From Bacteriovoracaceae bacterium (GTDB lineage: Bacteria > Bdellovibrionota > Bacteriovoracia > Bacteriovoracales > Bacteriovoracaceae): a stretch of 57,917 nt of DNA. A program made the position numbers and the translations under genes. Location: NCBI GenBank assembly GCA_029865945.1, contig JARXAH010000074.1:1-57917 (forward strand). The letters are read 5' to 3'. The notes below the pieces were generated by a model. The model worked only from the letters and a program-made list of their open reading frames with translations. It had not been told where the DNA came from and did no database searches. Position 1 is the first letter of the stretch. The number at the start of each line of letters is the position of its first letter. Below, one piece after another: positions 1 to 57,917 of the stretch.

Positions 1-695
1 TTCTCTTTTAGAGGAATAACAAATTTTACTTGTGAAGCTATTAGTTGATTAAAAATTGAAAGCGATCCATAGGCACTATCACCAAGAAAATATCGATTCA
101 TTCCCTCTGGAACTTGTTTAAATACTCTGTAAATCATCGACTCAGCTCCCACTGAACTATGAGTGCTTCCTCCTCTCAAATTAAACCCATAACAAAAATC
201 ATATTGGTCATAACCTTGCAAACTACTTAGACCCCAGTTATTGTTGTAATCAAATCCCAAACCTTCCATCTTTTCACCTTCTTGTTCGTGAAATGTTCCA
301 TCGTTGCAAAATATAAAATCTTTATCTTCTTTGTGAATCGACATTCTTGCTTTCATCGCAAGCTTAATTAAATTATCTTCCAACTTCTCCACCTGACGAT
401 CATTAAAGCTCCTTAAGAATTTTCCCGCAGTCGTCGAAGCAATAACTTCTTCGTGAACCTTCAGAAACAAATCGTCATTTTTGAAACTATCTAAATCCTC
501 TAAGCAATCACCTCCCATAAAAAAACTAGTAACCAAGCACTCAAACTTACTCCACGAATCAATCCAACCGACAGATGGCAAATCCTTACGAAAAATATCT
601 TTGACCTTCAATTTTTCCATAACCTCTTTTAAAACATAAATTCCGCTATGAGCTGTGTAATTTTTCTTGCTTGCACTTAACTTGATGGGTTTCAT
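1..695 (-). CDS. IS1380-type transposase, N-terminal half (cut by window edge)
   Basis: Reading the minus strand from the ATG at 695 gives 231 codons open to the window edge, so the C-terminal half lies outside. The layout matches DDE group 1 (IS1380) transposases: an N-terminal segment with GGDCLEDL and FLRSF motifs, a first catalytic Asp in CNDGT (about residue 132), an LRGGSTHSS block near 173-181, and a second catalytic Asp in LGDSAYG (about 206). Family members are about 450 residues long. It would cut and join IS ends. Nothing seen is broken, but intactness cannot be judged from half a gene. The right end of the element should lie in about 700-880; I could not recognise a terminal repeat because the other end is missing. 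Confidence 0.85.
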   Translation of the reverse strand, partial: MKPIKLSASKKNYTAHSGIYVLKEVMEKLKVKDIFRKDLPSVGWIDSWSKFECLVTSFFMGGDCLEDLDSFKNDDLFLKVHEEVIASTTAGKFLRSFNDRQVEKLEDNLIKLAMKARMSIHKEDKDFIFCNDGTFHEQEGEKMEGLGFDYNNNWGLSSLQGYDQYDFCYGFNLRGGSTHSSVGAESMIYRVFKQVPEGMNRYFLGDSAYGSLSIFNQLIASQVKFVIPLKE

Positions 696-702
696 TATTT
701 TC

Positions 703-719
703 TACTCCATTTTGGAGTA
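703..719. promoter_or_regulatory. Perfect inverted repeat just upstream of the transposase start
   Basis: TACTCCA, a TTT spacer, then TGGAGTA: 7-base arms ending 8 bases before the transposase ATG at 695. The position suits an operator or translational control element of the IS, or part of its end. The role is inferred from position only. Confidence 0.4.
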
Positions 720-888
720 TCAGTTATAAAAAATAAAATCTCATTCGTCTGCGCGAATGGCCGAAGCCATCCAAATTTGAGTATTTGGGTGATGATAAAA
801 AACAGAGCGGAAATACTATAAAACCTGAATTGTTAAGATTTTTATGAATTTAAATAGAAGGATTTAGGCTATAACTCTGAGGAATTAT

Positions 889-1059
889 TCAGCGTTTATG
901 TTCGGCCACTGTTCTAATCGCTGTTAAAATTGCGGATGGCTCATCGCCATTATCTTCAAAGTTGGCCTTGATAAATTCAATTTGGGCTTCCTCGTCGTCT
1001 CGCAATGTGGCCACAAGGTCATCGTGAAAAGAAATGGAGACCTTAGTTTTCTTTTTCAT
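889..1059 (-). pseudogene. Truncated HigA-like antitoxin
   Basis: A 56-codon frame on the minus strand starts at the ATG at 1059, with GGAG about 9 bases upstream. Its sequence (for example DDEEAQIEFIKANFEDN, then ILTAIRTVAEHKR) resembles the N-terminus of the roughly 100-residue addiction-module antidote family (HigA-like, COG3636). In that family the conserved ending leads directly into an HTH domain; here a stop follows at once, so the DNA-binding half is missing. It overlaps the end of the toxin remnant at 1043 by 17 bases, the usual toxin-then-antitoxin arrangement. I read the pair as a decayed module. Confidence 0.6.
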
Positions 1060-1288
1060 ATTCATTTCTCCTCAAATAATCTGCCCAATATTCATGAGCA
1101 ATTTGGATATCTTTTTCTTGGGAAGACTTATTTCCTCCATTTAAAAGCACCACAATTTTTTCACCATCATTTCCAAAGTAAATTCTAATACCGCCACCAA
1201 AAGTGAAACGTATTTCCATTACTCCATTTCCCACTGACTTCGCATCACCAAAATTTCCAGCTTCTAATCGATTAAATATCGCATAAAT
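1043..1288 (-). pseudogene. HigB/RelE-like (Gp49 family) toxin remnant lacking its N-terminus
   Basis: The minus-strand frame IYAIFNRLEAGNFGDAK followed by GNGVMEIRFTFGGGIRIYF and IVVLLNGGNKSSQEKDI is the C-terminal two thirds of a phage Gp49-like (RelE/HigB superfamily) mRNA interferase: the R-x-x-FGGG-x-R-I-Y-F and LLNGG-K-S-QE-DI motifs are clear. An in-frame TGA at 1289-1291 precedes the first conserved residue, so the N-terminal helix is gone. Only a late ATG (1234) remains for initiation. The normal order toxin-antitoxin is retained with the downstream truncated antitoxin. Most likely inactive. Confidence 0.65.
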
Positions 1289-1349
1289 TCAAGTAACATA
1301 AAACCAAGTAATTATGAAATTTTTGTCCGTATTACCCTAATTTCACAAT

Positions 1350-1373
1350 TTTGTTGCATATTTTTGCAACAAA
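1350..1373. promoter_or_regulatory. Operator-like palindrome of the toxin-antitoxin operon
   Basis: A 9-base inverted repeat (TTTGTTGCA / TGCAACAAA, 6-base spacer) sits immediately upstream of the toxin gene. Type II modules are commonly autorepressed by the antitoxin HTH binding such a dyad. The palindrome covers the possible TTG start at 1364, which argues that translation begins at the ATG at 1391. Function inferred from position and symmetry. Confidence 0.55.
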
Positions 1374-1390
1374 TAGTAAAATTATATCAA

Positions 1391-1687
1391 ATGAGACGAG
1401 AATACGGCATTGAATCCATTACTATAAACTCAAAAACCATCACAAAACTAATTGTGGATGACCATGTTGATAAGCACTCGGATCACATTAACGATGAGCT
1501 TATTATGAAACTGATTCGATCTCTAAAGGATCAGCGTTTTGAGCCAATAAAAGAGTCTGAAGGTTTCCAATATTTTGCCTCCGTTATCAAAGAAGAAGAT
1601 AAGTGGTACAAATTGGTTTGGTTACTTGAAAGAGAATCAATCTTTATAGGTGTAATTACCGCATTCAGAGATAGGAGGATTAAATGA
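1391..1687 (+). CDS. Putative toxin of a type II toxin-antitoxin pair
   Basis: About 98 residues from the ATG at 1391; a TTG at 1364 in the same frame would give 107 but lies inside the operator-like palindrome, and neither start has a good ribosome binding site. The protein has no signal peptide. It ends in a beta-rich segment (KWYKLVWLLERES, then GVITAFRDRR) like the C-terminal strands of RelE/ParE or DUF4258-type small toxins, preceded by a helical HVDKHSDHIND region. The stop overlaps the start of the HTH gene by 4 bases (ATGA), indicating translational coupling. The toxin role is inferred from size, fold hints and partner; I do not recognise the exact family. Confidence 0.6.
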   Translation: MRREYGIESITINSKTITKLIVDDHVDKHSDHINDELIMKLIRSLKDQRFEPIKESEGFQYFASVIKEEDKWYKLVWLLERESIFIGVITAFRDRRIK

Positions 1688-1986
1688 AATATCCAGACAA
1701 AAATCAAATTGCAGAAATTTTAAATGTCATTTCAGAAGACGATTTCGTTGAAGTTCTTCCCATTGATGCCAGCAATGTGGATAAAGTAAAATACCAACTT
1801 TGCAAAAAGTTTGTAACCTATCTTCAAGATCACAAAATCAATCAATCAGAGTTGGCCCGAAGGCTTGAGATTGATAGGTCCAGAGTAAATTGGATTGTAA
1901 AATACAAAACTGAACATTTTACCATCGACCGGCTGTATGAATTACTTGGAAAGCTCGATAAAACTATCGTGCTAAAAGTTTCCTAA
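1684..1986 (+). CDS. XRE-family HTH antitoxin
   Basis: 100 residues. An Xre/HigA-type helix-turn-helix lies at about residues 55-85 (INQSELARRLEIDRSRVNW) followed by IDRLYELLGKLDKTIVLKV, an ending typical of the small HTH antitoxins paired with RelE-like toxins. Start ATG at 1684 overlaps the upstream toxin stop. It should neutralise the upstream protein and repress the operon at the palindrome at 1350-1373. Toxin-first order is as in higBA. Good confidence in the HTH, moderate in the antitoxin role. Confidence 0.75.
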   Translation: MKYPDKNQIAEILNVISEDDFVEVLPIDASNVDKVKYQLCKKFVTYLQDHKINQSELARRLEIDRSRVNWIVKYKTEHFTIDRLYELLGKLDKTIVLKVS

Positions 1987-1995
1987 TCCACCAGT

Positions 1996-2260
1996 TTATT
2001 TGATCTTTTGGAAGTAGTTCTGTATGGCCATTTTAGTTCTACCGTAATGAGTGACCAGTTGTTTTCTCGACCAACCTTCGATGTAGCATAGTTTTGCTTT
2101 GCGATGCCAAATCAACTCTCGAGTCCGACCACTGAACGCTGTACTCTGTTACTACAGTCAGGAGTTTTTCTAAACTCTCGCCGCGGGCACCATTTTTTAA
2201 ACCCAAATCCGCACGTTTTGATTTTTCAACCCATACAATCTCAATTTTTTTATCTTTCGG
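1996..2260 (-). pseudogene. Possible decayed coding remnant
   Basis: On the minus strand two stop-free stretches in different frames follow each other. One includes IEIVWVEKSKRADLGLKNG; the other, ending at the TAA at 1996-1998, includes LIWHRKAKLCYIEGWSRKQL and HYGRTKMAIQNYFQKIK. Neither has a sensible start codon and they are separated by a frame change, so if coding this is a broken gene. No family recognised. Weak evidence. Confidence 0.2.
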
Positions 2261-2303
2261 CCGAAGTGGTCACTCATAACGTGGCCGCTTCGGCTTTTTT
2301 TTT
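2260..2303 (+). terminator. Strong rho-independent terminator
   Basis: A 14-base stem with two G-U pairs (GCCGAAGTGGTCAC with GTGGCCGCTTCGGC), a 7-base loop and a run of nine T. It reads on the plus strand and lies 274 bases after the antitoxin stop, so it may end the toxin-antitoxin transcript or an unannotated RNA from 1990-2260. Confidence 0.85.
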
Positions 2304-2611
2304 GCCAATTTTCTAAAATATCCTCCGCGATTTTCTTTTTAACGTCGTGAATACATCGCTAAATTCACCAAAGCCTATTTTAAAGGCGCTTGGCGGCTTG
2401 TGCCCGGTAGCAAATTGGTAGAGAAAATATTTTCTTATTAATCAAATTTTTGCTCACAATATTGTGAATTTATAAAAAATCTTATTATGGCCAAGGATTC
2501 TTGAGAAAAAATCACACGACAACAATTACATTTAGAACTTTCACCTTGTAATCAGCTTTTATTTATTGTAATGACCTTTAGGTAATTTTATCATTAAAGA
2601 GGTTAGCTATT

Positions 2612-3199
2612 ATGAAGATTTTTTTTGGTGCTTTGATAGCATTTTTGTCACATTTTACATTTGCCCAAGAAATTAAGCTTCTTGATCTAAAAAATCCTGA
2701 ATCCATAAAATATACAAGCGATGATATTAAGGTATACGTAAGGAATAACAATAAAGACCAGCAGATAACCTTAGGGTTTAAGTTGCAATATACATCTAAA
2801 AAGAAAAATCACCCAAAAATGATTGAACAAACATTCGACCTGAAATACGGCGACGAAAAACTCATTGTTTTTCCGCAAAAATTCAAAAAACTAAAATTAA
2901 ACGAAGTAAGGGGATGGTTTGACCGTTGGAACAAACAGTCTATGTGGTCAAGCTCCATAATCTTTAATTTAAGTACTCCAAAAGGTGAAGTAGAGTTAGA
3001 TAGTTATGGTCAGCTAGTTCTTGCTGACATTAATTATTACGAGTATGCGGTAGGGTGGCATGGATCGCATTTGTTTTTAGATTGTGGAATTGGATACAAA
3101 AATCGAGCAAAAACACAAGTTGAGTATGAAATCACCCTCAAAGAAAACTTTAGTAACGAATTTCACTTAAACTTCGTAAAATCTGAGTGTCCTCACTAA
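2612..3199 (+). CDS. Secreted protein of unknown function
   Basis: 195 residues. Residues 1-18 form a Sec signal peptide (MKIFFGALIAFLSHFTFA) with cleavage probably after FA, so the product is periplasmic or secreted. The start is supported by GAGG about 9 bases upstream. The mature part is rich in alternating polar and hydrophobic segments (KLLDLKNPESIKYTSDDIKV, QVEYEITLKENFS), suggesting a beta-sandwich. Two Cys (CGIGY, SECPH) near the C-terminus could form a disulfide. No family recognised. It stands alone: the next gene is katG on the other strand, 266 bases away. Confidence 0.7.
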   Translation: MKIFFGALIAFLSHFTFAQEIKLLDLKNPESIKYTSDDIKVYVRNNNKDQQITLGFKLQYTSKKKNHPKMIEQTFDLKYGDEKLIVFPQKFKKLKLNEVRGWFDRWNKQSMWSSSIIFNLSTPKGEVELDSYGQLVLADINYYEYAVGWHGSHLFLDCGIGYKNRAKTQVEYEITLKENFSNEFHLNFVKSECPH

Positions 3200-3331
3200 T
3201 CCTGGCTTTCAAGGGCCAAATTGCACATTTGACACTAGCTTTCGTAATATTGAGAACTCATTTAAGCTGGGAGAAAATATGTGGAAGGCGTATGGTTTTA
3301 GGTACTAACTAGTATGGATTTTTAGGAATTT

Positions 3332-3414
3332 GTGCCAAGTCTTCTTTGTTAGCAAATCTGCTTCCGAAGTGCTTCAAAAATGAAACAAACTACAAAACAA
3401 AGAGAACCTGGCAC
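3332..3414. repeat. Imperfect 19-bp inverted repeat enclosing 45 bp
   Basis: GTGCCAAGTCTTCTTTGTT at 3332-3350 is complementary to AACAAAGAGAACCTGGCAC at 3396-3414 with three mismatches. The inner segment holds a small GAAG/CTTC hairpin. It lies 52 bases beyond the katG stop, between convergent genes. No T-run follows the stem on either strand, so a simple terminator is not the obvious reading; a small non-autonomous element is possible. Confidence 0.6.
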
Positions 3415-3465
3415 GAATAAAATAAAAGACTAAAAAAAAACAAAAAAAATACAGTTGTTTACAGT

Positions 3466-6052
<2,587 letters not shown>

Positions 6053-6478
6053 TTAATGCCAAAACTCCGATGGAAGTTCAGGTCTTTGAATAAAATAGTT
6101 TTCAAGAGAACTGCATTTGCGACGATGAAGTTCCTCCAAACCCAGAACGACCAATGTATTGCCTGATGCAACTCCCATCTCTGTAACCTGTTTGGTAGAT
6201 TGAAATACGACCATGTCTGCTAAAGGTCCGGAATGGTCATCCACTGGATTTAATTTAAACCGCCATAAATCTACATATGGTAAACCATTAGACTTCCAAC
6301 AAAATGCTATAAAATAAAGGGATTCTTTCAACTCCCAACCGGAACCTGATAGGGCGCTCAATATTTGCAAATTAATCTCGGCCTCTTCAAGATTTTTCCA
6401 CCCTTCGTCAACGTAAGCAATCACCTTGCAAGATCCGTACTCACGAACAATTGGTTTGAATTTTGAAATAAATGCCAT
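6053..6478 (-). CDS. Hypothetical cytoplasmic protein
   Basis: 141 residues with no signal peptide or membrane segment, start ATG at 6478. The composition is that of a small soluble alpha/beta protein (KVIAYVDEGWKNLEEAEINL, GNTLVVLGLEELHRRK). Three Cys are scattered and form no metal motif. No family recognised. It stands alone between intergenic gaps of 283 and 364 bases, and no clear ribosome binding site is visible. Codon use resembles its neighbours, so I regard it as a real gene of unknown function. Confidence 0.55.
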   Translation of the reverse strand: MAFISKFKPIVREYGSCKVIAYVDEGWKNLEEAEINLQILSALSGSGWELKESLYFIAFCWKSNGLPYVDLWRFKLNPVDDHSGPLADMVVFQSTKQVTEMGVASGNTLVVLGLEELHRRKCSSLENYFIQRPELPSEFWH

Positions 6479-6761
6479 ACTAAAATGTTACCATTTTTTT
6501 CTATTTCAAGTCCAATGTTTCGTTGTTGTTCCCATAGTCACAGCGGTAAGAAACTAATTTTTTTTATAGTAATCGAAAAAAATTTAACACGAATTAAAGC
6601 TGTGAGTTATTGGGGCCCCGATTTCAATTTTAAAATTATTAGATTTTTTATTTTTGAAGGGCCGGAAAGTAGAGGGACTTAATTGAAAAAATGATTTGAA
6701 AAATAATGATGAATATGTCTTTGTGAATTACTGAATAAGTAAATTCTAAAATTTTTCGAAT

Positions 6762-7781
6762 TTATTTTTTCATTAAATTTGCGATTAAGCTTTTGTTGCA
6801 TTCATAGGGACCGAATTTTTCGGTGTGGTGATAATAAAACTGGATTTCTTGTTTTATCGTAGTCAATAATTTCAAAACTGTCTCTCTTTGTGTGGACGCA
6901 CTTTCATCAATAACATTTTTTAAATAGTGTTCCCAAATATAATTTCGAACTGGAGCAAAAAAACTGTGTGCCTCACTTTCCTTCCACCCTTCGAGTCCAT
7001 GGGAAATACTGAAGTCCCGATAACTTAACATTTTAGTTTCAGCTTCAGACATACTAGGATATTTTAGTGCTTCAAACATTGCATGGGAATTTCTACTAAA
7101 AAGTATCGCAATCACATCAGCAAATAATTCGTTATAAGGAGATAATATTTCATGTAATAATATCATTTCATTGTTTGTAAAAAAACTATCCTCTCCAATT
7201 TTGAACTCATTGTACAAATTTATAAATTTATCAAATTCAATTTTCATCTGCTCTTCGGTAAGACTTGCTTTCATAGTTAAAATTTTCTCCATGGCAATAT
7301 CTGCTTCAATTATTTTTTGATCATTTTCTTCAAAATTTTTATAAAACGTTTCAAGAAAAACTAATTCGCGTTTCAAGTATTGCTTGAAAAGTGCGTGGCC
7401 ATATTCATGCGCATAAAGGTAGTTGGCCAATTTTTTTTCCAGTATAAACTCACCCTTGTGATTTTTATAATTCTGGGGAAAATAAAGAATTCCTCCTTCC
7501 TTAAATTTAGCTTGGATGGAGACTTTGGAAACTTTTAAATGAATTTTTGTAACTACAGGGCTGAAATAGGAAATTGATTTTGAAATATTTGCCAGCTCTT
7601 CAACATAGTTACAGAATTCAATTTCATTCCACCTACCTTCATCATCACCAGTACCGCTTGTCGTAAGAAAATATGATTGAATTATTTCAGCAGGACAATT
7701 AAAGGAATAAGAAAAAGATGGTAAAAGGAATAGAAGCGCACTAATAATTGTTTCAAACTTATATTTTAACGATAATCTCAT
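6762..7781 (-). CDS. Putative secreted zinc metallopeptidase
   Basis: About 339 residues from the ATG at 7781, chosen because it begins directly with a good signal peptide (ALLFLLPSFSYS); upstream in-frame starts at 7817 (ATG) and 7838 (TTG) only add a tail. The mature protein has an HEXXH zinc site, AHEYGHALFK, and about 90 residues later ELFADVIAILF, a plausible third-ligand region as in several gluzincin families. Cys residues near both ends (NCPAE, YECNKS) may pair. It would cleave proteins or peptides in the periplasm or outside. The exact peptidase family is not recognised. No neighbour on the same strand. Confidence 0.6.
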   Translation of the reverse strand: MRLSLKYKFETIISALLFLLPSFSYSFNCPAEIIQSYFLTTSGTGDDEGRWNEIEFCNYVEELANISKSISYFSPVVTKIHLKVSKVSIQAKFKEGGILYFPQNYKNHKGEFILEKKLANYLYAHEYGHALFKQYLKRELVFLETFYKNFEENDQKIIEADIAMEKILTMKASLTEEQMKIEFDKFINLYNEFKIGEDSFFTNNEMILLHEILSPYNELFADVIAILFSRNSHAMFEALKYPSMSEAETKMLSYRDFSISHGLEGWKESEAHSFFAPVRNYIWEHYLKNVIDESASTQRETVLKLLTTIKQEIQFYYHHTEKFGPYECNKSLIANLMKK

Positions 7782-8106
7782 GCGCAAAGCATAACTGTAG
7801 AGGAAAATAAAATACATGAACTGTGAATTTTTTTCCAAACTATCAATCTAGCTTGATAACCGACCTTCAAATATAGTGACCGAGAGAAAATGAAATCCTG
7901 GCAACTTTTCAGAGAAGTATCATTTTTCAATCCTAAACGCTCGTATTTCAAGAAAATCTCAGACAGGAAAAAATTCTATAGAAAAAGGATCTCAAGAACC
8001 GTTAGGGTTTATTCTTAAAATACGTTACCTTGTTTTTATCTAGAATTTGAGCTTTCCTTTTGAAAGATAATGAAAATAATATATTAAATTCGAGATATTC
8101 CTTTTA

Positions 8107-8254
8107 TAACTACCTAGGTCCCTCGTAAATTTCGCCACTCTACGGACTCCTTCGGAATCCACGTATGGGATTCCTCAATCTGCGGCTTGCAAGGAGCAAG
8201 CCTCGAAACGTCGTCCTAGTCGTGACGAAATTTCCAGAGGGCCTTAGGCAGTTA
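8107..8254. repeat. Structured repeat, copy A
   Basis: 148 bases between divergent genes. The ends 8107-8134 and 8226-8254 are complementary over about 28 positions with few mismatches (AAATTTCG pairs with CGAAATTT at the inner edge). Inside lie two perfect hairpins: GGAATCC/GGATTCC (8154-8174) and GGCTTGC/GCAAGCC (8184-8202). The inner segment is closely similar to copy B: TTCGGAATCC, a variable loop, GGATTCCTCAA, CTGCG. One of six copies A-F in the window. Confidence 0.8.
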
Positions 8255-8296
8255 CAAAACCACGTAGGTAGATACTTCCTTTTAAGAGAAAATTTT

Positions 8297-8887
8297 ATGA
8301 TTATTGATTCATGGGAAATAAATTCAGAACTTAAATTATGTCATATTGATAAATTTGATGATTCGTTTAATGATTTAGTTCGAAAACATTTTGATGATAA
8401 TTATCCTATCTTAAGATGGAGAGAACATTTAAATCCAGACATACAACAGTCAGTTAAAGATCTCAACAAGAAACTAAATTCACGAATACATATTGATCTT
8501 GCTATTTTTAAAGGAGACCAGATCGTTGCCTGGTCTTATGGATGGCAAGGCGGATTGGAATCAGCAACATTCTATATGGCCAACTCATGTGTCATTCCAG
8601 AATATCGACGACAAGGCCTATACACCATTCTTCTAAACAAAATGATTGAACTATGTAAGAAGGTAGGATTTCACACTTTAACCTCTAGGCATGTTGCTTC
8701 AAATAACAATGTGATAATTGCTAAACTCAAAGCTAGTTTTAAAATTTCAGGTATAGAGTTATCTGAGATACATGGAAATTTAATTCATTTAACTTATTTT
8801 AATAATGAGTTAAGAGAAGAATCATTTGCAGTTAGAAGTGGATTTAAAAAGCCAGTAAGTGAACCCATTAAAAATCTTTTTTCCTAG
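8297..8887 (+). CDS. GNAT-family N-acetyltransferase
   Basis: About 196 residues from the ATG at 8297; the frame stays open further upstream only because it runs through repeat A, so the longer version is rejected. The acetyl-CoA binding motif A is clear: NSCVIPEYRRQGLYTILLNK (R-x-x-G-x-x), followed by MIELCKKVGF and a C-terminal strand-helix region. It should transfer an acetyl group to an unknown amine, in the cytoplasm. The N-terminal half (HFDDNYPILRWREHLNPDIQ) gives no substrate clue. Single gene; the promoter must lie in or just after repeat A. Confidence 0.75.
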   Translation: MIIDSWEINSELKLCHIDKFDDSFNDLVRKHFDDNYPILRWREHLNPDIQQSVKDLNKKLNSRIHIDLAIFKGDQIVAWSYGWQGGLESATFYMANSCVIPEYRRQGLYTILLNKMIELCKKVGFHTLTSRHVASNNNVIIAKLKASFKISGIELSEIHGNLIHLTYFNNELREESFAVRSGFKKPVSEPIKNLFS

Positions 8888-9479
8888 TAATCGAAATTTT
8901 TTGAGTTCAATAAGATTGGCATTGCGGTTGAAATGTAAAACGCCAATATGCCCTAGTTATTTACAAAAATTTTCACAATTAATTAGTATACCAATGCGCT
9001 CCACGCCAGCCTTAATACTTGGTTCGTCCATAAACTGAATTTGTTAATTGCCATTTACTAGAAGTGAAATTTTTCCAGATGCAGAAAATATAGGCTCTAA
9101 ATTTTTTAAAAAATCTGCAAAATACGAAAGTCTTAAAATCCTGAGCGGAGTGATTTTGTTTAAAAGGTCTCAATTTTCTGAAAATTCTCACTCACTCAAT
9201 GAGATTCTGATGGCCTTAGCAAACAAACTATCCGTTCCGTTCATCTCATTGCCTGAAAATTTTTAATACTAAAAATAGAAAATTTTAGTACTTATGAAAG
9301 CTAGGATATTGCACCCTCCGGCTTCAATGTTGAAACTTTTAATTTTTTTTTTTAAACTTCCATCATTTCCGTGAAATCTCGCAAAAGCTCCCAAATAATG
9401 TGTAACCCGTATTCTGAAATCATTATTTAATTGACAATTTTTTATGATATGGTATCAGTCTTAAACAAATGGAGAACAT
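8888..9479. other. Intergenic region, no convincing gene
   Basis: About 590 AT-rich bases. A weak inverted repeat ATTGGC/GCCAAT lies near 8911-8943. A 72-codon frame starting with TTG at 9048 has no ribosome binding site or recognisable domain and could be a gene remnant. No RNA gene seen. Confidence 0.3.
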
Positions 9480-9809
9480 ATGAAAAAAATTTGGACTTTT
9501 ATCGCATTTTTTAGTTTTGTTTCACTCTTGCAAGCACAGAGCATACTCAATATAAACGATAGTTGTTTTCGTCAAAACATAGACGAAATTCAAGCTAAAG
9601 CAGACTTATATTCTAATGAAATTTTAGATAAACTTGGAGCAAAAGAAAATTGCAAGACCTTTCGTAGGGCCAATTTTTCTTTAGCGGATCGACGCTACAT
9701 TTGTGATCAAAAATCGATACTTAAAAAAGTCGTGATTAAATTCTCAAGTAACTATTGTAATCTGGATAACTTCAAAGTTACTGCCTTTAAAGTAAAAAAA
9801 AGAAACTAA
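9480..9809 (+). CDS. Small secreted cysteine-containing protein
   Basis: 109 residues with a Sec signal peptide at 1-20 (ending SLLQAQ) and four Cys in the mature part (DSCFRQ, ENCKTF, YICDQK, NYCNLD), an even number that fits two disulfides in the periplasm. GGAG lies 6 bases before the ATG. The C-terminus is strongly basic (FKVKKRN). First of three successive small secreted proteins on this strand (9480, 10086, 10722), each with its own intergenic region. No family recognised. Confidence 0.65.
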   Translation: MKKIWTFIAFFSFVSLLQAQSILNINDSCFRQNIDEIQAKADLYSNEILDKLGAKENCKTFRRANFSLADRRYICDQKSILKKVVIKFSSNYCNLDNFKVTAFKVKKRN

Positions 9810-10085
9810 ATAATTCTCCCCATTAAAAGCTAAATTTCGAACCATCTCATACTGATAATCGCTGGGAGAAAATACACTCCCGGCTAATTTTCTAAAAATT
9901 CATCCTCCTTGCTAACAAAAGTTAGCTTCATGTAGAAATCTCGTCAACCTAAAGAAATCCTGAGCATTCTGTAATTTTATCTATTAGCTCTCTGAGATTG
10001 AAAATTTCATATCAATTGTTTGAACTTTATTATGACTTCTGCTAAAAGAACTTTGTACTTGTATTTATGAACAGGAGTTAAAATT

Positions 10086-10610
10086 ATGAAAAAATTTTTA
10101 TCAATTCTTATCTTTGTTGCCTTGCCTGCATTTTCCAAAGGAATTGTTTGCAAGGAAAGTTTCAAAGCAACAGGGCCAGAATTTGCTAGCTGTTCGACTG
10201 AATTAAAAGTTGAAGAGCAAGCAGATGGAATAAGCAAAGTAACATTGAAAAGCGAATGTGAGGGTTGGACTCCGCTGAGAGGATTAAACGTTAATGGTAC
10301 ACTTGATTCGACTTATAATTGTACGTACGCAGAAGAGCTAGTCCAATGTTCAGCAAAAGAAAAAATAGATGAAATCACTACAAGATATTATTCACTATCA
10401 GTTAACAAATATATAAAAACCTCAGTTGCAAAAACTGATCATATATATCGTGAAGAATATTATGATATCGATATTAATCCATCTGTAAGCGTAAATAATT
10501 CCCTCAAGAAGTTAGGTATCCCTCAAGATGGTATCTTCGCGCTAGAGTCATATGCCAGCGGTAATTTAATAGGACTAAAAGGAAAAATGTCCAGTTGTGC
10601 GAAATTATAA
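10086..10610 (+). CDS. Small secreted protein of unknown function
   Basis: 174 residues; signal peptide 1-18 (MKKFLSILIFVALPAFSK). The ribosome binding site AGGAG lies 10 bases before the ATG. The mature protein has seven Cys, including CKESFKATGPEFASCSTELK and a final CAKL, suggesting disulfide bonding in the periplasm, and repeated short beta-like segments (GISKVTLKSECEGW, IDEITTRYYSLSVNKY). No family recognised. Transcribed alone, between two other small secreted genes of the same orientation. Confidence 0.65.
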   Translation: MKKFLSILIFVALPAFSKGIVCKESFKATGPEFASCSTELKVEEQADGISKVTLKSECEGWTPLRGLNVNGTLDSTYNCTYAEELVQCSAKEKIDEITTRYYSLSVNKYIKTSVAKTDHIYREEYYDIDINPSVSVNNSLKKLGIPQDGIFALESYASGNLIGLKGKMSSCAKL

Positions 10611-10721
10611 AAAGATTTAAAACCATTAAATTATTGAACTTTTTAACTTCATTCAGGTGCTAACACTTTGTACGAGGATTAAAAAAATTAAATTAAACTA
10701 AATTAATCAAGGGAGATGTTT

Positions 10722-11165
10722 ATGAAAATTTTTATTTTGTCATATTTATTTGTTGTAAGTGCTTCGGTATTAGGACAAGTGCATCAAGGCAATATATGTA
10801 CTGTCGCGCTTTTTGATCGTGATTCAGATTTACTTGGTTCAGCGATACCTGGAAAAACACTGGGAACAGCTGTATCCGTTGATTTCAGCGGAACTTCATC
10901 TACTGTTGGAAAGTTATACAGTGTTTCAAAGAAAAGAGCAGTCATATACCGAGGTGTTATTGATATGGCCGGTTTGTTTAGAACTTCGTTTGAAGAAGTT
11001 GATCAAGCAAAAGATGGCTCAGTTACGTTCAAAAATCCAACCATCTTGTTAGAGGAAAAATACTACTATAGCCCATATCAGGAACTACCAGCAGATAACA
11101 AGCCTGCTTATATCGTCATGAAGGACTACGTTGCAACAATATTTTGCTATCAGTATAAAAATTAA
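10722..11165 (+). CDS. Small secreted protein of unknown function
   Basis: 147 residues. An ATG at 10716 is also in frame but the ribosome binding site AAGGGAG (10709-10715) touches it; the ATG at 10722, 6 bases after that site, is the likely start. Signal peptide 1-18 ends at SVLGQ. The mature part holds two Cys (NICTVALF near the start and IFCYQYKN at the very end), which could join the two termini. It is beta-rich by eye. No family recognised. Confidence 0.65.
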   Translation: MKIFILSYLFVVSASVLGQVHQGNICTVALFDRDSDLLGSAIPGKTLGTAVSVDFSGTSSTVGKLYSVSKKRAVIYRGVIDMAGLFRTSFEEVDQAKDGSVTFKNPTILLEEKYYYSPYQELPADNKPAYIVMKDYVATIFCYQYKN

Positions 11166-11780
11166 TCTAGATTTTAAAATTTTTTCTCGAAAGGAGTTGT
11201 AGGCATTAAAACAGTTCATAAAAGTGACATTTCTTTGTTTTAGATGAAATTAAAATTTTAACTTCCGATGGATAGGAATTTGGCAGAAAAAAATTTACTA
11301 GCACGGAAAAAGAAACTTTTGAACTTGCAACAACGATGCAAAATTTTGATTATAAATTAATATTTCTCAAGCGATCATAAGATACACTGAAGTATTTTTC
11401 AAAAACACTAAATATTAAATTTACTGAAAAATGTTTTGGAAATATTATGGCCGATGGAGTTTGTGAAAAGATAAATCCTAGTTGTCAGTTAATATAACTG
11501 AAATGATAAAAAAGATTAGTTTTTCAGGAACAGATGAATTTAGTGCGATTTCACAGAAGGTTACTTAAAAGGTCGGTATAATTTTCAAACCACTGTTATC
11601 AGAATTCTCCATTAGCACTTGCTTCTTTTTTTCATCTTGATCATTTCATTTTTTATACAAATAAAAACAAGGTACATTTTACCCGTGCATCGCAATCTTC
11701 TAATTTATCGTACGATCAATTACGATTAGATTTTTATTTTTTTAAATCAATATTCCACAAATGCTAAAAGGAATTACATT
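11166..11780. other. Intergenic region with gene remnant
   Basis: 615 bases between the last small secreted gene and the large carbohydrate-active protein. It contains the decayed fragment annotated at 11300-11497. The promoter of the 11781 gene must lie in the last 200 bases, but no clear -35/-10 pair could be chosen in this AT-rich stretch. Confidence 0.35.
11300..11497 (+). pseudogene. Probable remnant of a small secreted protein gene
   Basis: One frame reads STEKETFELATTMQNFDYKL, then an in-frame TAA at 11379-11381, then FTEKCFGNIMADGVCEKINP and a stop at 11495-11497. The amino-acid content (Cys, Lys, Asn) is like the secreted proteins upstream. There is no start codon or signal peptide. 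I read it as a decayed paralogue-like gene; evidence is composition only. Confidence 0.25.
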
Positions 11781-14700
11781 ATGGGAGAAGACATTTCAAG
11801 ATTACGTATCTTTGCAATACGTGTTTCGATGGTTGTTTTGGGGATTTTACCTACGCAAACAATAATGGCACAAACGAATTTACTCCTTTCTATCGACCAA
11901 ATTCATACAACGGTAGTTAATAGCAATGCCAACGTCACAGTGATTGCGCCAACAACTTTTACCGTTAAAGGAAGTTGTCATTTTAATTTCAGCACCCAAG
12001 TTTCCCTCTACGGCACGGGAACAAGTGGCCAGCAAACGACGACGTGCCAATCCTCAAATAGCTTTCAAATTACGTTTCAAAATATTTCGTTGGGATATAA
12101 ATATATAAAAGCTGTACAGTCTAAAAGTGGGGCCTCTGATCTTACCTCTGCCAGCATCCTAATTAAGGTAGAAGATCAACCAACAACGCTCCCCTCGTTT
12201 ACTCCCAGTGCCACTAGTACCTCTGGTTCTGGAAATCATTGCTCACCTCCCTTGCCATCATCGAAACCCTCTACCCAGATATGGGTTATTCATGGGCAAA
12301 GCAATGCGCAAGGTGAGCAGGCGCCCGGAGGTTCCACTCCTGGACAAAGCATTCTCAATACAAATGTGGCCATGGAATTTAGATCGACAGGTGGCCCAGA
12401 GGGTTCACTCATTGCCTATAATGAAACGTTGTCTGATTGTGGAATTGGAGAATGGGAACCTATTGCCGGATTAGGAGTCGTACACGCAAAATCTAAATGT
12501 CACAATCTCATGTGGAATTTCAGTCTGCGGTATCATGAGTTAACCGGCCACAAAGTTGTTGTTGTCCCGGCGTTTCGTGGGGCAACGGCCGTAACGGGAA
12601 AAGGAGCACAAGTTTTTGGCATGAATGAATACTGGATGAATTATTCTGGTTTTCAAGGTTACAACGCCATGGTGCAAAAAATTAATAAGGCCAAATTAAA
12701 ACTCCCTGGTGCTTCTGTGAATTTTTTATTTTACCTGGGTGAGTATGACGCGTTTGCTTTGCAAAATGGATCTATGAGCAAAGAAGAATTTAAAAATTTA
12801 TTAAAAAATTATATAAATAAAATCATTGCTGATACGGGAGCTGAGACCATTTATTCCTCTATCATGCATTATTTGAGTGCAAATTTATCTTTCAAAGATG
12901 GCGTTGATAAATTAGCAGAAGCACAAAATGAACTTTCTCTTGAAATGCCAACAAAATTTAAAATTGTTTATGATTCACGTCCACTAATGGATCCTCTCTA
13001 TCATCATCCCAATGACTTTATTCATTTAAGTCCTGCCGGTCTGGATATGGTTGGGAAAAAAAGTGCGGAAGGGGTTGCCCAGTCGATGAATTGCGATAGC
13101 GGGCCTAATCCTCTGCCCACCGCCACGCCCACGCCATCTTCCTCATCAGAAACTTTTGGCCCAACGCCAGGAATCGATGAACTAAAAATAACTCATATCG
13201 CAACGACAAAAGTGAACATGGGAGTCGGAGATGGTGGACGTCCCATAACTGTCTCATCTAATTTTTTGATTCAGGGAAATTGTCGTCCCACTCAAAATAG
13301 CAATGTTTTCATTTATGGAACGGGAACATCTCAGCAAACCCTTTGTCTGAGTAATCATACTTTTAAAATCGCGCTTAATGAAATTAGCACAGGTGTTAAA
13401 GAAATTTTTGCCACTCAATATGCCAATCCTAATATTGTTTCGAATAAAATCTGGATAAATGTTTCCTCTGAGATTAACACTCCTCCTACTTATACTCCTA
13501 CGCCCACCCCTACCGTGACGCCACCAACAACAGAACCTGGCGTTGGAAGTTTGATTAATTTAAGTCAATCCATCATGCTCAACTACAATGGGTGGGGAAA
13601 TGCACCGCAATTAATCGATGAACAAGATCTTATCGGCCAAGTTGATCCAAGAAGTAATCCCGATGTAGGAGGATTATTTCAAACAATGTGGCAGGATAAT
13701 TATCGCTACGGCGCGAAGTGGTCCCACGCTTTTTCTTTTGGACAACTGGATTTGCGCGGAAAGTATGAATTAAGTGATGTGTGTATTTATAGTTCCAACG
13801 CAGGAAAAATTAAATTTTTTGCTGTAGAGCACGCTACTTCCAGTATCAGTTCTGAAACTTTTTTAGGAGAATTAACCAATCTCAATCTCGATCGCTGGAA
13901 GTGCACAAAACTCAATAATTCTGTTCAAGTAAGATACTTGCGAATCAAGCCAGAAAATTTTGGCTGGAACGATCAATTTGAATTGCGCGCCATCCAAGGT
14001 AAAGAAATGGCGCTATTTGGCATACAAAAAACTTCCCTCGAATCTCTACCGACGGCAAATCCAAGAACATTTGCGAAGCGTCCTTATATGGACCATTTCA
14101 TTGGAGTCAATCAACATCGCTGGCCGTGGATCAATGGCGATAAACCAGGTGATCGAATTTATAACCAAAATAATTTTGGTGCTGAACCTTTTGGATCACT
14201 TCGATTGTATGTACCACTTGCATGGATCAGTGATGAATCCAATCAAGCATTCAATCCTCAAAAGCAGACGGATATGGATCACTTGTTTGAATATTTACGC
14301 ACGACTCCCAGTAAAACGACTGGATTATTTTTAGATGCCCATCCCATCTTCATCGGGCCAACAAAACTAATGTCTCGTTTTCCTGCTTTTGATCAATGGC
14401 AAAAAAAATATTACGAACTAAAAGCAATTGATCATTCGCAAAATGGCGGCAGTCAATTTGGATTTCATCCGCGAGCATGGGAATCCTTTGCCAGATTTGT
14501 TGAAATAGCTACCGATCATTGGAAAGATGATATTCAAATGATTGAAAATGATAATGAGCGCGATCTTAATTGGTTTGGATTAGATAACACCAATGACCAA
14601 GGACTCCCTAAAGATCCCACCCAACCAAGCATGTATGATTACTACACTCTTCCTTTAGAACATGCTGCTTCACTCAGTGCAATCTATGATGGCCATGAAG

Positions 14701-15731
14701 GAACATTGGCCAGTATTGATCGCGGCGTTTCACAAATGATAGGAAGAGAGGGCAAACCCATCAAATTATCCATGACGGGAACTTGGAATCCAGACTCCCA
14801 ATATCCCATGATGATGCGCTACTGGTTTAAGGAAAATAGAAGTGATTCAAAAATTGCGTTCGACATCCTCAACTACCATCGCTATGGATTAAAGGGAGCT
14901 TACCCGAGGACTCCGGGACAATGTTTTTGGGATCCCAACACGCCCATGCAATTGCCTTTAAGCCCAGAGGAAGACAAACTTTATTTGGAAATGAAAAAAC
15001 TCTCCGAAAATCGTGAAAGATTTTTTCCCGATCTTGATATTATGCTCTCGGAATTTGGGAATGACACCAGGTCAATTCGTGAAGGTTCCACTTCTGATAC
15101 GAATGATTGGTATTGCTATAATCCCACGCTAGCGAGGATTTTACCTGGAAGTACGGCCAGTAATATAAAAGATCGCGAACAAGTTCAAGCAGAATGGGCA
15201 ATTCGTGCTTATATGGCCGGAGCGGCTGCCAATTTTGATCGCATGCACTACTACACACTTTCCGACATGGACGCGAACAATTTTTATTGGTATTTGGCCT
15301 CTGGTGTAACAGCTCATGAAGGAACAGCTGCCAAAATAAGTTATTACTACATTAACACCTTGATGAATGTGCTAAAGGGCACTAAATTTGATTCTATCGT
15401 ATCCAATATTGATTTCTCAAAAGTTGGCTATCAATCCGCTGAGATGAGTAATTATAAAACGCCAGCTATCTATCGCTTTAAAGGTAATCGCTCGGCCCAA
15501 GAAAAGAAAACAGTTTACTCAATATGGTCTCCGACAACCAACGGTAAAAATTTTCAGTACAACTATTCTTTAAGCGGATTACCAATCGGAGCAACAGCAA
15601 AAATAATTAAACTGAAAGATGGTTACCTAAATGGAATGGAATCGGTGCAAACAATAGGAGCAAACGGAATTCTGAATTTATTGGTAACAGAATCTCCTAC
15701 CTTTGTGGTCTTGCCGAATGTTTATGAGTGA
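11781..15731 (+). CDS. Secreted multidomain carbohydrate-active protein (SGNH esterase + glycoside hydrolase)
   Basis: 1316 residues, signal peptide about 1-30 (ending TIMAQ). Modules in order: Ig-like beta domain (about 31-128); SGNH/sialate O-acetylesterase-like domain (about 165-435) with catalytic Ser in WVIHGQSNAQGEQ (near 173) and the Asp/His pair in NDFIHLSPAG (near 411-414); a Thr/Pro linker; a second Ig-like domain similar to the first (about 463-565, both with YGTGTS and a Cys pair); another TPTPT linker; a discoidin-like sugar-binding domain (about 590-745); a TIM-barrel glycoside hydrolase (about 765-1215) with probable acid/base Glu in IENDNERDLNWF (near 921) and nucleophile Glu in IMLSEFGND (near 1088); and a short C-terminal beta domain. 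It likely deacetylates and cleaves an acylated polysaccharide outside the cell. Substrate and GH family are not assigned. Confidence 0.75.
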   Translation: MGEDISRLRIFAIRVSMVVLGILPTQTIMAQTNLLLSIDQIHTTVVNSNANVTVIAPTTFTVKGSCHFNFSTQVSLYGTGTSGQQTTTCQSSNSFQITFQNISLGYKYIKAVQSKSGASDLTSASILIKVEDQPTTLPSFTPSATSTSGSGNHCSPPLPSSKPSTQIWVIHGQSNAQGEQAPGGSTPGQSILNTNVAMEFRSTGGPEGSLIAYNETLSDCGIGEWEPIAGLGVVHAKSKCHNLMWNFSLRYHELTGHKVVVVPAFRGATAVTGKGAQVFGMNEYWMNYSGFQGYNAMVQKINKAKLKLPGASVNFLFYLGEYDAFALQNGSMSKEEFKNLLKNYINKIIADTGAETIYSSIMHYLSANLSFKDGVDKLAEAQNELSLEMPTKFKIVYDSRPLMDPLYHHPNDFIHLSPAGLDMVGKKSAEGVAQSMNCDSGPNPLPTATPTPSSSSETFGPTPGIDELKITHIATTKVNMGVGDGGRPITVSSNFLIQGNCRPTQNSNVFIYGTGTSQQTLCLSNHTFKIALNEISTGVKEIFATQYANPNIVSNKIWINVSSEINTPPTYTPTPTPTVTPPTTEPGVGSLINLSQSIMLNYNGWGNAPQLIDEQDLIGQVDPRSNPDVGGLFQTMWQDNYRYGAKWSHAFSFGQLDLRGKYELSDVCIYSSNAGKIKFFAVEHATSSISSETFLGELTNLNLDRWKCTKLNNSVQVRYLRIKPENFGWNDQFELRAIQGKEMALFGIQKTSLESLPTANPRTFAKRPYMDHFIGVNQHRWPWINGDKPGDRIYNQNNFGAEPFGSLRLYVPLAWISDESNQAFNPQKQTDMDHLFEYLRTTPSKTTGLFLDAHPIFIGPTKLMSRFPAFDQWQKKYYELKAIDHSQNGGSQFGFHPRAWESFARFVEIATDHWKDDIQMIENDNERDLNWFGLDNTNDQGLPKDPTQPSMYDYYTLPLEHAASLSAIYDGHEGTLASIDRGVSQMIGREGKPIKLSMTGTWNPDSQYPMMMRYWFKENRSDSKIAFDILNYHRYGLKGAYPRTPGQCFWDPNTPMQLPLSPEEDKLYLEMKKLSENRERFFPDLDIMLSEFGNDTRSIREGSTSDTNDWYCYNPTLARILPGSTASNIKDREQVQAEWAIRAYMAGAAANFDRMHYYTLSDMDANNFYWYLASGVTAHEGTAAKISYYYINTLMNVLKGTKFDSIVSNIDFSKVGYQSAEMSNYKTPAIYRFKGNRSAQEKKTVYSIWSPTTNGKNFQYNYSLSGLPIGATAKIIKLKDGYLNGMESVQTIGANGILNLLVTESPTFVVLPNVYE

Positions 15732-15905
15732 TACCAAATCCGTTTAATCTTCATCTACGTTGTCGGCCATCGACTTCTTCGGAATCCAAATCGTTGGATT
15801 CCTCAACCTGCGACGTGCACTAGCACGTCTCGTCGTTTCAGCCTCATGAAGAGTAAAGCCTTTTACTCTTCACCCTAGTACCTGAAAATTAAACGGAATT
15901 GGTAT
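15731..15905. repeat. Structured repeat, copy B
   Basis: 175 bases starting at the last base of the stop codon of the 1316-residue protein. Ends 15731-15748 and 15888-15905 pair with one mismatch over 18. Inside are three perfect hairpins: GGAATCCAA/TTGGATTCC (15781-15802, loop ATCG), GACGTGC/GCACGTC (15812-15829) and GAAGAGTAAA/TTTACTCTTC (15848-15871). Read on the minus strand it has the same hairpin order as copy E. Could also end transcription of the gene before it. Confidence 0.85.
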
Positions 15906-15919
15906 GATTTGAGTAAATA

Positions 15920-16022
15920 TACTGGTTCGGTTTTGAATTTCCAGTGAGTAGCTGAGGAGGAGAACGTATTTTCTATACGTGGACGACGAAGATGCCACTG
16001 GAAATTTAAAACAGGACCGGTA
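15920..16022. repeat. Structured repeat, copy C
   Basis: 103 bases, 14 bases after copy B and 21 bases before the stop codon of the UbiG-like gene. Ends 15920-15946 and 15996-16022 pair over about 27 positions with few mismatches (CAGTG/CACTG at the inner edge). One hairpin ACGTAT/ATACGT (15964-15980), followed by GGACGACGAAGATG, which is nearly the same as the segment at that place in copy E. The outer sequence CGGTTTTGAATTTCCAGTG recurs in copies D and F. Confidence 0.85.
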
Positions 16023-16043
16023 CAGCTTGGTGGGATTTGCTGC

Positions 16044-16775
16044 TTATGATTTTTTAGTACAACAACCCGCGTATGAGGTTAATAAGGATTTTGTCCAGGA
16101 AAAGCCAATACCTGGAATAACCTTCCGCGCAAATAAACTTTTCCAAATACTAAAATTAAAAATAATCGGTCGTATTCCTGACTGGAAATTAATTTCTAAG
16201 TTTGCCTCATCTAGCATTTTCTTTAATTCTGCGGGCGTAATAAACAGGGAAAGTACATGAAGATTTTTGGGAGTGTTGGGAACAAGCCATTCTACTAATT
16301 TGATGATGACAAAAAAAGAAATCCAATTTCTATTGAAGGTATGAAAATAAAATTTTCCACCTCTTCGTAAAACACGACTTGCTTCACGAACAACCTCTAC
16401 TGGATTATTAACGTGTTCAAGTAAATCCATCGCACAAACAACATCGAAGGATTCATCTTCGAAGGGAAGTTTTCTTACGTCACCTTTAATGTATTGTACG
16501 CTTTTAGTGAGATCATGCTTTTTTGCAACATCAAGGGACGACTGGCTAATATCCACACCAGTTACCTTGTGCCCGTAGGTAGCAAGTTGATTAGAAAGAA
16601 ACCCACCTCCACTTCCAAGGTCTAGAATTTTTAATTTTTCATTCTTATGAAGATTGCAAATCCACGCATTTTTAAAATTCCCTTCTTCCCTAAGCAAGGC
16701 AACGGGATCTCTATCGTCTGTATACCACCGGTCGCCATACTCTTCATAAATTTGATTATTAACTTCGTTTCGCAC
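16044..16775 (-). CDS. UbiG-like SAM-dependent methyltransferase
   Basis: About 243 residues from a GTG at 16775, preferred over the ATG at 16853 because GAGG lies 6 bases upstream, it reduces the overlap with the preceding gene to 17 bases, and UbiG relatives start at VNNQIYEEYGDRWY. SAM-binding motif I is ILDLGSGGGFLSNQLA, with GVDIS as the ribose-binding acidic strand and VCAMDLLEHVNNP as motif II. The family methylates hydroxyls of polyprenyl phenols or catechols. As the last gene of the type III polyketide synthase operon it probably methylates the phenolic lipid product. The cytoplasmic enzyme may associate with membrane through the hydrophobic WISFFVIIKLVEWLV segment. Confidence 0.8.
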   Translation of the reverse strand: MRNEVNNQIYEEYGDRWYTDDRDPVALLREEGNFKNAWICNLHKNEKLKILDLGSGGGFLSNQLATYGHKVTGVDISQSSLDVAKKHDLTKSVQYIKGDVRKLPFEDESFDVVCAMDLLEHVNNPVEVVREASRVLRRGGKFYFHTFNRNWISFFVIIKLVEWLVPNTPKNLHVLSLFITPAELKKMLDEANLEINFQSGIRPIIFNFSIWKSLFARKVIPGIGFSWTKSLLTSYAGCCTKKS

Positions 16776-17448
16776 CGAAACCTCTGTAAAAAACTTTGGC
16801 GAGTAATTGAAGTGGACTCGCAGGTGTTTTTTTAAAGTATGGTTGATATTCAAGATTTTTAATTAATCTAGCATCTTTATTGTTAGCTCCTAAGATTAGG
16901 TAGATGCTCCAGGTAATCGATAGTAATAAATGGGAAGATGACCAATGAGGTGTAAACCATATCATGCCAAAAAATGAAGTATAAATCGGATGTCTTATCC
17001 AACGATATGGCCCTTCATAAGGAATTTTGTAATTCAAGGGTTTATTCTTTAAGTGTTTCCACCACTGCTCCATTCCTATTTGCCTCATAGCACCAGTTGC
17101 ATAAATCGACCATGCCATGAGTATCCAGCTAAAAATATAAAAAATATTCATTATCACTTTCGACACGCCAATAAATTCCATCTTGGGCCCAAAAGGAATC
17201 CAAAAAAAGTACATAACTAAGAGGGCAACACTTGCATGAGTAGCATAAATAGTCATATGTAGCTTGGGTGGAAATGTACCTGTTAACTTTCTGCCTTTCG
17301 CAGAAAGTAGAAACGTGTGCGGTATAGTAAAAAACATAAGGAGCAAAAAATCCCAAATTGCGCTCTCGATTAATGAAGCATTTTGCTTGGAAAAATAACT
17401 ATCATCTCTTAGGAAAAAAAATAATCCGAAAATCGCCAAGTGAAACAA
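16759..17448 (-). CDS. Membrane protein of the NnrU / isoprenylcysteine methyltransferase superfamily
   Basis: At least 229 residues with five or six membrane segments. The EGPYRWIRHPIYTSFFG motif is the SAM/product site of the ICMT/PEMT-like methyltransferase superfamily. The TTG at 17448 is the only conventional start, yet the frame upstream of it encodes the rest of a good first membrane helix (NKLFVIIFGILNFILF) back to a TAA, and the only possible initiators there are ATT or ATA, with AAGG in place before the ATT. The true start may therefore be a rare ATT. It sits 41 bases after the YceI gene and overlaps the UbiG-like gene. Likely methylates a membrane-dissolved phenolic lipid. Confidence 0.7.
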   Translation of the reverse strand: MFHLAIFGLFFFLRDDSYFSKQNASLIESAIWDFLLLMFFTIPHTFLLSAKGRKLTGTFPPKLHMTIYATHASVALLVMYFFWIPFGPKMEFIGVSKVIMNIFYIFSWILMAWSIYATGAMRQIGMEQWWKHLKNKPLNYKIPYEGPYRWIRHPIYTSFFGMIWFTPHWSSSHLLLSITWSIYLILGANNKDARLIKNLEYQPYFKKTPASPLQLLAKVFYRGFGAKRS

Positions 17449-17489
17449 AATGAAATTTAAAATTCCAAAAATGATAACGAATAATTTGT

Positions 17490-18122
17490 TTATTTTAATG
17501 TTGCCTTACCTTGAATTTCAAAAATCTCCCCAAGTTTGGCCACTACGATGCTGGGGTCTTCAATTCCAGCTTCAATAAATGAAAAATTTGTAGAAAATGT
17601 TATTTCGTAGGAGGCATCATCGTTTATCTTTTTGATTTCATATTTAAGCTTTCGGTTTAATTTTTTATCTTTGATGGATAACTCGATATCCATTTCTCCG
17701 GTTTTATTGTCGACTAAATCAATACTATCTTTAGTGGCCGCACTGATGGTGGGAAATTTTTCTGTGTCCAAACATTTTTTCCACATTTTTTCATTTCTTG
17801 AATCCTTATCTGTATCTAAACTTGATGCTGCAATCGATAGGGAAATATTTTTTATCGTATTTCCATTTTGTTCATACGTTAGTGAGAAGACCTTGGCGTA
17901 TCCATCAAATTCGGTCGTGAACATTTTAAGTTTGGTTGAAGTTCCGGTGAATTTTAAAAAATTTTTTGGGTTCTTGGACTCATCAAAAGAAGCATAATTA
18001 AACTTTGTTTCTTTAACATTAGTCGTAATCTTCGTCTCTTTTAGATCTTTTTTTATGGGTTTGGCCTGGATGGTAGAAACATAAGTACTGCAAAATAACA
18101 TCAAAATAAAAATCCCTTTCAT
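17490..18122 (-). CDS. YceI-family periplasmic lipid-binding protein
   Basis: 210 residues; signal peptide about 1-20 (MKGIFILMLFCSTYVSTIQA). The mature part has the YceI lipocalin-like pattern: NFLKFTGTSTKLKMFTTEFDG, ISLSIAASSLDTDKDSRNEKMW and LDTEKFPTISAATKDSI. YceI proteins hold an isoprenoid or other long amphipathic molecule in a beta-barrel. The start overlaps the preceding methyltransferase stop by 4 bases, so they are translationally coupled. Here it probably carries the phenolic lipid made by the operon across the periplasm. Confidence 0.8.
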   Translation of the reverse strand: MKGIFILMLFCSTYVSTIQAKPIKKDLKETKITTNVKETKFNYASFDESKNPKNFLKFTGTSTKLKMFTTEFDGYAKVFSLTYEQNGNTIKNISLSIAASSLDTDKDSRNEKMWKKCLDTEKFPTISAATKDSIDLVDNKTGEMDIELSIKDKKLNRKLKYEIKKINDDASYEITFSTNFSFIEAGIEDPSIVVAKLGEIFEIQGKATLK

Positions 18123-18649
18123 AAAAATAGTCTCCCTGTAATTTTTTTTTCTAAGTGTACACGATTGAAAATAAGAATTAGGTTAAGAGGAAAAAATATA
18201 ACTAAAGTCCAGTAAGCATGAAACAAGTAAGGCAAAGCAAAGAACTCTAAAATAACTGCTAAGTAACTAGGATGAGCAATAAAATGGAAAATTCCCTCTC
18301 GAGAGATAGGTTGGTTTTTTACGGCATAAATTTTTGCTGTCCAGTGAACCCCCAAAGCGCGCATGCTCTCCATCCTGAGAACCTGGGCGATGGTAAGCAA
18401 GAGGTAACAACCCATGGCCGGCAGGCCAAACAAAGTATTTTGTTGCGTGAGTGATTCCGTCATAAAAAAAATAAACCAAGACACGTGAAAGAAATAGACA
18501 AAGTAGTGCTCGTAGCGACTAAGCAGTTTTGCATTATGGTTTCGCAATAATATTTTTTCATTTCTGTGCGAAAGATTTATTTCGTACAATCGCGCAAGCA
18601 AGATAACGCCAAATAGAAGAAAAAAATGGTGATAAAATTTTGTATCCAT
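18119..18649 (-). CDS. Isoprenylcysteine carboxyl methyltransferase-like enzyme (SrsB/BpsB type)
   Basis: 176 residues with four or five membrane helices. The C-terminal motif REGIFHFIAHPSYLAVILEF (R-x-x-x-x-x-x-x-HP-x-Y) is that of ICMT-family proteins encoded next to bacterial type III polyketide synthases, such as SrsB of Streptomyces and BpsB of Bacillus, which O-methylate alkylresorcinols or alkylpyrones. Its start shares a base with the stop of the polyketide synthase gene (TAATG), the same gene adjacency. Acts in the inner membrane with SAM. Confidence 0.8.
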   Translation of the reverse strand: MDTKFYHHFFLLFGVILLARLYEINLSHRNEKILLRNHNAKLLSRYEHYFVYFFHVSWFIFFMTESLTQQNTLFGLPAMGCYLLLTIAQVLRMESMRALGVHWTAKIYAVKNQPISREGIFHFIAHPSYLAVILEFFALPYLFHAYWTLVIFFPLNLILIFNRVHLEKKITGRLFL

Positions 18650-19707
18650 TAGGATTCTCTAACTAAAATCATTTCCGCGCAAAACGCGGGCCCCATGGCA
18701 AGCATAAGTCCAAATGCTTTTTCATCTCTTTTAACTAGCGAATTAATTGATCTCTCTAAAACATTAATCACTGAAACCGAAGACATGTTTCCATGTTCTC
18801 TGAGGCTCTGGTAACTTTTGTTTAATTCTTCTGAATGAAGGTTTAATGATTCTTCCATCGCCGCAAGAACTTTAGGCCCACCCGGGTGAGAGATATAAAA
18901 CTTAATATTGTCTTGATTCAATTGATTGTTTGTTAAAAATTGTTTCACCGCTGGTACGAGCTCATCAGTTACAATTTTGGGAACGTCACCGGAGAGGACA
19001 AGCTTGAAACCCTGATCGACGATGTCCCATCCCATGATTCTTTCTGTCTTTGGAAAAAAACTACTTTCTGAGTTATAAACTTCATAGGCAGCTTTAGTTC
19101 TCCAAGGATGTTCACTTCCCACCATGATGATAGCACCAGCTCCATCAGCGAAAAGAGATGTTCCAATAATATTAGACATACTGAGATCATGGACTTGAAA
19201 AGTGAGGGAGCAAAGCTCAGTGGCCAAAATTAAAACAGATTCTTTTGGATAGGCCTTAAGATAATCGTGGGCCCTTGCCATGCAGGCAACTCCTCCTAAA
19301 CAGCCAAGGCCGAAGATGGGAAGTCGTTTCGTTTTTTTCGAAAAGGGAAAGAGATTCATTAGCCTTGCTTCAAGTGAAGGAATTGTCAGCCCAGTAATCG
19401 TAGTAGAAATGATCAATGAAATATCTTCAAGGGGAAATTTTAGTTGATTACTCATATACTCTAAGTTTTGGATCTGTAAGTTTAACGCCATTTCCTGCCA
19501 ATGATTATTTCGAAGCTCAAGACCATTTAAATTTCTAAAATTCTCCATGGGCAGCGACAAGCGACGCTTTTCCACTAGAGCATTTCTAAAAATCTTATCA
19601 ATCACCTCACTCTTTGAGGGATGAATCGATCCGATATAGTGACTCAACTCTGCTTGAGTGTATTCATGTTTAGGAAAAGAAGTTTTCGCTTTGATGATGA
19701 AGGACAT
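18649..19707 (-). CDS. Type III polyketide synthase (chalcone/stilbene synthase family)
   Basis: 352 residues, the full family length. The catalytic triad is visible: Cys136 in GLGCLGGVA, His274 in YISHPGGPK and Asn307 in GNMSSVSV. It should extend a long-chain acyl-CoA with malonyl units and cyclise it to an alkylresorcinol or alkylpyrone; the C-terminal GPAFCAEMILV fits the family. GGAG lies 8 bases before the ATG, inside the end of the preceding oxidoreductase gene whose stop directly abuts this start. Central enzyme of the cluster. Acyl chain and ring type cannot be told from sequence alone. Confidence 0.9.
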   Translation of the reverse strand: MSFIIKAKTSFPKHEYTQAELSHYIGSIHPSKSEVIDKIFRNALVEKRRLSLPMENFRNLNGLELRNNHWQEMALNLQIQNLEYMSNQLKFPLEDISLIISTTITGLTIPSLEARLMNLFPFSKKTKRLPIFGLGCLGGVACMARAHDYLKAYPKESVLILATELCSLTFQVHDLSMSNIIGTSLFADGAGAIIMVGSEHPWRTKAAYEVYNSESSFFPKTERIMGWDIVDQGFKLVLSGDVPKIVTDELVPAVKQFLTNNQLNQDNIKFYISHPGGPKVLAAMEESLNLHSEELNKSYQSLREHGNMSSVSVINVLERSINSLVKRDEKAFGLMLAMGPAFCAEMILVRES

Positions 19708-20892
19708 TTAAGAAGCTCCTTTTTTAAAAGCACTTGTGAAAATTACTTTGAACACTTCAAGGGGCGAATAAATATTTCCCACTAATCCAATGAATGTGTT
19801 GCGGATAAGTGGACTTAAATTAAGAAATGAGGCAACTCCATTACATAAACGAGGGTGTTTTATGAGCCATTGGAAAAAATAATTTACTATTTCTTTTTTG
19901 TGATAACTTTTTTTAATAATAGATTGATATTGCTCTAAGGCCATGGAGAAGCTCGTATGCTTGGCCATACTTTCGCTAAATACTTTGGCCGTAAGTAGTG
20001 CATGATAAATACCTTCCCCTGTCAAAGGGTCAACAAATCCAGCGGCATCTCCAACTAAGGCCACTTGCTTTTCTACGCAGCCAAGAGACTTTATGGGATT
20101 GGTAATTTTTCCTGTCACTTTAATGCTTTGCTTATCAGACATAGTTGCTGTATCGAAAAGCTCAGTGAGGCGCTTGGATCCATGAATAGTTTCTTTGATG
20201 AGATCTTCTGTAGATTTATATTTTTTCATTTTTGATCCATTACAGACAATGGAAAAGTTCCACACTTCTTCACTAACGGGGTTAAGCCCACAGTAAGATC
20301 CGTCATGAAAAATATGCATTTCACCTTGGGAGGATTTATTGCCTGATCTCGCATTTAAATAGGTATGGATGGCCACTCGTTGTTCCGTTACTTTTTTTGC
20401 GATATTTAGCCATTTACCCACGATGGATTGTCTTCCATCAGCACCAATCAAGTAATGTCCTTTCCAATGAGTTACTCCATCACTAATTGAGATATGGTCT
20501 TGTTCAAACTTTATAGATTGAATCTGGATTCCGAAGTGAAAAGTCACATTGTTGCTCTCTGCAAGTTTAATAATTTCATTATCGAAACGTTCTCTTTTTA
20601 GAGCATGTCCAAACTCATTATTGGGAAATCGAGTATTCACTATTTGAGAATTAGGTGAAAATAATTTCATACCAAAAATTTGAGGATAGCCGACTAAAAG
20701 ACTTTGAAGATTGAGTTCTTCCAAAAGGTTATGGCCAGCAGGGCAAAGGTATTCTCCGCAAACTTTGTTATTCACGGGAAAACTATTTTTTTCAAAAACA
20801 CTAACCTTAAATCCTTGCTGACTAAGTAAGTAGGCCGTCAGTGATCCGGCCGGCCCTGCTCCAATAATCATGATTTCTTTTATATTGTTCAT
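19708..20892 (-). CDS. FAD-dependent monooxygenase/reductase (SrsC / geranylgeranyl reductase-like)
   Basis: About 394 residues from the ATG at 20892; a GTG at 20901 is too close to the AAGGGA ribosome binding site. It has the FAD-binding GXGXXG (IIGAGPAGSLTAYLLSQ) with Glu ending the second strand (VFEKN), the DG motif (YLIGADGRQSIVG) and the FAD GD motif (VALVGDAAGFVDPLTGEG). The group includes geranylgeranyl reductases and aromatic hydroxylases. Next to a type III polyketide synthase and an ICMT-like enzyme, the closest role is ring hydroxylation as in SrsC, giving a quinone-forming phenolic lipid. First gene of the minus-strand operon, 90 bases from the divergent regulator. Confidence 0.85.
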   Translation of the reverse strand: MNNIKEIMIIGAGPAGSLTAYLLSQQGFKVSVFEKNSFPVNNKVCGEYLCPAGHNLLEELNLQSLLVGYPQIFGMKLFSPNSQIVNTRFPNNEFGHALKRERFDNEIIKLAESNNVTFHFGIQIQSIKFEQDHISISDGVTHWKGHYLIGADGRQSIVGKWLNIAKKVTEQRVAIHTYLNARSGNKSSQGEMHIFHDGSYCGLNPVSEEVWNFSIVCNGSKMKKYKSTEDLIKETIHGSKRLTELFDTATMSDKQSIKVTGKITNPIKSLGCVEKQVALVGDAAGFVDPLTGEGIYHALLTAKVFSESMAKHTSFSMALEQYQSIIKKSYHKKEIVNYFFQWLIKHPRLCNGVASFLNLSPLIRNTFIGLVGNIYSPLEVFKVIFTSAFKKGAS

Positions 20893-20982
20893 ATATTTCA
20901 CTTCCCTTGTTATTGATTATCGCCCCAGTTACAATTTATTTACATAGGACATTTGCGATAAAGGTTGAAAAATTAAGGGGTT

Positions 20983-21498
20983 ATGTTGCTTAATAGTACA
21001 CTTGCGATAAAGAAAGATGGTCTTTTTTTTATTATCATTTTTTCATTAATTATTATTTTTACATCTGTAGATATTGTCATGGATCTTAAGGAAGGTCTGC
21101 CCTTTGAACACGTTTCCCATGAAATAGGAATTGCTTGTTTATGTTTAATTTTGATTTTCTATCAGTTGAGGATTATTCGTAGAAAAAAATTAAAACTTAA
21201 GAATATAGAGCAAAATGTTGAGCATTTATCTCAGGAAAATAAGCAAATTAAGGATCAACTGAAAAAGTTCTCCGGTGATTTTCACCAGATTATTAATCTC
21301 CAAATGGAGCAATGGAACTTTTCTGACAGTGAAAAAGATATTGGTAGACTTATTATGAAAGGCCTTAATATGAAAGAAATTGCCCAAATTAGGCAGACAA
21401 ACGAATCTACAGTTCGTCAGCAGGCAACATCTATCTATAAAAAAGCTAACCTTCACGGACGCCAAGAATTTATTGCTTATTTTTTAGAGGACCTATGA
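20983..21498 (+). CDS. Membrane-anchored LuxR/GerE-type transcription regulator
   Basis: 171 residues: two membrane segments (about 12-30 and 46-63), a Lys/Gln/Glu-rich coiled coil (about 65-100), then a LuxR-type HTH (about 112-165: FSDSEKDIGRLIMKGLNMKE, then NESTVRQQATSIYKKANLHG). There is no receiver domain, so the signal is probably sensed in the membrane. It is divergent from the polyketide operon across about 90 bases and precedes the exporter by 40 bases, so it likely controls both. A DNA-binding protein held at the membrane fits control by the lipid product or envelope state; that is inference. Confidence 0.75.
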   Translation: MLLNSTLAIKKDGLFFIIIFSLIIIFTSVDIVMDLKEGLPFEHVSHEIGIACLCLILIFYQLRIIRRKKLKLKNIEQNVEHLSQENKQIKDQLKKFSGDFHQIINLQMEQWNFSDSEKDIGRLIMKGLNMKEIAQIRQTNESTVRQQATSIYKKANLHGRQEFIAYFLEDL

Positions 21499-21538
21499 AT
21501 GGTGCTGCGAGATTTAAAAAGGCAAAGGTTAGGTATCT

Positions 21539-23464
21539 ATGAAAAAACAGGTTTTCTCTTTTCTCATTATCAATATCATCTTTTTGGCCATAGGTTTTGG
21601 TGTAAAGCAAAAAAATCCTGAAGAGCTTTTTCTTTCAGATAATAATTTAAAATCACTAGAAGAATATAAAGAACACTTTGGTGAAGATGAAATAACCTTC
21701 GCTGCGGGTCTGAATAAGCAAACGATGGCCGCTCTCGAAAGTAAAGTGAGTGAAAGTGGTGGCGACTTAGTGAGTATTGATCGTCTCCTTTCTGGTCATG
21801 CGGTCTTTACTCTTCCCAATGTATTTGACGACGAAACTAAGTTTGAATTTTTTAACGCCGCACATAAGTTTGACTCAAAAATCAGTTTTGCTGGAGGAGA
21901 CTACACCAACGCGCAGCTTGCTGGGATGTCAGTCAAAATTCAAAAAGTAATTTTTCCTGCTATTTTTGGCATTATGTTTCTATGCCTACTGCTTATCTTT
22001 AGAAATTTCACCACTACAGCTTACTTATTTTTAACCTCTTTTGTAGGAGTTAGTGTCGGCTTTGCCGTTATAAAGATATTTTTTTCTTATTCCACTATTC
22101 TTACATCCCTTACACCTTTAGTGAGTTTTATACTCACCTTGGCAAATCAAATGCATGTTGTTTTTGGAATTCATACTTATAAAAGTAAATCCGTTTTTCT
22201 TAAGCGCAAGTTGTCGCCCATTTTGATTATGATGGTGACGACAGTCATTGGATTTTCGGGGCTTATTTTTAGCGATTTGATTAGCATTAGACAATTTGGT
22301 ATTGCCACGACGATTACGTTAATGATTACTTGGGGGTTAAATTTAATTTTTCTTTCAAACTTTTCGTTAAATTTTCACATACCCAAAAATAACTTTAAGC
22401 TCAAATTTTATCGCCCTACTTATCTCCCCTATTGGGGATTAGGAATCTGCATTTTACTACTTGGTGCAGGTGTTTATTCCTTAAAAAAAATGCCGACTTT
22501 AGTGGAGGCCATTTTTTTCTTTCCAGAAAACCATCCCGTGCGATTGGGACACAAGATTTTGGAAAAAGAATTAGGAGGAACTCCCCAATTTGATCTGGTG
22601 ATAACAAAAAATAATAAATCCGATTTAAATTATGAAGACTTGCTTACATTGGCCAAGTACGAGGGTTATATAAAAAATGAAACGTTACCTTTTAAAGTGC
22701 TCTCTTTAAATGCACTTATTTTAAAGGCCAATACCCTCTACTCAGGAAATGCAAGCTTACCAGATAATGAAAATGCTTACTTGATGTTGAGGGGCCAAGT
22801 TCCAGAAATGCTACGAAAAACGATGATGAACAAGTCTTCCTACAAGATTTCTTTTTTATCACCTCCGCTTACAACAACGGAGAGAAAACTCTATGTGCAG
22901 AAGTTGAAGGCCATGCTTGAAGAATTGCCTAGCGGATTTAGTGGAAAAATATCTGGTTTAAATTATTTGTTATTTGAATCACAATATCATTTAGTGACCA
23001 CACTTCTTAGTAGTTTGATGGGAAGCTTTCTGTTAATCGCTTTTATCTTTGCTTTATTTTCTAGAAATATTAAAGAGATTTTCCTTTTTGCCATCATAAG
23101 TTTATCCTCTATTTTTGGAGGTCTTGGGCTCATGAATCTATTAGGCTTTAGTCTAAATGTTTCAAGTATTATGATTTTAAGCATTAGTATCGGGCTTATT
23201 GACGATAGTACAATTCATCTTCTTTACGCGCGAAAGCATGGTGAATCCCACGAAACGATTCAATCATCTTGTTTGCTTCCTATGTTATTTTCTAATCTAG
23301 TGCTATTTGTCTGCTTTTTTCTGCTGGGACTTGAATCCTTTGTTCCTATTAAAGAATTTGCTTGGGGCCTAGTCTTAATGCTGGGTATGGGGCTTTCGTT
23401 GGATTTATTTGTATTACCTATGCTTGATAGGTCCAAAGCAGAAGAAAGAAAAACTCTCATTTAG
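21539..23464 (+). CDS. RND-superfamily (MMPL-like) lipid exporter
   Basis: 641 residues. The pattern is the MMPL/SSD type: TM1 (about 5-20), a periplasmic domain, five helices (about 135-285), a second periplasmic domain (about 310-480) and five more helices, with the signature SIGLIDDSTIHLLYARKHGE carrying the acidic proton-relay residues. Proteins of this size without a membrane-fusion partner export hopanoids, mycolates, carotenoid-like pigments or other lipids. It lies directly after the LuxR-type regulator and beside the type III polyketide synthase operon, so transport of the phenolic lipid is the natural role. GGTTAGG precedes the ATG. Confidence 0.8.
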   Translation: MKKQVFSFLIINIIFLAIGFGVKQKNPEELFLSDNNLKSLEEYKEHFGEDEITFAAGLNKQTMAALESKVSESGGDLVSIDRLLSGHAVFTLPNVFDDETKFEFFNAAHKFDSKISFAGGDYTNAQLAGMSVKIQKVIFPAIFGIMFLCLLLIFRNFTTTAYLFLTSFVGVSVGFAVIKIFFSYSTILTSLTPLVSFILTLANQMHVVFGIHTYKSKSVFLKRKLSPILIMMVTTVIGFSGLIFSDLISIRQFGIATTITLMITWGLNLIFLSNFSLNFHIPKNNFKLKFYRPTYLPYWGLGICILLLGAGVYSLKKMPTLVEAIFFFPENHPVRLGHKILEKELGGTPQFDLVITKNNKSDLNYEDLLTLAKYEGYIKNETLPFKVLSLNALILKANTLYSGNASLPDNENAYLMLRGQVPEMLRKTMMNKSSYKISFLSPPLTTTERKLYVQKLKAMLEELPSGFSGKISGLNYLLFESQYHLVTTLLSSLMGSFLLIAFIFALFSRNIKEIFLFAIISLSSIFGGLGLMNLLGFSLNVSSIMILSISIGLIDDSTIHLLYARKHGESHETIQSSCLLPMLFSNLVLFVCFFLLGLESFVPIKEFAWGLVLMLGMGLSLDLFVLPMLDRSKAEERKTLI

Positions 23465-23578
23465 TTAACTCTCTTACTGTCATTTATTACAGGGTAAAAG
23501 TATATCTCTGTAAAAATTTCTACTTTTGCAAGATTTCTCCATTTTCATGATAGGGAAGAACGTCTAAAAAAATAAATT

Positions 23579-23705
23579 TATACTGATGCAGGTTTGGTTT
23601 TCAAGAAGGAGAACGAGCGGTGAGACGCTGAGACGTGCTCATGCACGTCGCAAGCGACGAATCCCGAAGTTCGACGCACTGGAAAATCAAAACCGCATCA
23701 GTATA
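23579..23705. repeat. Structured repeat, copy D
   Basis: 127 bases between the exporter and the lipoprotein gene. Ends 23579-23602 and 23682-23705 pair at 21 of 24 positions (TATACTGATGC with GCATCAGTATA outermost). Hairpins: GACGTGC/GCACGTC (23632-23649) and GCG-A-CGAA/TTCG-A-CGC (about 23653-23677, loop TCCCGAAG). Its ends match those of copy F, and the first hairpin arms equal those of copy B. Confidence 0.85.
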
Positions 23706-23729
23706 TACCAAACTATTGGGACGGGGACT

Positions 23730-25817
23730 ATGAGACAAAAAATTTTACTAGCGACGAGTCTACTATTCTTATTTCTTTCATGCTCAAAAAAAGAGAATTC
23801 AACAACGGTAGAAGATCCAACTAAGGATATTGCGGAAATAGAAAAAATTGAAAAAGATGAGCTCAATAAGAGCGGAATAGAGTTGGCCTATAAAAGAAAC
23901 CAAACAGAACATTCGGTTGGTTTAAGTGATTCGTCAAAGTCAAAATATATGGATTGGGCCTCAAGCGAAGATGCGATGAAAGCGATTAACCACTATATTG
24001 AAGTTACTGATAAGTTTATAAAAAAATTTTCCAACCTTGAGTCTACGAATAATAAAGTCGCGGAGATCATGCTCAAAAATAAATACCTAAAGCAGAAATT
24101 AAAAACAGCGCTCTTGATTTCTCCTTCAAAAGAGCATAAAGGCAATGAGCTCAAATGGAGGGATTGTCCAACCAATTTTATTTCCCAGACAAAATCTATC
24201 GAAGCTCTATTTAATCAAATTTTTCCTTATGGGGCTAAAACTGAGCAAGCTTTAAAAACAAGTAAAGAATTTAGCACGCATTTCGCACCAAAAGAATTGA
24301 GTATTGAATGTGAAAAATTTATCTCTTCTTTTGGAGATCAAAAATTTGAATGTAAGTATAAGTCAAATGATGGAACCATGAATTATGACAGTTCTTACCA
24401 GGGATGGAGATTTTGCGAACAATTAAAAATGGCGAATACCTCGTATCCAAAATATTTCGAAGAAGATCAAAGAGTAAAATTCAGCGTAAATATTGGAGAA
24501 ATCCAGACATTTAAAATCATTAACGAAGCGGCCATGGTGATAAAAAAATCGGTCAATGAAAACAAATTCGCTTATATATCTGATGTTTTAACTTGGATGA
24601 AACAAAACTTTCAACTAGGGATAATTTCATCAACTGAACCAAAAGAAAATATTCTCAAGGAAATGGCCGGAAAATTTAATCAAACAACGAAAATAGATGA
24701 TTTCAAAATTTTACTAAATCTTGCTTACTTAAAAAAATACAGCAAACTCTTTTATCAGAAGGATAAAACAAATATTTTCGATATTGATTCAGTTCAAATG
24801 TCTCAATGTTACTCTGGTACATGGGCCTTTTGGTACTCGCTACTCAGTACTTACCCTGAAGTTATTAATGAACGAAAGCTTGTTAATATATATGCTGAAG
24901 GGCACATCCTTCCTGGGGAAATTCAAAATATAAAGGGAGTAAATTATTTATTTGGATTTGAATCTACTGTAATTGGTAAAGGGTTAGTAAGATTTGGAGA
25001 CGTATCCCGTCTAGACAAAAAAATTATTGTGATTGATTTAAAAACGGATTTAATCATAGATAATTTAAAATTCTCGATTAAAAACAATACTGAATTAAGA
25101 AATCAAGCAATTCAAAATACCATGATGGAATATGGAATTTCTTATATAGCGACACTTCAATTTGACCCTTTATCCATTCCAACAGGACTGGTGACGTTTC
25201 TTTTTAATCAATCTTTTTTTGCTTTTGGTGATAGTAACGTTGATGACAAAGTTATACCAATGCAGCAGATGGATGAGGTCCCTTTGGATTCTTTTGGTCA
25301 CTTATATGGAAAGACTAACACATCTTTAATCATTCCTTATGCGCCTAAGAATGAAATCGAGGAAAAGAGGAAAGAAAGTGAAGAGATCCACCCTAATCTC
25401 ACAGCGGAAAAAGAAATCGTAAAAGTCGTAGAAAAAAACGACGAATTCATTAACATATGTGATCGTGATATTTTTGGGGTATATATAGCAAAAAGCGTTG
25501 GCGCAGAAAATTGTGAAAAAGTTTCTAGGCGCAAGATGGTATCCCTTGAAAAAATAGATCTAAGCGGCGCCCGTATAAGTACTATTCCTCAAAATGCTTT
25601 TGAGGGATTATTTTCACTGAAAGAAATTGATCTAAGTAATAATCAAATAAGCACACTTCCTGATGATCTATTCAAAGATATGAAAGATTTAAAATTAGTT
25701 GACCTCCAAGACAACCCGATAGAAAAAGTTGAAAGAGACTGTCTTGGAATCAATGAAGAAGCATGGATTACTCTTGGGTATTCATTGAAGCCAGAGAGAA
25801 AGATTGAGACGTGGTAG
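23730..25817 (+). CDS. Large lipoprotein with C-terminal leucine-rich repeats
   Basis: About 695 residues from the ATG at 23730; the frame is open back to 23586 only by reading through repeat D. A lipoprotein signal peptide with lipobox FLSC (Cys about 19) is followed by a charged linker, so it is anchored in the inner or outer membrane. Most of the protein is unrecognised, with several Cys (WRDCPT, IECEKF, FECKYK, RFCEQL). The C-terminus has leucine-rich repeats (LEKIDLSGARISTIPQNAF, LKEIDLSNNQISTLPDDLF, LKLVDLQDNPIEKV), a protein-binding module. Single gene; it overlaps nothing and faces the convergent regulator operon. Confidence 0.7.
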   Translation: MRQKILLATSLLFLFLSCSKKENSTTVEDPTKDIAEIEKIEKDELNKSGIELAYKRNQTEHSVGLSDSSKSKYMDWASSEDAMKAINHYIEVTDKFIKKFSNLESTNNKVAEIMLKNKYLKQKLKTALLISPSKEHKGNELKWRDCPTNFISQTKSIEALFNQIFPYGAKTEQALKTSKEFSTHFAPKELSIECEKFISSFGDQKFECKYKSNDGTMNYDSSYQGWRFCEQLKMANTSYPKYFEEDQRVKFSVNIGEIQTFKIINEAAMVIKKSVNENKFAYISDVLTWMKQNFQLGIISSTEPKENILKEMAGKFNQTTKIDDFKILLNLAYLKKYSKLFYQKDKTNIFDIDSVQMSQCYSGTWAFWYSLLSTYPEVINERKLVNIYAEGHILPGEIQNIKGVNYLFGFESTVIGKGLVRFGDVSRLDKKIIVIDLKTDLIIDNLKFSIKNNTELRNQAIQNTMMEYGISYIATLQFDPLSIPTGLVTFLFNQSFFAFGDSNVDDKVIPMQQMDEVPLDSFGHLYGKTNTSLIIPYAPKNEIEEKRKESEEIHPNLTAEKEIVKVVEKNDEFINICDRDIFGVYIAKSVGAENCEKVSRRKMVSLEKIDLSGARISTIPQNAFEGLFSLKEIDLSNNQISTLPDDLFKDMKDLKLVDLQDNPIEKVERDCLGINEEAWITLGYSLKPERKIETW

Positions 25818-25820
25818 CAT

Positions 25821-26015
25821 TTATTTACCCTGCTTGATCTTTAAATTTTCAACCCCTTCATCAAACAACTTCAGTGCCTTCTTTAGCACCACAAATTCTT
25901 CAACATCGGGGATCGATCCTTCTTTCAAGTCAAACACGATACTTGAAAATGATAGATTAATTAATTCCAATCTTCCTCTTAGATCATGAATGAGATTTTT
26001 AGTTGTATTGTCCAT
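25821..26015 (-). CDS. Miniprotein resembling a histidine-kinase H-box helix
   Basis: 64 residues; start ATG at 26015 with GGGAG 6 bases upstream. Residues 6-25 (KNLIHDLRGRLELINLSFSS) look like the H-box of a HisKA dimerisation domain (HDLR followed by a hydrophobic helix), and the rest could form the second helix of the hairpin. No ATP-binding domain follows. It lies 32 bases after the NtrC-type regulator gene in the same direction. It may be a phosphotransfer or docking partner of that regulator; inferred from motif and position only. Confidence 0.5.
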   Translation of the reverse strand: MDNTTKNLIHDLRGRLELINLSFSSIVFDLKEGSIPDVEEFVVLKKALKLFDEGVENLKIKQGK

Positions 26016-26047
26016 TAATTACTCCCTTAAGTCTCTTTCTCGGTTTT

Positions 26048-27433
26048 CTATTTTGGAGCTCTCTTATTTTTCACATCTTTCAAATAATAGAAAAGACTTC
26101 GCCTGGAAATCCTATAATTTTTTGATATCAGGTTTTTATTATTTTGATGTTCCTGCAAGGCAAAGGCAAAGAATTCATTTTTGATACGTTCTTGAAGCTT
26201 AGATAGGCTTTGATTTTCTTTCACATAAGCAATTTGCTCTTCAGTCAAAAAACCACTAGATACTACTCCTGTGACTGCGCGACCTTGAGCTTGCGAGTTT
26301 CCGAAAAGATTTTTATCAAAAAAATACTTAGCAACAACGTCCTTCGTCACAATACCCGATTTCACATCTGACAAACTAAAGATTACTTTACTTAGCTCTC
26401 TAATATTTCCAGGCCAACTATAATTAAGTAAAATTTCTTTCGCATCACTATCCATAAATACGCTGCGAATAGCTTGTCCTAGAAAGTGATCTATCAAAAT
26501 TTTCAGATCAGCTTTCCGTTCGCGAAGAGGTTTAATGTGAATCATTCTCCCGTTGATGCGATTAAAAAAATCGGCACGCATTTTTCCACTAATGACTAGC
26601 TCTTCCAGATTTTTCAGTGTTGCAGTCACCAGCAAAAAATTGGAATAGATTTTTTTAACTCCGCCGACTCGCGTAAATTCTTTTTCCTCAATGACCTTAA
26701 GAAGTGTTTCTTGAGTGGACAGCGGCAGATCCCCTACTTCATCTAAAAATAATATTCCATCACTTGCTAATTCTACTTTTCCAATTTTTTGTTGATTGGC
26801 CCCCGTGAAGGATCCCTTCTCATGGCCAAAGAGTTCCGATTTGATGATCTCATCATCAAGGCCTGCACAGTTGAGTTCAATAAGCTCACCCGACATTCCC
26901 AGCAAATATTTTAAGCATTTTGCAAGCTGGGTTTTTCCCACTCCCGATTCGCCACTTATAAAAATGGGCTCCATGGGCGCATAGGTATTACAAATGGATT
27001 CGAGAGAATCAATAAGATCAGCGTCTTTCGTTATGTAAGTAGTCTTTGTTATCCGTTGCACGTTTTTTCTAAGCTCACGTCCATTCACCAATTTTTTAAT
27101 AAAAAATTCTAAATGCGTTCTCAAATTGCTTTTTTTTAAAAAATCATCGACGCCAGACTCATAAGATTGCCTGATCAAATCTTCGTCGTTTTCAAAATTT
27201 GTAACTGCGATGACGTGGGCCACTCCCCTTTTCTTAGATAGCTTAGCAATCTTGGGGCCAATAATTTCATTTCCGATTTTTATATCTAATATGGCGCACT
27301 CAAATTCGTGGGTAGATAAAAGTTTTTTTGCACTCTCAAAATCCTTCGCAATGAAGACCTTTCCATAAATGGATAAACTCTTCGACAAAAAGTCCGCAAA
27401 TTTCTCATCATCTTCTAAAACTAGAAAGTTCAT
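26048..27433 (-). CDS. NtrC-family sigma-54-dependent response regulator
   Basis: 461 residues: receiver domain (1-115) with phosphorylation Asp50 (CAILDIK) and the acidic pair EDD at 7-9; AAA+ domain (about 135-365) with Walker A GESGVGKTQ, the sigma-54 contact loop GSFTGA (common variant of GAFTGA), Walker B GILFLDEVGDLP and arginine-rich NRINGR region; C-terminal Fis-type HTH (ISRRSLFYYLK). It activates sigma-54 RNA polymerase when phosphorylated. It diverges from the secreted-protein operon at 27640, whose promoter is a perfect -24/-12 element at 27540-27555, so that operon is the probable target. No full sensor kinase gene is nearby. Confidence 0.92.
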   Translation of the reverse strand: MNFLVLEDDEKFADFLSKSLSIYGKVFIAKDFESAKKLLSTHEFECAILDIKIGNEIIGPKIAKLSKKRGVAHVIAVTNFENDEDLIRQSYESGVDDFLKKSNLRTHLEFFIKKLVNGRELRKNVQRITKTTYITKDADLIDSLESICNTYAPMEPIFISGESGVGKTQLAKCLKYLLGMSGELIELNCAGLDDEIIKSELFGHEKGSFTGANQQKIGKVELASDGILFLDEVGDLPLSTQETLLKVIEEKEFTRVGGVKKIYSNFLLVTATLKNLEELVISGKMRADFFNRINGRMIHIKPLRERKADLKILIDHFLGQAIRSVFMDSDAKEILLNYSWPGNIRELSKVIFSLSDVKSGIVTKDVVAKYFFDKNLFGNSQAQGRAVTGVVSSGFLTEEQIAYVKENQSLSKLQERIKNEFFAFALQEHQNNKNLISKNYRISRRSLFYYLKDVKNKRAPK

Positions 27434-27448
27434 CTACTACCCCGTTAG

Positions 27449-27470
27449 TGCAAAATATAAACTGCAAAAT
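27449..27470. promoter_or_regulatory. Direct repeat, candidate activator binding site
   Basis: TGCAAAAT occurs at 27449-27456 and again at 27463-27470, 14 bases apart and 70-90 bases upstream of the -24 element. Sigma-54 activators usually bind at such distances. Assignment to the divergent regulator is inference. Confidence 0.35.
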
Positions 27471-27539
27471 GCAACGATGAACCAATGATGTCAACTTTAA
27501 TCTATCACGCTCCCCTGACCATACCTAGGGAAGATAGGT

Positions 27540-27555
27540 TGGCACACTCCTTGCA
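27540..27555 (+). promoter_or_regulatory. Sigma-54 (-24/-12) promoter
   Basis: TGGCAC-ACTCC-TTGCA matches the consensus TGGCAC-N5-TTGCW at every fixed position. The expected transcription start is about 27566, leaving a leader of some 75 bases before the ATG at 27640. The divergent gene encodes a sigma-54 activator, which strengthens the call. Confidence 0.85.
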
Positions 27556-27639
27556 ATCCCTGGTTCAATCTTATTTGCGCAAGTGAGACAGTCTTTTACT
27601 TTGTAAAAGAAATATTTAAATAACGAAGGGAATTTAAAA

Positions 27640-29268
27640 ATGAGTTGGACAAAAAAATTATTAACGATTGCTGCTCTGGGACTCTTTGCCCAGCACGCAT
27701 TGGCCGAACCCTCTCTTGAACCGGATGCAGCGGCACTCGCCAATTTATCTAAATTGAATCTAAAAAAAACTTCTTCCAACGTTTTGGCCGATGATGCTAA
27801 TCCGAATTTATTTTGGGTTCTTCCCCCCAATTCTGGTTATGCTCGTATGGATGGCGCGCTCACTGGTGAAACGGCCAATATGGTATTTTGTAATGAGATG
27901 ATTGATTTGGCGAAATACTCTCGTGATCTTTCAAAAAAGAAAAGTGAACTTATTCGAGAAGTTAGCGGCCTTAAGAAAAAAGCACTAGCTGCGAATCAAG
28001 AGGCATCAAAAGCAAAAGAAGCTGCCTTGAAATATAGTAAAGACAACCACCTCGACATTATTTCAAATATTGATAATGAATTGGCAAAATTAAATGATAC
28101 TGCTCATGAGCTTTATGACCAAAGAGAGCAATGTGGGGATTCTGCAATTTGCGCAAATTTAGATGAACGAATTAAGAGTACTTCACAAAATATATCTAAA
28201 CTTAATCAAAACAAAATAGCAGCTATTCAAACCGCGGGAAAAAATGCTCAGAAATATAATAAATTATATAATATTTATCTTGGAAAACTTGAGACTGCTA
28301 ACCATCTATGGGATGGATATAATTCTGTTTCAGGATTTCTTGAAAAAATGCGGCAAGATTTTTTAGTTGCCTTTAATGCTTTTGGAAGATTGGAAGGCGG
28401 AAGAGCAAATATTACTTATGATAGTGGATGGTCTAAAAATGTTAAAACTCTCAATGATCTCAATCCGCAATATACGTTTCAACCTGTTCGAACAACTAAT
28501 GCAGTCTTAATGCCAGAGGCGAATGCACCTTATATTGATGGATCAACCACCATTTTGCGAACAAGTATTCCAGGTGCCACAGAATTAGGTGGGTCGTCCA
28601 TTTTGGGATCTTTTCCGGATGCCATTTCTGCAGGAGTCATTTATTCCCTCAGTGGTGCATGCCCCATTAATCAACCGGCCGAGTTTAATCATAAAGGCGA
28701 CTTAGCGAGTGTCGGAATAGTGGCAACATATGATTATCAAACATCGTACAAATTTGATATTACTGCATCATTCAACATGAGTAGTATCCTTACCAAGGCC
28801 CAAGAAGTTAGTAAGAAAAGAAGACTATTAAATTCTTCGAATACAACAACTTCAAGCATGAAAAGTGATTATGATGACCTAGTCAACATAAGTTGGAATG
28901 ATCATTCTGGGGCAATTGATCCATTGGTTAAGGAAAAAAGAGAAGCTGAGATTAGAAATAGTATTTTTAGACGGCTTGCCTTTATGGCCCTACCCATGTC
29001 AAACGACCGGGCGGCCACGCTGATAAATGCTGGAGCAGTGCCTCCAAGTGGAGCAGGACAAATTAGTACAACGCTATTGGAGACATGTCCTGCTAATTAC
29101 TATTGTGTTGCTGGAGCGGCGGCACTCACCATTCTTGACAATATATTTGGAGGAGGCAAAACAGCAGCAAATTTTACGTCGGTAAAAAACATCGATATTG
29201 TTGAACACTACTCTGAAGCAGGGTTAATGAAACAATCGGCCGGCGTTGGCTATAGTATTCAAAAATAA
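27640..29268 (+). CDS. Secreted coiled-coil protein, first gene of the sigma-54 operon
   Basis: 542 residues; signal peptide 1-22 (ending QHALA). Residues about 80-215 are a long Lys/Glu/Ala-rich coiled coil (SKKKSELIREVSGLKKKALA and following). The C-terminal half is probably beta-rich and has two Cys pairs (ACPINQ; ETCPANYYCVAG). No family recognised. The ribosome binding site GAAGGGA precedes the ATG. It is the gene nearest the sigma-54 promoter and is followed by an intercistronic hairpin and the 332-residue secreted protein. A surface or envelope structure component made on demand is a reasonable guess. Confidence 0.65.
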   Translation: MSWTKKLLTIAALGLFAQHALAEPSLEPDAAALANLSKLNLKKTSSNVLADDANPNLFWVLPPNSGYARMDGALTGETANMVFCNEMIDLAKYSRDLSKKKSELIREVSGLKKKALAANQEASKAKEAALKYSKDNHLDIISNIDNELAKLNDTAHELYDQREQCGDSAICANLDERIKSTSQNISKLNQNKIAAIQTAGKNAQKYNKLYNIYLGKLETANHLWDGYNSVSGFLEKMRQDFLVAFNAFGRLEGGRANITYDSGWSKNVKTLNDLNPQYTFQPVRTTNAVLMPEANAPYIDGSTTILRTSIPGATELGGSSILGSFPDAISAGVIYSLSGACPINQPAEFNHKGDLASVGIVATYDYQTSYKFDITASFNMSSILTKAQEVSKKRRLLNSSNTTTSSMKSDYDDLVNISWNDHSGAIDPLVKEKREAEIRNSIFRRLAFMALPMSNDRAATLINAGAVPPSGAGQISTTLLETCPANYYCVAGAAALTILDNIFGGGKTAANFTSVKNIDIVEHYSEAGLMKQSAGVGYSIQK

Positions 29269-29281
29269 AACCAATTAAAGG

Positions 29282-29314
29282 CTTGCGATGGATCGGCGAA
29301 TGGTGTATCGCAAG
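29282..29314 (+). other. Intercistronic hairpin in the sigma-54 operon
   Basis: CTTGCGAT at 29282-29289 pairs with ATCGCAAG at 29307-29314 (17-base loop), just after the stop of the first gene. No T-run follows, so it is more likely an RNA-stability or processing element than a terminator; it could give the first gene a higher mRNA level. Confidence 0.45.
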
Positions 29315-29361
29315 TCCTAAATTATATTTTAAATTTAATTAAATTAAATCGGAGAACAAAT

Positions 29362-30360
29362 ATGAAAATTTTAAATGGCCTCTTACTATCACTTTGTTAC
29401 ACAATTTTACTTCCTGCCTACGCTTCTTTAAAATTTAGCAACGGCGCGTTTTATTCAGTTCCTTATTCGGATGTCGAAACCATCTCATTAAAACTTGATT
29501 ACCCTGAGAATAATTTCACCCCTTCTGTTGTGATGAAAAATCTTAGTAACGAGTGTGCTAATTTTAGAAAATTTTTTAAAAAAAATCCGCCAAATAATGA
29601 GGCGACAATTAAAACTTATCGCGATTCCGTAAAACAACCATTTTTTTTAGAAAATTCCTTTCCAGATTTTGCGGCAAAGTTTAAAGTGGACGCAGACGCA
29701 ACGAACAAAGCGATTGCACAGAATCGCAATTCAGCAAATTCACTTCTAAACGACAGAAATTCCAACTTAGGCAACATCAAACAAACAAGTATATCATTGG
29801 TACTTACTAATTATAATTTCATCGTCCGCTCTATATCTTCAGACTCATTAACGGCGTTTGCAGATAAATATGGAATTAAACCTCTTGAAATTGAATTGTC
29901 CAACAAAGTACCCATGAGACTAGCAGGCGACATGATGGAATTTCAAAATATTTACATTCGAGGAAGAGATACCTTTTGCGATTTGATGGAAGGAAAAGCG
30001 GTTTTAGAAGCAAGTGGCGTGTCCCATGTTAGTGTAGCGCCGGAAGAACTTGAAGAGGTTTCCGATTTCTATAATAAATCCATTCCTCCGATGGTTGAAA
30101 AAGTTTTCAAAAATCAATCAAAGATCAAAAGTCGAGCAGCTTTAGTGGGATTCCACTTAGGTGAAATTCTCAAGTCATCCAGTGACCAGATTGTTGATGA
30201 GACTTATTTCCCGCAAAAAATTGAGTCATTAGTTGATAGTTTATTTGATGACTCGTTCCAAAAAAATAATTTGTGGTCGAAAAATAATCCTTCCCATCCT
30301 ATTATCATTCCCAACTACCAATCCCTCCCTGTGGCGCTTACTTTTCAGGTCAAAAAATGA
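29362..30360 (+). CDS. Secreted protein of unknown function, second gene of the sigma-54 operon
   Basis: 332 residues with a signal peptide (1-21, ending LPAYA); GGAG lies 8 bases before the ATG. There are three Cys (LCYT in the signal, NECANF and TFCDLM in the mature protein, the last two possibly paired). The C-terminus ends in SLPVALTFQVKK, a beta strand with alternating residues. The stop overlaps the next gene by 4 bases (ATGA). No family recognised. Expected to act with the coiled-coil protein before it. Confidence 0.65.
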   Translation: MKILNGLLLSLCYTILLPAYASLKFSNGAFYSVPYSDVETISLKLDYPENNFTPSVVMKNLSNECANFRKFFKKNPPNNEATIKTYRDSVKQPFFLENSFPDFAAKFKVDADATNKAIAQNRNSANSLLNDRNSNLGNIKQTSISLVLTNYNFIVRSISSDSLTAFADKYGIKPLEIELSNKVPMRLAGDMMEFQNIYIRGRDTFCDLMEGKAVLEASGVSHVSVAPEELEEVSDFYNKSIPPMVEKVFKNQSKIKSRAALVGFHLGEILKSSSDQIVDETYFPQKIESLVDSLFDDSFQKNNLWSKNNPSHPIIIPNYQSLPVALTFQVKK

Positions 30361-30845
30361 AAGTAAAATACACATTCATTCTTTCCATTTCTGTCCTGGC
30401 CGTGTTATCCACTTTTTGGTTTCCATTCGCTAAGAATTCATCATCAGAAGAGGCAATGCAAAAAAACATATCATTGATGGACCAGCAGAAGGGGCAGGAA
30501 TGGGTAAAGGAAACGACACCTGATCAATACCAGGGAAATCAGACGAAAAATTTTGATTACAAAAACGAAATTCTTGTAGCTAGAAGCAAAGCACCCTCGC
30601 TTACGGAGTTAAGTAAATCCTATGAATCGATGGATGATCAAAATGAATTAAAGGAAGAGTACAATCATTCATTAGAGCTAATAAAAAAGCTTGATCTCAT
30701 TGGGAAGGCCAATAAGGAAAAATTAACTAGCGATGAGTTGGTGATATTAACGACTGAGATGAGGAAGCAGGGGGTAATTGGCTTAAGGCTTGCGGAACTT
30801 GAATTTGAGAAATATGAACAAAGCAACCCTAACATTAATAATTAA
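30357..30845 (+). CDS. Exported or membrane-anchored small protein
   Basis: 162 residues. The N-terminus MKVKYTFILSISVLAVLSTFWF is a single hydrophobic segment, either an uncleaved anchor or a signal peptide without a clear site. The rest is highly charged and helical (SLTELSKSYESMDDQNELKE, LDLIGKANKEKLTSDELVIL), acidic overall. Start overlaps the preceding stop (ATGA), so it is coupled to it. No family recognised. Confidence 0.65.
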   Translation: MKVKYTFILSISVLAVLSTFWFPFAKNSSSEEAMQKNISLMDQQKGQEWVKETTPDQYQGNQTKNFDYKNEILVARSKAPSLTELSKSYESMDDQNELKEEYNHSLELIKKLDLIGKANKEKLTSDELVILTTEMRKQGVIGLRLAELEFEKYEQSNPNINN

Positions 30846-30868
30846 AAATTAAAAAGAAGGCAATGGTT

Positions 30869-31057
30869 ATGAAAATAATGATTACTTTTCTAGGCATTCT
30901 GATTTGCACTTCTTGTTTACGGAAAATAGAAGGACAGAATAACTTACAAATCCCGAAGCAAGAAGTTCAAGCATTACAAGAGCGATGCATGCAATCAAAT
31001 GAAGAGAGCAACGTTTTTGTTTTAACTAAAGAGCTTCAAGAAAACAAAAAAACTTAG
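30869..31057 (+). CDS. Lipoprotein, N-terminal part of a frameshifted gene
   Basis: About 62 residues from the ATG at 30869, which has AGAAGG 8 bases upstream (an ATG at 30863 is too close to that site). Lipobox CTSC in the signal peptide. The frame stops at 31055-31057 directly after a run of seven A (31046-31052). A -1 shift in that run continues the reading as KNLDSLWNRNAIEENKEEIE in the next frame without a gap, giving one lipoprotein of about 239 residues. Either a real mutation, a sequence error, or slippage on the A-run. Confidence 0.6.
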   Translation: MKIMITFLGILICTSCLRKIEGQNNLQIPKQEVQALQERCMQSNEESNVFVLTKELQENKKT

Positions 31058-31062
31058 ATTCA

Positions 31063-31587
31063 TTGTGGAATAGGAATGCCATTGAGGAAAACAAAGAAGA
31101 AATTGAAAAAATTTCTTTAAACATTACAAAAATTGTTGAGAAGCTTAAAGAAGTCACCTCCTCTGAATTTTCTGAAAAAAAAATTCCCTTTCAAATTGTT
31201 TGGGATATTAAAAAGGATATAATCCAGCAAGATATTGAGAAAATTTCATCGCAAAACTACATGGATAAAACGTACTGGCGACTAATCGACAAAAGAATTT
31301 CGAAGATATACTCCGGCGGAAGAGAATTGGCCTTTGACAACTCGGATGCTAGAAATACTAAAGATGGTATTATCACTTCATTTTCTAACAACAGTGAGAA
31401 CGGAATTCAAGTGAGCCGCGAGGGAGTTGCTTCTGCCCTTGATGTATGCCAGCTACAAAAGGTACTTTTAATTGTCGTAGAGCTCGTTTACAGAAAAATT
31501 AATCCCAATTCCATTATTGATAAAAAATTTCCTGCGGCCTTAAAAGAGATTAAACTAAGATATGGACTTGTGGTTAAAAACTCCTAA
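31063..31587 (+). CDS. C-terminal part of the frameshifted lipoprotein
   Basis: 174 codons, whose only nearby start is a TTG at 31063 without ribosome binding site, so it is unlikely to be an independent gene. The sequence is helical and charged (EIEKISLNITKIVEKLKEVT) then a mixed domain with DVCQLQKVLLIVVELVYRKI. Joined to the preceding frame by a -1 shift at the A-run at 31046-31052 it forms the body of the lipoprotein. No family recognised. Confidence 0.6.
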   Translation: MWNRNAIEENKEEIEKISLNITKIVEKLKEVTSSEFSEKKIPFQIVWDIKKDIIQQDIEKISSQNYMDKTYWRLIDKRISKIYSGGRELAFDNSDARNTKDGIITSFSNNSENGIQVSREGVASALDVCQLQKVLLIVVELVYRKINPNSIIDKKFPAALKEIKLRYGLVVKNS

Positions 31588-31657
31588 CAATTGTTTTAGG
31601 TGAAAGCTGAAAAATGATTATTGAGAGAATAAAAATTTTTACTTAGCGAAAGGATGG

Positions 31658-32002
31658 ATGATGAAACATGTGATGAAGTTGATGATGATTATTAGTTTTT
31701 GCGTTATTTTAAATTCCTGCTCGAATGGAGGAGGCGATGGTGCAGGCGCGGGAGGTAATTCAGGCACGAGCAATCAGCCTCAACAAAATCCTGAAAATGA
31801 AGCAGAGACAGAAACTCTTACTACGTCGGAAATTGCCAATGTCGACGCCTGTAAGGAAAAACTGCAAGTTACTATTTTAGAAAATGGTAATTCTCGAAGC
31901 GCAACTCCTGGAGAAATTGCGGCGCAGGGATATTTAATTTCTAAGAAATGTGGTTTTTCTGAAGCGGAACTCCAGTACTACCTAAGAAAACAGGGATACT
32001 AA
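31658..32002 (+). CDS. Small lipoprotein, last gene of the sigma-54 operon
   Basis: About 114 residues; ATGs at 31658 and 31661 both follow AAAGGA closely, the second at better spacing. Lipobox LNSC, then a Gly-rich flexible linker (NGGGDGAGAGGNSG) and a short folded part with two Cys (VDACKEK, KKCGFSE) and a conserved-looking end LQYYLRKQGY. It follows the frameshifted lipoprotein by 70 bases and precedes a terminator-like hairpin. No family recognised. Confidence 0.7.
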   Translation: MMKHVMKLMMIISFCVILNSCSNGGGDGAGAGGNSGTSNQPQQNPENEAETETLTTSEIANVDACKEKLQVTILENGNSRSATPGEIAAQGYLISKKCGFSEAELQYYLRKQGY

Positions 32003-32019
32003 ATTATATTTTTAAAAAA

Positions 32020-32053
32020 AAAGTTGCATGGATGAAACAATCCGTGCAGCTTT
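32020..32053 (+). terminator. Probable terminator of the sigma-54 operon
   Basis: AAAGTTGCATGGAT pairs with ATCCGTGCAGCTTT around the loop GAAACA, 14 positions with two wobble pairs, 17 bases after the last stop codon. A-rich before, but only a short T/C tract after, so efficiency is uncertain. Confidence 0.6.
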
Positions 32054-32239
32054 CCCTAAGGATAACATCCTGGTTAACTTCCCATCAAGGCACCTGGCCA
32101 ATTAAGAAAAATGAAAAATTTCGCAAGATCATTCATGTTTGAACATTAAAGTAATTCATCAAATGCTTTCTAACATTATTCAAAGTAAGAGAAACGATTA
32201 AAAAAGAAAAAATTTCTAAGTCGCTTAGTATTGGATTAT

Positions 32240-34003
32240 TTACTGTTCCATGGATTGAAGTATTTTTTGCTTAAGGCAGTGATCTATAACTAATAATTTG
32301 GCCGAATCAGGTAAAAATCTGAATATTTGAGTCGATTTTTGCAGTGAGGCAATCAATCCTTCTGCATGAGTTACTGGCAAGCCTAAAGATTGATCCAACA
32401 AATTATCAAAAGATGTGAAAGAGTTACCCTGAGAGACTTTTAAAAAATCTAAGATAGCAAAAAATGCATGCCTGGAGGCATTGTAGGAGGGACCTTTTAA
32501 TCGGCGTACTAAGTCTGGCAATAAACCTTTTTCTACCAGTTCCTTTTCTGCCGTGAAGTATATTTTCATTTTTTCATTCATGGCCGAAAAAAAATGGACT
32601 GGCTTTTCAAAATGAGCATATTGGTCATAGACAGCATAGTTAGACAAATAGTTATCAATGAATGGATCTAAAGATGAATGGTAATCATCATTTTTTTTTA
32701 TTTCTGCAGCAAGTTTTTTATTAAATTCATTCATCACTACCACATGATAATCTCTTGGGTGATATACTGGCAGTGTGGATATTGCTCCCCAAACACCAAC
32801 AGAAAATCTGGTGTCGTATCCAGTATTTACTTGGTAAATTACTTTATTTTTTTGATCGTAGAAACCTTGCATTAGTTTGAGTGGTAAAGTTTTTTCTTTG
32901 GATATGAAATGAACTTTATTACTGACGAATTTCAAAAAATCCGAAACGTCATCTCTAATTTGCGTATTAGCTACTGCAGATGAGAGTGATTCAATAAATT
33001 GGTTTACTTGATGTAAAGTGCTCGGGTTAGAGTCTGAAGGATTAGGGATGTTATCGGTAATAATATGATACATCTTTTCAGAACTTGTTTGTCCAGCATT
33101 TAGGTAATGTTGATAGGCATAAAGCAATGTAGAAAACCCATACTGCAGCTGGGATAATCCTTTCATGTCAGGCCCTCTTTGAATAACTGTTAAAACGTAA
33201 TTATCCTGTTTTAGGTTAATCATTTTTGCAGTATGAGATCTTAGTATTCCTTTTTTAAGAGCATCATTTATCGCTGAAAAAAAATCGGCTGGGCTTGGAT
33301 AAGTTTCATTTAATTCCCTTCTATCACTAAAAAAACCCACTGAAGAAGGATTAACATCAACTTTTGCAAAAAATAAACCATTATTTTTTTCCAAACCACT
33401 TAGTAAGAAATCCTTATAGCTGCTATCATAATATTCTGGATATATTATTACATTGCCTTCTAATTTAAGGGACTCAGGAAAAGATAGTCTACCTCTGGTT
33501 GTTATACTTTGCTCGGAGTTCATCAGAAATAATCTGCAATTTTTAGAAGAAAGAGAATTATTTTCTTTTTGATTGAAGTACGCTGAATTCATGATCGCCA
33601 CGGGTATATTTATTTTATTCATCACAACAGATCTATTCTGATAAACACTAGAATTGCCCTCTGCTGCGTTAAGTTGATTCAACAAATCAATATCAATTAT
33701 TTCTTTTGTAATAAGATCCTCAGTATAAATCAGTTTATGCGTATCATAAGGCATTGGAGGATTTTCAGAATTAGGATAAGCCTTAGCAGGCAACATCAGA
33801 AATTTGATTTCTATTTTTTTTAAAATGTCAGGATGTTGACTTAGATCGAATAACACATTTTTGAATAAACTTTTATTGAGTCCTAAATCACCATACCCAT
33901 CAGGCATGTTGATGCCTGAAGTAAAGAATATTTGAATTTTATCACAGCTCCAAGTTTTCACCGCGGACATAAAAAGTAACACGCCTATCACAGATAATTT
34001 CAT
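32240..34003 (-). CDS. Large secreted protein of unknown function
   Basis: 587 residues; signal peptide 1-19 (ending KTWSC; the Cys could be either the last signal residue or the first mature one). The mature protein begins DKIQIFFTSGINMPDGYGDL and is a long soluble alpha/beta protein with few Cys (KNCRLF, DHCLKQ). No HEXXH, lipase or other catalytic motif is recognised. It follows the 273-residue secreted protein by 19 bases on the same strand, so the two form an operon. Located at the convergent boundary with the sigma-54 operon. Confidence 0.65.
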   Translation of the reverse strand: MKLSVIGVLLFMSAVKTWSCDKIQIFFTSGINMPDGYGDLGLNKSLFKNVLFDLSQHPDILKKIEIKFLMLPAKAYPNSENPPMPYDTHKLIYTEDLITKEIIDIDLLNQLNAAEGNSSVYQNRSVVMNKINIPVAIMNSAYFNQKENNSLSSKNCRLFLMNSEQSITTRGRLSFPESLKLEGNVIIYPEYYDSSYKDFLLSGLEKNNGLFFAKVDVNPSSVGFFSDRRELNETYPSPADFFSAINDALKKGILRSHTAKMINLKQDNYVLTVIQRGPDMKGLSQLQYGFSTLLYAYQHYLNAGQTSSEKMYHIITDNIPNPSDSNPSTLHQVNQFIESLSSAVANTQIRDDVSDFLKFVSNKVHFISKEKTLPLKLMQGFYDQKNKVIYQVNTGYDTRFSVGVWGAISTLPVYHPRDYHVVVMNEFNKKLAAEIKKNDDYHSSLDPFIDNYLSNYAVYDQYAHFEKPVHFFSAMNEKMKIYFTAEKELVEKGLLPDLVRRLKGPSYNASRHAFFAILDFLKVSQGNSFTSFDNLLDQSLGLPVTHAEGLIASLQKSTQIFRFLPDSAKLLVIDHCLKQKILQSMEQ

Positions 34004-34022
34004 TTACTCTACCTTTGTCTTT

Positions 34023-34793
34023 TTAATTTCCCTTAAAATAGGTTTCGTTACACTCCTCGATCCACTTGTTTAATTTTTTATAGGAATCCTCAACAGGTAA
34101 ATTATGTTTTTCAAAATACTTTAAAATTATTCTTTGTTCTTCCAAAATAAATACCTTTAGAAATTTAGTTTGTTTTGTTTTAGATTCATTAAAAGGTGTT
34201 GGGTATTCCACTTGCCCTATATTTCCTTGTCTCATGGAAGTGGAATCATCGATATCCGGAGTTTTCATTTCAATATAATTTAGTAATTCTTTAAATTTGG
34301 AATAAACGCTCTCGCTAGGGTTTGGCATTTGCAGCATAAAATGTTTATAGTTCTCACCTCTTAGCCAGTTACGAAGTTCCTGCTTGATGTTTTCTTTTTT
34401 TGTTAGATTCCCATAAGAAAAATAGATCGAAATTTGATCGATCCCGTAAAGGGCCTTTTGTAACAACAGCAAATGTTCGCCATCAGTTGATAGAATTTGC
34501 AGCAAGGGAAACAAAACATAGTGAATACTGACTAGAAATTCAAGAGGATTGTCCAAATTTGCAACCTCAAGAACTTTACCAACTAAATTTTGCGCAGCTT
34601 CCGGCAAAAAAAGGTAATCATCTAGCATTTTTATAATTTGACCGGCGTGGGCATTAACATCTACCTTACCAAGGATTTTTATATTTTTTTCCCAAGGTAA
34701 CACTTTTACCGCACAGCCTCTCAAACCTAAGCCAGCGGAGGCCTCTTGTCCCACAACAAGGAATAGTGAGTAAAATAATAAAATGAACTTCAT
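34023..34793 (-). CDS. Secreted protein of unknown function
   Basis: About 256 residues from the ATG at 34793, which opens the signal peptide MKFILLFYSLFLVVGQEASA; in-frame ATGs at 34808 and 34844 are possible but only add a tail. The mature part starts GLGLRGCAVKVLPWEKNIKI and is mostly helical (HAGQIIKMLDDYLFLPEAAQ). Two Cys. First gene of a two-gene operon with the 587-residue protein. No family recognised. Confidence 0.6.
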   Translation of the reverse strand: MKFILLFYSLFLVVGQEASAGLGLRGCAVKVLPWEKNIKILGKVDVNAHAGQIIKMLDDYLFLPEAAQNLVGKVLEVANLDNPLEFLVSIHYVLFPLLQILSTDGEHLLLLQKALYGIDQISIYFSYGNLTKKENIKQELRNWLRGENYKHFMLQMPNPSESVYSKFKELLNYIEMKTPDIDDSTSMRQGNIGQVEYPTPFNESKTKQTKFLKVFILEEQRIILKYFEKHNLPVEDSYKKLNKWIEECNETYFKGN

Positions 34794-34844
34794 AGATTTT
34801 GTATCCATCAAGTTCAATTTATAGCATGTTGTTATTAGCGCCAT

Positions 34845-35134
34845 ATAGAGTGGAAAAAGCTACCGTCCTTGATTGTATGACTTTGGTTAAAAAAATGAAT
34901 TAGGAAAGTATCAAGGTTGTTGGATTTCTCTTTAGTAGACTAGATTAGTTCAACGAAGCATTTTCGATAAAAACATAAGTTTAGGGATACAAACAAGTAG
35001 GTTTTTAAAAATACTAATCAAATTAAATAGGGAAATTTAGTTTATCATTAGGGAACTACAAAGAGCGTGGCCCCCAAAAAAAAGATTCGAATATACAAAA
35101 ATTGTTACAAACAGAATTGGTTCTGTGGACGTTA
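34845..35134. other. Intergenic region, nothing recognised
   Basis: About 290 AT-rich bases between the stop of the 463-residue gene and the promoter side of the two-gene operon. No hairpin with T-run, repeat copy or small gene was found. Confidence 0.3.
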
Positions 35135-36526
35135 CTAGTTAGCTGATTTAATGAGCCTGATTTTTTTTACAAACTGATTGCCTTTGCACGAAAAGGTCAA
35201 GGGTATTTCATAAACACCTGCGGGAACATTATCAACAGTGACTTGAAGTTGATAGGGATTTAAATTTTGATTTATTTTTGCCCCAGAAATTGATTTTTTC
35301 CCATCTATGCTTACTAATGGTCCAACAACAATTGAACATGAAGTTTCTTTTTCAAATAAAGGAATATTGATATTGAAGTGATCCACAAATGGATTGGGCG
35401 AAACCGCTATTCCAGGGATTTTAATTCCAGGCGAATGAACTTGATATTCTGTTTGGCATTCTTGAGATGTAACTTCAAATCCATCTTGAGGGGCACTGGA
35501 AAAAAGTGCTACTTCAAAATTTTTAAAAGGATAGCCAGAGCTAGTGCTGGGAATTTTCTCTTGGCAATTAGCTTTGTAAGCGGCGTAGTGACAAGCAACA
35601 TCTTTTAATTTTTTTATCGGATCTTCCCAAGTACTGGGTAGTATATAGTGTCGTAGTCGTGATGCGCTAGACACTAGAGAATCGACATAGATAATAAAAC
35701 CATTAATACTAATATAATTCAGGGCTTCGTTGCTCAATATTCTATGCATGCTAACAAAATTTTTCTCACACAAAATTTTGTGATCCAGATCTTGGATATT
35801 GGGAGCAAGCTTACTTAGGAAGCTAGGAAAATCCGTACTATTTTTTAAAAATGAAGAAATTTCAGGATTAGCTTCGATGGCAGGGTAACTCCCTAGACAA
35901 TAATCATTCAACCCACTAACTGCTAACGCCGCTTCTTCATAGTAAACATTTCCTTTCACTAAAATTTCGTATGAAGTATTTTCTACGACAAATTTTTCTG
36001 TTTCCCATACTGTGGGATCTTGCACCGACTGATCTTCTAGTTGTTCTAATAATAAATTAAATTCTGCCGTTTCATCGACGAAGACACCAAAGTTGTTAGA
36101 GTGCCTTAGGCATAGTTTTCTTATTTCCTCACGTGAATAAGGCAAAATATTACTAAATTTATTAGCGATGAATTCTGCTTCACTGAGGTTGGGATAGGGT
36201 GAATTCAATGTCGATAGTGTAGTGATATAATTTCCTAAGGAGGTAGGAATATTTTTATTTTTCAAATAGTTTAGGGCATAATTTGTCCAGGCCATCGTTC
36301 TATTAAAAACATTCTGATGTGTCGTTTGGCAGATTGATTGATTTACAGGAAATTCAATTTTAGGAAAAAATTGTTTACTAATTTTAGTCAAAATTTTTCC
36401 ACTAAAGTAGTAGTACAAATCTTTGTCGTTTTCACAATAAGTGGCTTGAGCTTTCACCGTCATTGATAATGGCCAGCAAAAAGAAAGCACAAGTACAAAA
36501 GTCTTCTTAAGGATATTTTTTTTCAT
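35135..36526 (-). CDS. Secreted protein with a T9SS-like C-terminal domain
   Basis: 463 residues; signal peptide 1-26 (ending MTVKAQ). The long helical middle (about 30-340) contains many Cys (IREEIRKLCLRH, NDYCLGSYPA, EKIPS preceded by NCQ) and is unrecognised. The last about 85 residues look like a type IX sorting domain: VSPNPFVDHFNINIPL, then VDNVPAGVYEIPLTFSCKG and a basic end KKIRLIKSAN. That domain directs secretion in Bacteroidota. Whether it works so here is unknown; a plain Ig-like domain is the alternative. Single gene, with repeat E upstream of it. Confidence 0.65.
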   Translation of the reverse strand: MKKNILKKTFVLVLSFCWPLSMTVKAQATYCENDKDLYYYFSGKILTKISKQFFPKIEFPVNQSICQTTHQNVFNRTMAWTNYALNYLKNKNIPTSLGNYITTLSTLNSPYPNLSEAEFIANKFSNILPYSREEIRKLCLRHSNNFGVFVDETAEFNLLLEQLEDQSVQDPTVWETEKFVVENTSYEILVKGNVYYEEAALAVSGLNDYCLGSYPAIEANPEISSFLKNSTDFPSFLSKLAPNIQDLDHKILCEKNFVSMHRILSNEALNYISINGFIIYVDSLVSSASRLRHYILPSTWEDPIKKLKDVACHYAAYKANCQEKIPSTSSGYPFKNFEVALFSSAPQDGFEVTSQECQTEYQVHSPGIKIPGIAVSPNPFVDHFNINIPLFEKETSCSIVVGPLVSIDGKKSISGAKINQNLNPYQLQVTVDNVPAGVYEIPLTFSCKGNQFVKKIRLIKSAN

Positions 36527-36651
36527 AGCTTAAACACTAATACAAAAAAAAATCGCAAGAAATATTTTTTAATTTCATTTACTTTATTACAAGGTTTTAA
36601 AAATAATTACTTATCTTTTTTTCTTGGACTATGAAACGACTTTACAAATTC

Positions 36652-36800
36652 TATACTCATTGGAATTTGTTTTTCAGGGTAGTGCATGAGGTTTCAAACC
36701 AAAGGTTTGGAAGGCGTATAGTGGTCATACGTCGACGACGGAAATGATCCAACGATTTGGATCATTTGCACACCATGAAAACCGAAGTGCGATGGGTATA
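36652..36800. repeat. Structured repeat, copy E
   Basis: 149 bases. Outer arms (TATACTCAT at 36652 against the complement of ATGGGTATA ending at 36800; TTTTCAGGGTAGTGC against the complement of GCACACCATGAAAA) pair imperfectly over about 35 positions. Three hairpins: CAAACC/GGTTTG, CGTAT/ATACG, and AAATGATCCAA/TTGGATCATTT (about 36742-36767). The last shares its TCCAACGATTTGGA core with copy B, but the outer arm bases differ in a paired manner. It ends 10 bases from the stop of the 192-residue gene. Confidence 0.8.
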
Positions 36801-36810
36801 TCTCTTCGGT

Positions 36811-37389
36811 TTAATTTATCTGGATTGTAACATTACCAGACCAGGGAAATGTTCTTCCGATCAATGGAACGTCTTTACTTTCAGGAGACAGGGAGCTTCC
36901 AACTTCGCTATCAGGAAGCAACTCAACGACAGTCGTTGCTACGTGGGACACGCCGCTTAAGGGCAACGCTTCAGTCACAACAATTAATTCTAAAAGTGCA
37001 CGGGGATTAGGGCCACAATCATTTAATTTCAAACTTAAGAATTCATTGAATTTATTTGTGATATCTAATTTTAGAGCATTAATAGTTTTACCATTAACCC
37101 ATTTCTCTTTTTTTGTAATTTCAGCATAGGGCGATGATGTTCTCACGAAATTTTCTCTATATAATGGGGGGAGTACGCCTGTTGCAATTGCTTTATTTTT
37201 TATTGATTGATCCACACACCTCAGTAGTACTTGAAAATAAAATGACTTTACTGAAGATTCATTTCTAAACCCAACAAAATTAAAACTTAATTTTTTCACA
37301 CTATCAAAACTTTGGTTCGTTTGCGAATGGGCAACAACGGGGGCAAAAATAAAAAAAAATACGTTAAAAAAAATTATTAAAAAATTCAT
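36811..37389 (-). CDS. Secreted protein of unknown function
   Basis: 192 residues; signal peptide 1-22 (VFFFIFAPVVAHSQ). GGAG precedes the ATG by 6-7 bases. One Cys pair possible (LLRCVDQS, NDCGPNPR). The mature part has the mix of strands and helices typical of small periplasmic proteins; no family recognised. Its stop lies 10 bases from repeat E, which may serve as its transcription end. Confidence 0.65.
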   Translation of the reverse strand: MNFLIIFFNVFFFIFAPVVAHSQTNQSFDSVKKLSFNFVGFRNESSVKSFYFQVLLRCVDQSIKNKAIATGVLPPLYRENFVRTSSPYAEITKKEKWVNGKTINALKLDITNKFNEFLSLKLNDCGPNPRALLELIVVTEALPLSGVSHVATTVVELLPDSEVGSSLSPESKDVPLIGRTFPWSGNVTIQIN

Positions 37390-37631
37390 CGTTTTCTCCG
37401 GTTTCTTGTTTTGTTTAGATTTAACAATAACTAGAGGTTATTTACAAAGATCAATCTCCCCTTTGCACCCATTTTTATAGACTCTGTAGATAATTCCTGA
37501 ATATTTCCAATGCAGTTAAATGAAAAATGCCCCTAATCAAACAAGGGTTTTATGTGACAAAATAGGTGACTCAATTTTTAATAAATGCTACGTTGCCGCT
37601 GACTCAAAATTATCATTTCAAGGAGGTTTTC

Positions 37632-38522
37632 ATGAAATCATTTATTTCATTCTTGTTATTTTCCTATTTTGTAAGCTTGTCGCAAGCGGCTTCACTAAAA
37701 AGAGCTCAATATTTCGCTAGCACCGAGGACTTTTATCAATCCTACACGGCCTTAACCAGGCCCTATGATCTAATGAATCAAACTCTTGTTGGTGGTCCTT
37801 ACATTGATTACAAGACTAAGGAAGAGTTTGTTGTTATTGAAGTGGAAAATGAAAAATGCAAACTCGTTACATTCAAGCGCACCAAAAATATTTCATGTAG
37901 CAAAGCTATCAATAAAAGAAGTGAAGTGAGAATTCCCCTTCTTCTAGGATTTAACAAAGCAAGCAGTTCTCAATTAGATTATCTCACCACGCTTAATGAT
38001 ATTTCTTATGAAGCGAAGGTATCTGTGTACGACCCTTACACGACCAATAGTGATTTTTTATTCACCTCCACATTAGATTTTGAGTTTTCCTCGGATTTCA
38101 AAAGCTTGAAGTTGACTTCCATCACCGATGCTGGAAGTACCCTTATTAACAACTACCCAACTTTAAATATTAAAGATGTGCAGTATAAGAAAGATGAAAA
38201 AGGGGAATTCTTTGCTATTTGGGTTGACCAAGGAATCCCATCTTATTCTCAAAAAGCCGATAAAGGAGCTATCACTTATTTAAATCCTAAGTTATTTAAT
38301 GTTAAAACATTTGAAGATTTGGTGGACGTAAGTAGAGATAGTGCAGGCAATGTTATTGGTGTTTCTGCAGGCTTCAAAGATGATTTTAAGCCACTTATTA
38401 AAAGGATTGATTTTCATTATATGATCATTAGCAGAGCACTTAACGAATCAAAATTCTCCATTCAGTTCCAACAAAGTTTTGAAAATAAGGGGAATTTTTC
38501 TGCTGAATATTCAGTTAAATAG
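37632..38522 (+). CDS. Secreted protein of unknown function
   Basis: 296 residues from the ATG at 37632, fixed by a perfect AAGGAGG 5 bases upstream and the start of the signal peptide (ending SLSQA); the longer frame from 37566 is rejected. The mature protein is strongly beta (EFVVIEVENEKCKLVTFKRT, FLFTSTLDFEFSSDFKSLKL), with a Cys pair KCKL and ISCSK. The C-terminal FHYMIISRALNESKFSIQFQ gives no clue. No family recognised. Repeat F follows its stop. Confidence 0.7.
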   Translation: MKSFISFLLFSYFVSLSQAASLKRAQYFASTEDFYQSYTALTRPYDLMNQTLVGGPYIDYKTKEEFVVIEVENEKCKLVTFKRTKNISCSKAINKRSEVRIPLLLGFNKASSSQLDYLTTLNDISYEAKVSVYDPYTTNSDFLFTSTLDFEFSSDFKSLKLTSITDAGSTLINNYPTLNIKDVQYKKDEKGEFFAIWVDQGIPSYSQKADKGAITYLNPKLFNVKTFEDLVDVSRDSAGNVIGVSAGFKDDFKPLIKRIDFHYMIISRALNESKFSIQFQQSFENKGNFSAEYSVK

Positions 38523-38539
38523 AAATTACTATTTTGAAA

Positions 38540-38687
38540 CGGTTTTGATTTTCCATTGTGCCGAACATCGCTTGCAAAGTGAAGGGTTTGAAAGTTCCAA
38601 CGTACTTTCAAATCCTCTCAGCACATCACCACTTATTTGCGATTCGTCTGGTGAACAGTAGGCCCTCTTGAAAGAAAACCAAACCTG
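38540..38687. repeat. Structured repeat, copy F
   Basis: 148 bases between convergent genes. Ends CGGTTTTGATTTTCC and GAAAACCAAACC pair with one bulge and are the same end sequences as in copy D. One long hairpin AGGGTTTGAAAGT/ACTTTCAAATCCT (38583-38616, one wobble) whose loop begins TCCAACG as in copies B and E. Confidence 0.75.
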
Positions 38688-38788
38688 GATTAATATATAA
38701 TTAATTGGTTTTGTAAATTTTGGAAAGCTACTTTTTCTTTGGTTTGAAAAAGCTTATCCAATTGCTCAGTACCTGAGAGGGGAAGTAA

Positions 38789-39208
38789 TTATGTAAGTTG
38801 AACTTTTGATCCAGTCGATAAATCAAAAATACGGCAGTCTCGAATCATTCTTTTTGAACCTCCTGGAAAAATAATGACAAATTCCACTCCCAACAAAGGA
38901 AATTTCTGTCCTCCCAGTTGAAATGTATTTGGGTACTCATAAATTTCATCGCTATTTTTTTCTGGGCAATTACTTGTTTTAAGTTTTTTATCGGCCGTAA
39001 CAATTTGTTTGAAGTCTTGAATTAGTTTTGTTTCTATTTTTGGATCTGCGAGTCCTGAAATTTGTGGCCACGTTCGCTTGGCCTTGCAATTTTTACTAAA
39101 TACTTGTTCCCCTGATTGAGAAATAATTTTATATCCGTCGTCTGATGCGTTAATCGTCTCCGATGTGAAAAGATATAGGGCAAAAAAATTTAATTTCTTT
39201 TTTCCCAA
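38789..39208 (-). CDS. Small exported protein, start uncertain
   Basis: About 139 residues from a TTG at 39208; no ATG lies nearby and no ribosome binding site is visible, so the N-terminus is unsure. The first residues (KKKLNFFALYLFTSETINA) look like a short signal peptide. The mature part has three Cys (KNCKAK, SNCPEK, RDCRIF) and a segment FQLGGQKFPLLGVEFVIIFP. Convergent with the 296-residue secreted protein across repeat F. No family recognised; may be a damaged gene. Confidence 0.45.
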   Translation of the reverse strand: MGKKKLNFFALYLFTSETINASDDGYKIISQSGEQVFSKNCKAKRTWPQISGLADPKIETKLIQDFKQIVTADKKLKTSNCPEKNSDEIYEYPNTFQLGGQKFPLLGVEFVIIFPGGSKRMIRDCRIFDLSTGSKVQLT

Positions 39209-39385
39209 TAGATGACAATTTAAAAATTTCTTACAACGAGAATACTAGACAGAATTTAATGAAAAAATATCTATACTTGAAACAAAAATGGAGATTTAAT
39301 AGTGACCAAACTGCGATGTAGGTCAATGTTATCGATGAATCTCGATCGCGCACTATTTTAATAACAGCTATAAGGAGTAAGTCTT

Positions 39386-39820
39386 ATGAAATCGTTTCGT
39401 TTTGTTTCAGCATTTGTTGGCCTTTTTTTATTTAGTTTTAATGCATCAGCTCAGGAGAAATCAACTCTCATCACTTGCATTAAGACCACGAACCTTGAGC
39501 GTAGGCACACAAAAGTTAGCCAATTTATAGTTACCCCTGGGGAAAATAATCTTTTTAAAATAACAGTATTAGAAAAAATTTCTGGGGTCAGCAGCTCAAA
39601 GTCCGAATACGCTGAAGGTCCTTTAGATCAATCATTCTCAGGCGCAGGGGAAACAAGAGGACAATTTGTTTATTCCATCATTTCTCCGGTTTCGGGAGAA
39701 GTTTTATTTAGAGCTTCATTTTTTGAACAAACCCTTGCTGCGGAGGGGACTGGCTTTTCAAAATTTACCAAAAATCAAGAGCGTATGGAATTTGATAAAT
39801 GCACTCTTTATGTCTATTAA
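39386..39820 (+). CDS. Small secreted protein
   Basis: 144 residues; signal peptide 1-23 (ending NASAQ). AAGGAG lies 8 bases before the ATG. The mature beta-rich domain has two Cys, one near each end (LITCIKTT, DKCTLYVY), which would tie the termini. Size, Cys placement and beta content resemble the small secreted protein at 10722-11165, though I see no clear sequence match. The next gene follows 31 bases later in the same direction, so the two are probably cotranscribed. Confidence 0.65.
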   Translation: MKSFRFVSAFVGLFLFSFNASAQEKSTLITCIKTTNLERRHTKVSQFIVTPGENNLFKITVLEKISGVSSSKSEYAEGPLDQSFSGAGETRGQFVYSIISPVSGEVLFRASFFEQTLAAEGTGFSKFTKNQERMEFDKCTLYVY

Positions 39821-39851
39821 TTAACAATTTATTACTCACAAAGGAGAAGTT

Positions 39852-40205
39852 ATGAAATTTTTGTTATTCGTTGGTGCTATTGGATTTTTCAATATTCATG
39901 CATTTGCTGCCGTGAATAAAGAAACAATCGTCATTGTAAAACCCTTAATTGAACTCAAAGATACTGTGATAGATTTTAACGATGGGTTTCCACCAACTGG
40001 CGGAGCTGTAGTGGAAGATAAAACCGGGGGTTCTTTTCAAAGTACATTTCCATCCAAAGCTGAATGTATTTCATGGGCAAAGAATTCAGTTGCTACATTG
40101 AAAGCTTCTCAAAAGACGGTTTTTTCTGCGAGCTGTTCTAACACTGATATCGCTCCAGTCTATTTAGATGCCGGACATTTTGTGGGACTTGTTAAATATC
40201 TCTAG
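39852..40205 (+). CDS. Small secreted protein
   Basis: 117 residues; signal peptide 1-19 (ending IHAFAA) and AAGGAG 5 bases before the ATG. The mature part has a Cys pair (AECISW, SASCSNT) and repeated short hydrophobic strands. Second gene after the 144-residue secreted protein (31-base gap), followed by a strong terminator at 40241-40282. No family recognised. Confidence 0.65.
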   Translation: MKFLLFVGAIGFFNIHAFAAVNKETIVIVKPLIELKDTVIDFNDGFPPTGGAVVEDKTGGSFQSTFPSKAECISWAKNSVATLKASQKTVFSASCSNTDIAPVYLDAGHFVGLVKYL

Positions 40206-40240
40206 GATGGAAATTAAAGTTGAAAGTTGTAAGTTGTAAT

Positions 40241-40282
40241 AAGTGGCCAACGAATGATAAATCCGTTGGCCACTTTTGTTTT
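40241..40282 (+). terminator. Rho-independent terminator
   Basis: AAGTGGCCAACG pairs perfectly with CGTTGGCCACTT (40264-40275), 11-base loop, then TTGTTTT. It ends the two small secreted genes at 39386-40205. It also touches the stop of the convergent gene ending at 40281, so it may work in both directions. Confidence 0.85.
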
Positions 40283-41663
40283 AAAAAAGTCCTGGAAAAG
40301 TTAGATCAAAAGATTGAAATCCTTGAAGAAAAAAATCAAATCTACGGTAGGATCCATTTCCTGGAAGGAATAAATCATTTTGTCCCTCACCTTCGATCTG
40401 CATAAATTCTAAATATCCATCCACAAAACCAAAACCCGTCTTTTCGTTAAAGGCAACCTGGTACGCTGCGAGATCTAGTTTTTTTAGGACTTCTTTTCTA
40501 TTTCCTTGATCATCAAAAACGGAAATAAAAATCTCTCCAGTGATCAAGTTTCCTTTGATATTAACAGAGACGTTAATATCGGGGATCGTTTCTTGTACTT
40601 CAAAATTATTATTAGTAACTGGGATGATAAGTTGGATATTTTTATTTAATTGGCCTGAAAAATCACTAACTCGTCCGTAAAGATTGAATTCTAAATTTAT
40701 ATACTGCTGAGATTTGGAGGGAAAAGGAGATTTTTCAGAGGATTTAAGTATCTTAGGCAATGGTGATTTTGGTTTTTTATTTCTTTCTAATAAATCTTGC
40801 CAAGAACTCACTGTTTTTAGAAGAGAGGAAAACAATTGATCCTTGAGTGATTTAACTTTGGCGTGAGTTTCATTGTTAATAAGAGCGGTTACACGATTTA
40901 AATCATCTTCTAGTTTTAAAGATAACAAAGAAGATCCTTGAGCATCGGCCGGCAATTGAAAATCCATCCACTGACTAATTTTTGTTTTCTCATTTGCAAA
41001 GTCAGCGTTTAAAGTAGCATGACCGCCACTCGATGCTTGTCCTAATTCTTTAATTGATTTGTTTTTGGCGCTTACTGCTAAATTTGTATGCGACAAGGTT
41101 GCCGACCTCTCTTTCTTATCTGTTCTCCAGTTATTGATCGTTTTACTTCCACCTGGAATAATTTCGTGCAAAGAAACTCTCGCAAAAAAACCCAAGTAAT
41201 GAATTTCAAATTTATCAAATTTTTTATCGGGAAAATTCTTTTTGTAGGATTCCACTATCCCATCGCTAACACTACTTAGTTCAGCAGGCACTGGAGTGTA
41301 AGAAGAACTTGGTGTTGGCCAGCCCGCTCTCACTGTCTGATCAGAGATGTAATCAGATTGAGAAAAATTTGCTACATTTGATTTTTCATCCGCAGCGACA
41401 AGAATATTATCCCATCCGTTTTTTTCAGTATGAAACCACGCTTCGAATTGATGAGTTTCCGCAGTTTCTAGTTCTAAGAAATAGTAGGTTCTGAAAAACT
41501 TAAGGGCATTTAGGTCTTTTTCTAAATCGTCCTTCGTTTGTGCATAACTGGCCGAATTACTAGATTGAGCAGAGAGATTCGTTGTCGTAGTAACCAAGAG
41601 CGTAAATGAGAGAAGAAACAAAAGTGAACCATGCAGAGTAAAAAAATGATGAAAATGTTTCAT
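40281..41663 (-). CDS. Secreted protein of unknown function
   Basis: 460 residues; signal peptide about 1-32 (LLFLLSFTLLVTTTTNLSAQ). A Ser/Thr-rich and charged start is followed by segments such as QFEAWFHTEKNGWDNILVAA and HEIIPGGSKTINNW, then a Lys/Ser/Pro-rich linker (KKPKSPLPKILKSS) and a C-terminal beta domain (YGRVSDFSGQLNKNIQLIIP, DLAAYQVAFNEKTGFGFVDG). No Cys in the mature part and no recognised family. Single gene, convergent with the small secreted pair. Confidence 0.65.
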   Translation of the reverse strand: MKHFHHFFTLHGSLLFLLSFTLLVTTTTNLSAQSSNSASYAQTKDDLEKDLNALKFFRTYYFLELETAETHQFEAWFHTEKNGWDNILVAADEKSNVANFSQSDYISDQTVRAGWPTPSSSYTPVPAELSSVSDGIVESYKKNFPDKKFDKFEIHYLGFFARVSLHEIIPGGSKTINNWRTDKKERSATLSHTNLAVSAKNKSIKELGQASSGGHATLNADFANEKTKISQWMDFQLPADAQGSSLLSLKLEDDLNRVTALINNETHAKVKSLKDQLFSSLLKTVSSWQDLLERNKKPKSPLPKILKSSEKSPFPSKSQQYINLEFNLYGRVSDFSGQLNKNIQLIIPVTNNNFEVQETIPDINVSVNIKGNLITGEIFISVFDDQGNRKEVLKKLDLAAYQVAFNEKTGFGFVDGYLEFMQIEGEGQNDLFLPGNGSYRRFDFFLQGFQSFDLTFPGLF

Positions 41664-41870
41664 ACTTATCCTTGAAAGGGTTATTAAGAACGCATGGTCT
41701 GTTTATCATATGATTTCAGTATTTTGCAATAAGGTCATTAAAGTGATGATTTAATAGACAATATGATAATCATTTCAGAACTTTTGCGAATACCTCGTAA
41801 AAAAATTTAAAACAGTTAGAATTTAGTCCTAGACATAAAAAACAAAATTAATGAGTTAGCCACTTAAATT

Positions 41871-44123
41871 ATGAAGAAAATCATTTTTTCTTTTTCTATA
41901 TTTTTAATCTTTATCCTATTTAGTGTAATCAACACCTATGCACAAAACGTAATTGATAAAGATGATATTGATCAAATTAAAAATTGCCAGGATTTGCCTT
42001 CCTATCACAAGAAAAACATTCAAACGTTTTTAAATTCTCTAGATCAAGAAGAAAAATTGCAAATTCAAACCATCCAAGAAAACTTGGCCGCCAACAGTGA
42101 GACACAAGACGAGATATTTCTTTTTGAGGCGAATCCGGTTGAAATAATTGATTATAAAATTCCGCAACTCTCCTCCTTTTACAAAAGACAATTCGATCAG
42201 ATCGATCAAGAATACGTAAAGTGTATAGAAATCAAAAATAAATTATGTTGCTATAATCCCGTATTTAAATCACAGCACACCGAGAAAGTGGTCGTAAAAA
42301 GAAAAAAGCGCATCCTTAACCAAAAACATAGTTTCCAAAAATATCAAGGCCAATGTTTTCATTTTCAAAAAAGCTTGAAAACGCAAATCGGAGTTGATTT
42401 ATTTAATACTGGCGTAGATATCCTTGATAAATGTTTCCCGAAGAAAAAAACAGTACCGGTACCCACAATTTATCACAAACAAAATCCGTTAAATAAGGAA
42501 TGGGAAAATCCAAAATTCAAGCTTCTCATTGATGTCCAGGACCAAGATGACAATCAATCTTTATCCCAACAAAAAGTTGAGTTTCTTGGAGCTGGCCAAT
42601 TTAATCAAGAGTCAGATCTAGAGGGCAAAATTAATATCTTAATTGATGATAAAAATATAATTCGGGTATCGAAGATTAAGGAATTAACGATTAAAGCTGA
42701 TTCCATTTACAAGGAGTCAAAAACGACGATTCCGATAAATTTCATTGAAGAATTAGTTGCAAAGGGCTCTTACCACCTCACTATTTACCGAGAGAAGAAA
42801 TTTAAACAATCTCTTACGATAACATTGCCTTGTATTGAGACACTGAAAAAACAAAATTATTCCCTCTTTTTCTCTCTTGACCAAGGAACAGAAGAGCGAC
42901 AAGTAAATTTTAATGAAAACGCGACCACTGCTTTTTACGCGTTTGAAAATAAAGCTAGCGAATTGAAAATTATCTTAAAAGACAATAAACCAAATGCTGA
43001 AAGGATACTTTACAGCGGTCCGTATAAAGCGGTGATAGATCAAAACTTGCTAGGTATTTCATGTTTGCATGTAGATAAAAAAATCATTGATTCAAAAGAT
43101 AATTTTTTATCTAAAGGACAAAATTTTGAATTTCAAATGACCAAAGAACTTCCGAAAACTGAATCAGAATTAAATTTAATTAAAAATAAAGTTGGACCAC
43201 AAGGAGATATGGATTTCTTGTTTTTTAATATCGATAAACAGACTCCAGAATCTTTTCATTTAAAAGAAAATGAATATGATGAATTTTTTCCATTAACTCC
43301 TTCAAAAGTGGAAATGAGCAGAGGGGAAAAGAAAAATATAGTCATCAGCAATAAGATTAGGTGTGACGAATTGCCTAACCAAAAAAAGAAGATGGTAGAG
43401 TCATCTAAGATAATAGAAATGAATCCATCCCCGACCGCTACTGGATTTTCTATCTACTCAATGGAAGCTAAACTTATGAAATACAATAAAAAGAGAACAA
43501 TCTTTGAATTAGTTAGAGAATTACCCAAGACAAATCTAGTAAACAACAAACACTATTCCTACAACAATGTGGAAAAGAAAATTTCTATCACAGAATATAA
43601 TCCGAAAGAGATTTCTCCTTTTTTCATGATCTCGAAATGCTTTAATGTAGAGCAGGAAGGGACCATTCTTTTTAAAAAAATCAATGCCATTTCTGACAAT
43701 GAGGGGGAATTATTTTTAAATAATGAAAAAATAGGAGCTATCGCAAATTACAATGGTATAGAGACTACTATAAAAAATATAGCTATTAGTAAAGGGCAAC
43801 ACTGTATTCACTTCAAATGGTACAACCGTTTCAAGGATAATGCCGTAGTTGGTAACAAATTTATAAATAACGACACTGATGAAATAGTGAAGGATGAACT
43901 ACAAAAGGTTTTCTATTATCAGCCGTCAAATAATCGTGATAGAATCGATGGGATAAGGGGAGTTACGCCCTATGATAAAAATAAATCCTATATTAGTTTC
44001 GATATTCAACTTGAGTTTAAATCCTATAGCTATAAAATGATGCGAATGTCTCCTAGAGAGATCGAATCGAACAAAAATGATTGCTATAACCGAATTAAAA
44101 AGTTTTACACCCCTCAAGAGTAA
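41871..44123 (+). CDS. Large secreted protein of unknown function
   Basis: 750 residues; signal peptide 1-24 (ending NTYAQ). The mature protein is Lys/Asn-rich, with Cys in the N-terminal third (IKNCQD, YVKCIEI, KLCCYNP, GQCFHFQ, LDKCFP) and a middle of Ig-like strands. No catalytic motif is recognised. No good ribosome binding site: GAG lies about 15 bases before the ATG. Convergent with the gene at 44193-45539. Possibly an envelope or extracellular structural protein. Confidence 0.6.
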   Translation: MKKIIFSFSIFLIFILFSVINTYAQNVIDKDDIDQIKNCQDLPSYHKKNIQTFLNSLDQEEKLQIQTIQENLAANSETQDEIFLFEANPVEIIDYKIPQLSSFYKRQFDQIDQEYVKCIEIKNKLCCYNPVFKSQHTEKVVVKRKKRILNQKHSFQKYQGQCFHFQKSLKTQIGVDLFNTGVDILDKCFPKKKTVPVPTIYHKQNPLNKEWENPKFKLLIDVQDQDDNQSLSQQKVEFLGAGQFNQESDLEGKINILIDDKNIIRVSKIKELTIKADSIYKESKTTIPINFIEELVAKGSYHLTIYREKKFKQSLTITLPCIETLKKQNYSLFFSLDQGTEERQVNFNENATTAFYAFENKASELKIILKDNKPNAERILYSGPYKAVIDQNLLGISCLHVDKKIIDSKDNFLSKGQNFEFQMTKELPKTESELNLIKNKVGPQGDMDFLFFNIDKQTPESFHLKENEYDEFFPLTPSKVEMSRGEKKNIVISNKIRCDELPNQKKKMVESSKIIEMNPSPTATGFSIYSMEAKLMKYNKKRTIFELVRELPKTNLVNNKHYSYNNVEKKISITEYNPKEISPFFMISKCFNVEQEGTILFKKINAISDNEGELFLNNEKIGAIANYNGIETTIKNIAISKGQHCIHFKWYNRFKDNAVVGNKFINNDTDEIVKDELQKVFYYQPSNNRDRIDGIRGVTPYDKNKSYISFDIQLEFKSYSYKMMRMSPREIESNKNDCYNRIKKFYTPQE

Positions 44124-44192
44124 ATTTAAAAATTATTAAAAATGACTTAAAAATATGACTGCGATCTAATGGGCAATCGCTTCATCACTTGA

Positions 44193-45539
44193 TTATTGAG
44201 GTCCATTAGTAGAATCGTCTGCACATTCAACTTGAAGTCCATGCTTCCTGTGGATAAATGGATATTTTTTATTATAAGAGGGATCACTAAGATTGGAGGG
44301 ATCATTGTAAGGTGGAACACTTATGGGTTCGCAACCGACCATCGAAAATTTTCCATCAACATAAGTTTTCGTCGAACCACCAAGCTTTTTACAAACAATC
44401 TTCATTTCTCGAACTGTTTTCAAACGACTAGCTTCATTGGCCGAATTTGGGTTGAGAATTTCATCATATTTATTTTTAATATAATCATCAAGCGCCACAC
44501 ACACCTCAGTGGAAAAGCTATTGAACGTTCCAAGCCCACCAGGATTGGCACCAAAGGGAACGGCAACGTAGTACTCTATACTATTAATGTCGACCAATGG
44601 CTTAGGCTCTTTAATGAAAACAAATTGATTAAACTTGCTACCGTAAACATCGCGCTTGGCACGGATTCCGAAGATGCCAGTAAAAATGTTTGGCAATTGA
44701 AAGTCCTTTCCGCATGAGGAAGCAAGATCGAATCCACTATATGAAGTAAATACAGAATCTTTAAAAGTATGTTGCTCATTTAATTGGCCACTTGCGGTAT
44801 CTATCAAATATAAAATATTTCTATTGGACAATCCAAGTAAATCTCCTTTGGAATTAAAGGCCAGACCTGTAATGACGATTCCTATATTAGTGCCAACAAG
44901 TTTAGCTTCACTATTTGGAACTGAAAGATCAATTGAATAAATTTTTGAAACTGATTGCTGTCCACTTTCAATAACAGAAGCAAATAGTTGATTACCATCA
45001 ATGGCCACATCTAAAATTTGGTGCGCCTTACCTTTAGGAAACTCATATACTTTCTTTGCTTTAATGTTAAGGGACACATTAAGGTACACATTAAGGTACA
45101 ACTCACTCACAGGAAATGAGATGATATAATTTGCTGAGCTAGCATAAAATATACCGGAGTTAATATCGCCCGCATCATGCGCAAACATCCCGTCATTATA
45201 TGCAGCACCTCTTAGTTCTACATCAGACGGCGGATTCAACTCAAAGTGATGAATAGGGTTGCCATTTAAAACACCATAAACTCCATTTCCATCAGTAGCA
45301 ATGCCGTTCACAACATTTGGAAAATAGGCTAAATTGCTGGTATCATAATTACTAAGATTGTTCTCGTCTAAGCGAATAATAATATTTGAGAAAGCACCTT
45401 TTCCACTTCCATAAAAAGTCGCATACATGGGACAACTGCCTGAAGCGCCTCCATCATTTCTCCCGGTCGTAGATTCTTGTGAAAATGCTATTGGCAGCTG
45501 ACATGTTGATAAAATTAAAAAAGCCCATAATTTTCCCAT
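44193..45539 (-). CDS. Secreted beta-propeller-like protein
   Basis: 448 residues from the ATG at 45539, which has GAGGAA 7 bases upstream and starts the signal peptide (ending PIAFSQ); in-frame ATGs further upstream are rejected. The mature part has repeated blades of the type NGIATDGNGVYGVLNGN, ILDVAIDGNQLFASVIESG and TGLAFNSKGDLLGLSNRN, as in propellers that report values over time. Near residue 160 the tetrapeptide YLNV is tandemly repeated. The C-terminal third has several Cys (CVALDD, IVCKKL, VGCEPI, VECADD). A hairpin lies in the leader. Function unknown. Confidence 0.6.
   Translation of the reverse strand: MGKLWAFLILSTCQLPIAFSQESTTGRNDGGASGSCPMYATFYGSGKGAFSNIIIRLDENNLSNYDTSNLAYFPNVVNGIATDGNGVYGVLNGNPIHHFELNPPSDVELRGAAYNDGMFAHDAGDINSGIFYASSANYIISFPVSELYLNVYLNVSLNIKAKKVYEFPKGKAHQILDVAIDGNQLFASVIESGQQSVSKIYSIDLSVPNSEAKLVGTNIGIVITGLAFNSKGDLLGLSNRNILYLIDTASGQLNEQHTFKDSVFTSYSGFDLASSCGKDFQLPNIFTGIFGIRAKRDVYGSKFNQFVFIKEPKPLVDINSIEYYVAVPFGANPGGLGTFNSFSTEVCVALDDYIKNKYDEILNPNSANEASRLKTVREMKIVCKKLGGSTKTYVDGKFSMVGCEPISVPPYNDPSNLSDPSYNKKYPFIHRKHGLQVECADDSTNGPQ
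45074..45097. repeat. 12-bp tandem duplication inside a gene
   Basis: ACACATTAAGGT occurs twice without a gap and a degenerate third unit precedes it. In the minus-strand protein it codes for YLNVYLNV followed by SLNI. The unit length is a multiple of three so copy number can change without a frameshift. Confidence 0.6.
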
Positions 45540-46235
45540 ATAAATTTCCTCACCGACGATAGGCATTTTCCTATCGGCAGAGCAAAGCATTATCTTAAGT
45601 GTTCGAAATTTTGGTGCCCTTTTCCAGGAAAAGTATCGTATTTGAAGCGCTCAGGTATCCACACATAAAGAGTTAGGTAAACACCTCCCTCCAATTTGAG
45701 AAAATTTTTCCTCATTCAAGGCCAAAAATTTATTAGTTTCAAGACAAGAAGTGATGATTGATAACCCTAAATAAGGAGTATAAAGCTCAAAACATTAAAT
45801 AAGAATGTGAGAATAGGATGATAAGCAGAAAAATTTTGCCCTATTTTTTTTAATCAGGGTAAGTTTCAAAATCTTTGCAAAACCAACTAGTGTGATAAAA
45901 GTAAATCCAACCAATTCCTAAAGTGGACCACAAAATGGACAGCTCAATAATCAATCAAATAGTAAGTCCGATAACAACAACCCCAGCTGCTCAAGTTTCG
46001 CAAGAATTATGTTTTTTATAGCGATTTGACCCCTTAAGGGACGAAGTCCAGTGGGAATTTATCAGACTTTAAAATTTTTACTAATTTGCGAGAGGCAAAC
46101 CACGCTGAAGTATATCAATCACCTCAAATCCATGTAGATTATTTATTTGGTTTAGGCTAATTTCATCACATCACTCGCAATCTGTAGTAGGATGAAAGAG
46201 CTAAACAATTTATTTTGGCCGTGGAAATCATTGGT
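45540..46235. other. Intergenic region between divergent genes
   Basis: About 690 bases with no credible coding frame. The promoters of the propeller-like gene and the Fnr-like regulator must lie here. A stretch at 45930-45960 (GTGGACCACAAAATGGAC) looks like a repeat or old IS edge but has no partner in the window. No RNA gene recognised. Confidence 0.3.
45549..45575 (-). promoter_or_regulatory. Leader hairpin before the propeller-like gene
   Basis: CGATAGG pairs with CCTATCG around a 6-base loop about 15 bases upstream of the ribosome binding site on the minus strand. It may affect translation or mRNA stability. Confidence 0.35.
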
Positions 46236-46958
46236 ATGAACTCAAAATCTTCTGAAGAAAAAAATCCTCACTGTGATTATTGCCATAGTCGAAGTAAGTC
46301 GATCTTTTGTGATTTGGAATCCAAAGCGTTAGAGGAACTAGATGAAAATAAAGTCTCTAACGATTATAAAAAAGGATCCAGGCTTTTTATCGAAGGGAAT
46401 CCTCCACTTGGTCTCTATTGCATCAATGAAGGAAAAGTAAAGCTAAGCAAAATTGGTCCAGATGGAAAAGAATCTATTTTACGAATTGCCGGGCCAGGCC
46501 AAGTTATCGGACATCGAAGTCTTTTTAGTAATGAACTCTATATGGGCAATGCAACGGCGCTAGAAAATTCCCGCATCTGTTTTATCGGAAAAAAACAAAT
46601 TTTTGATCTCATCAAAGAAAACCCTTCAGTATCCCTCAAACTCATTCAGGCCATGGGACGCGAGATGGGTGAAGCTGAAAAAAAATCAACGGCCCACTTC
46701 CAAAAAAGTGTGCGTGAAAGACTTGCCGAGTTACTACTTTCCCTTAATGAGTCCTATGGGAAAAAAATTGGTCAGCGCCAACTCATCGACATCAAGCTGA
46801 CTCGCGAAGAAATGGCAAGCATCATCGGAACATCAACGGAAACAGTCATTAGACAAATGACAGACTTCAAAGAGGAAAAACTCATCGAACAAGAGGGAAA
46901 ATCTATTTATATTTTAGATTTAGAGGCCTTAACGGAAGCGGCCAATCTGCCTTTTTAA
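46236..46958 (+). CDS. Fnr/Crp-family transcription regulator
   Basis: About 240 residues from the ATG at 46236 (a TTG at 46215 is also open). An N-terminal Cys group (HCDYC, then FCDLE eight residues on) resembles that of Fnr-like oxygen sensors; a further Cys may complete an iron-sulfur site. Then a cNMP-binding-type beta-roll (LFIEGNPPLGLYCINEGKVK, GPGQVIGHRSLF), a dimer helix, and an HTH (TREEMASIIGTSTETVIRQM) with the Glu and Arg that contact the TGA/TCA half-sites. It likely activates the cbb3 genes directly downstream, where TGA-N6-TCA sites are found. Confidence 0.85.
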   Translation: MNSKSSEEKNPHCDYCHSRSKSIFCDLESKALEELDENKVSNDYKKGSRLFIEGNPPLGLYCINEGKVKLSKIGPDGKESILRIAGPGQVIGHRSLFSNELYMGNATALENSRICFIGKKQIFDLIKENPSVSLKLIQAMGREMGEAEKKSTAHFQKSVRERLAELLLSLNESYGKKIGQRQLIDIKLTREEMASIIGTSTETVIRQMTDFKEEKLIEQEGKSIYILDLEALTEAANLPF

Positions 46959-47023
46959 AACTCACCCCTTTTTCATGATCTGCGACATATTTTTTTAAAT
47001 TTCAAAATGCTACTTTAAAGTTA

Positions 47024-47356
47024 GTGAATAAAAATAAGAATGTTGAAACCAAATATAATGAAAGTGTTCTTCGAATGCTTGTGATGCAATTTTGCGACTG
47101 CATTTATGAATTTCAATATCGTTTTGAATTTATCTCAAAAGGCCAAATCCCAAATTCCGCGTTCGTAGTTTTATCTGGTCATGTTGTCTTGATAAATGAC
47201 CGTCGTGAAAAAATCTTACTAGATCGTGGGTCAGTATTTGGTATTAATGAGCTAAAAAAAAACCTTCCTTCCTCATGGAATTGCATTGTTGAAAAAAATA
47301 CCCAGTTATTATTAGTCGAAAAAAAAATCATCCACACTGTTGAGTCACCAAAATAG
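47024..47356 (+). CDS. Stand-alone cyclic-nucleotide-binding-like domain protein
   Basis: About 110 residues from a GTG at 47024. The sequence FISKGQIPNSAFVVLSGHVV followed by REKILLDRGSVFGINELKK is the beta-roll of Crp-type regulators, but there is no dimer helix and no HTH. It lies between the Fnr-like regulator and ccoI, so it may be a decayed or accessory sensor of that system. The conserved phosphate-binding Arg of true cAMP sites is not evident. Start and translation are uncertain as no ribosome binding site is seen. Confidence 0.5.
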   Translation: MNKNKNVETKYNESVLRMLVMQFCDCIYEFQYRFEFISKGQIPNSAFVVLSGHVVLINDRREKILLDRGSVFGINELKKNLPSSWNCIVEKNTQLLLVEKKIIHTVESPK

Positions 47357-47382
47357 CTGATCACCATTATCAAGAAAATTAC

Positions 47383-47404
47383 AAACATGACCCAGATCAT
47401 GTTT
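47383..47404. promoter_or_regulatory. Fnr/Crp-type binding site upstream of ccoI
   Basis: Perfect 8-base dyad AAACATGA, spacer CCCAGA, TCATGTTT, containing TGA-N6-TCA, the half-site spacing of Crp/Fnr sites. A -10-like TAGAAT (47423-47428) puts the transcription start near 47435 and the dyad centre at about -41.5, the class II activator position. Confidence 0.75.
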
Positions 47405-47439
47405 ACTAAGTGAGTCTCTGCTTAGAATGCTAGATATAT

Positions 47440-49848
47440 ATGGAAACTATGCCAGCTCAAATTGCTCTTAACCTACCCGCACAGTTAGCGTGCGTTCACT
47501 GTGATGGGCCAGTTCTCATAGCAATTTATGACCATAAAAACGACCTTGAGCATAGCAAACCTTTTTGCTGTCATGGATGCCTAACCGTTTATCAAATCTT
47601 ACAGCTTCAAGGACTTGATCAATATTATGACATAAAAAATCAAATGGGTGCCTTTCGCCGAAGAACTCCAGTAGAAGTTGAAGAGACAAAATATCTTTAT
47701 ATAGATGATGAGGAATTTTTAAAAGAATACTCTTATCAAAATTCCCACGATGATCAAGTGATGGAATTTTACTTAGAAGGAATCCACTGCTTGGCCTGCT
47801 TATGGCTCATCGAGAAATTGCCCCTCTTCGTATCCCATGTCAACAGTTCAAGACTGGATCTCTCAAAATCTGTTGCAGTCGTTACCCTTGATAAATCGGG
47901 AAAATTTTCCTCAGTCGCTCAGCAATTTAATCAACTTGGGTATCGCCCCCATCCACTGAAAAAAAATCAGGAATCTAATCAATTAAAAATGAAAGAAGAA
48001 CGCCAAAATTTATTGCGTATTGGAATCGCTGCGGCAGGAGCCAATAATGTCATGTTGTACGCTATCTCTATTTACGTAGGGGCAACAGATGTGTACGCCC
48101 GTGCCTTTAGTATCTTAAGCGTGCTTTTTGCTTTACCTGTTTTGACTTATTCTGCTTTTCCCTTTTATAAAAATGCTTGGCAATCTTTAAAAAATAAAAC
48201 TTTTTCCATTGATTTACCTATCTCTGTCTCACTATTACTTGGTTTTGGCATGGGCCTCTTCCATTTCTTTCAAGGAATGGAAGATAATTATTTTGACTCG
48301 CTTACTGCGCTCGTTTTTCTGCTACTCCTTTCAAGATATTTTTTGAAAAAAATTCAAGAAAATGCCTTATCCACTCAAGATTTACATTATTTCTATCTTG
48401 GTGAAAGTGTACTGCGTGCCAAAAATGAAACGCTCACTGATTTTGAAGAAATTCATTCTAAATATTTGTCAGTGGGAGATCGCCTTAAAATTCCGGCCGG
48501 TCATTTTATTTCGGCCGATGGAAAAATCATTCGCGGTGATTCCTATCTAAATACTTCCTTGCTTACTGGTGAATCAGCTCCAGTAAAGGTCGGCCCAGGT
48601 GACTTGGTTCTTGCGGGAACCCAAAATGTGTCTTCTGAAATCATTATGGAAGCGTCCAAAGTAAAAAATGAAACGCGGTTAGGCGGTATATTAAAAAATG
48701 TAGAAAATGGCCGCAATCTTAGGGCGCCGATTGTTGAATGGACGGACATTGTTTCAAAATATTTTATCATTGTTGTCTTTGCCCTATCAGCTGGATTATT
48801 TGCTTACCACGGATTTTTTCATGGAAATTTTAAGTTAGCAGTAGAGCAATCACTCGTTCTACTTATTGTGACTTGCCCGTGCGCTTTGGCCCTCTCCGTT
48901 CCTCTCACCTTTACAAGATCCCTTGGAAAGGCGGCAGCGCAAGGCATCATGATAAAAAACGATGCCACTCTTCAAAAAGTTTCAGAAGTGAAATCCATTT
49001 TCCTTGATAAAACGGGAACCATTACCCATGGCAAAATGGAAGTTGTTAATTTTAAATTAGTTGATGAAAATTTTAATACTAAAAAACTCTTCCAACTCAT
49101 TTTAACGTTAGAGCAAAATTCTAAGCATCCAGCAGCTTATGCTCTCTTAAATTTTGCACACAAACACGGTACTACTTCCGTGGATTTGACAGATTACCGA
49201 GAAACTCCTGGAGTAGGAGTTGAAGGCAACTTCGACGGAAAACATTACCAAATAAATCGAGAAGGATTTTTTGAAGATGGCAAACTCATTGCTGAATTCT
49301 CTTTTACTGATACCGTTCGATCGGACTCAAAATCCATCATCCAAAATCTTTTAAATCGAAATTTTAATGTTCAGCTACTTTCAGGTGATAAATTTTCCGT
49401 CGTGAAAGAAGTGGCCAAAGTTGTGGGTTTAAACGAATCTCGTATTAGGGCCATGCTAAGTCCTGAAGAAAAAAATCGCATCATTCTTGAAACGCCTCGC
49501 TCTATGATGGTGGGAGATGGCGCCAATGATGCCATTGCACTTGCCAACGCTCATGTCGGAGTGGCGATGCATGGTTCGATGGATATCTCTCTTCGGGCCG
49601 CAGATATTTATCTATCAACTCCAGGGCTTAAATCTGTTGAGAAAATTATTATTCTTTCCCAAGAAACGATGAAAGTGATTAAGCGAAATTTGATTCTTTC
49701 TTTGGCCTATAATTCAGTTTCTATTTTTCTTGCCATGTCTGGAAAAATCAGTCCACTTGCGGCCGCCCTCATCATGCCGATGAGTTCGCTCACCGTTCTT
49801 TTATCTGCTTTTATAGGAACAAAAAAATTGAGGGCGCTATGGAAGTAA
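47440..49848 (+). CDS. ccoI: Copper-transporting P1B ATPase CcoI (FixI)
   Basis: About 802 residues, full length. Features in order: N-terminal Cys-rich metal-binding segment with CVHC (18-21) and CCHGC (43-47); a heavy-metal-associated domain with CLAC (117-120); membrane CPC motif in TCPCALALSVP (about 478); phosphorylation motif DKTGT (Asp about 523); hinge MVGDGANDAIAL. It exports copper into the periplasm for assembly of the cbb3 oxidase. The ATG at 47440 has no ribosome binding site and would be only about five bases from the predicted start of the mRNA; an ATG at 47449 is the alternative. Overlaps ccoS by 10 bases. Confidence 0.93.
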   Translation: METMPAQIALNLPAQLACVHCDGPVLIAIYDHKNDLEHSKPFCCHGCLTVYQILQLQGLDQYYDIKNQMGAFRRRTPVEVEETKYLYIDDEEFLKEYSYQNSHDDQVMEFYLEGIHCLACLWLIEKLPLFVSHVNSSRLDLSKSVAVVTLDKSGKFSSVAQQFNQLGYRPHPLKKNQESNQLKMKEERQNLLRIGIAAAGANNVMLYAISIYVGATDVYARAFSILSVLFALPVLTYSAFPFYKNAWQSLKNKTFSIDLPISVSLLLGFGMGLFHFFQGMEDNYFDSLTALVFLLLLSRYFLKKIQENALSTQDLHYFYLGESVLRAKNETLTDFEEIHSKYLSVGDRLKIPAGHFISADGKIIRGDSYLNTSLLTGESAPVKVGPGDLVLAGTQNVSSEIIMEASKVKNETRLGGILKNVENGRNLRAPIVEWTDIVSKYFIIVVFALSAGLFAYHGFFHGNFKLAVEQSLVLLIVTCPCALALSVPLTFTRSLGKAAAQGIMIKNDATLQKVSEVKSIFLDKTGTITHGKMEVVNFKLVDENFNTKKLFQLILTLEQNSKHPAAYALLNFAHKHGTTSVDLTDYRETPGVGVEGNFDGKHYQINREGFFEDGKLIAEFSFTDTVRSDSKSIIQNLLNRNFNVQLLSGDKFSVVKEVAKVVGLNESRIRAMLSPEEKNRIILETPRSMMVGDGANDAIALANAHVGVAMHGSMDISLRAADIYLSTPGLKSVEKIIILSQETMKVIKRNLILSLAYNSVSIFLAMSGKISPLAAALIMPMSSLTVLLSAFIGTKKLRALWK

Positions 49849-50015
49849 TTGTCATTTTATTGCCCCTCGCCGTGATCTTAGGTTTGCTTTTTATTGGCGG
49901 CTTTATATGGATGACCTATCAAGGACAATACGATGATTTAAAATCACCGAAATATAAAATGCTCTTAGACGATTACAAAAAAAAGGATGGAGGAGATGAG
50001 CTCAATGGACACTAG
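49839..50015 (+). CDS. ccoS: cbb3 oxidase maturation protein CcoS
   Basis: 58 residues, too short for routine gene lists. One membrane helix ([20 protein letters not shown]) followed by [20 protein letters not shown], the conserved GQ-x-DD-L-x-x-P-x-x-x-x-L-x-DD signature of CcoS. It is needed for cofactor insertion into the cbb3 catalytic subunit. Its start overlaps the end of ccoI by 10 bases and its end overlaps the start of the ccoNO gene by 11 bases, so the three are translationally linked. Confidence 0.92.
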
Positions 50016-52167
50016 AACAAGAACTGGAAAACTCGAAACCTTTTCTTACGACGACCAGATCGTAAGATGGTTTATGATTGCGACCGTCATCTGGGGAGCA
50101 GTAGCAATGTTACTCGGAGTCACCATCGCCTTTCAAATGGCGAATTGGAAACTCAACTTTGGTTTACAGTGGATAACGTTTGGACGCTTGCGTCCTCTCC
50201 ACACCAATGCGGCCATTTTTGCTTTTTGTGGTAACGCAATTTTTGGAGGTGTTTACTACTCAACTCAGCGACTACTGAAGGCAAGACTCTTTAATGATTT
50301 TTTATCAAAATTTCATTTTTGGGGATGGCAAGCAATTATTGTGTTAGCGGCCATCACTCTTCCTCTGGGAATTACGACAGGTAAAGAGTACGCCGAACTA
50401 GAATGGCCCATCGATATTTTAATTACCGTTCTGTGGGTGGTTTTCGCCGTCAATTTTTTTGGAACCATCATTAGACGTCGCGAAAGACACATATACGTAG
50501 GGATTTGGTTTTACATTGCTACCATCATTACGGTTGCTGTCCTTCACATTGTAAACAGCTTAGGTTTGCCCGTTTCATTAACGAAATCTTATTCTATCTA
50601 CTCAGGTGTACAAGATGCTCTCGTTCAATGGTGGTATGGCCATAATGCGGTAGCTTTCTTTTTAACGACGCCGTTTTTAGGATTAATGTATTACTTTGTT
50701 CCTAAGGCAGCCAATCGTCCGGTTTATTCTTATCGACTTTCCATTATTCACTTTTGGTCACTCGTCTTTATTTATATTTGGGCAGGGCCCCATCATTTGC
50801 TCTACACAACTTTACCAGAATGGGCACAGACGCTAGGAATGGTTTTCTCAGTTGCGCTGTGGATGCCAAGTTGGGGTGGGATGATCAACGGACTACTTAC
50901 TCTTCGTGGCGTTTGGAATAAAGTTCGAACGGAACCGACACTTCGTTTTATGGCCACATCACTCACGTTTTACGGGATGTCCACATTTGAAGGGCCACTT
51001 CTTTCTATTAAATCTATTAACTCGATTGCTCACTTTACTGACTGGATTCCTGGCCACGTTCACTCGGGAACCATTGGTTGGAACTACATGTTCATTTCTG
51101 GGATTTTATATTTCTTAATTCCCAAACTTTGGAACACTGTAATTTATTCTAAAAAAATTGCCAACATGCAATTTTGGACTTCAACCATAGGTTTAGTCTT
51201 ATACATCATGTCCATGTGGGTTGCAGGGATCACCCAATCTCTTATGTGGCGTGCACTTGATGAATCAGGACATCTTGTTTATCCCAATTTCATTGAAACA
51301 GTCATTCGTATTGTTCCCATGTATTGGGTAAGAGCGTTTGGCGGCTCCCTCATCTTCATTTCTTTTTTGCTGATGATTTACAATTTGTTTAAAACAGCAA
51401 AAAAAGGAAAGACAAATGATAGTATCATTTATGAAGCGTATCCAATGGATGAATTATCAAAGGAACATCCTACGACGGCGCATCGTAAACTAGAAGGAAT
51501 GCCGGTTATTTTTGCCATCCTTTCACTTCTTGCTATTTTAGTGGGTTCAGCAGTGGAATTAGTTCCTTCAATTTTATCTCATCAGTATGTAATGAAAATT
51601 GAATCGGTAAAACCTTATACGCCGTTAGAGTTACTGGGGCGCGATATTTACGTTCGCGAAGGATGTTATTTATGTCACTCCCAAACCGTTCGTCCCATCC
51701 CCCACGAAGTTCTTCGCTATGGAAAAGCTTCAAGTGCGGGAGAATTTGTTTACGATCATCCTTTTCAATGGGGATCAAAACGAACTGGGCCTGATTTAGC
51801 GCGCGTAGGAAAAAAATATTCCAATCTATGGCATTATCGTCACTTTGCTAGGCCGCAAGAAGTAACGGCCGGATCTATCATGCCAAGGTACGAATGGCTT
51901 TATGAGCAAAAATTGGATTACTCACAACTTGCAAAAAAAATGTCGGTCATGCAAACGCTCGGCGTTCCTTACTCAGAACAAGAAATTGCTGAGGGAGTCA
52001 CAACGGCGCAAGCTCAAGCAAAAAGTATCGTAGATGAACTAGCAGGACAAAACAACGCGATCTTACCTGAGATGGCAAATCGAGAAATTATTTCTCTTAT
52101 CGCTTACATGCAAAGATTAGGTGTTGATTTTGGTTCCATTCCTGAAACAGAGGAGGTTAACCCATGA
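50005..52167 (+). CDS. ccoNO: Fused cbb3 oxidase subunits I and II (CcoN-CcoO)
   Basis: About 720 residues from the ATG at 50005, 9 bases after GGAGGAG; ATGs at 49987 and 49996 lie too close to that site. The N-terminal about 480 residues are CcoN: heme-copper oxidase helices with [11 protein letters not shown], the copper-B His pair [10 protein letters not shown] and the heme ligand region [14 protein letters not shown] linker joins to CcoO (from about 520) with a c-type heme site CYLCH (near residue 553), [13 protein letters not shown] and [13 protein letters not shown], and a Met ligand region ([10 protein letters not shown]). It reduces oxygen to water and pumps protons at low oxygen. In most proteobacteria N and O are separate genes; the fusion is seen in Bdellovibrio-like and Bacteroidota lineages. 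Confidence 0.95.
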
Positions 52168-52361
52168 AGCAAGAAGTATTGAGCGCTTTTGACATGCCTT
52201 GGATTCCCGTCATCGGACTTGTTCTCTTTGTGGTTTGTTTCACTGGATTTACTTTTTTTACTTACCGAAGAAGTAATAAGTCTTTTTATGAGGAGTCTTC
52301 ATTAATTCCACTTAAAGATTTAGATAAGGCGAAAAAAGGAAATTCTTATGAATTCAAATGA
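52164..52361 (+). CDS. ccoQ: cbb3 oxidase subunit CcoQ
   Basis: 65 residues with one membrane helix ([20 protein letters not shown]) and a polar tail ([20 protein letters not shown]), the usual CcoQ/FixQ layout. The start overlaps the ccoNO stop by 4 bases; the end overlaps the ccoP start by 14. CcoQ stabilises the interaction of CcoP with the core. The overlap and gene order leave little doubt. Confidence 0.9.
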
Positions 52362-52974
52362 TAAAAACGATAAAAATAAAATCATTGTTCTAGAAGATGA
52401 AAAAAAATTACTTCTAGATCACGACTATGACGGGATCCAAGAGTTAAACCATCCACTGCCAAAGTGGTGGAACTTTATTTTTTATACCAGTTGTCTTTTT
52501 GGATTAGGTTATTGGGCCTACTATTCTTTTCTTGGCGGCCCAACACAACGAGATGATCTAAAGCAAGAGATGGTGGGAATTACAGCAAAACAAGATGAGT
52601 ATAAAAAACTCAATTCCCAATATAACGAGGCCAAGTTTGCTGAATTTGATAAACCAGAAAATCTACTCAAAGGTAAAGAAGTTTTTGCTAACAATTGTGT
52701 CCAATGTCACGAAGATGGTGGTTACGGAAATATTGGGCCAAACTTAACGGATGATTATTGGCTCGTCTCGAAAGGAAATCCAGAAACCAACTACAATATC
52801 GTTTATAGTGGAAGCGAGGCCAACGGAATGCCAGCCTGGGGTGAAGTATTATCTTCTGATGATATTTACCTGGCATTGGTCTACGTAAAATCTTTGAAAA
52901 ATACTTTTCATCCAAAAGGAAAAGAAGCACAAGGGGAAAAAGTTGTCGAACAACAAGAACAACAACAACAATAA
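52348..52974 (+). CDS. ccoP: cbb3 oxidase subunit CcoP, monoheme form
   Basis: 208 residues: N-terminal DYDGIQELNHPLPKWWNFIF (typical CcoP start), one membrane helix, then a single cytochrome c domain with CVQCH (Cys about 117), GNIGPNLTDDYWL and Met ligand GMPAWGEVL. Usual CcoP has two heme c domains; only one CxxCH is present here. It passes electrons from soluble cytochrome c to CcoNO. The C-terminus is a Gln/Glu-rich tail (EQQEQQQQ) made by a CAA repeat that doubles as the N-terminus of ccoG in another frame. Confidence 0.92.
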   Translation: MNSNDKNDKNKIIVLEDEKKLLLDHDYDGIQELNHPLPKWWNFIFYTSCLFGLGYWAYYSFLGGPTQRDDLKQEMVGITAKQDEYKKLNSQYNEAKFAEFDKPENLLKGKEVFANNCVQCHEDGGYGNIGPNLTDDYWLVSKGNPETNYNIVYSGSEANGMPAWGEVLSSDDIYLALVYVKSLKNTFHPKGKEAQGEKVVEQQEQQQQ

Positions 52975-54406
52975 TAATAACAAGATCAATAATCGCTTTG
53001 ATCTTGATCCAGAAAGATTATCTACCACTGATGTGGATGGACACCGTGTTTACATTTACCCTGAAGAAGTAAAAGGGAAATGGAAATCGCGGCGTTTTCT
53101 TGGTTATTGGTTTTTAGTATTCCTCTATCTCATTCTTCCTTGGATTTACATCAATGGTAAACCATCGCTGAAAATTGATATTTTCCAAAGAGAATTTACC
53201 GTTTTGGGTTCTACTCTTCACGGTGTGGAGCCCATTTTATTTTTTCTTTTGTTGGTGTCTGGATTATTTTTTATTGCATTTTTAACATCTGTCCTGGGAC
53301 GTGTTTGGTGCGGATGGGGCTGTCCCCAAACAGTTTTCATCCAAACAATTTTTTTAAAAATTGAATCCCTTATTGAAGGTAAATCGAGGGAACGTCTATC
53401 GCTCGAACAGCAACCTTGGAATTTAAATAAATTATTCAAGCGAACACTCAAGTGGGGAATATTTTTTATTGTATCTAGTCACATTGCTCATACCTTTATT
53501 GGTTATTTTGTGGGCCCCAAAGAATTATTTTTCATGACCATGGATTCCCCGACTGAGCATATGGGAATTTTTACGGCCACGATGATTTTGACTACCATTT
53601 TCTTACTCGACTTTGGATGGTTTCGCGAACAGTTTTGCATTATTGCTTGTCCTTACGGACGAATTCAGTCTGTTCTCATGGATGAAAACTCTAAAGTTGT
53701 TGCTTATGATACGAAGCGCGGAGAACCAAGGCGAGGAGAAGTTGGTATCAATCGTGAAGCGGAAGGCGATTGCGTCAATTGCTATAGTTGCGTGAAAGTT
53801 TGCCCCACAGGAATTGATATTCGAAGGGGAACACAATTAGAATGCATCGCATGCACACAATGTATCGATGCCTGTGATGATATTATGGACAGGCTGAAAA
53901 AACCGCAAGGTCTTATTAGGTATACCTCGGAAGTTGAGTTGCGAGGAGAAGCAAAAAAAAGAAATCTGCGTCCTTTCCTTTATATTACTCTTTCACTCAT
54001 TTTTGTTTCTTCCTTTTTTTATTTTCTTAATGCGAGCACTCACCCTGAATTAGTTTTTCTTCGCGGCGTGGGAGCGCCTTTTCTTGTGTCGGATAATTCC
54101 CAAGAGACTGGCGGCGAATCTTTTATCACCAATAAATTTACTCTCAAAATCAAACACCAAGGTACCCATCATTTCTTAGTGCATTTAAAATTTGCGGATC
54201 CTACATTAGAAAATCAAATCCAAATGCAAATTTCAGAAAATCCCATCAAACTTGATGTTCCTGAAAAAAAATTATTTATTTTCTTTAAATTTAATCGAAA
54301 GCTTCTCATCTCTGGATCCAAAACTGTTTTCATCAATGTGATCAACGATGAAGGTGGCCATTTAATCAGTCAAAAGGAGGTGACTCTTGTTGGGCCAGTG
54401 GATTAA
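52943..54406 (+). CDS. ccoG: Cytochrome oxidase accessory protein CcoG (Rdx)
   Basis: 487 residues from a TTG at 52943, supported by AAGGGG 6 bases upstream. It starts with a poly-Asn stretch (NNKNNNNNNNNK) encoded by the CAA/AAT repeat that also ends ccoP. Then membrane helices, RVWCGWGCPQTVF (about 120-132), a double 4Fe-4S ferredoxin motif (CVNCYSCVKVCP, about 277-288, and CIACTQCIDAC, about 306-316), and the FixG C-terminal Ig-like domain. CcoG is a cupric reductase in copper delivery to cbb3. The 32-base overlap with ccoP is unusually long. Confidence 0.92.
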   Translation: MSNNKNNNNNNNNKINNRFDLDPERLSTTDVDGHRVYIYPEEVKGKWKSRRFLGYWFLVFLYLILPWIYINGKPSLKIDIFQREFTVLGSTLHGVEPILFFLLLVSGLFFIAFLTSVLGRVWCGWGCPQTVFIQTIFLKIESLIEGKSRERLSLEQQPWNLNKLFKRTLKWGIFFIVSSHIAHTFIGYFVGPKELFFMTMDSPTEHMGIFTATMILTTIFLLDFGWFREQFCIIACPYGRIQSVLMDENSKVVAYDTKRGEPRRGEVGINREAEGDCVNCYSCVKVCPTGIDIRRGTQLECIACTQCIDACDDIMDRLKKPQGLIRYTSEVELRGEAKKRNLRPFLYITLSLIFVSSFFYFLNASTHPELVFLRGVGAPFLVSDNSQETGGESFITNKFTLKIKHQGTHHFLVHLKFADPTLENQIQMQISENPIKLDVPEKKLFIFFKFNRKLLISGSKTVFINVINDEGGHLISQKEVTLVGPVD

Positions 54407-55154
54407 CTTCGCTCCCTTTTTTAGTTGGATGAGTGAGATAAAACATTTTGTTCCCTGGATTTCATTTGTTGCAGGTGTGGGCGGTGGAATCCACTGTGCT
54501 GGTATGTGTGGTGGACTGGTTACCGCTAGTTGCCAAAATTCCAACGACATTTTTCGCTACCAAATGGGTAGACTCTTAGGATATTTATTCTTAATCTTGG
54601 TGCTCTCAGCGATGGGATCTATTTTCCAATTTAAATTCATTTCCCCATATTTTTCCTATCTTCCCTCACTTTTTATTGGGATGTTATTTTTTTATTGGGG
54701 CCTACAAAATTTTAGAGGGAAAAAAGCAGAATTGCCCCTTCCCCGTTTTTTAAGTTCTCTCTATCAAGTTCTTTGGAGAAATTTAGTTGCCGTCAACAAG
54801 GGAATGAGCAAATCCTTTTTTACCGGACTCATTTCTATTTTTTTACCCTGCGGCCTATTGTACGGAGTCATTTTAGCGGCCGTGGCCATGCAAGATTGGT
54901 TGAGTGCAACGACTTCCATTTTCTTTTTTTGGATGGGAACACTTCCTTCCATGGTATTGGCCCCCAGTATTTTTCATAAAATCATTCGCCCCCTGCAAAG
55001 GAATCGTCCCAAAGTTTCGGCCATCATCCTCATGCTTATTGGTATCATGACAGTGGGAATGAGGTTTTATCGACTTGATACACAATTAGAATCATCAACT
55101 ACAACTACTAGAGCTACTTCAGACGCTTCTCCTGCTCCCATGACCTGCCATTAA
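54387..55154 (+). CDS. SafE/DsbD-like six-helix membrane protein
   Basis: 255 residues from a TTG at 54387; AAAAGGAGG ends 6 bases before, deciding this start. It overlaps ccoG by 20 bases. Motifs HCAGMCGG and FLPCGLLYG are those of the COG2836 / cytochrome c biogenesis (DsbD_2-like) family often found in cbb3 loci. The Cys pairs suggest thiol or copper handling in oxidase assembly. Five or six membrane helices followed by a Ser/Thr-rich tail ending MTCH. No ccoH gene is seen next to ccoG in its usual place. Confidence 0.8.
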   Translation: MLGQWINFAPFFSWMSEIKHFVPWISFVAGVGGGIHCAGMCGGLVTASCQNSNDIFRYQMGRLLGYLFLILVLSAMGSIFQFKFISPYFSYLPSLFIGMLFFYWGLQNFRGKKAELPLPRFLSSLYQVLWRNLVAVNKGMSKSFFTGLISIFLPCGLLYGVILAAVAMQDWLSATTSIFFFWMGTLPSMVLAPSIFHKIIRPLQRNRPKVSAIILMLIGIMTVGMRFYRLDTQLESSTTTTRATSDASPAPMTCH

Positions 55155-55176
55155 TTTTTACTTCCAAATCAAAACA

Positions 55177-55188
55177 TGATGCTCATCA
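55177..55188. promoter_or_regulatory. Fnr-type binding site upstream of the CBS gene
   Basis: TGAT-GCTC-ATCA, the exact Fnr core (TGAT-N4-ATCA), preceded by AAAACA as in the ccoI site. Its centre lies 69 bases upstream of the ATG at 55252, giving room for a start at about 55224. Confidence 0.7.
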
Positions 55189-55251
55189 GGGAATTTTGAA
55201 GGAGTTGGGTGCATGATCTAATCGTACTATCCATTCAAACAAGGAGTCCTT

Positions 55252-55659
55252 ATGAAACCAATACCTCATTTACAAAAATTTATGACTACTGTTCCTTTCA
55301 CAATTGAAGCATCCAAAAGTGTTGCAGAAGCTGCTGAGTTAATGAAACGTGAAGACATTCGGCATCTTCCTGTCATGGAAGCCGGAGAAGTTATTGGACT
55401 TATTTCCGACAGAGATATTAAACTATACCAAGGTCTCAAGGGTGTTGATCTCACTAAAGAAATTATTAAAAATGTAAGCATTAGAGAACCGTACACAGTA
55501 ACACCAGATACGAATCTTGATGTTGTTTGCGCGATGATGGCCGAAAAAAAATATGGCTGTGCTATTGTGAAAGATAATGGTCACCTGGTTGGAATTTTTA
55601 CCTGGGTGGATGCTCTTAAATCTATGCATGACTTATTTGAAACTCGTTTAAAAGGATAA
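55252..55659 (+). CDS. CBS-domain pair protein
   Basis: 135 residues, two CBS domains (about 8-60 and 72-130), with SVAEAAELMKREDIRHLPVM and GLISDRDIKLY in the first and NLDVVCAMMAEKKYGCAIVK and GIFTWVDALK in the second. Such pairs bind adenine nucleotides (AMP, ATP, NADH) and report energy state. AAGGAG lies 6 bases before the ATG. It has its own Fnr-type site and sits 2 bases from the monoheme gene, so the two are an operon. Partner protein unknown; likely linked to respiration. Confidence 0.85.
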   Translation: MKPIPHLQKFMTTVPFTIEASKSVAEAAELMKREDIRHLPVMEAGEVIGLISDRDIKLYQGLKGVDLTKEIIKNVSIREPYTVTPDTNLDVVCAMMAEKKYGCAIVKDNGHLVGIFTWVDALKSMHDLFETRLKG

Positions 55660-55661
55660 GA

Positions 55662-56867
55662 ATGAATTTTGGGACTTGGACAAAAAGCGTCTTTTTATTA
55701 TTTTTCTTTTTCTTGCAACTTCATCAAGAAGCTTTCTCGGCAGAAGAAAAACCCATTAATAATGAAATGCAATCCATGGCCCAAGATGTACAAAAACTTA
55801 TTCCCTATTTATTTTCCGAAGAAAAATTTAAGGCCGATAAAAACCATGAAACGATCAATGGATCTTTGTCGGCCATCGTAGCAAAATTGCAACACATCAA
55901 AAAACACTCTCAAGTTCAAACCACTGGCAAGCAAATTACCATTCAGGAACTTCGCGAACAAATGGTGGTGGCCTTACATCACTTCAACAGCGAGCGTAAA
56001 GTCGTTGCCAGAATGGAAGTGAGTTCATTATTGAATTTGTGTGTGAACTGCCACACTCAAGTAGCAGGCTCAAGCAATACCAAACTTTTTGGGCCGCTTA
56101 ATGTAAGTGAAATGCAATTAACGAACTATGAGAAAGGCACCGTTTATTTTTTAACGAGAGATTACGAGAAGGCATTAGCGTTATTTCGAGAGCTCGTTAT
56201 GGAACCAGGTAAAGATGATATCAATATCCCTTTTGTGAGAGAAAAATCCCTCAATTACATTCTCACCTATTTTTTGCGCTTAGAAAGCGATTTAACCGCC
56301 AGTGAAAAAGAGCTTGATACCATTGCGGCCAATAAAAATACCCAAAAATTTATTTTAGATAAAATAAGTGAATGGAAAAAAGAATTTAAAAATTTAAAAG
56401 CTCTCTCTCAAGAATTGAATTCCCTTAAAAGCGATAAAGAAATTAATGCTTTCATCGATAAAAATTTATCTAAACTCGACCAAGGAAAAGGCAATGCCCT
56501 ATTTGAAGATAAAGAAATCGTTGCTCTTTACCTTTCAGGAATTCTAAGTGGATTTTTGGAAAGGCCCCTTGGAAATAAACTCAAATCAAAAATACTTTAC
56601 TGGCTTGCGATCTACGATAAAAGACTAAATGCCCAATTATTTTATTCCTTAGGTGATGCGTACTTGCAGCTGTGTATTAAACAAACTCCCCATAGCGAAA
56701 TTGCTTCTCAATGTTTTCAAGTCATGGAAGAAGATACCCTCTTTCATTATTCCGGATCAATGGGAACTAACCTACCAGAAAATGTAAAGGCCGAATTGCT
56801 ACAATGGAAAAAATTAAGTGAAGTTAAATCAAACAAAAAGAGGAATAAGGAAAAAGATAAAAAATAA
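55662..56867 (+). CDS. Exported monoheme c-type protein of unknown function
   Basis: 401 residues; signal peptide about 1-27 (ending EAFSA). A single CxxCH heme-binding motif (LLNLCVNCHTQVAG, near residue 127) follows a helical region with conserved-looking HHFNSERK, like the C-terminal heme helix of a four-helix cytochrome c' type fold. The remaining 270 residues are helical and TPR-like (YEKGTVYFLTRDYEKALALF). It starts 2 bases after the CBS gene. It may carry electrons or sense redox state for the cbb3 system; unproven. Confidence 0.7.
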   Translation: MNFGTWTKSVFLLFFFFLQLHQEAFSAEEKPINNEMQSMAQDVQKLIPYLFSEEKFKADKNHETINGSLSAIVAKLQHIKKHSQVQTTGKQITIQELREQMVVALHHFNSERKVVARMEVSSLLNLCVNCHTQVAGSSNTKLFGPLNVSEMQLTNYEKGTVYFLTRDYEKALALFRELVMEPGKDDINIPFVREKSLNYILTYFLRLESDLTASEKELDTIAANKNTQKFILDKISEWKKEFKNLKALSQELNSLKSDKEINAFIDKNLSKLDQGKGNALFEDKEIVALYLSGILSGFLERPLGNKLKSKILYWLAIYDKRLNAQLFYSLGDAYLQLCIKQTPHSEIASQCFQVMEEDTLFHYSGSMGTNLPENVKAELLQWKKLSEVKSNKKRNKEKDKK

Positions 56868-56897
56868 AAGTTAAAAAATAAATTTATCCACCTTATC

Positions 56898-57614
56898 TTA
56901 CTTTTTTTTCAAATCACTCATCATGTCCAATTGGATTTGCTGAATTTCAAGAAGTCGGTGCCACTGATGACTGACCAATTGATCTAGCTTAAAATGCAAT
57001 TGCCTAATTTCTAGCTCTGCCATTAAGTTTGTTTTAAAATCCGCTTCTGCTCGGGCACGATCTTTAGATTCCTGACGATTTTGACTCATCATAATGATGG
57101 GCGCTTGCAGCGCCGCAATACATGATAAAACTAAATTTAAAAGAATATAGGGATAGGGATCGAAGGGTGCTTGAAGCGCTTGGAGGGAATTAAACGTTAT
57201 CCAACAAATTAAAATACACACAAAAATAATAATAAACTTCCAACTTCCTCCCACGGCCGCTAATTTATCAGAAAGTTTACCACCGATGGAATTTGAGACG
57301 CAGTGATCTTGAACACTCTGCGTAATGAGTTCCTGACTACGAATGGCATCAACGACTTCAGACTCTGCTTTAGTAAGTTGACCGTTTTCTTTTAACAAAC
57401 TTTTTTCCACATATTTTGATCTAGCTCGATTTAAACATTCAAAACAAATATTTTGCTCCGTCGTCCAGTCAGGTACTATCTCTTTAATAAACGTTTCGAT
57501 TGATGGCCTGACATTGGATCCATCCATAATTTCCAGGGCCGATCGATTGTTTCCACATACCGGACATAAATAAGTGGCATGTAATCTACTTTTTACTTTT
57601 ATTTTTTCTTCCAT
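56898..57614 (-). CDS. DUF1003 membrane protein with zinc-binding N-terminus
   Basis: 238 residues. Residues about 14-60 hold two CxxC motifs (YLCPVCGNNRS and NICFECLNR), a likely zinc site. Then the DUF1003 region: two membrane helices (SWKFIIIFVCILICWITFNS and YPYILLNLVLSCIAALQAPI) with the conserved QAPFDPYPYILLNL between, followed by a charged cytoplasmic helix (MMSQNRQESKDRARAEADFK). The family is of unknown function. GGAGTAC lies upstream of the ATG. Convergent with the CBS-monoheme operon, with a 30-base gap. Confidence 0.85.
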   Translation of the reverse strand: MEEKIKVKSRLHATYLCPVCGNNRSALEIMDGSNVRPSIETFIKEIVPDWTTEQNICFECLNRARSKYVEKSLLKENGQLTKAESEVVDAIRSQELITQSVQDHCVSNSIGGKLSDKLAAVGGSWKFIIIFVCILICWITFNSLQALQAPFDPYPYILLNLVLSCIAALQAPIIMMSQNRQESKDRARAEADFKTNLMAELEIRQLHFKLDQLVSHQWHRLLEIQQIQLDMMSDLKKK

Positions 57615-57683
57615 TGGAGTACTCCTCTATTTTCGATATATTCGTTATACTAGATATAAAAATATTTTTACCAAGGAATAATT

Positions 57684-57917
57684 GTGCCAAGAAATTCAAA
57701 TTCTTATTTCGCTAAATTGTTATTACTATTTGTTACCCTAACCTCTGTGGCCAACGCTGCTGAAACTGAAAAATCAAAATTAGTCGCGGTTATCGTTATC
57801 GACCAATTTCGCTCAGATTACTTATCGAGATTTCAAAATAGATTTCTGCCTGCTCAATTAAAGAACGGAAAGCTGGGGGGATTTAATTATCTCATGAAAA
57901 ACGGCGCCTATTTTCCT
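57684..57917 (+). CDS. Alkaline phosphatase family protein, start only
   Basis: 78 codons from the GTG at 57684 to the window edge, with AAGGA 6 bases upstream. Signal peptide about 1-25 (ending SVANAA), then KLVAVIVIDQFRSDYLSRFQ and GGFNYLMKNGAYFP, the first strand and metal-ligand Asp region of the PafA/nucleotide pyrophosphatase-type alkaline phosphatase superfamily (VVDQMRYDYL in relatives). Exported, probably releases phosphate from organic esters. Cut off before the nucleophile. Confidence 0.8.
   Translation, partial: MPRNSNSYFAKLLLLFVTLTSVANAAETEKSKLVAVIVIDQFRSDYLSRFQNRFLPAQLKNGKLGGFNYLMKNGAYFP

Follow-up and report, generated by a model that had tools for sequence, protein, structure and literature searches.

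In Vibrio, the LuxPQ-LuxU-LuxO system is composed of a periplasmic binding protein, a hybrid membrane kinase, a small histidine phosphotransfer protein, and an NtrC-type sigma-54 activator (PMC5394107). Between them, the loci described here carry a matching list of parts (binding protein, kinase, small histidine protein, and NtrC-type activator). LuxU is a monomeric HPt protein, whereas the small protein considered here appears DHp-like, and LuxPQ-LuxU-LuxO targets small RNAs, whereas the target here is a putative envelope operon. Unlike the Vibrio system, moreover, the DNA at the center of this study itself encodes no kinase.

Phosphotransferases that use a DHp-type helix pair include Spo0B and PhyT, and in Spo0B a degenerate catalytic domain follows the DHp. 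In ChpT, phosphotransfer likewise takes place on a DHp-type helix pair, after which comes a degenerate catalytic domain (PMC9981736). Judged by sequence likeness, a 64-aa protein of the present locus would share the DHp-type helix pair with ChpT, Spo0B, and PhyT; however, ChpT and Spo0B keep the degenerate catalytic domain, whereas the family of the 64-aa protein ends after two helices, at 64–76 aa. The locus has the layout of an NtrC-type sigma-54 activator placed opposite the operon that it controls, with divergent genes, a REC-AAA+ regulator, an upstream element, and a −24/−12 promoter, but the target operon here belongs to no Pfam or NCBIfam family.

The locus lies in what we call the window, the entire 57,917-nucleotide stretch of Bacteriovoracaceae DNA that was analyzed, which is part of contig C36; the genome measures 3.08 Mb, and its closest named relatives are Bacteriovoracaceae MAGs. 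The sigma-54 switch described in an initial annotation of this DNA is real, and it has more support than that annotation could give. That annotation had not picked up a second copy of the locus, a broken gene, or the small histidine protein encoded behind the activator. What is new is that the regulon is duplicated and has a candidate activator element, that relatives of its operon occur across the phylum, and that a DHp-like protein is a candidate relay step.

Activator, promoter, and second copy

The regulatory region contains the following features.

26048–27433, minus strand: NtrC-type response regulator with a receiver, a sigma-54 AAA+ domain, and a C-terminal helix-turn-helix-like tail (PF00158, PF00072)
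27446–27473, no strand assigned: candidate activator site TAGTGCAAAnTAnAAACnnnAAAATGCA, 28 bp, 23/28 identical in the C19 copy
27540–27555, plus strand: −24/−12 sigma-54 promoter TTGGCACACTCCTTGCA, TGGCAC-N5-TTGCA, with zero mismatches to the consensus
27592–27610, plus strand: predicted 5′ leader hairpin (TCTTTTAC-TTT-GTAAAAGA), kept in the C19 copy with one G-U pair

Against Pfam, the regulator matches PF00158 (E 3e-47) and PF00072 (E 6e-9). Its AAA+ motifs are GESGVGKT at 161, the GSFTGA loop within 203–212, and LFLDE near 227, and the receiver residues D8 D9, D50, T78, and K100/K101 are intact. The two Pfam matches and the GSFTGA loop bear out the initial assignment of this gene as an NtrC-type activator divergent from the promoter. 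The C-terminal tail gives no Pfam HTH match; the presumed DNA-reading residues within it, ISRRSLFYYLKD, are identical in a paralogue on contig C19 of the same genome. The two activators share 74% identity, a value above that of most operon products.

The promoter had been read as a perfect TGGCAC-N5-TTGCA, and it is indeed free of mismatches and unique in the window, where it remains the sole match even when one mismatch is allowed. Its GG and GC doublets stand 10 bases apart inside TGGCAC-N5-TTGC. Across the whole genome, TGGCACN5TTGCW occurs at six sites and the same pattern read backwards at one; rpoN is a single gene. From the position of the promoter, transcription is expected to start at ∼27566 (range 27564–27568).

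Contig C19 holds genes A, B, C, D/E, and F (listed below) in the window order, together with a divergent activator. Identities to the C19 copies are 44% for A, 39% for B, 68% over 88 aa for C, and 67% for F, and the −24/−12 site ahead of gene A on C19 (TTTGGCATGATCGTTGCA / TTTGGCATGATCGTTGCAATG) matches that of the window in position.

A direct repeat, TGCAAAAT, present at 27449 and 27463, had been proposed as the activator site. The repeat is real, but only the outer parts of the surrounding 28-bp element are conserved in C19 and the second TGCAAAAT is not kept, and we refine the candidate site to the whole element at 27446–27473. The 23/28 identity between the window and C19 was matched by none of 200 shuffles, and at three mismatches or fewer the element occurs genome-wide in these two places and no others. 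In both, it lies upstream of the promoter and near the activator start codon, at a distance from the −24 element of ∼66 bp in the window and ∼160 bp in C19, and both spacings are workable for DNA looping. Because the element overlaps the start region of the regulator gene, the regulator may also limit its own expression.

Between the window and C19, conservation is higher in the leader DNA than in the gene that follows. The hairpin predicted there has a z of −2.3 in the window and 0.25 in C19, and an Rfam search of the window returned no match.

The operon across the phylum

Downstream of the promoter, the genes and the hairpin that follows them are as listed here.

27640–29268, plus strand: gene A, secreted 542-aa protein, modeled with a long antiparallel coiled coil (79–249) and beta domains
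29362–30360, plus strand: gene B, secreted 332-aa protein with a confident model (pTM 0.80)
30357–30845, plus strand: gene C, 162-aa protein with an apparent N-terminal membrane anchor, 4-base overlap with gene B
30863–31587, plus strand: gene D/E, one lipoprotein gene in two frames in the window, with a break at the A7 run 31046–31052
31658–32002, plus strand: gene F, small lipoprotein with the lipobox LNSC, 67% identity to the C19 copy
32020–32053, no strand assigned: hairpin between converging genes, T9 run on the minus strand

When the operon products (27640–32002) were compared with Pfam and NCBIfam, no family scored above its cut-off. Fold comparison of A and B with the PDB gave no match at E ≤ 0.001, as did fold comparison of A with viral models, and coiled coils were the only matches in a PDB sequence search with the A profile; the model of A has a pLDDT of 78 and a pTM of 0.52. 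A weak match of F114 to Bd0108, the hit locus protein, was rejected, being low-complexity and scoring 14.4 against a cut-off of 40 (NCBIfam NF053838). Since neither A nor B has a fold match, we infer function no further than an envelope assembly, made up of A with its predicted coiled coil, B, one protein anchored in the membrane, and two lipoproteins. An envelope or secreted assembly had been suggested earlier, and the Sec and lipoprotein signals on the products, taken with the conserved gene order, support it. The companion statement that every gene of the operon encodes a secreted protein or lipoprotein of no known family holds as to families, but the 162-aa product of gene C looks anchored in the membrane by its N-terminus rather than released.

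Two features of the operon were revised. The frames at 30863–31057 and 31063–31587 had been taken as separate genes. Their counterpart is a single 239-aa ORF in C19 and a single ORF in other relatives, and the window frame is broken at the A7 run; the two genes are thus one lipoprotein gene, whose break may reflect slippage, a genuine frameshift, or a fault in the assembly. The hairpin at 32020–32053, previously assigned as the operon terminator, does exist. Since the minus strand carries its long T-run, however, it best ends the converging gene at 32240–34003. As a terminator of the operon, it is weaker.

Relatives of gene A were found in 54 of the 369 genomes of the phylum, few of them within the family Bacteriovoracaceae, and in most of the loci read, B, C, and D/E come after gene A. 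A scored search for −24/−12 sites covered the 260 bp upstream of 25 operons, with 265 other genes from the same loci, unmatched for operon position, as controls. Sites scoring at least 12.3, a threshold picked on these same data and with which several other thresholds agree, precede 12/25 operons and 12/265 control genes (Fisher p ∼1e-8); at a score of at least 14, the counts are 7/25 and 1/265. This enrichment and the second genomic copy support the earlier proposal of sigma-54 control by a dedicated activator. If the −24/−12 match had instead arisen by chance, the operon would be read from another promoter. About one site is indeed expected in the window at one mismatch, but the match is perfect, its position is apt, it is conserved in C19, and such sites are enriched among relatives, all of which makes coincidence most unlikely.

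About half of the 25 operons have no good sigma-54 site before them, and no clear −24/−12 site precedes the operon in genome G187. NtrC-type activators lie near the operon in the window, in C19, and in genomes G036, G127, G187, and G284. In some lineages, an XRE or TIGR02147-like regulator is divergent from gene A, and sigma-54 control is therefore recurrent, not universal. This pattern also bears on the suggestion, made in the initial annotation, that the structure is produced in the attack phase or on prey contact. The Bacteriovoracaceae group includes predators, and the operon products are envelope proteins, as that suggestion would have it. However, the operon is patchy at the frequency given above, and the regulators before it differ among lineages. 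Such patchiness speaks against a part that predation cannot do without, and we give production on prey contact only a slight chance.

Other loci were noted in passing. In the window, 16044–23464 encodes a type III polyketide synthase, a FAD enzyme, methyltransferases, a LuxR-type regulator, and an MMPL-like exporter, and looks like an alkylresorcinol/pyrone-type lipid cluster. A lipoprotein with C-terminal leucine-rich repeats is encoded at 23586–25817; its listed ATG is probably too early, with the lipoprotein signal beginning at MRQKILLATSLL. At 46215–56867, as read from the ORFs, Fnr/Crp-like regulators are followed by an apparent cbb3 oxidase, a copper ATPase, and maturation genes, which look like a typical microaerobic respiration cluster. 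Elsewhere in the genome, at loci L127 (G000:C75) and L128 (G000:C83), genes for an activator and small histidine protein diverge from type IV secretion system (T4SS) genes and from one for a sigma-70 region 4 protein, with TGGCAC/TGGCAT-N5-TTGA sites between the divergent gene sets. Locus L131 (G000:C3), at 880–15444, has an operon of four genes for secreted proteins that is preceded by a perfect sigma-54 site and is divergent from a VirB/VirD4-type secretion cluster; this operon was considered as a relative of genes A and B and rejected, with B unsupported and A doubtful.

The small histidine protein and a proposed relay

One further gene completes the regulatory region.

25821–26015, minus strand: 64-aa protein with an HDLR motif (MDNTTKNLIHDLRGRLELINL...), proposed minimal DHp-type phosphotransferase, directly downstream of the activator

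Directly behind activators of this type, homologues of the 64-aa protein are encoded on two further contigs of the genome (C75 and C83), in G036 and G026, and in three Bacteriovoracaceae MAGs, and in a family-wide search the small protein was found behind the activator in 8/8 strong matches. In G127, an HD-bearing 132-aa protein is encoded at that position. In an alignment of seven members, nothing but the start Met and His10 is invariant, and the motif is mostly HD, with one HK. The 64-aa protein has no match in Pfam. When a profile of the small proteins was aligned with the kinase DHp domains of these loci, His fell on His with a score of 16.4; column-shuffled controls (n = 200) reached a maximum of 13.5, and the reversed control reached 8.75. 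The hhalign probability for the same comparison is 3.7%, with a short protein. Because this value is low, the likeness to a lone kinase dimerization/histidine domain is put forward as a supported inference and not as demonstrated homology. The 64-aa protein probably hands the signal on to the activator, which would make it an unusual variant of a known relay.

Most NtrC-type regulators receive phosphate directly from a kinase. A plain two-component switch would work in the same way here, with direct phosphorylation of the activator by a kinase encoded elsewhere; the 64-aa protein would then be a regulator or a bystander. In favor of such a switch, the C19 activator has no small histidine protein behind it, and standard measures score the DHp match weakly. 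It accounts less well for the presence of the small protein behind this activator type in every strong match, with its start Met and His alone invariant, and for the receivers carried by the C19, G036, and G127 kinases, as by relay kinases. We judge direct phosphorylation unlikely, though worth keeping in view.

The surroundings of related pairs bring in a different possibility. The nearest pairs of activator and small protein (C75, C83, G026:C8, and three MAGs) face VirB2/VirB4-type clusters, some of which include serine recombinases, and on C3 a T4SS adjoins genes for secreted proteins that are driven by a perfect sigma-54 site. The switch could have come from conjugative elements with type IV secretion, with the operon serving DNA transfer or mating contact. 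No T4SS gene was seen in the window or by the C19 copy, however, none of the operon products matches a T4SS family, and the relation of the C3 operon to the window operon is doubtful at best. A role in DNA transfer or mating contact strikes us as improbable; the A operon and conjugative elements may have exchanged the regulator pair itself.

The reading we favor, and regard as fairly probable, is that of a sigma-54 output module fed by a LuxPQ-LuxU-LuxO-like phosphorelay, in which a minimal DHp protein takes the part of LuxU and which drives an envelope assembly. In C19, G036, G127, and G187, the A operon has genes for a binding protein and a kinase next to it; the kinases of C19, G036, and G127 are membrane proteins with receiver domains, and that of G187 is without a receiver. 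The window contains no kinase gene, and no binding protein and hybrid kinase are linked to its activator, so that the putative kinase partner is assigned from the neighborhood in other loci, and the signal is likewise putative. In this genome, the closest candidates for the kinase and the binding protein lie beside the C19 copy. With these beside C19 and the DHp-like protein beside the window copy, the two loci may share one relay.

In the proposed relay, a membrane kinase (often hybrid) would read a periplasmic substrate-binding protein, and phosphate would pass from the kinase to the 64-aa DHp-like protein and from there to the receiver of the activator. The phosphorylated regulator would then form a hexamer on the 28-bp element at 27446–27473 and reach sigma-54 RNA polymerase by DNA looping, leading to transcription from ∼27566.

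As for the input, OppA-like binding proteins adjoin the kinases in several lineages. A YcaO-like protein is encoded alongside in C19 and G187, in both cases below the family cut-offs, and the two show a weak pairwise match. In G036 (L049:4600–5824), a gene for a 104-aa secreted peptide is followed by a radical SAM enzyme, near the binding protein, the kinase, and the A operon; this pair is a possible source of a modified-peptide signal. A fuller version of the relay, in which a bare helix pair of ∼65 residues of DHp type passes on an oligopeptide input, perhaps modified, to switch on envelope assembly in Bdellovibrionota, is in our view a doubtful extension.

These findings name a testable sigma-54 regulon for Bdellovibrio-like bacteria and define a conserved operon of envelope proteins that was previously undescribed. 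If true, the proposed relay suggests that a DHp helix pair by itself can replace an HPt protein in a phosphorelay, a step that would be smaller than any other of its type known to us.
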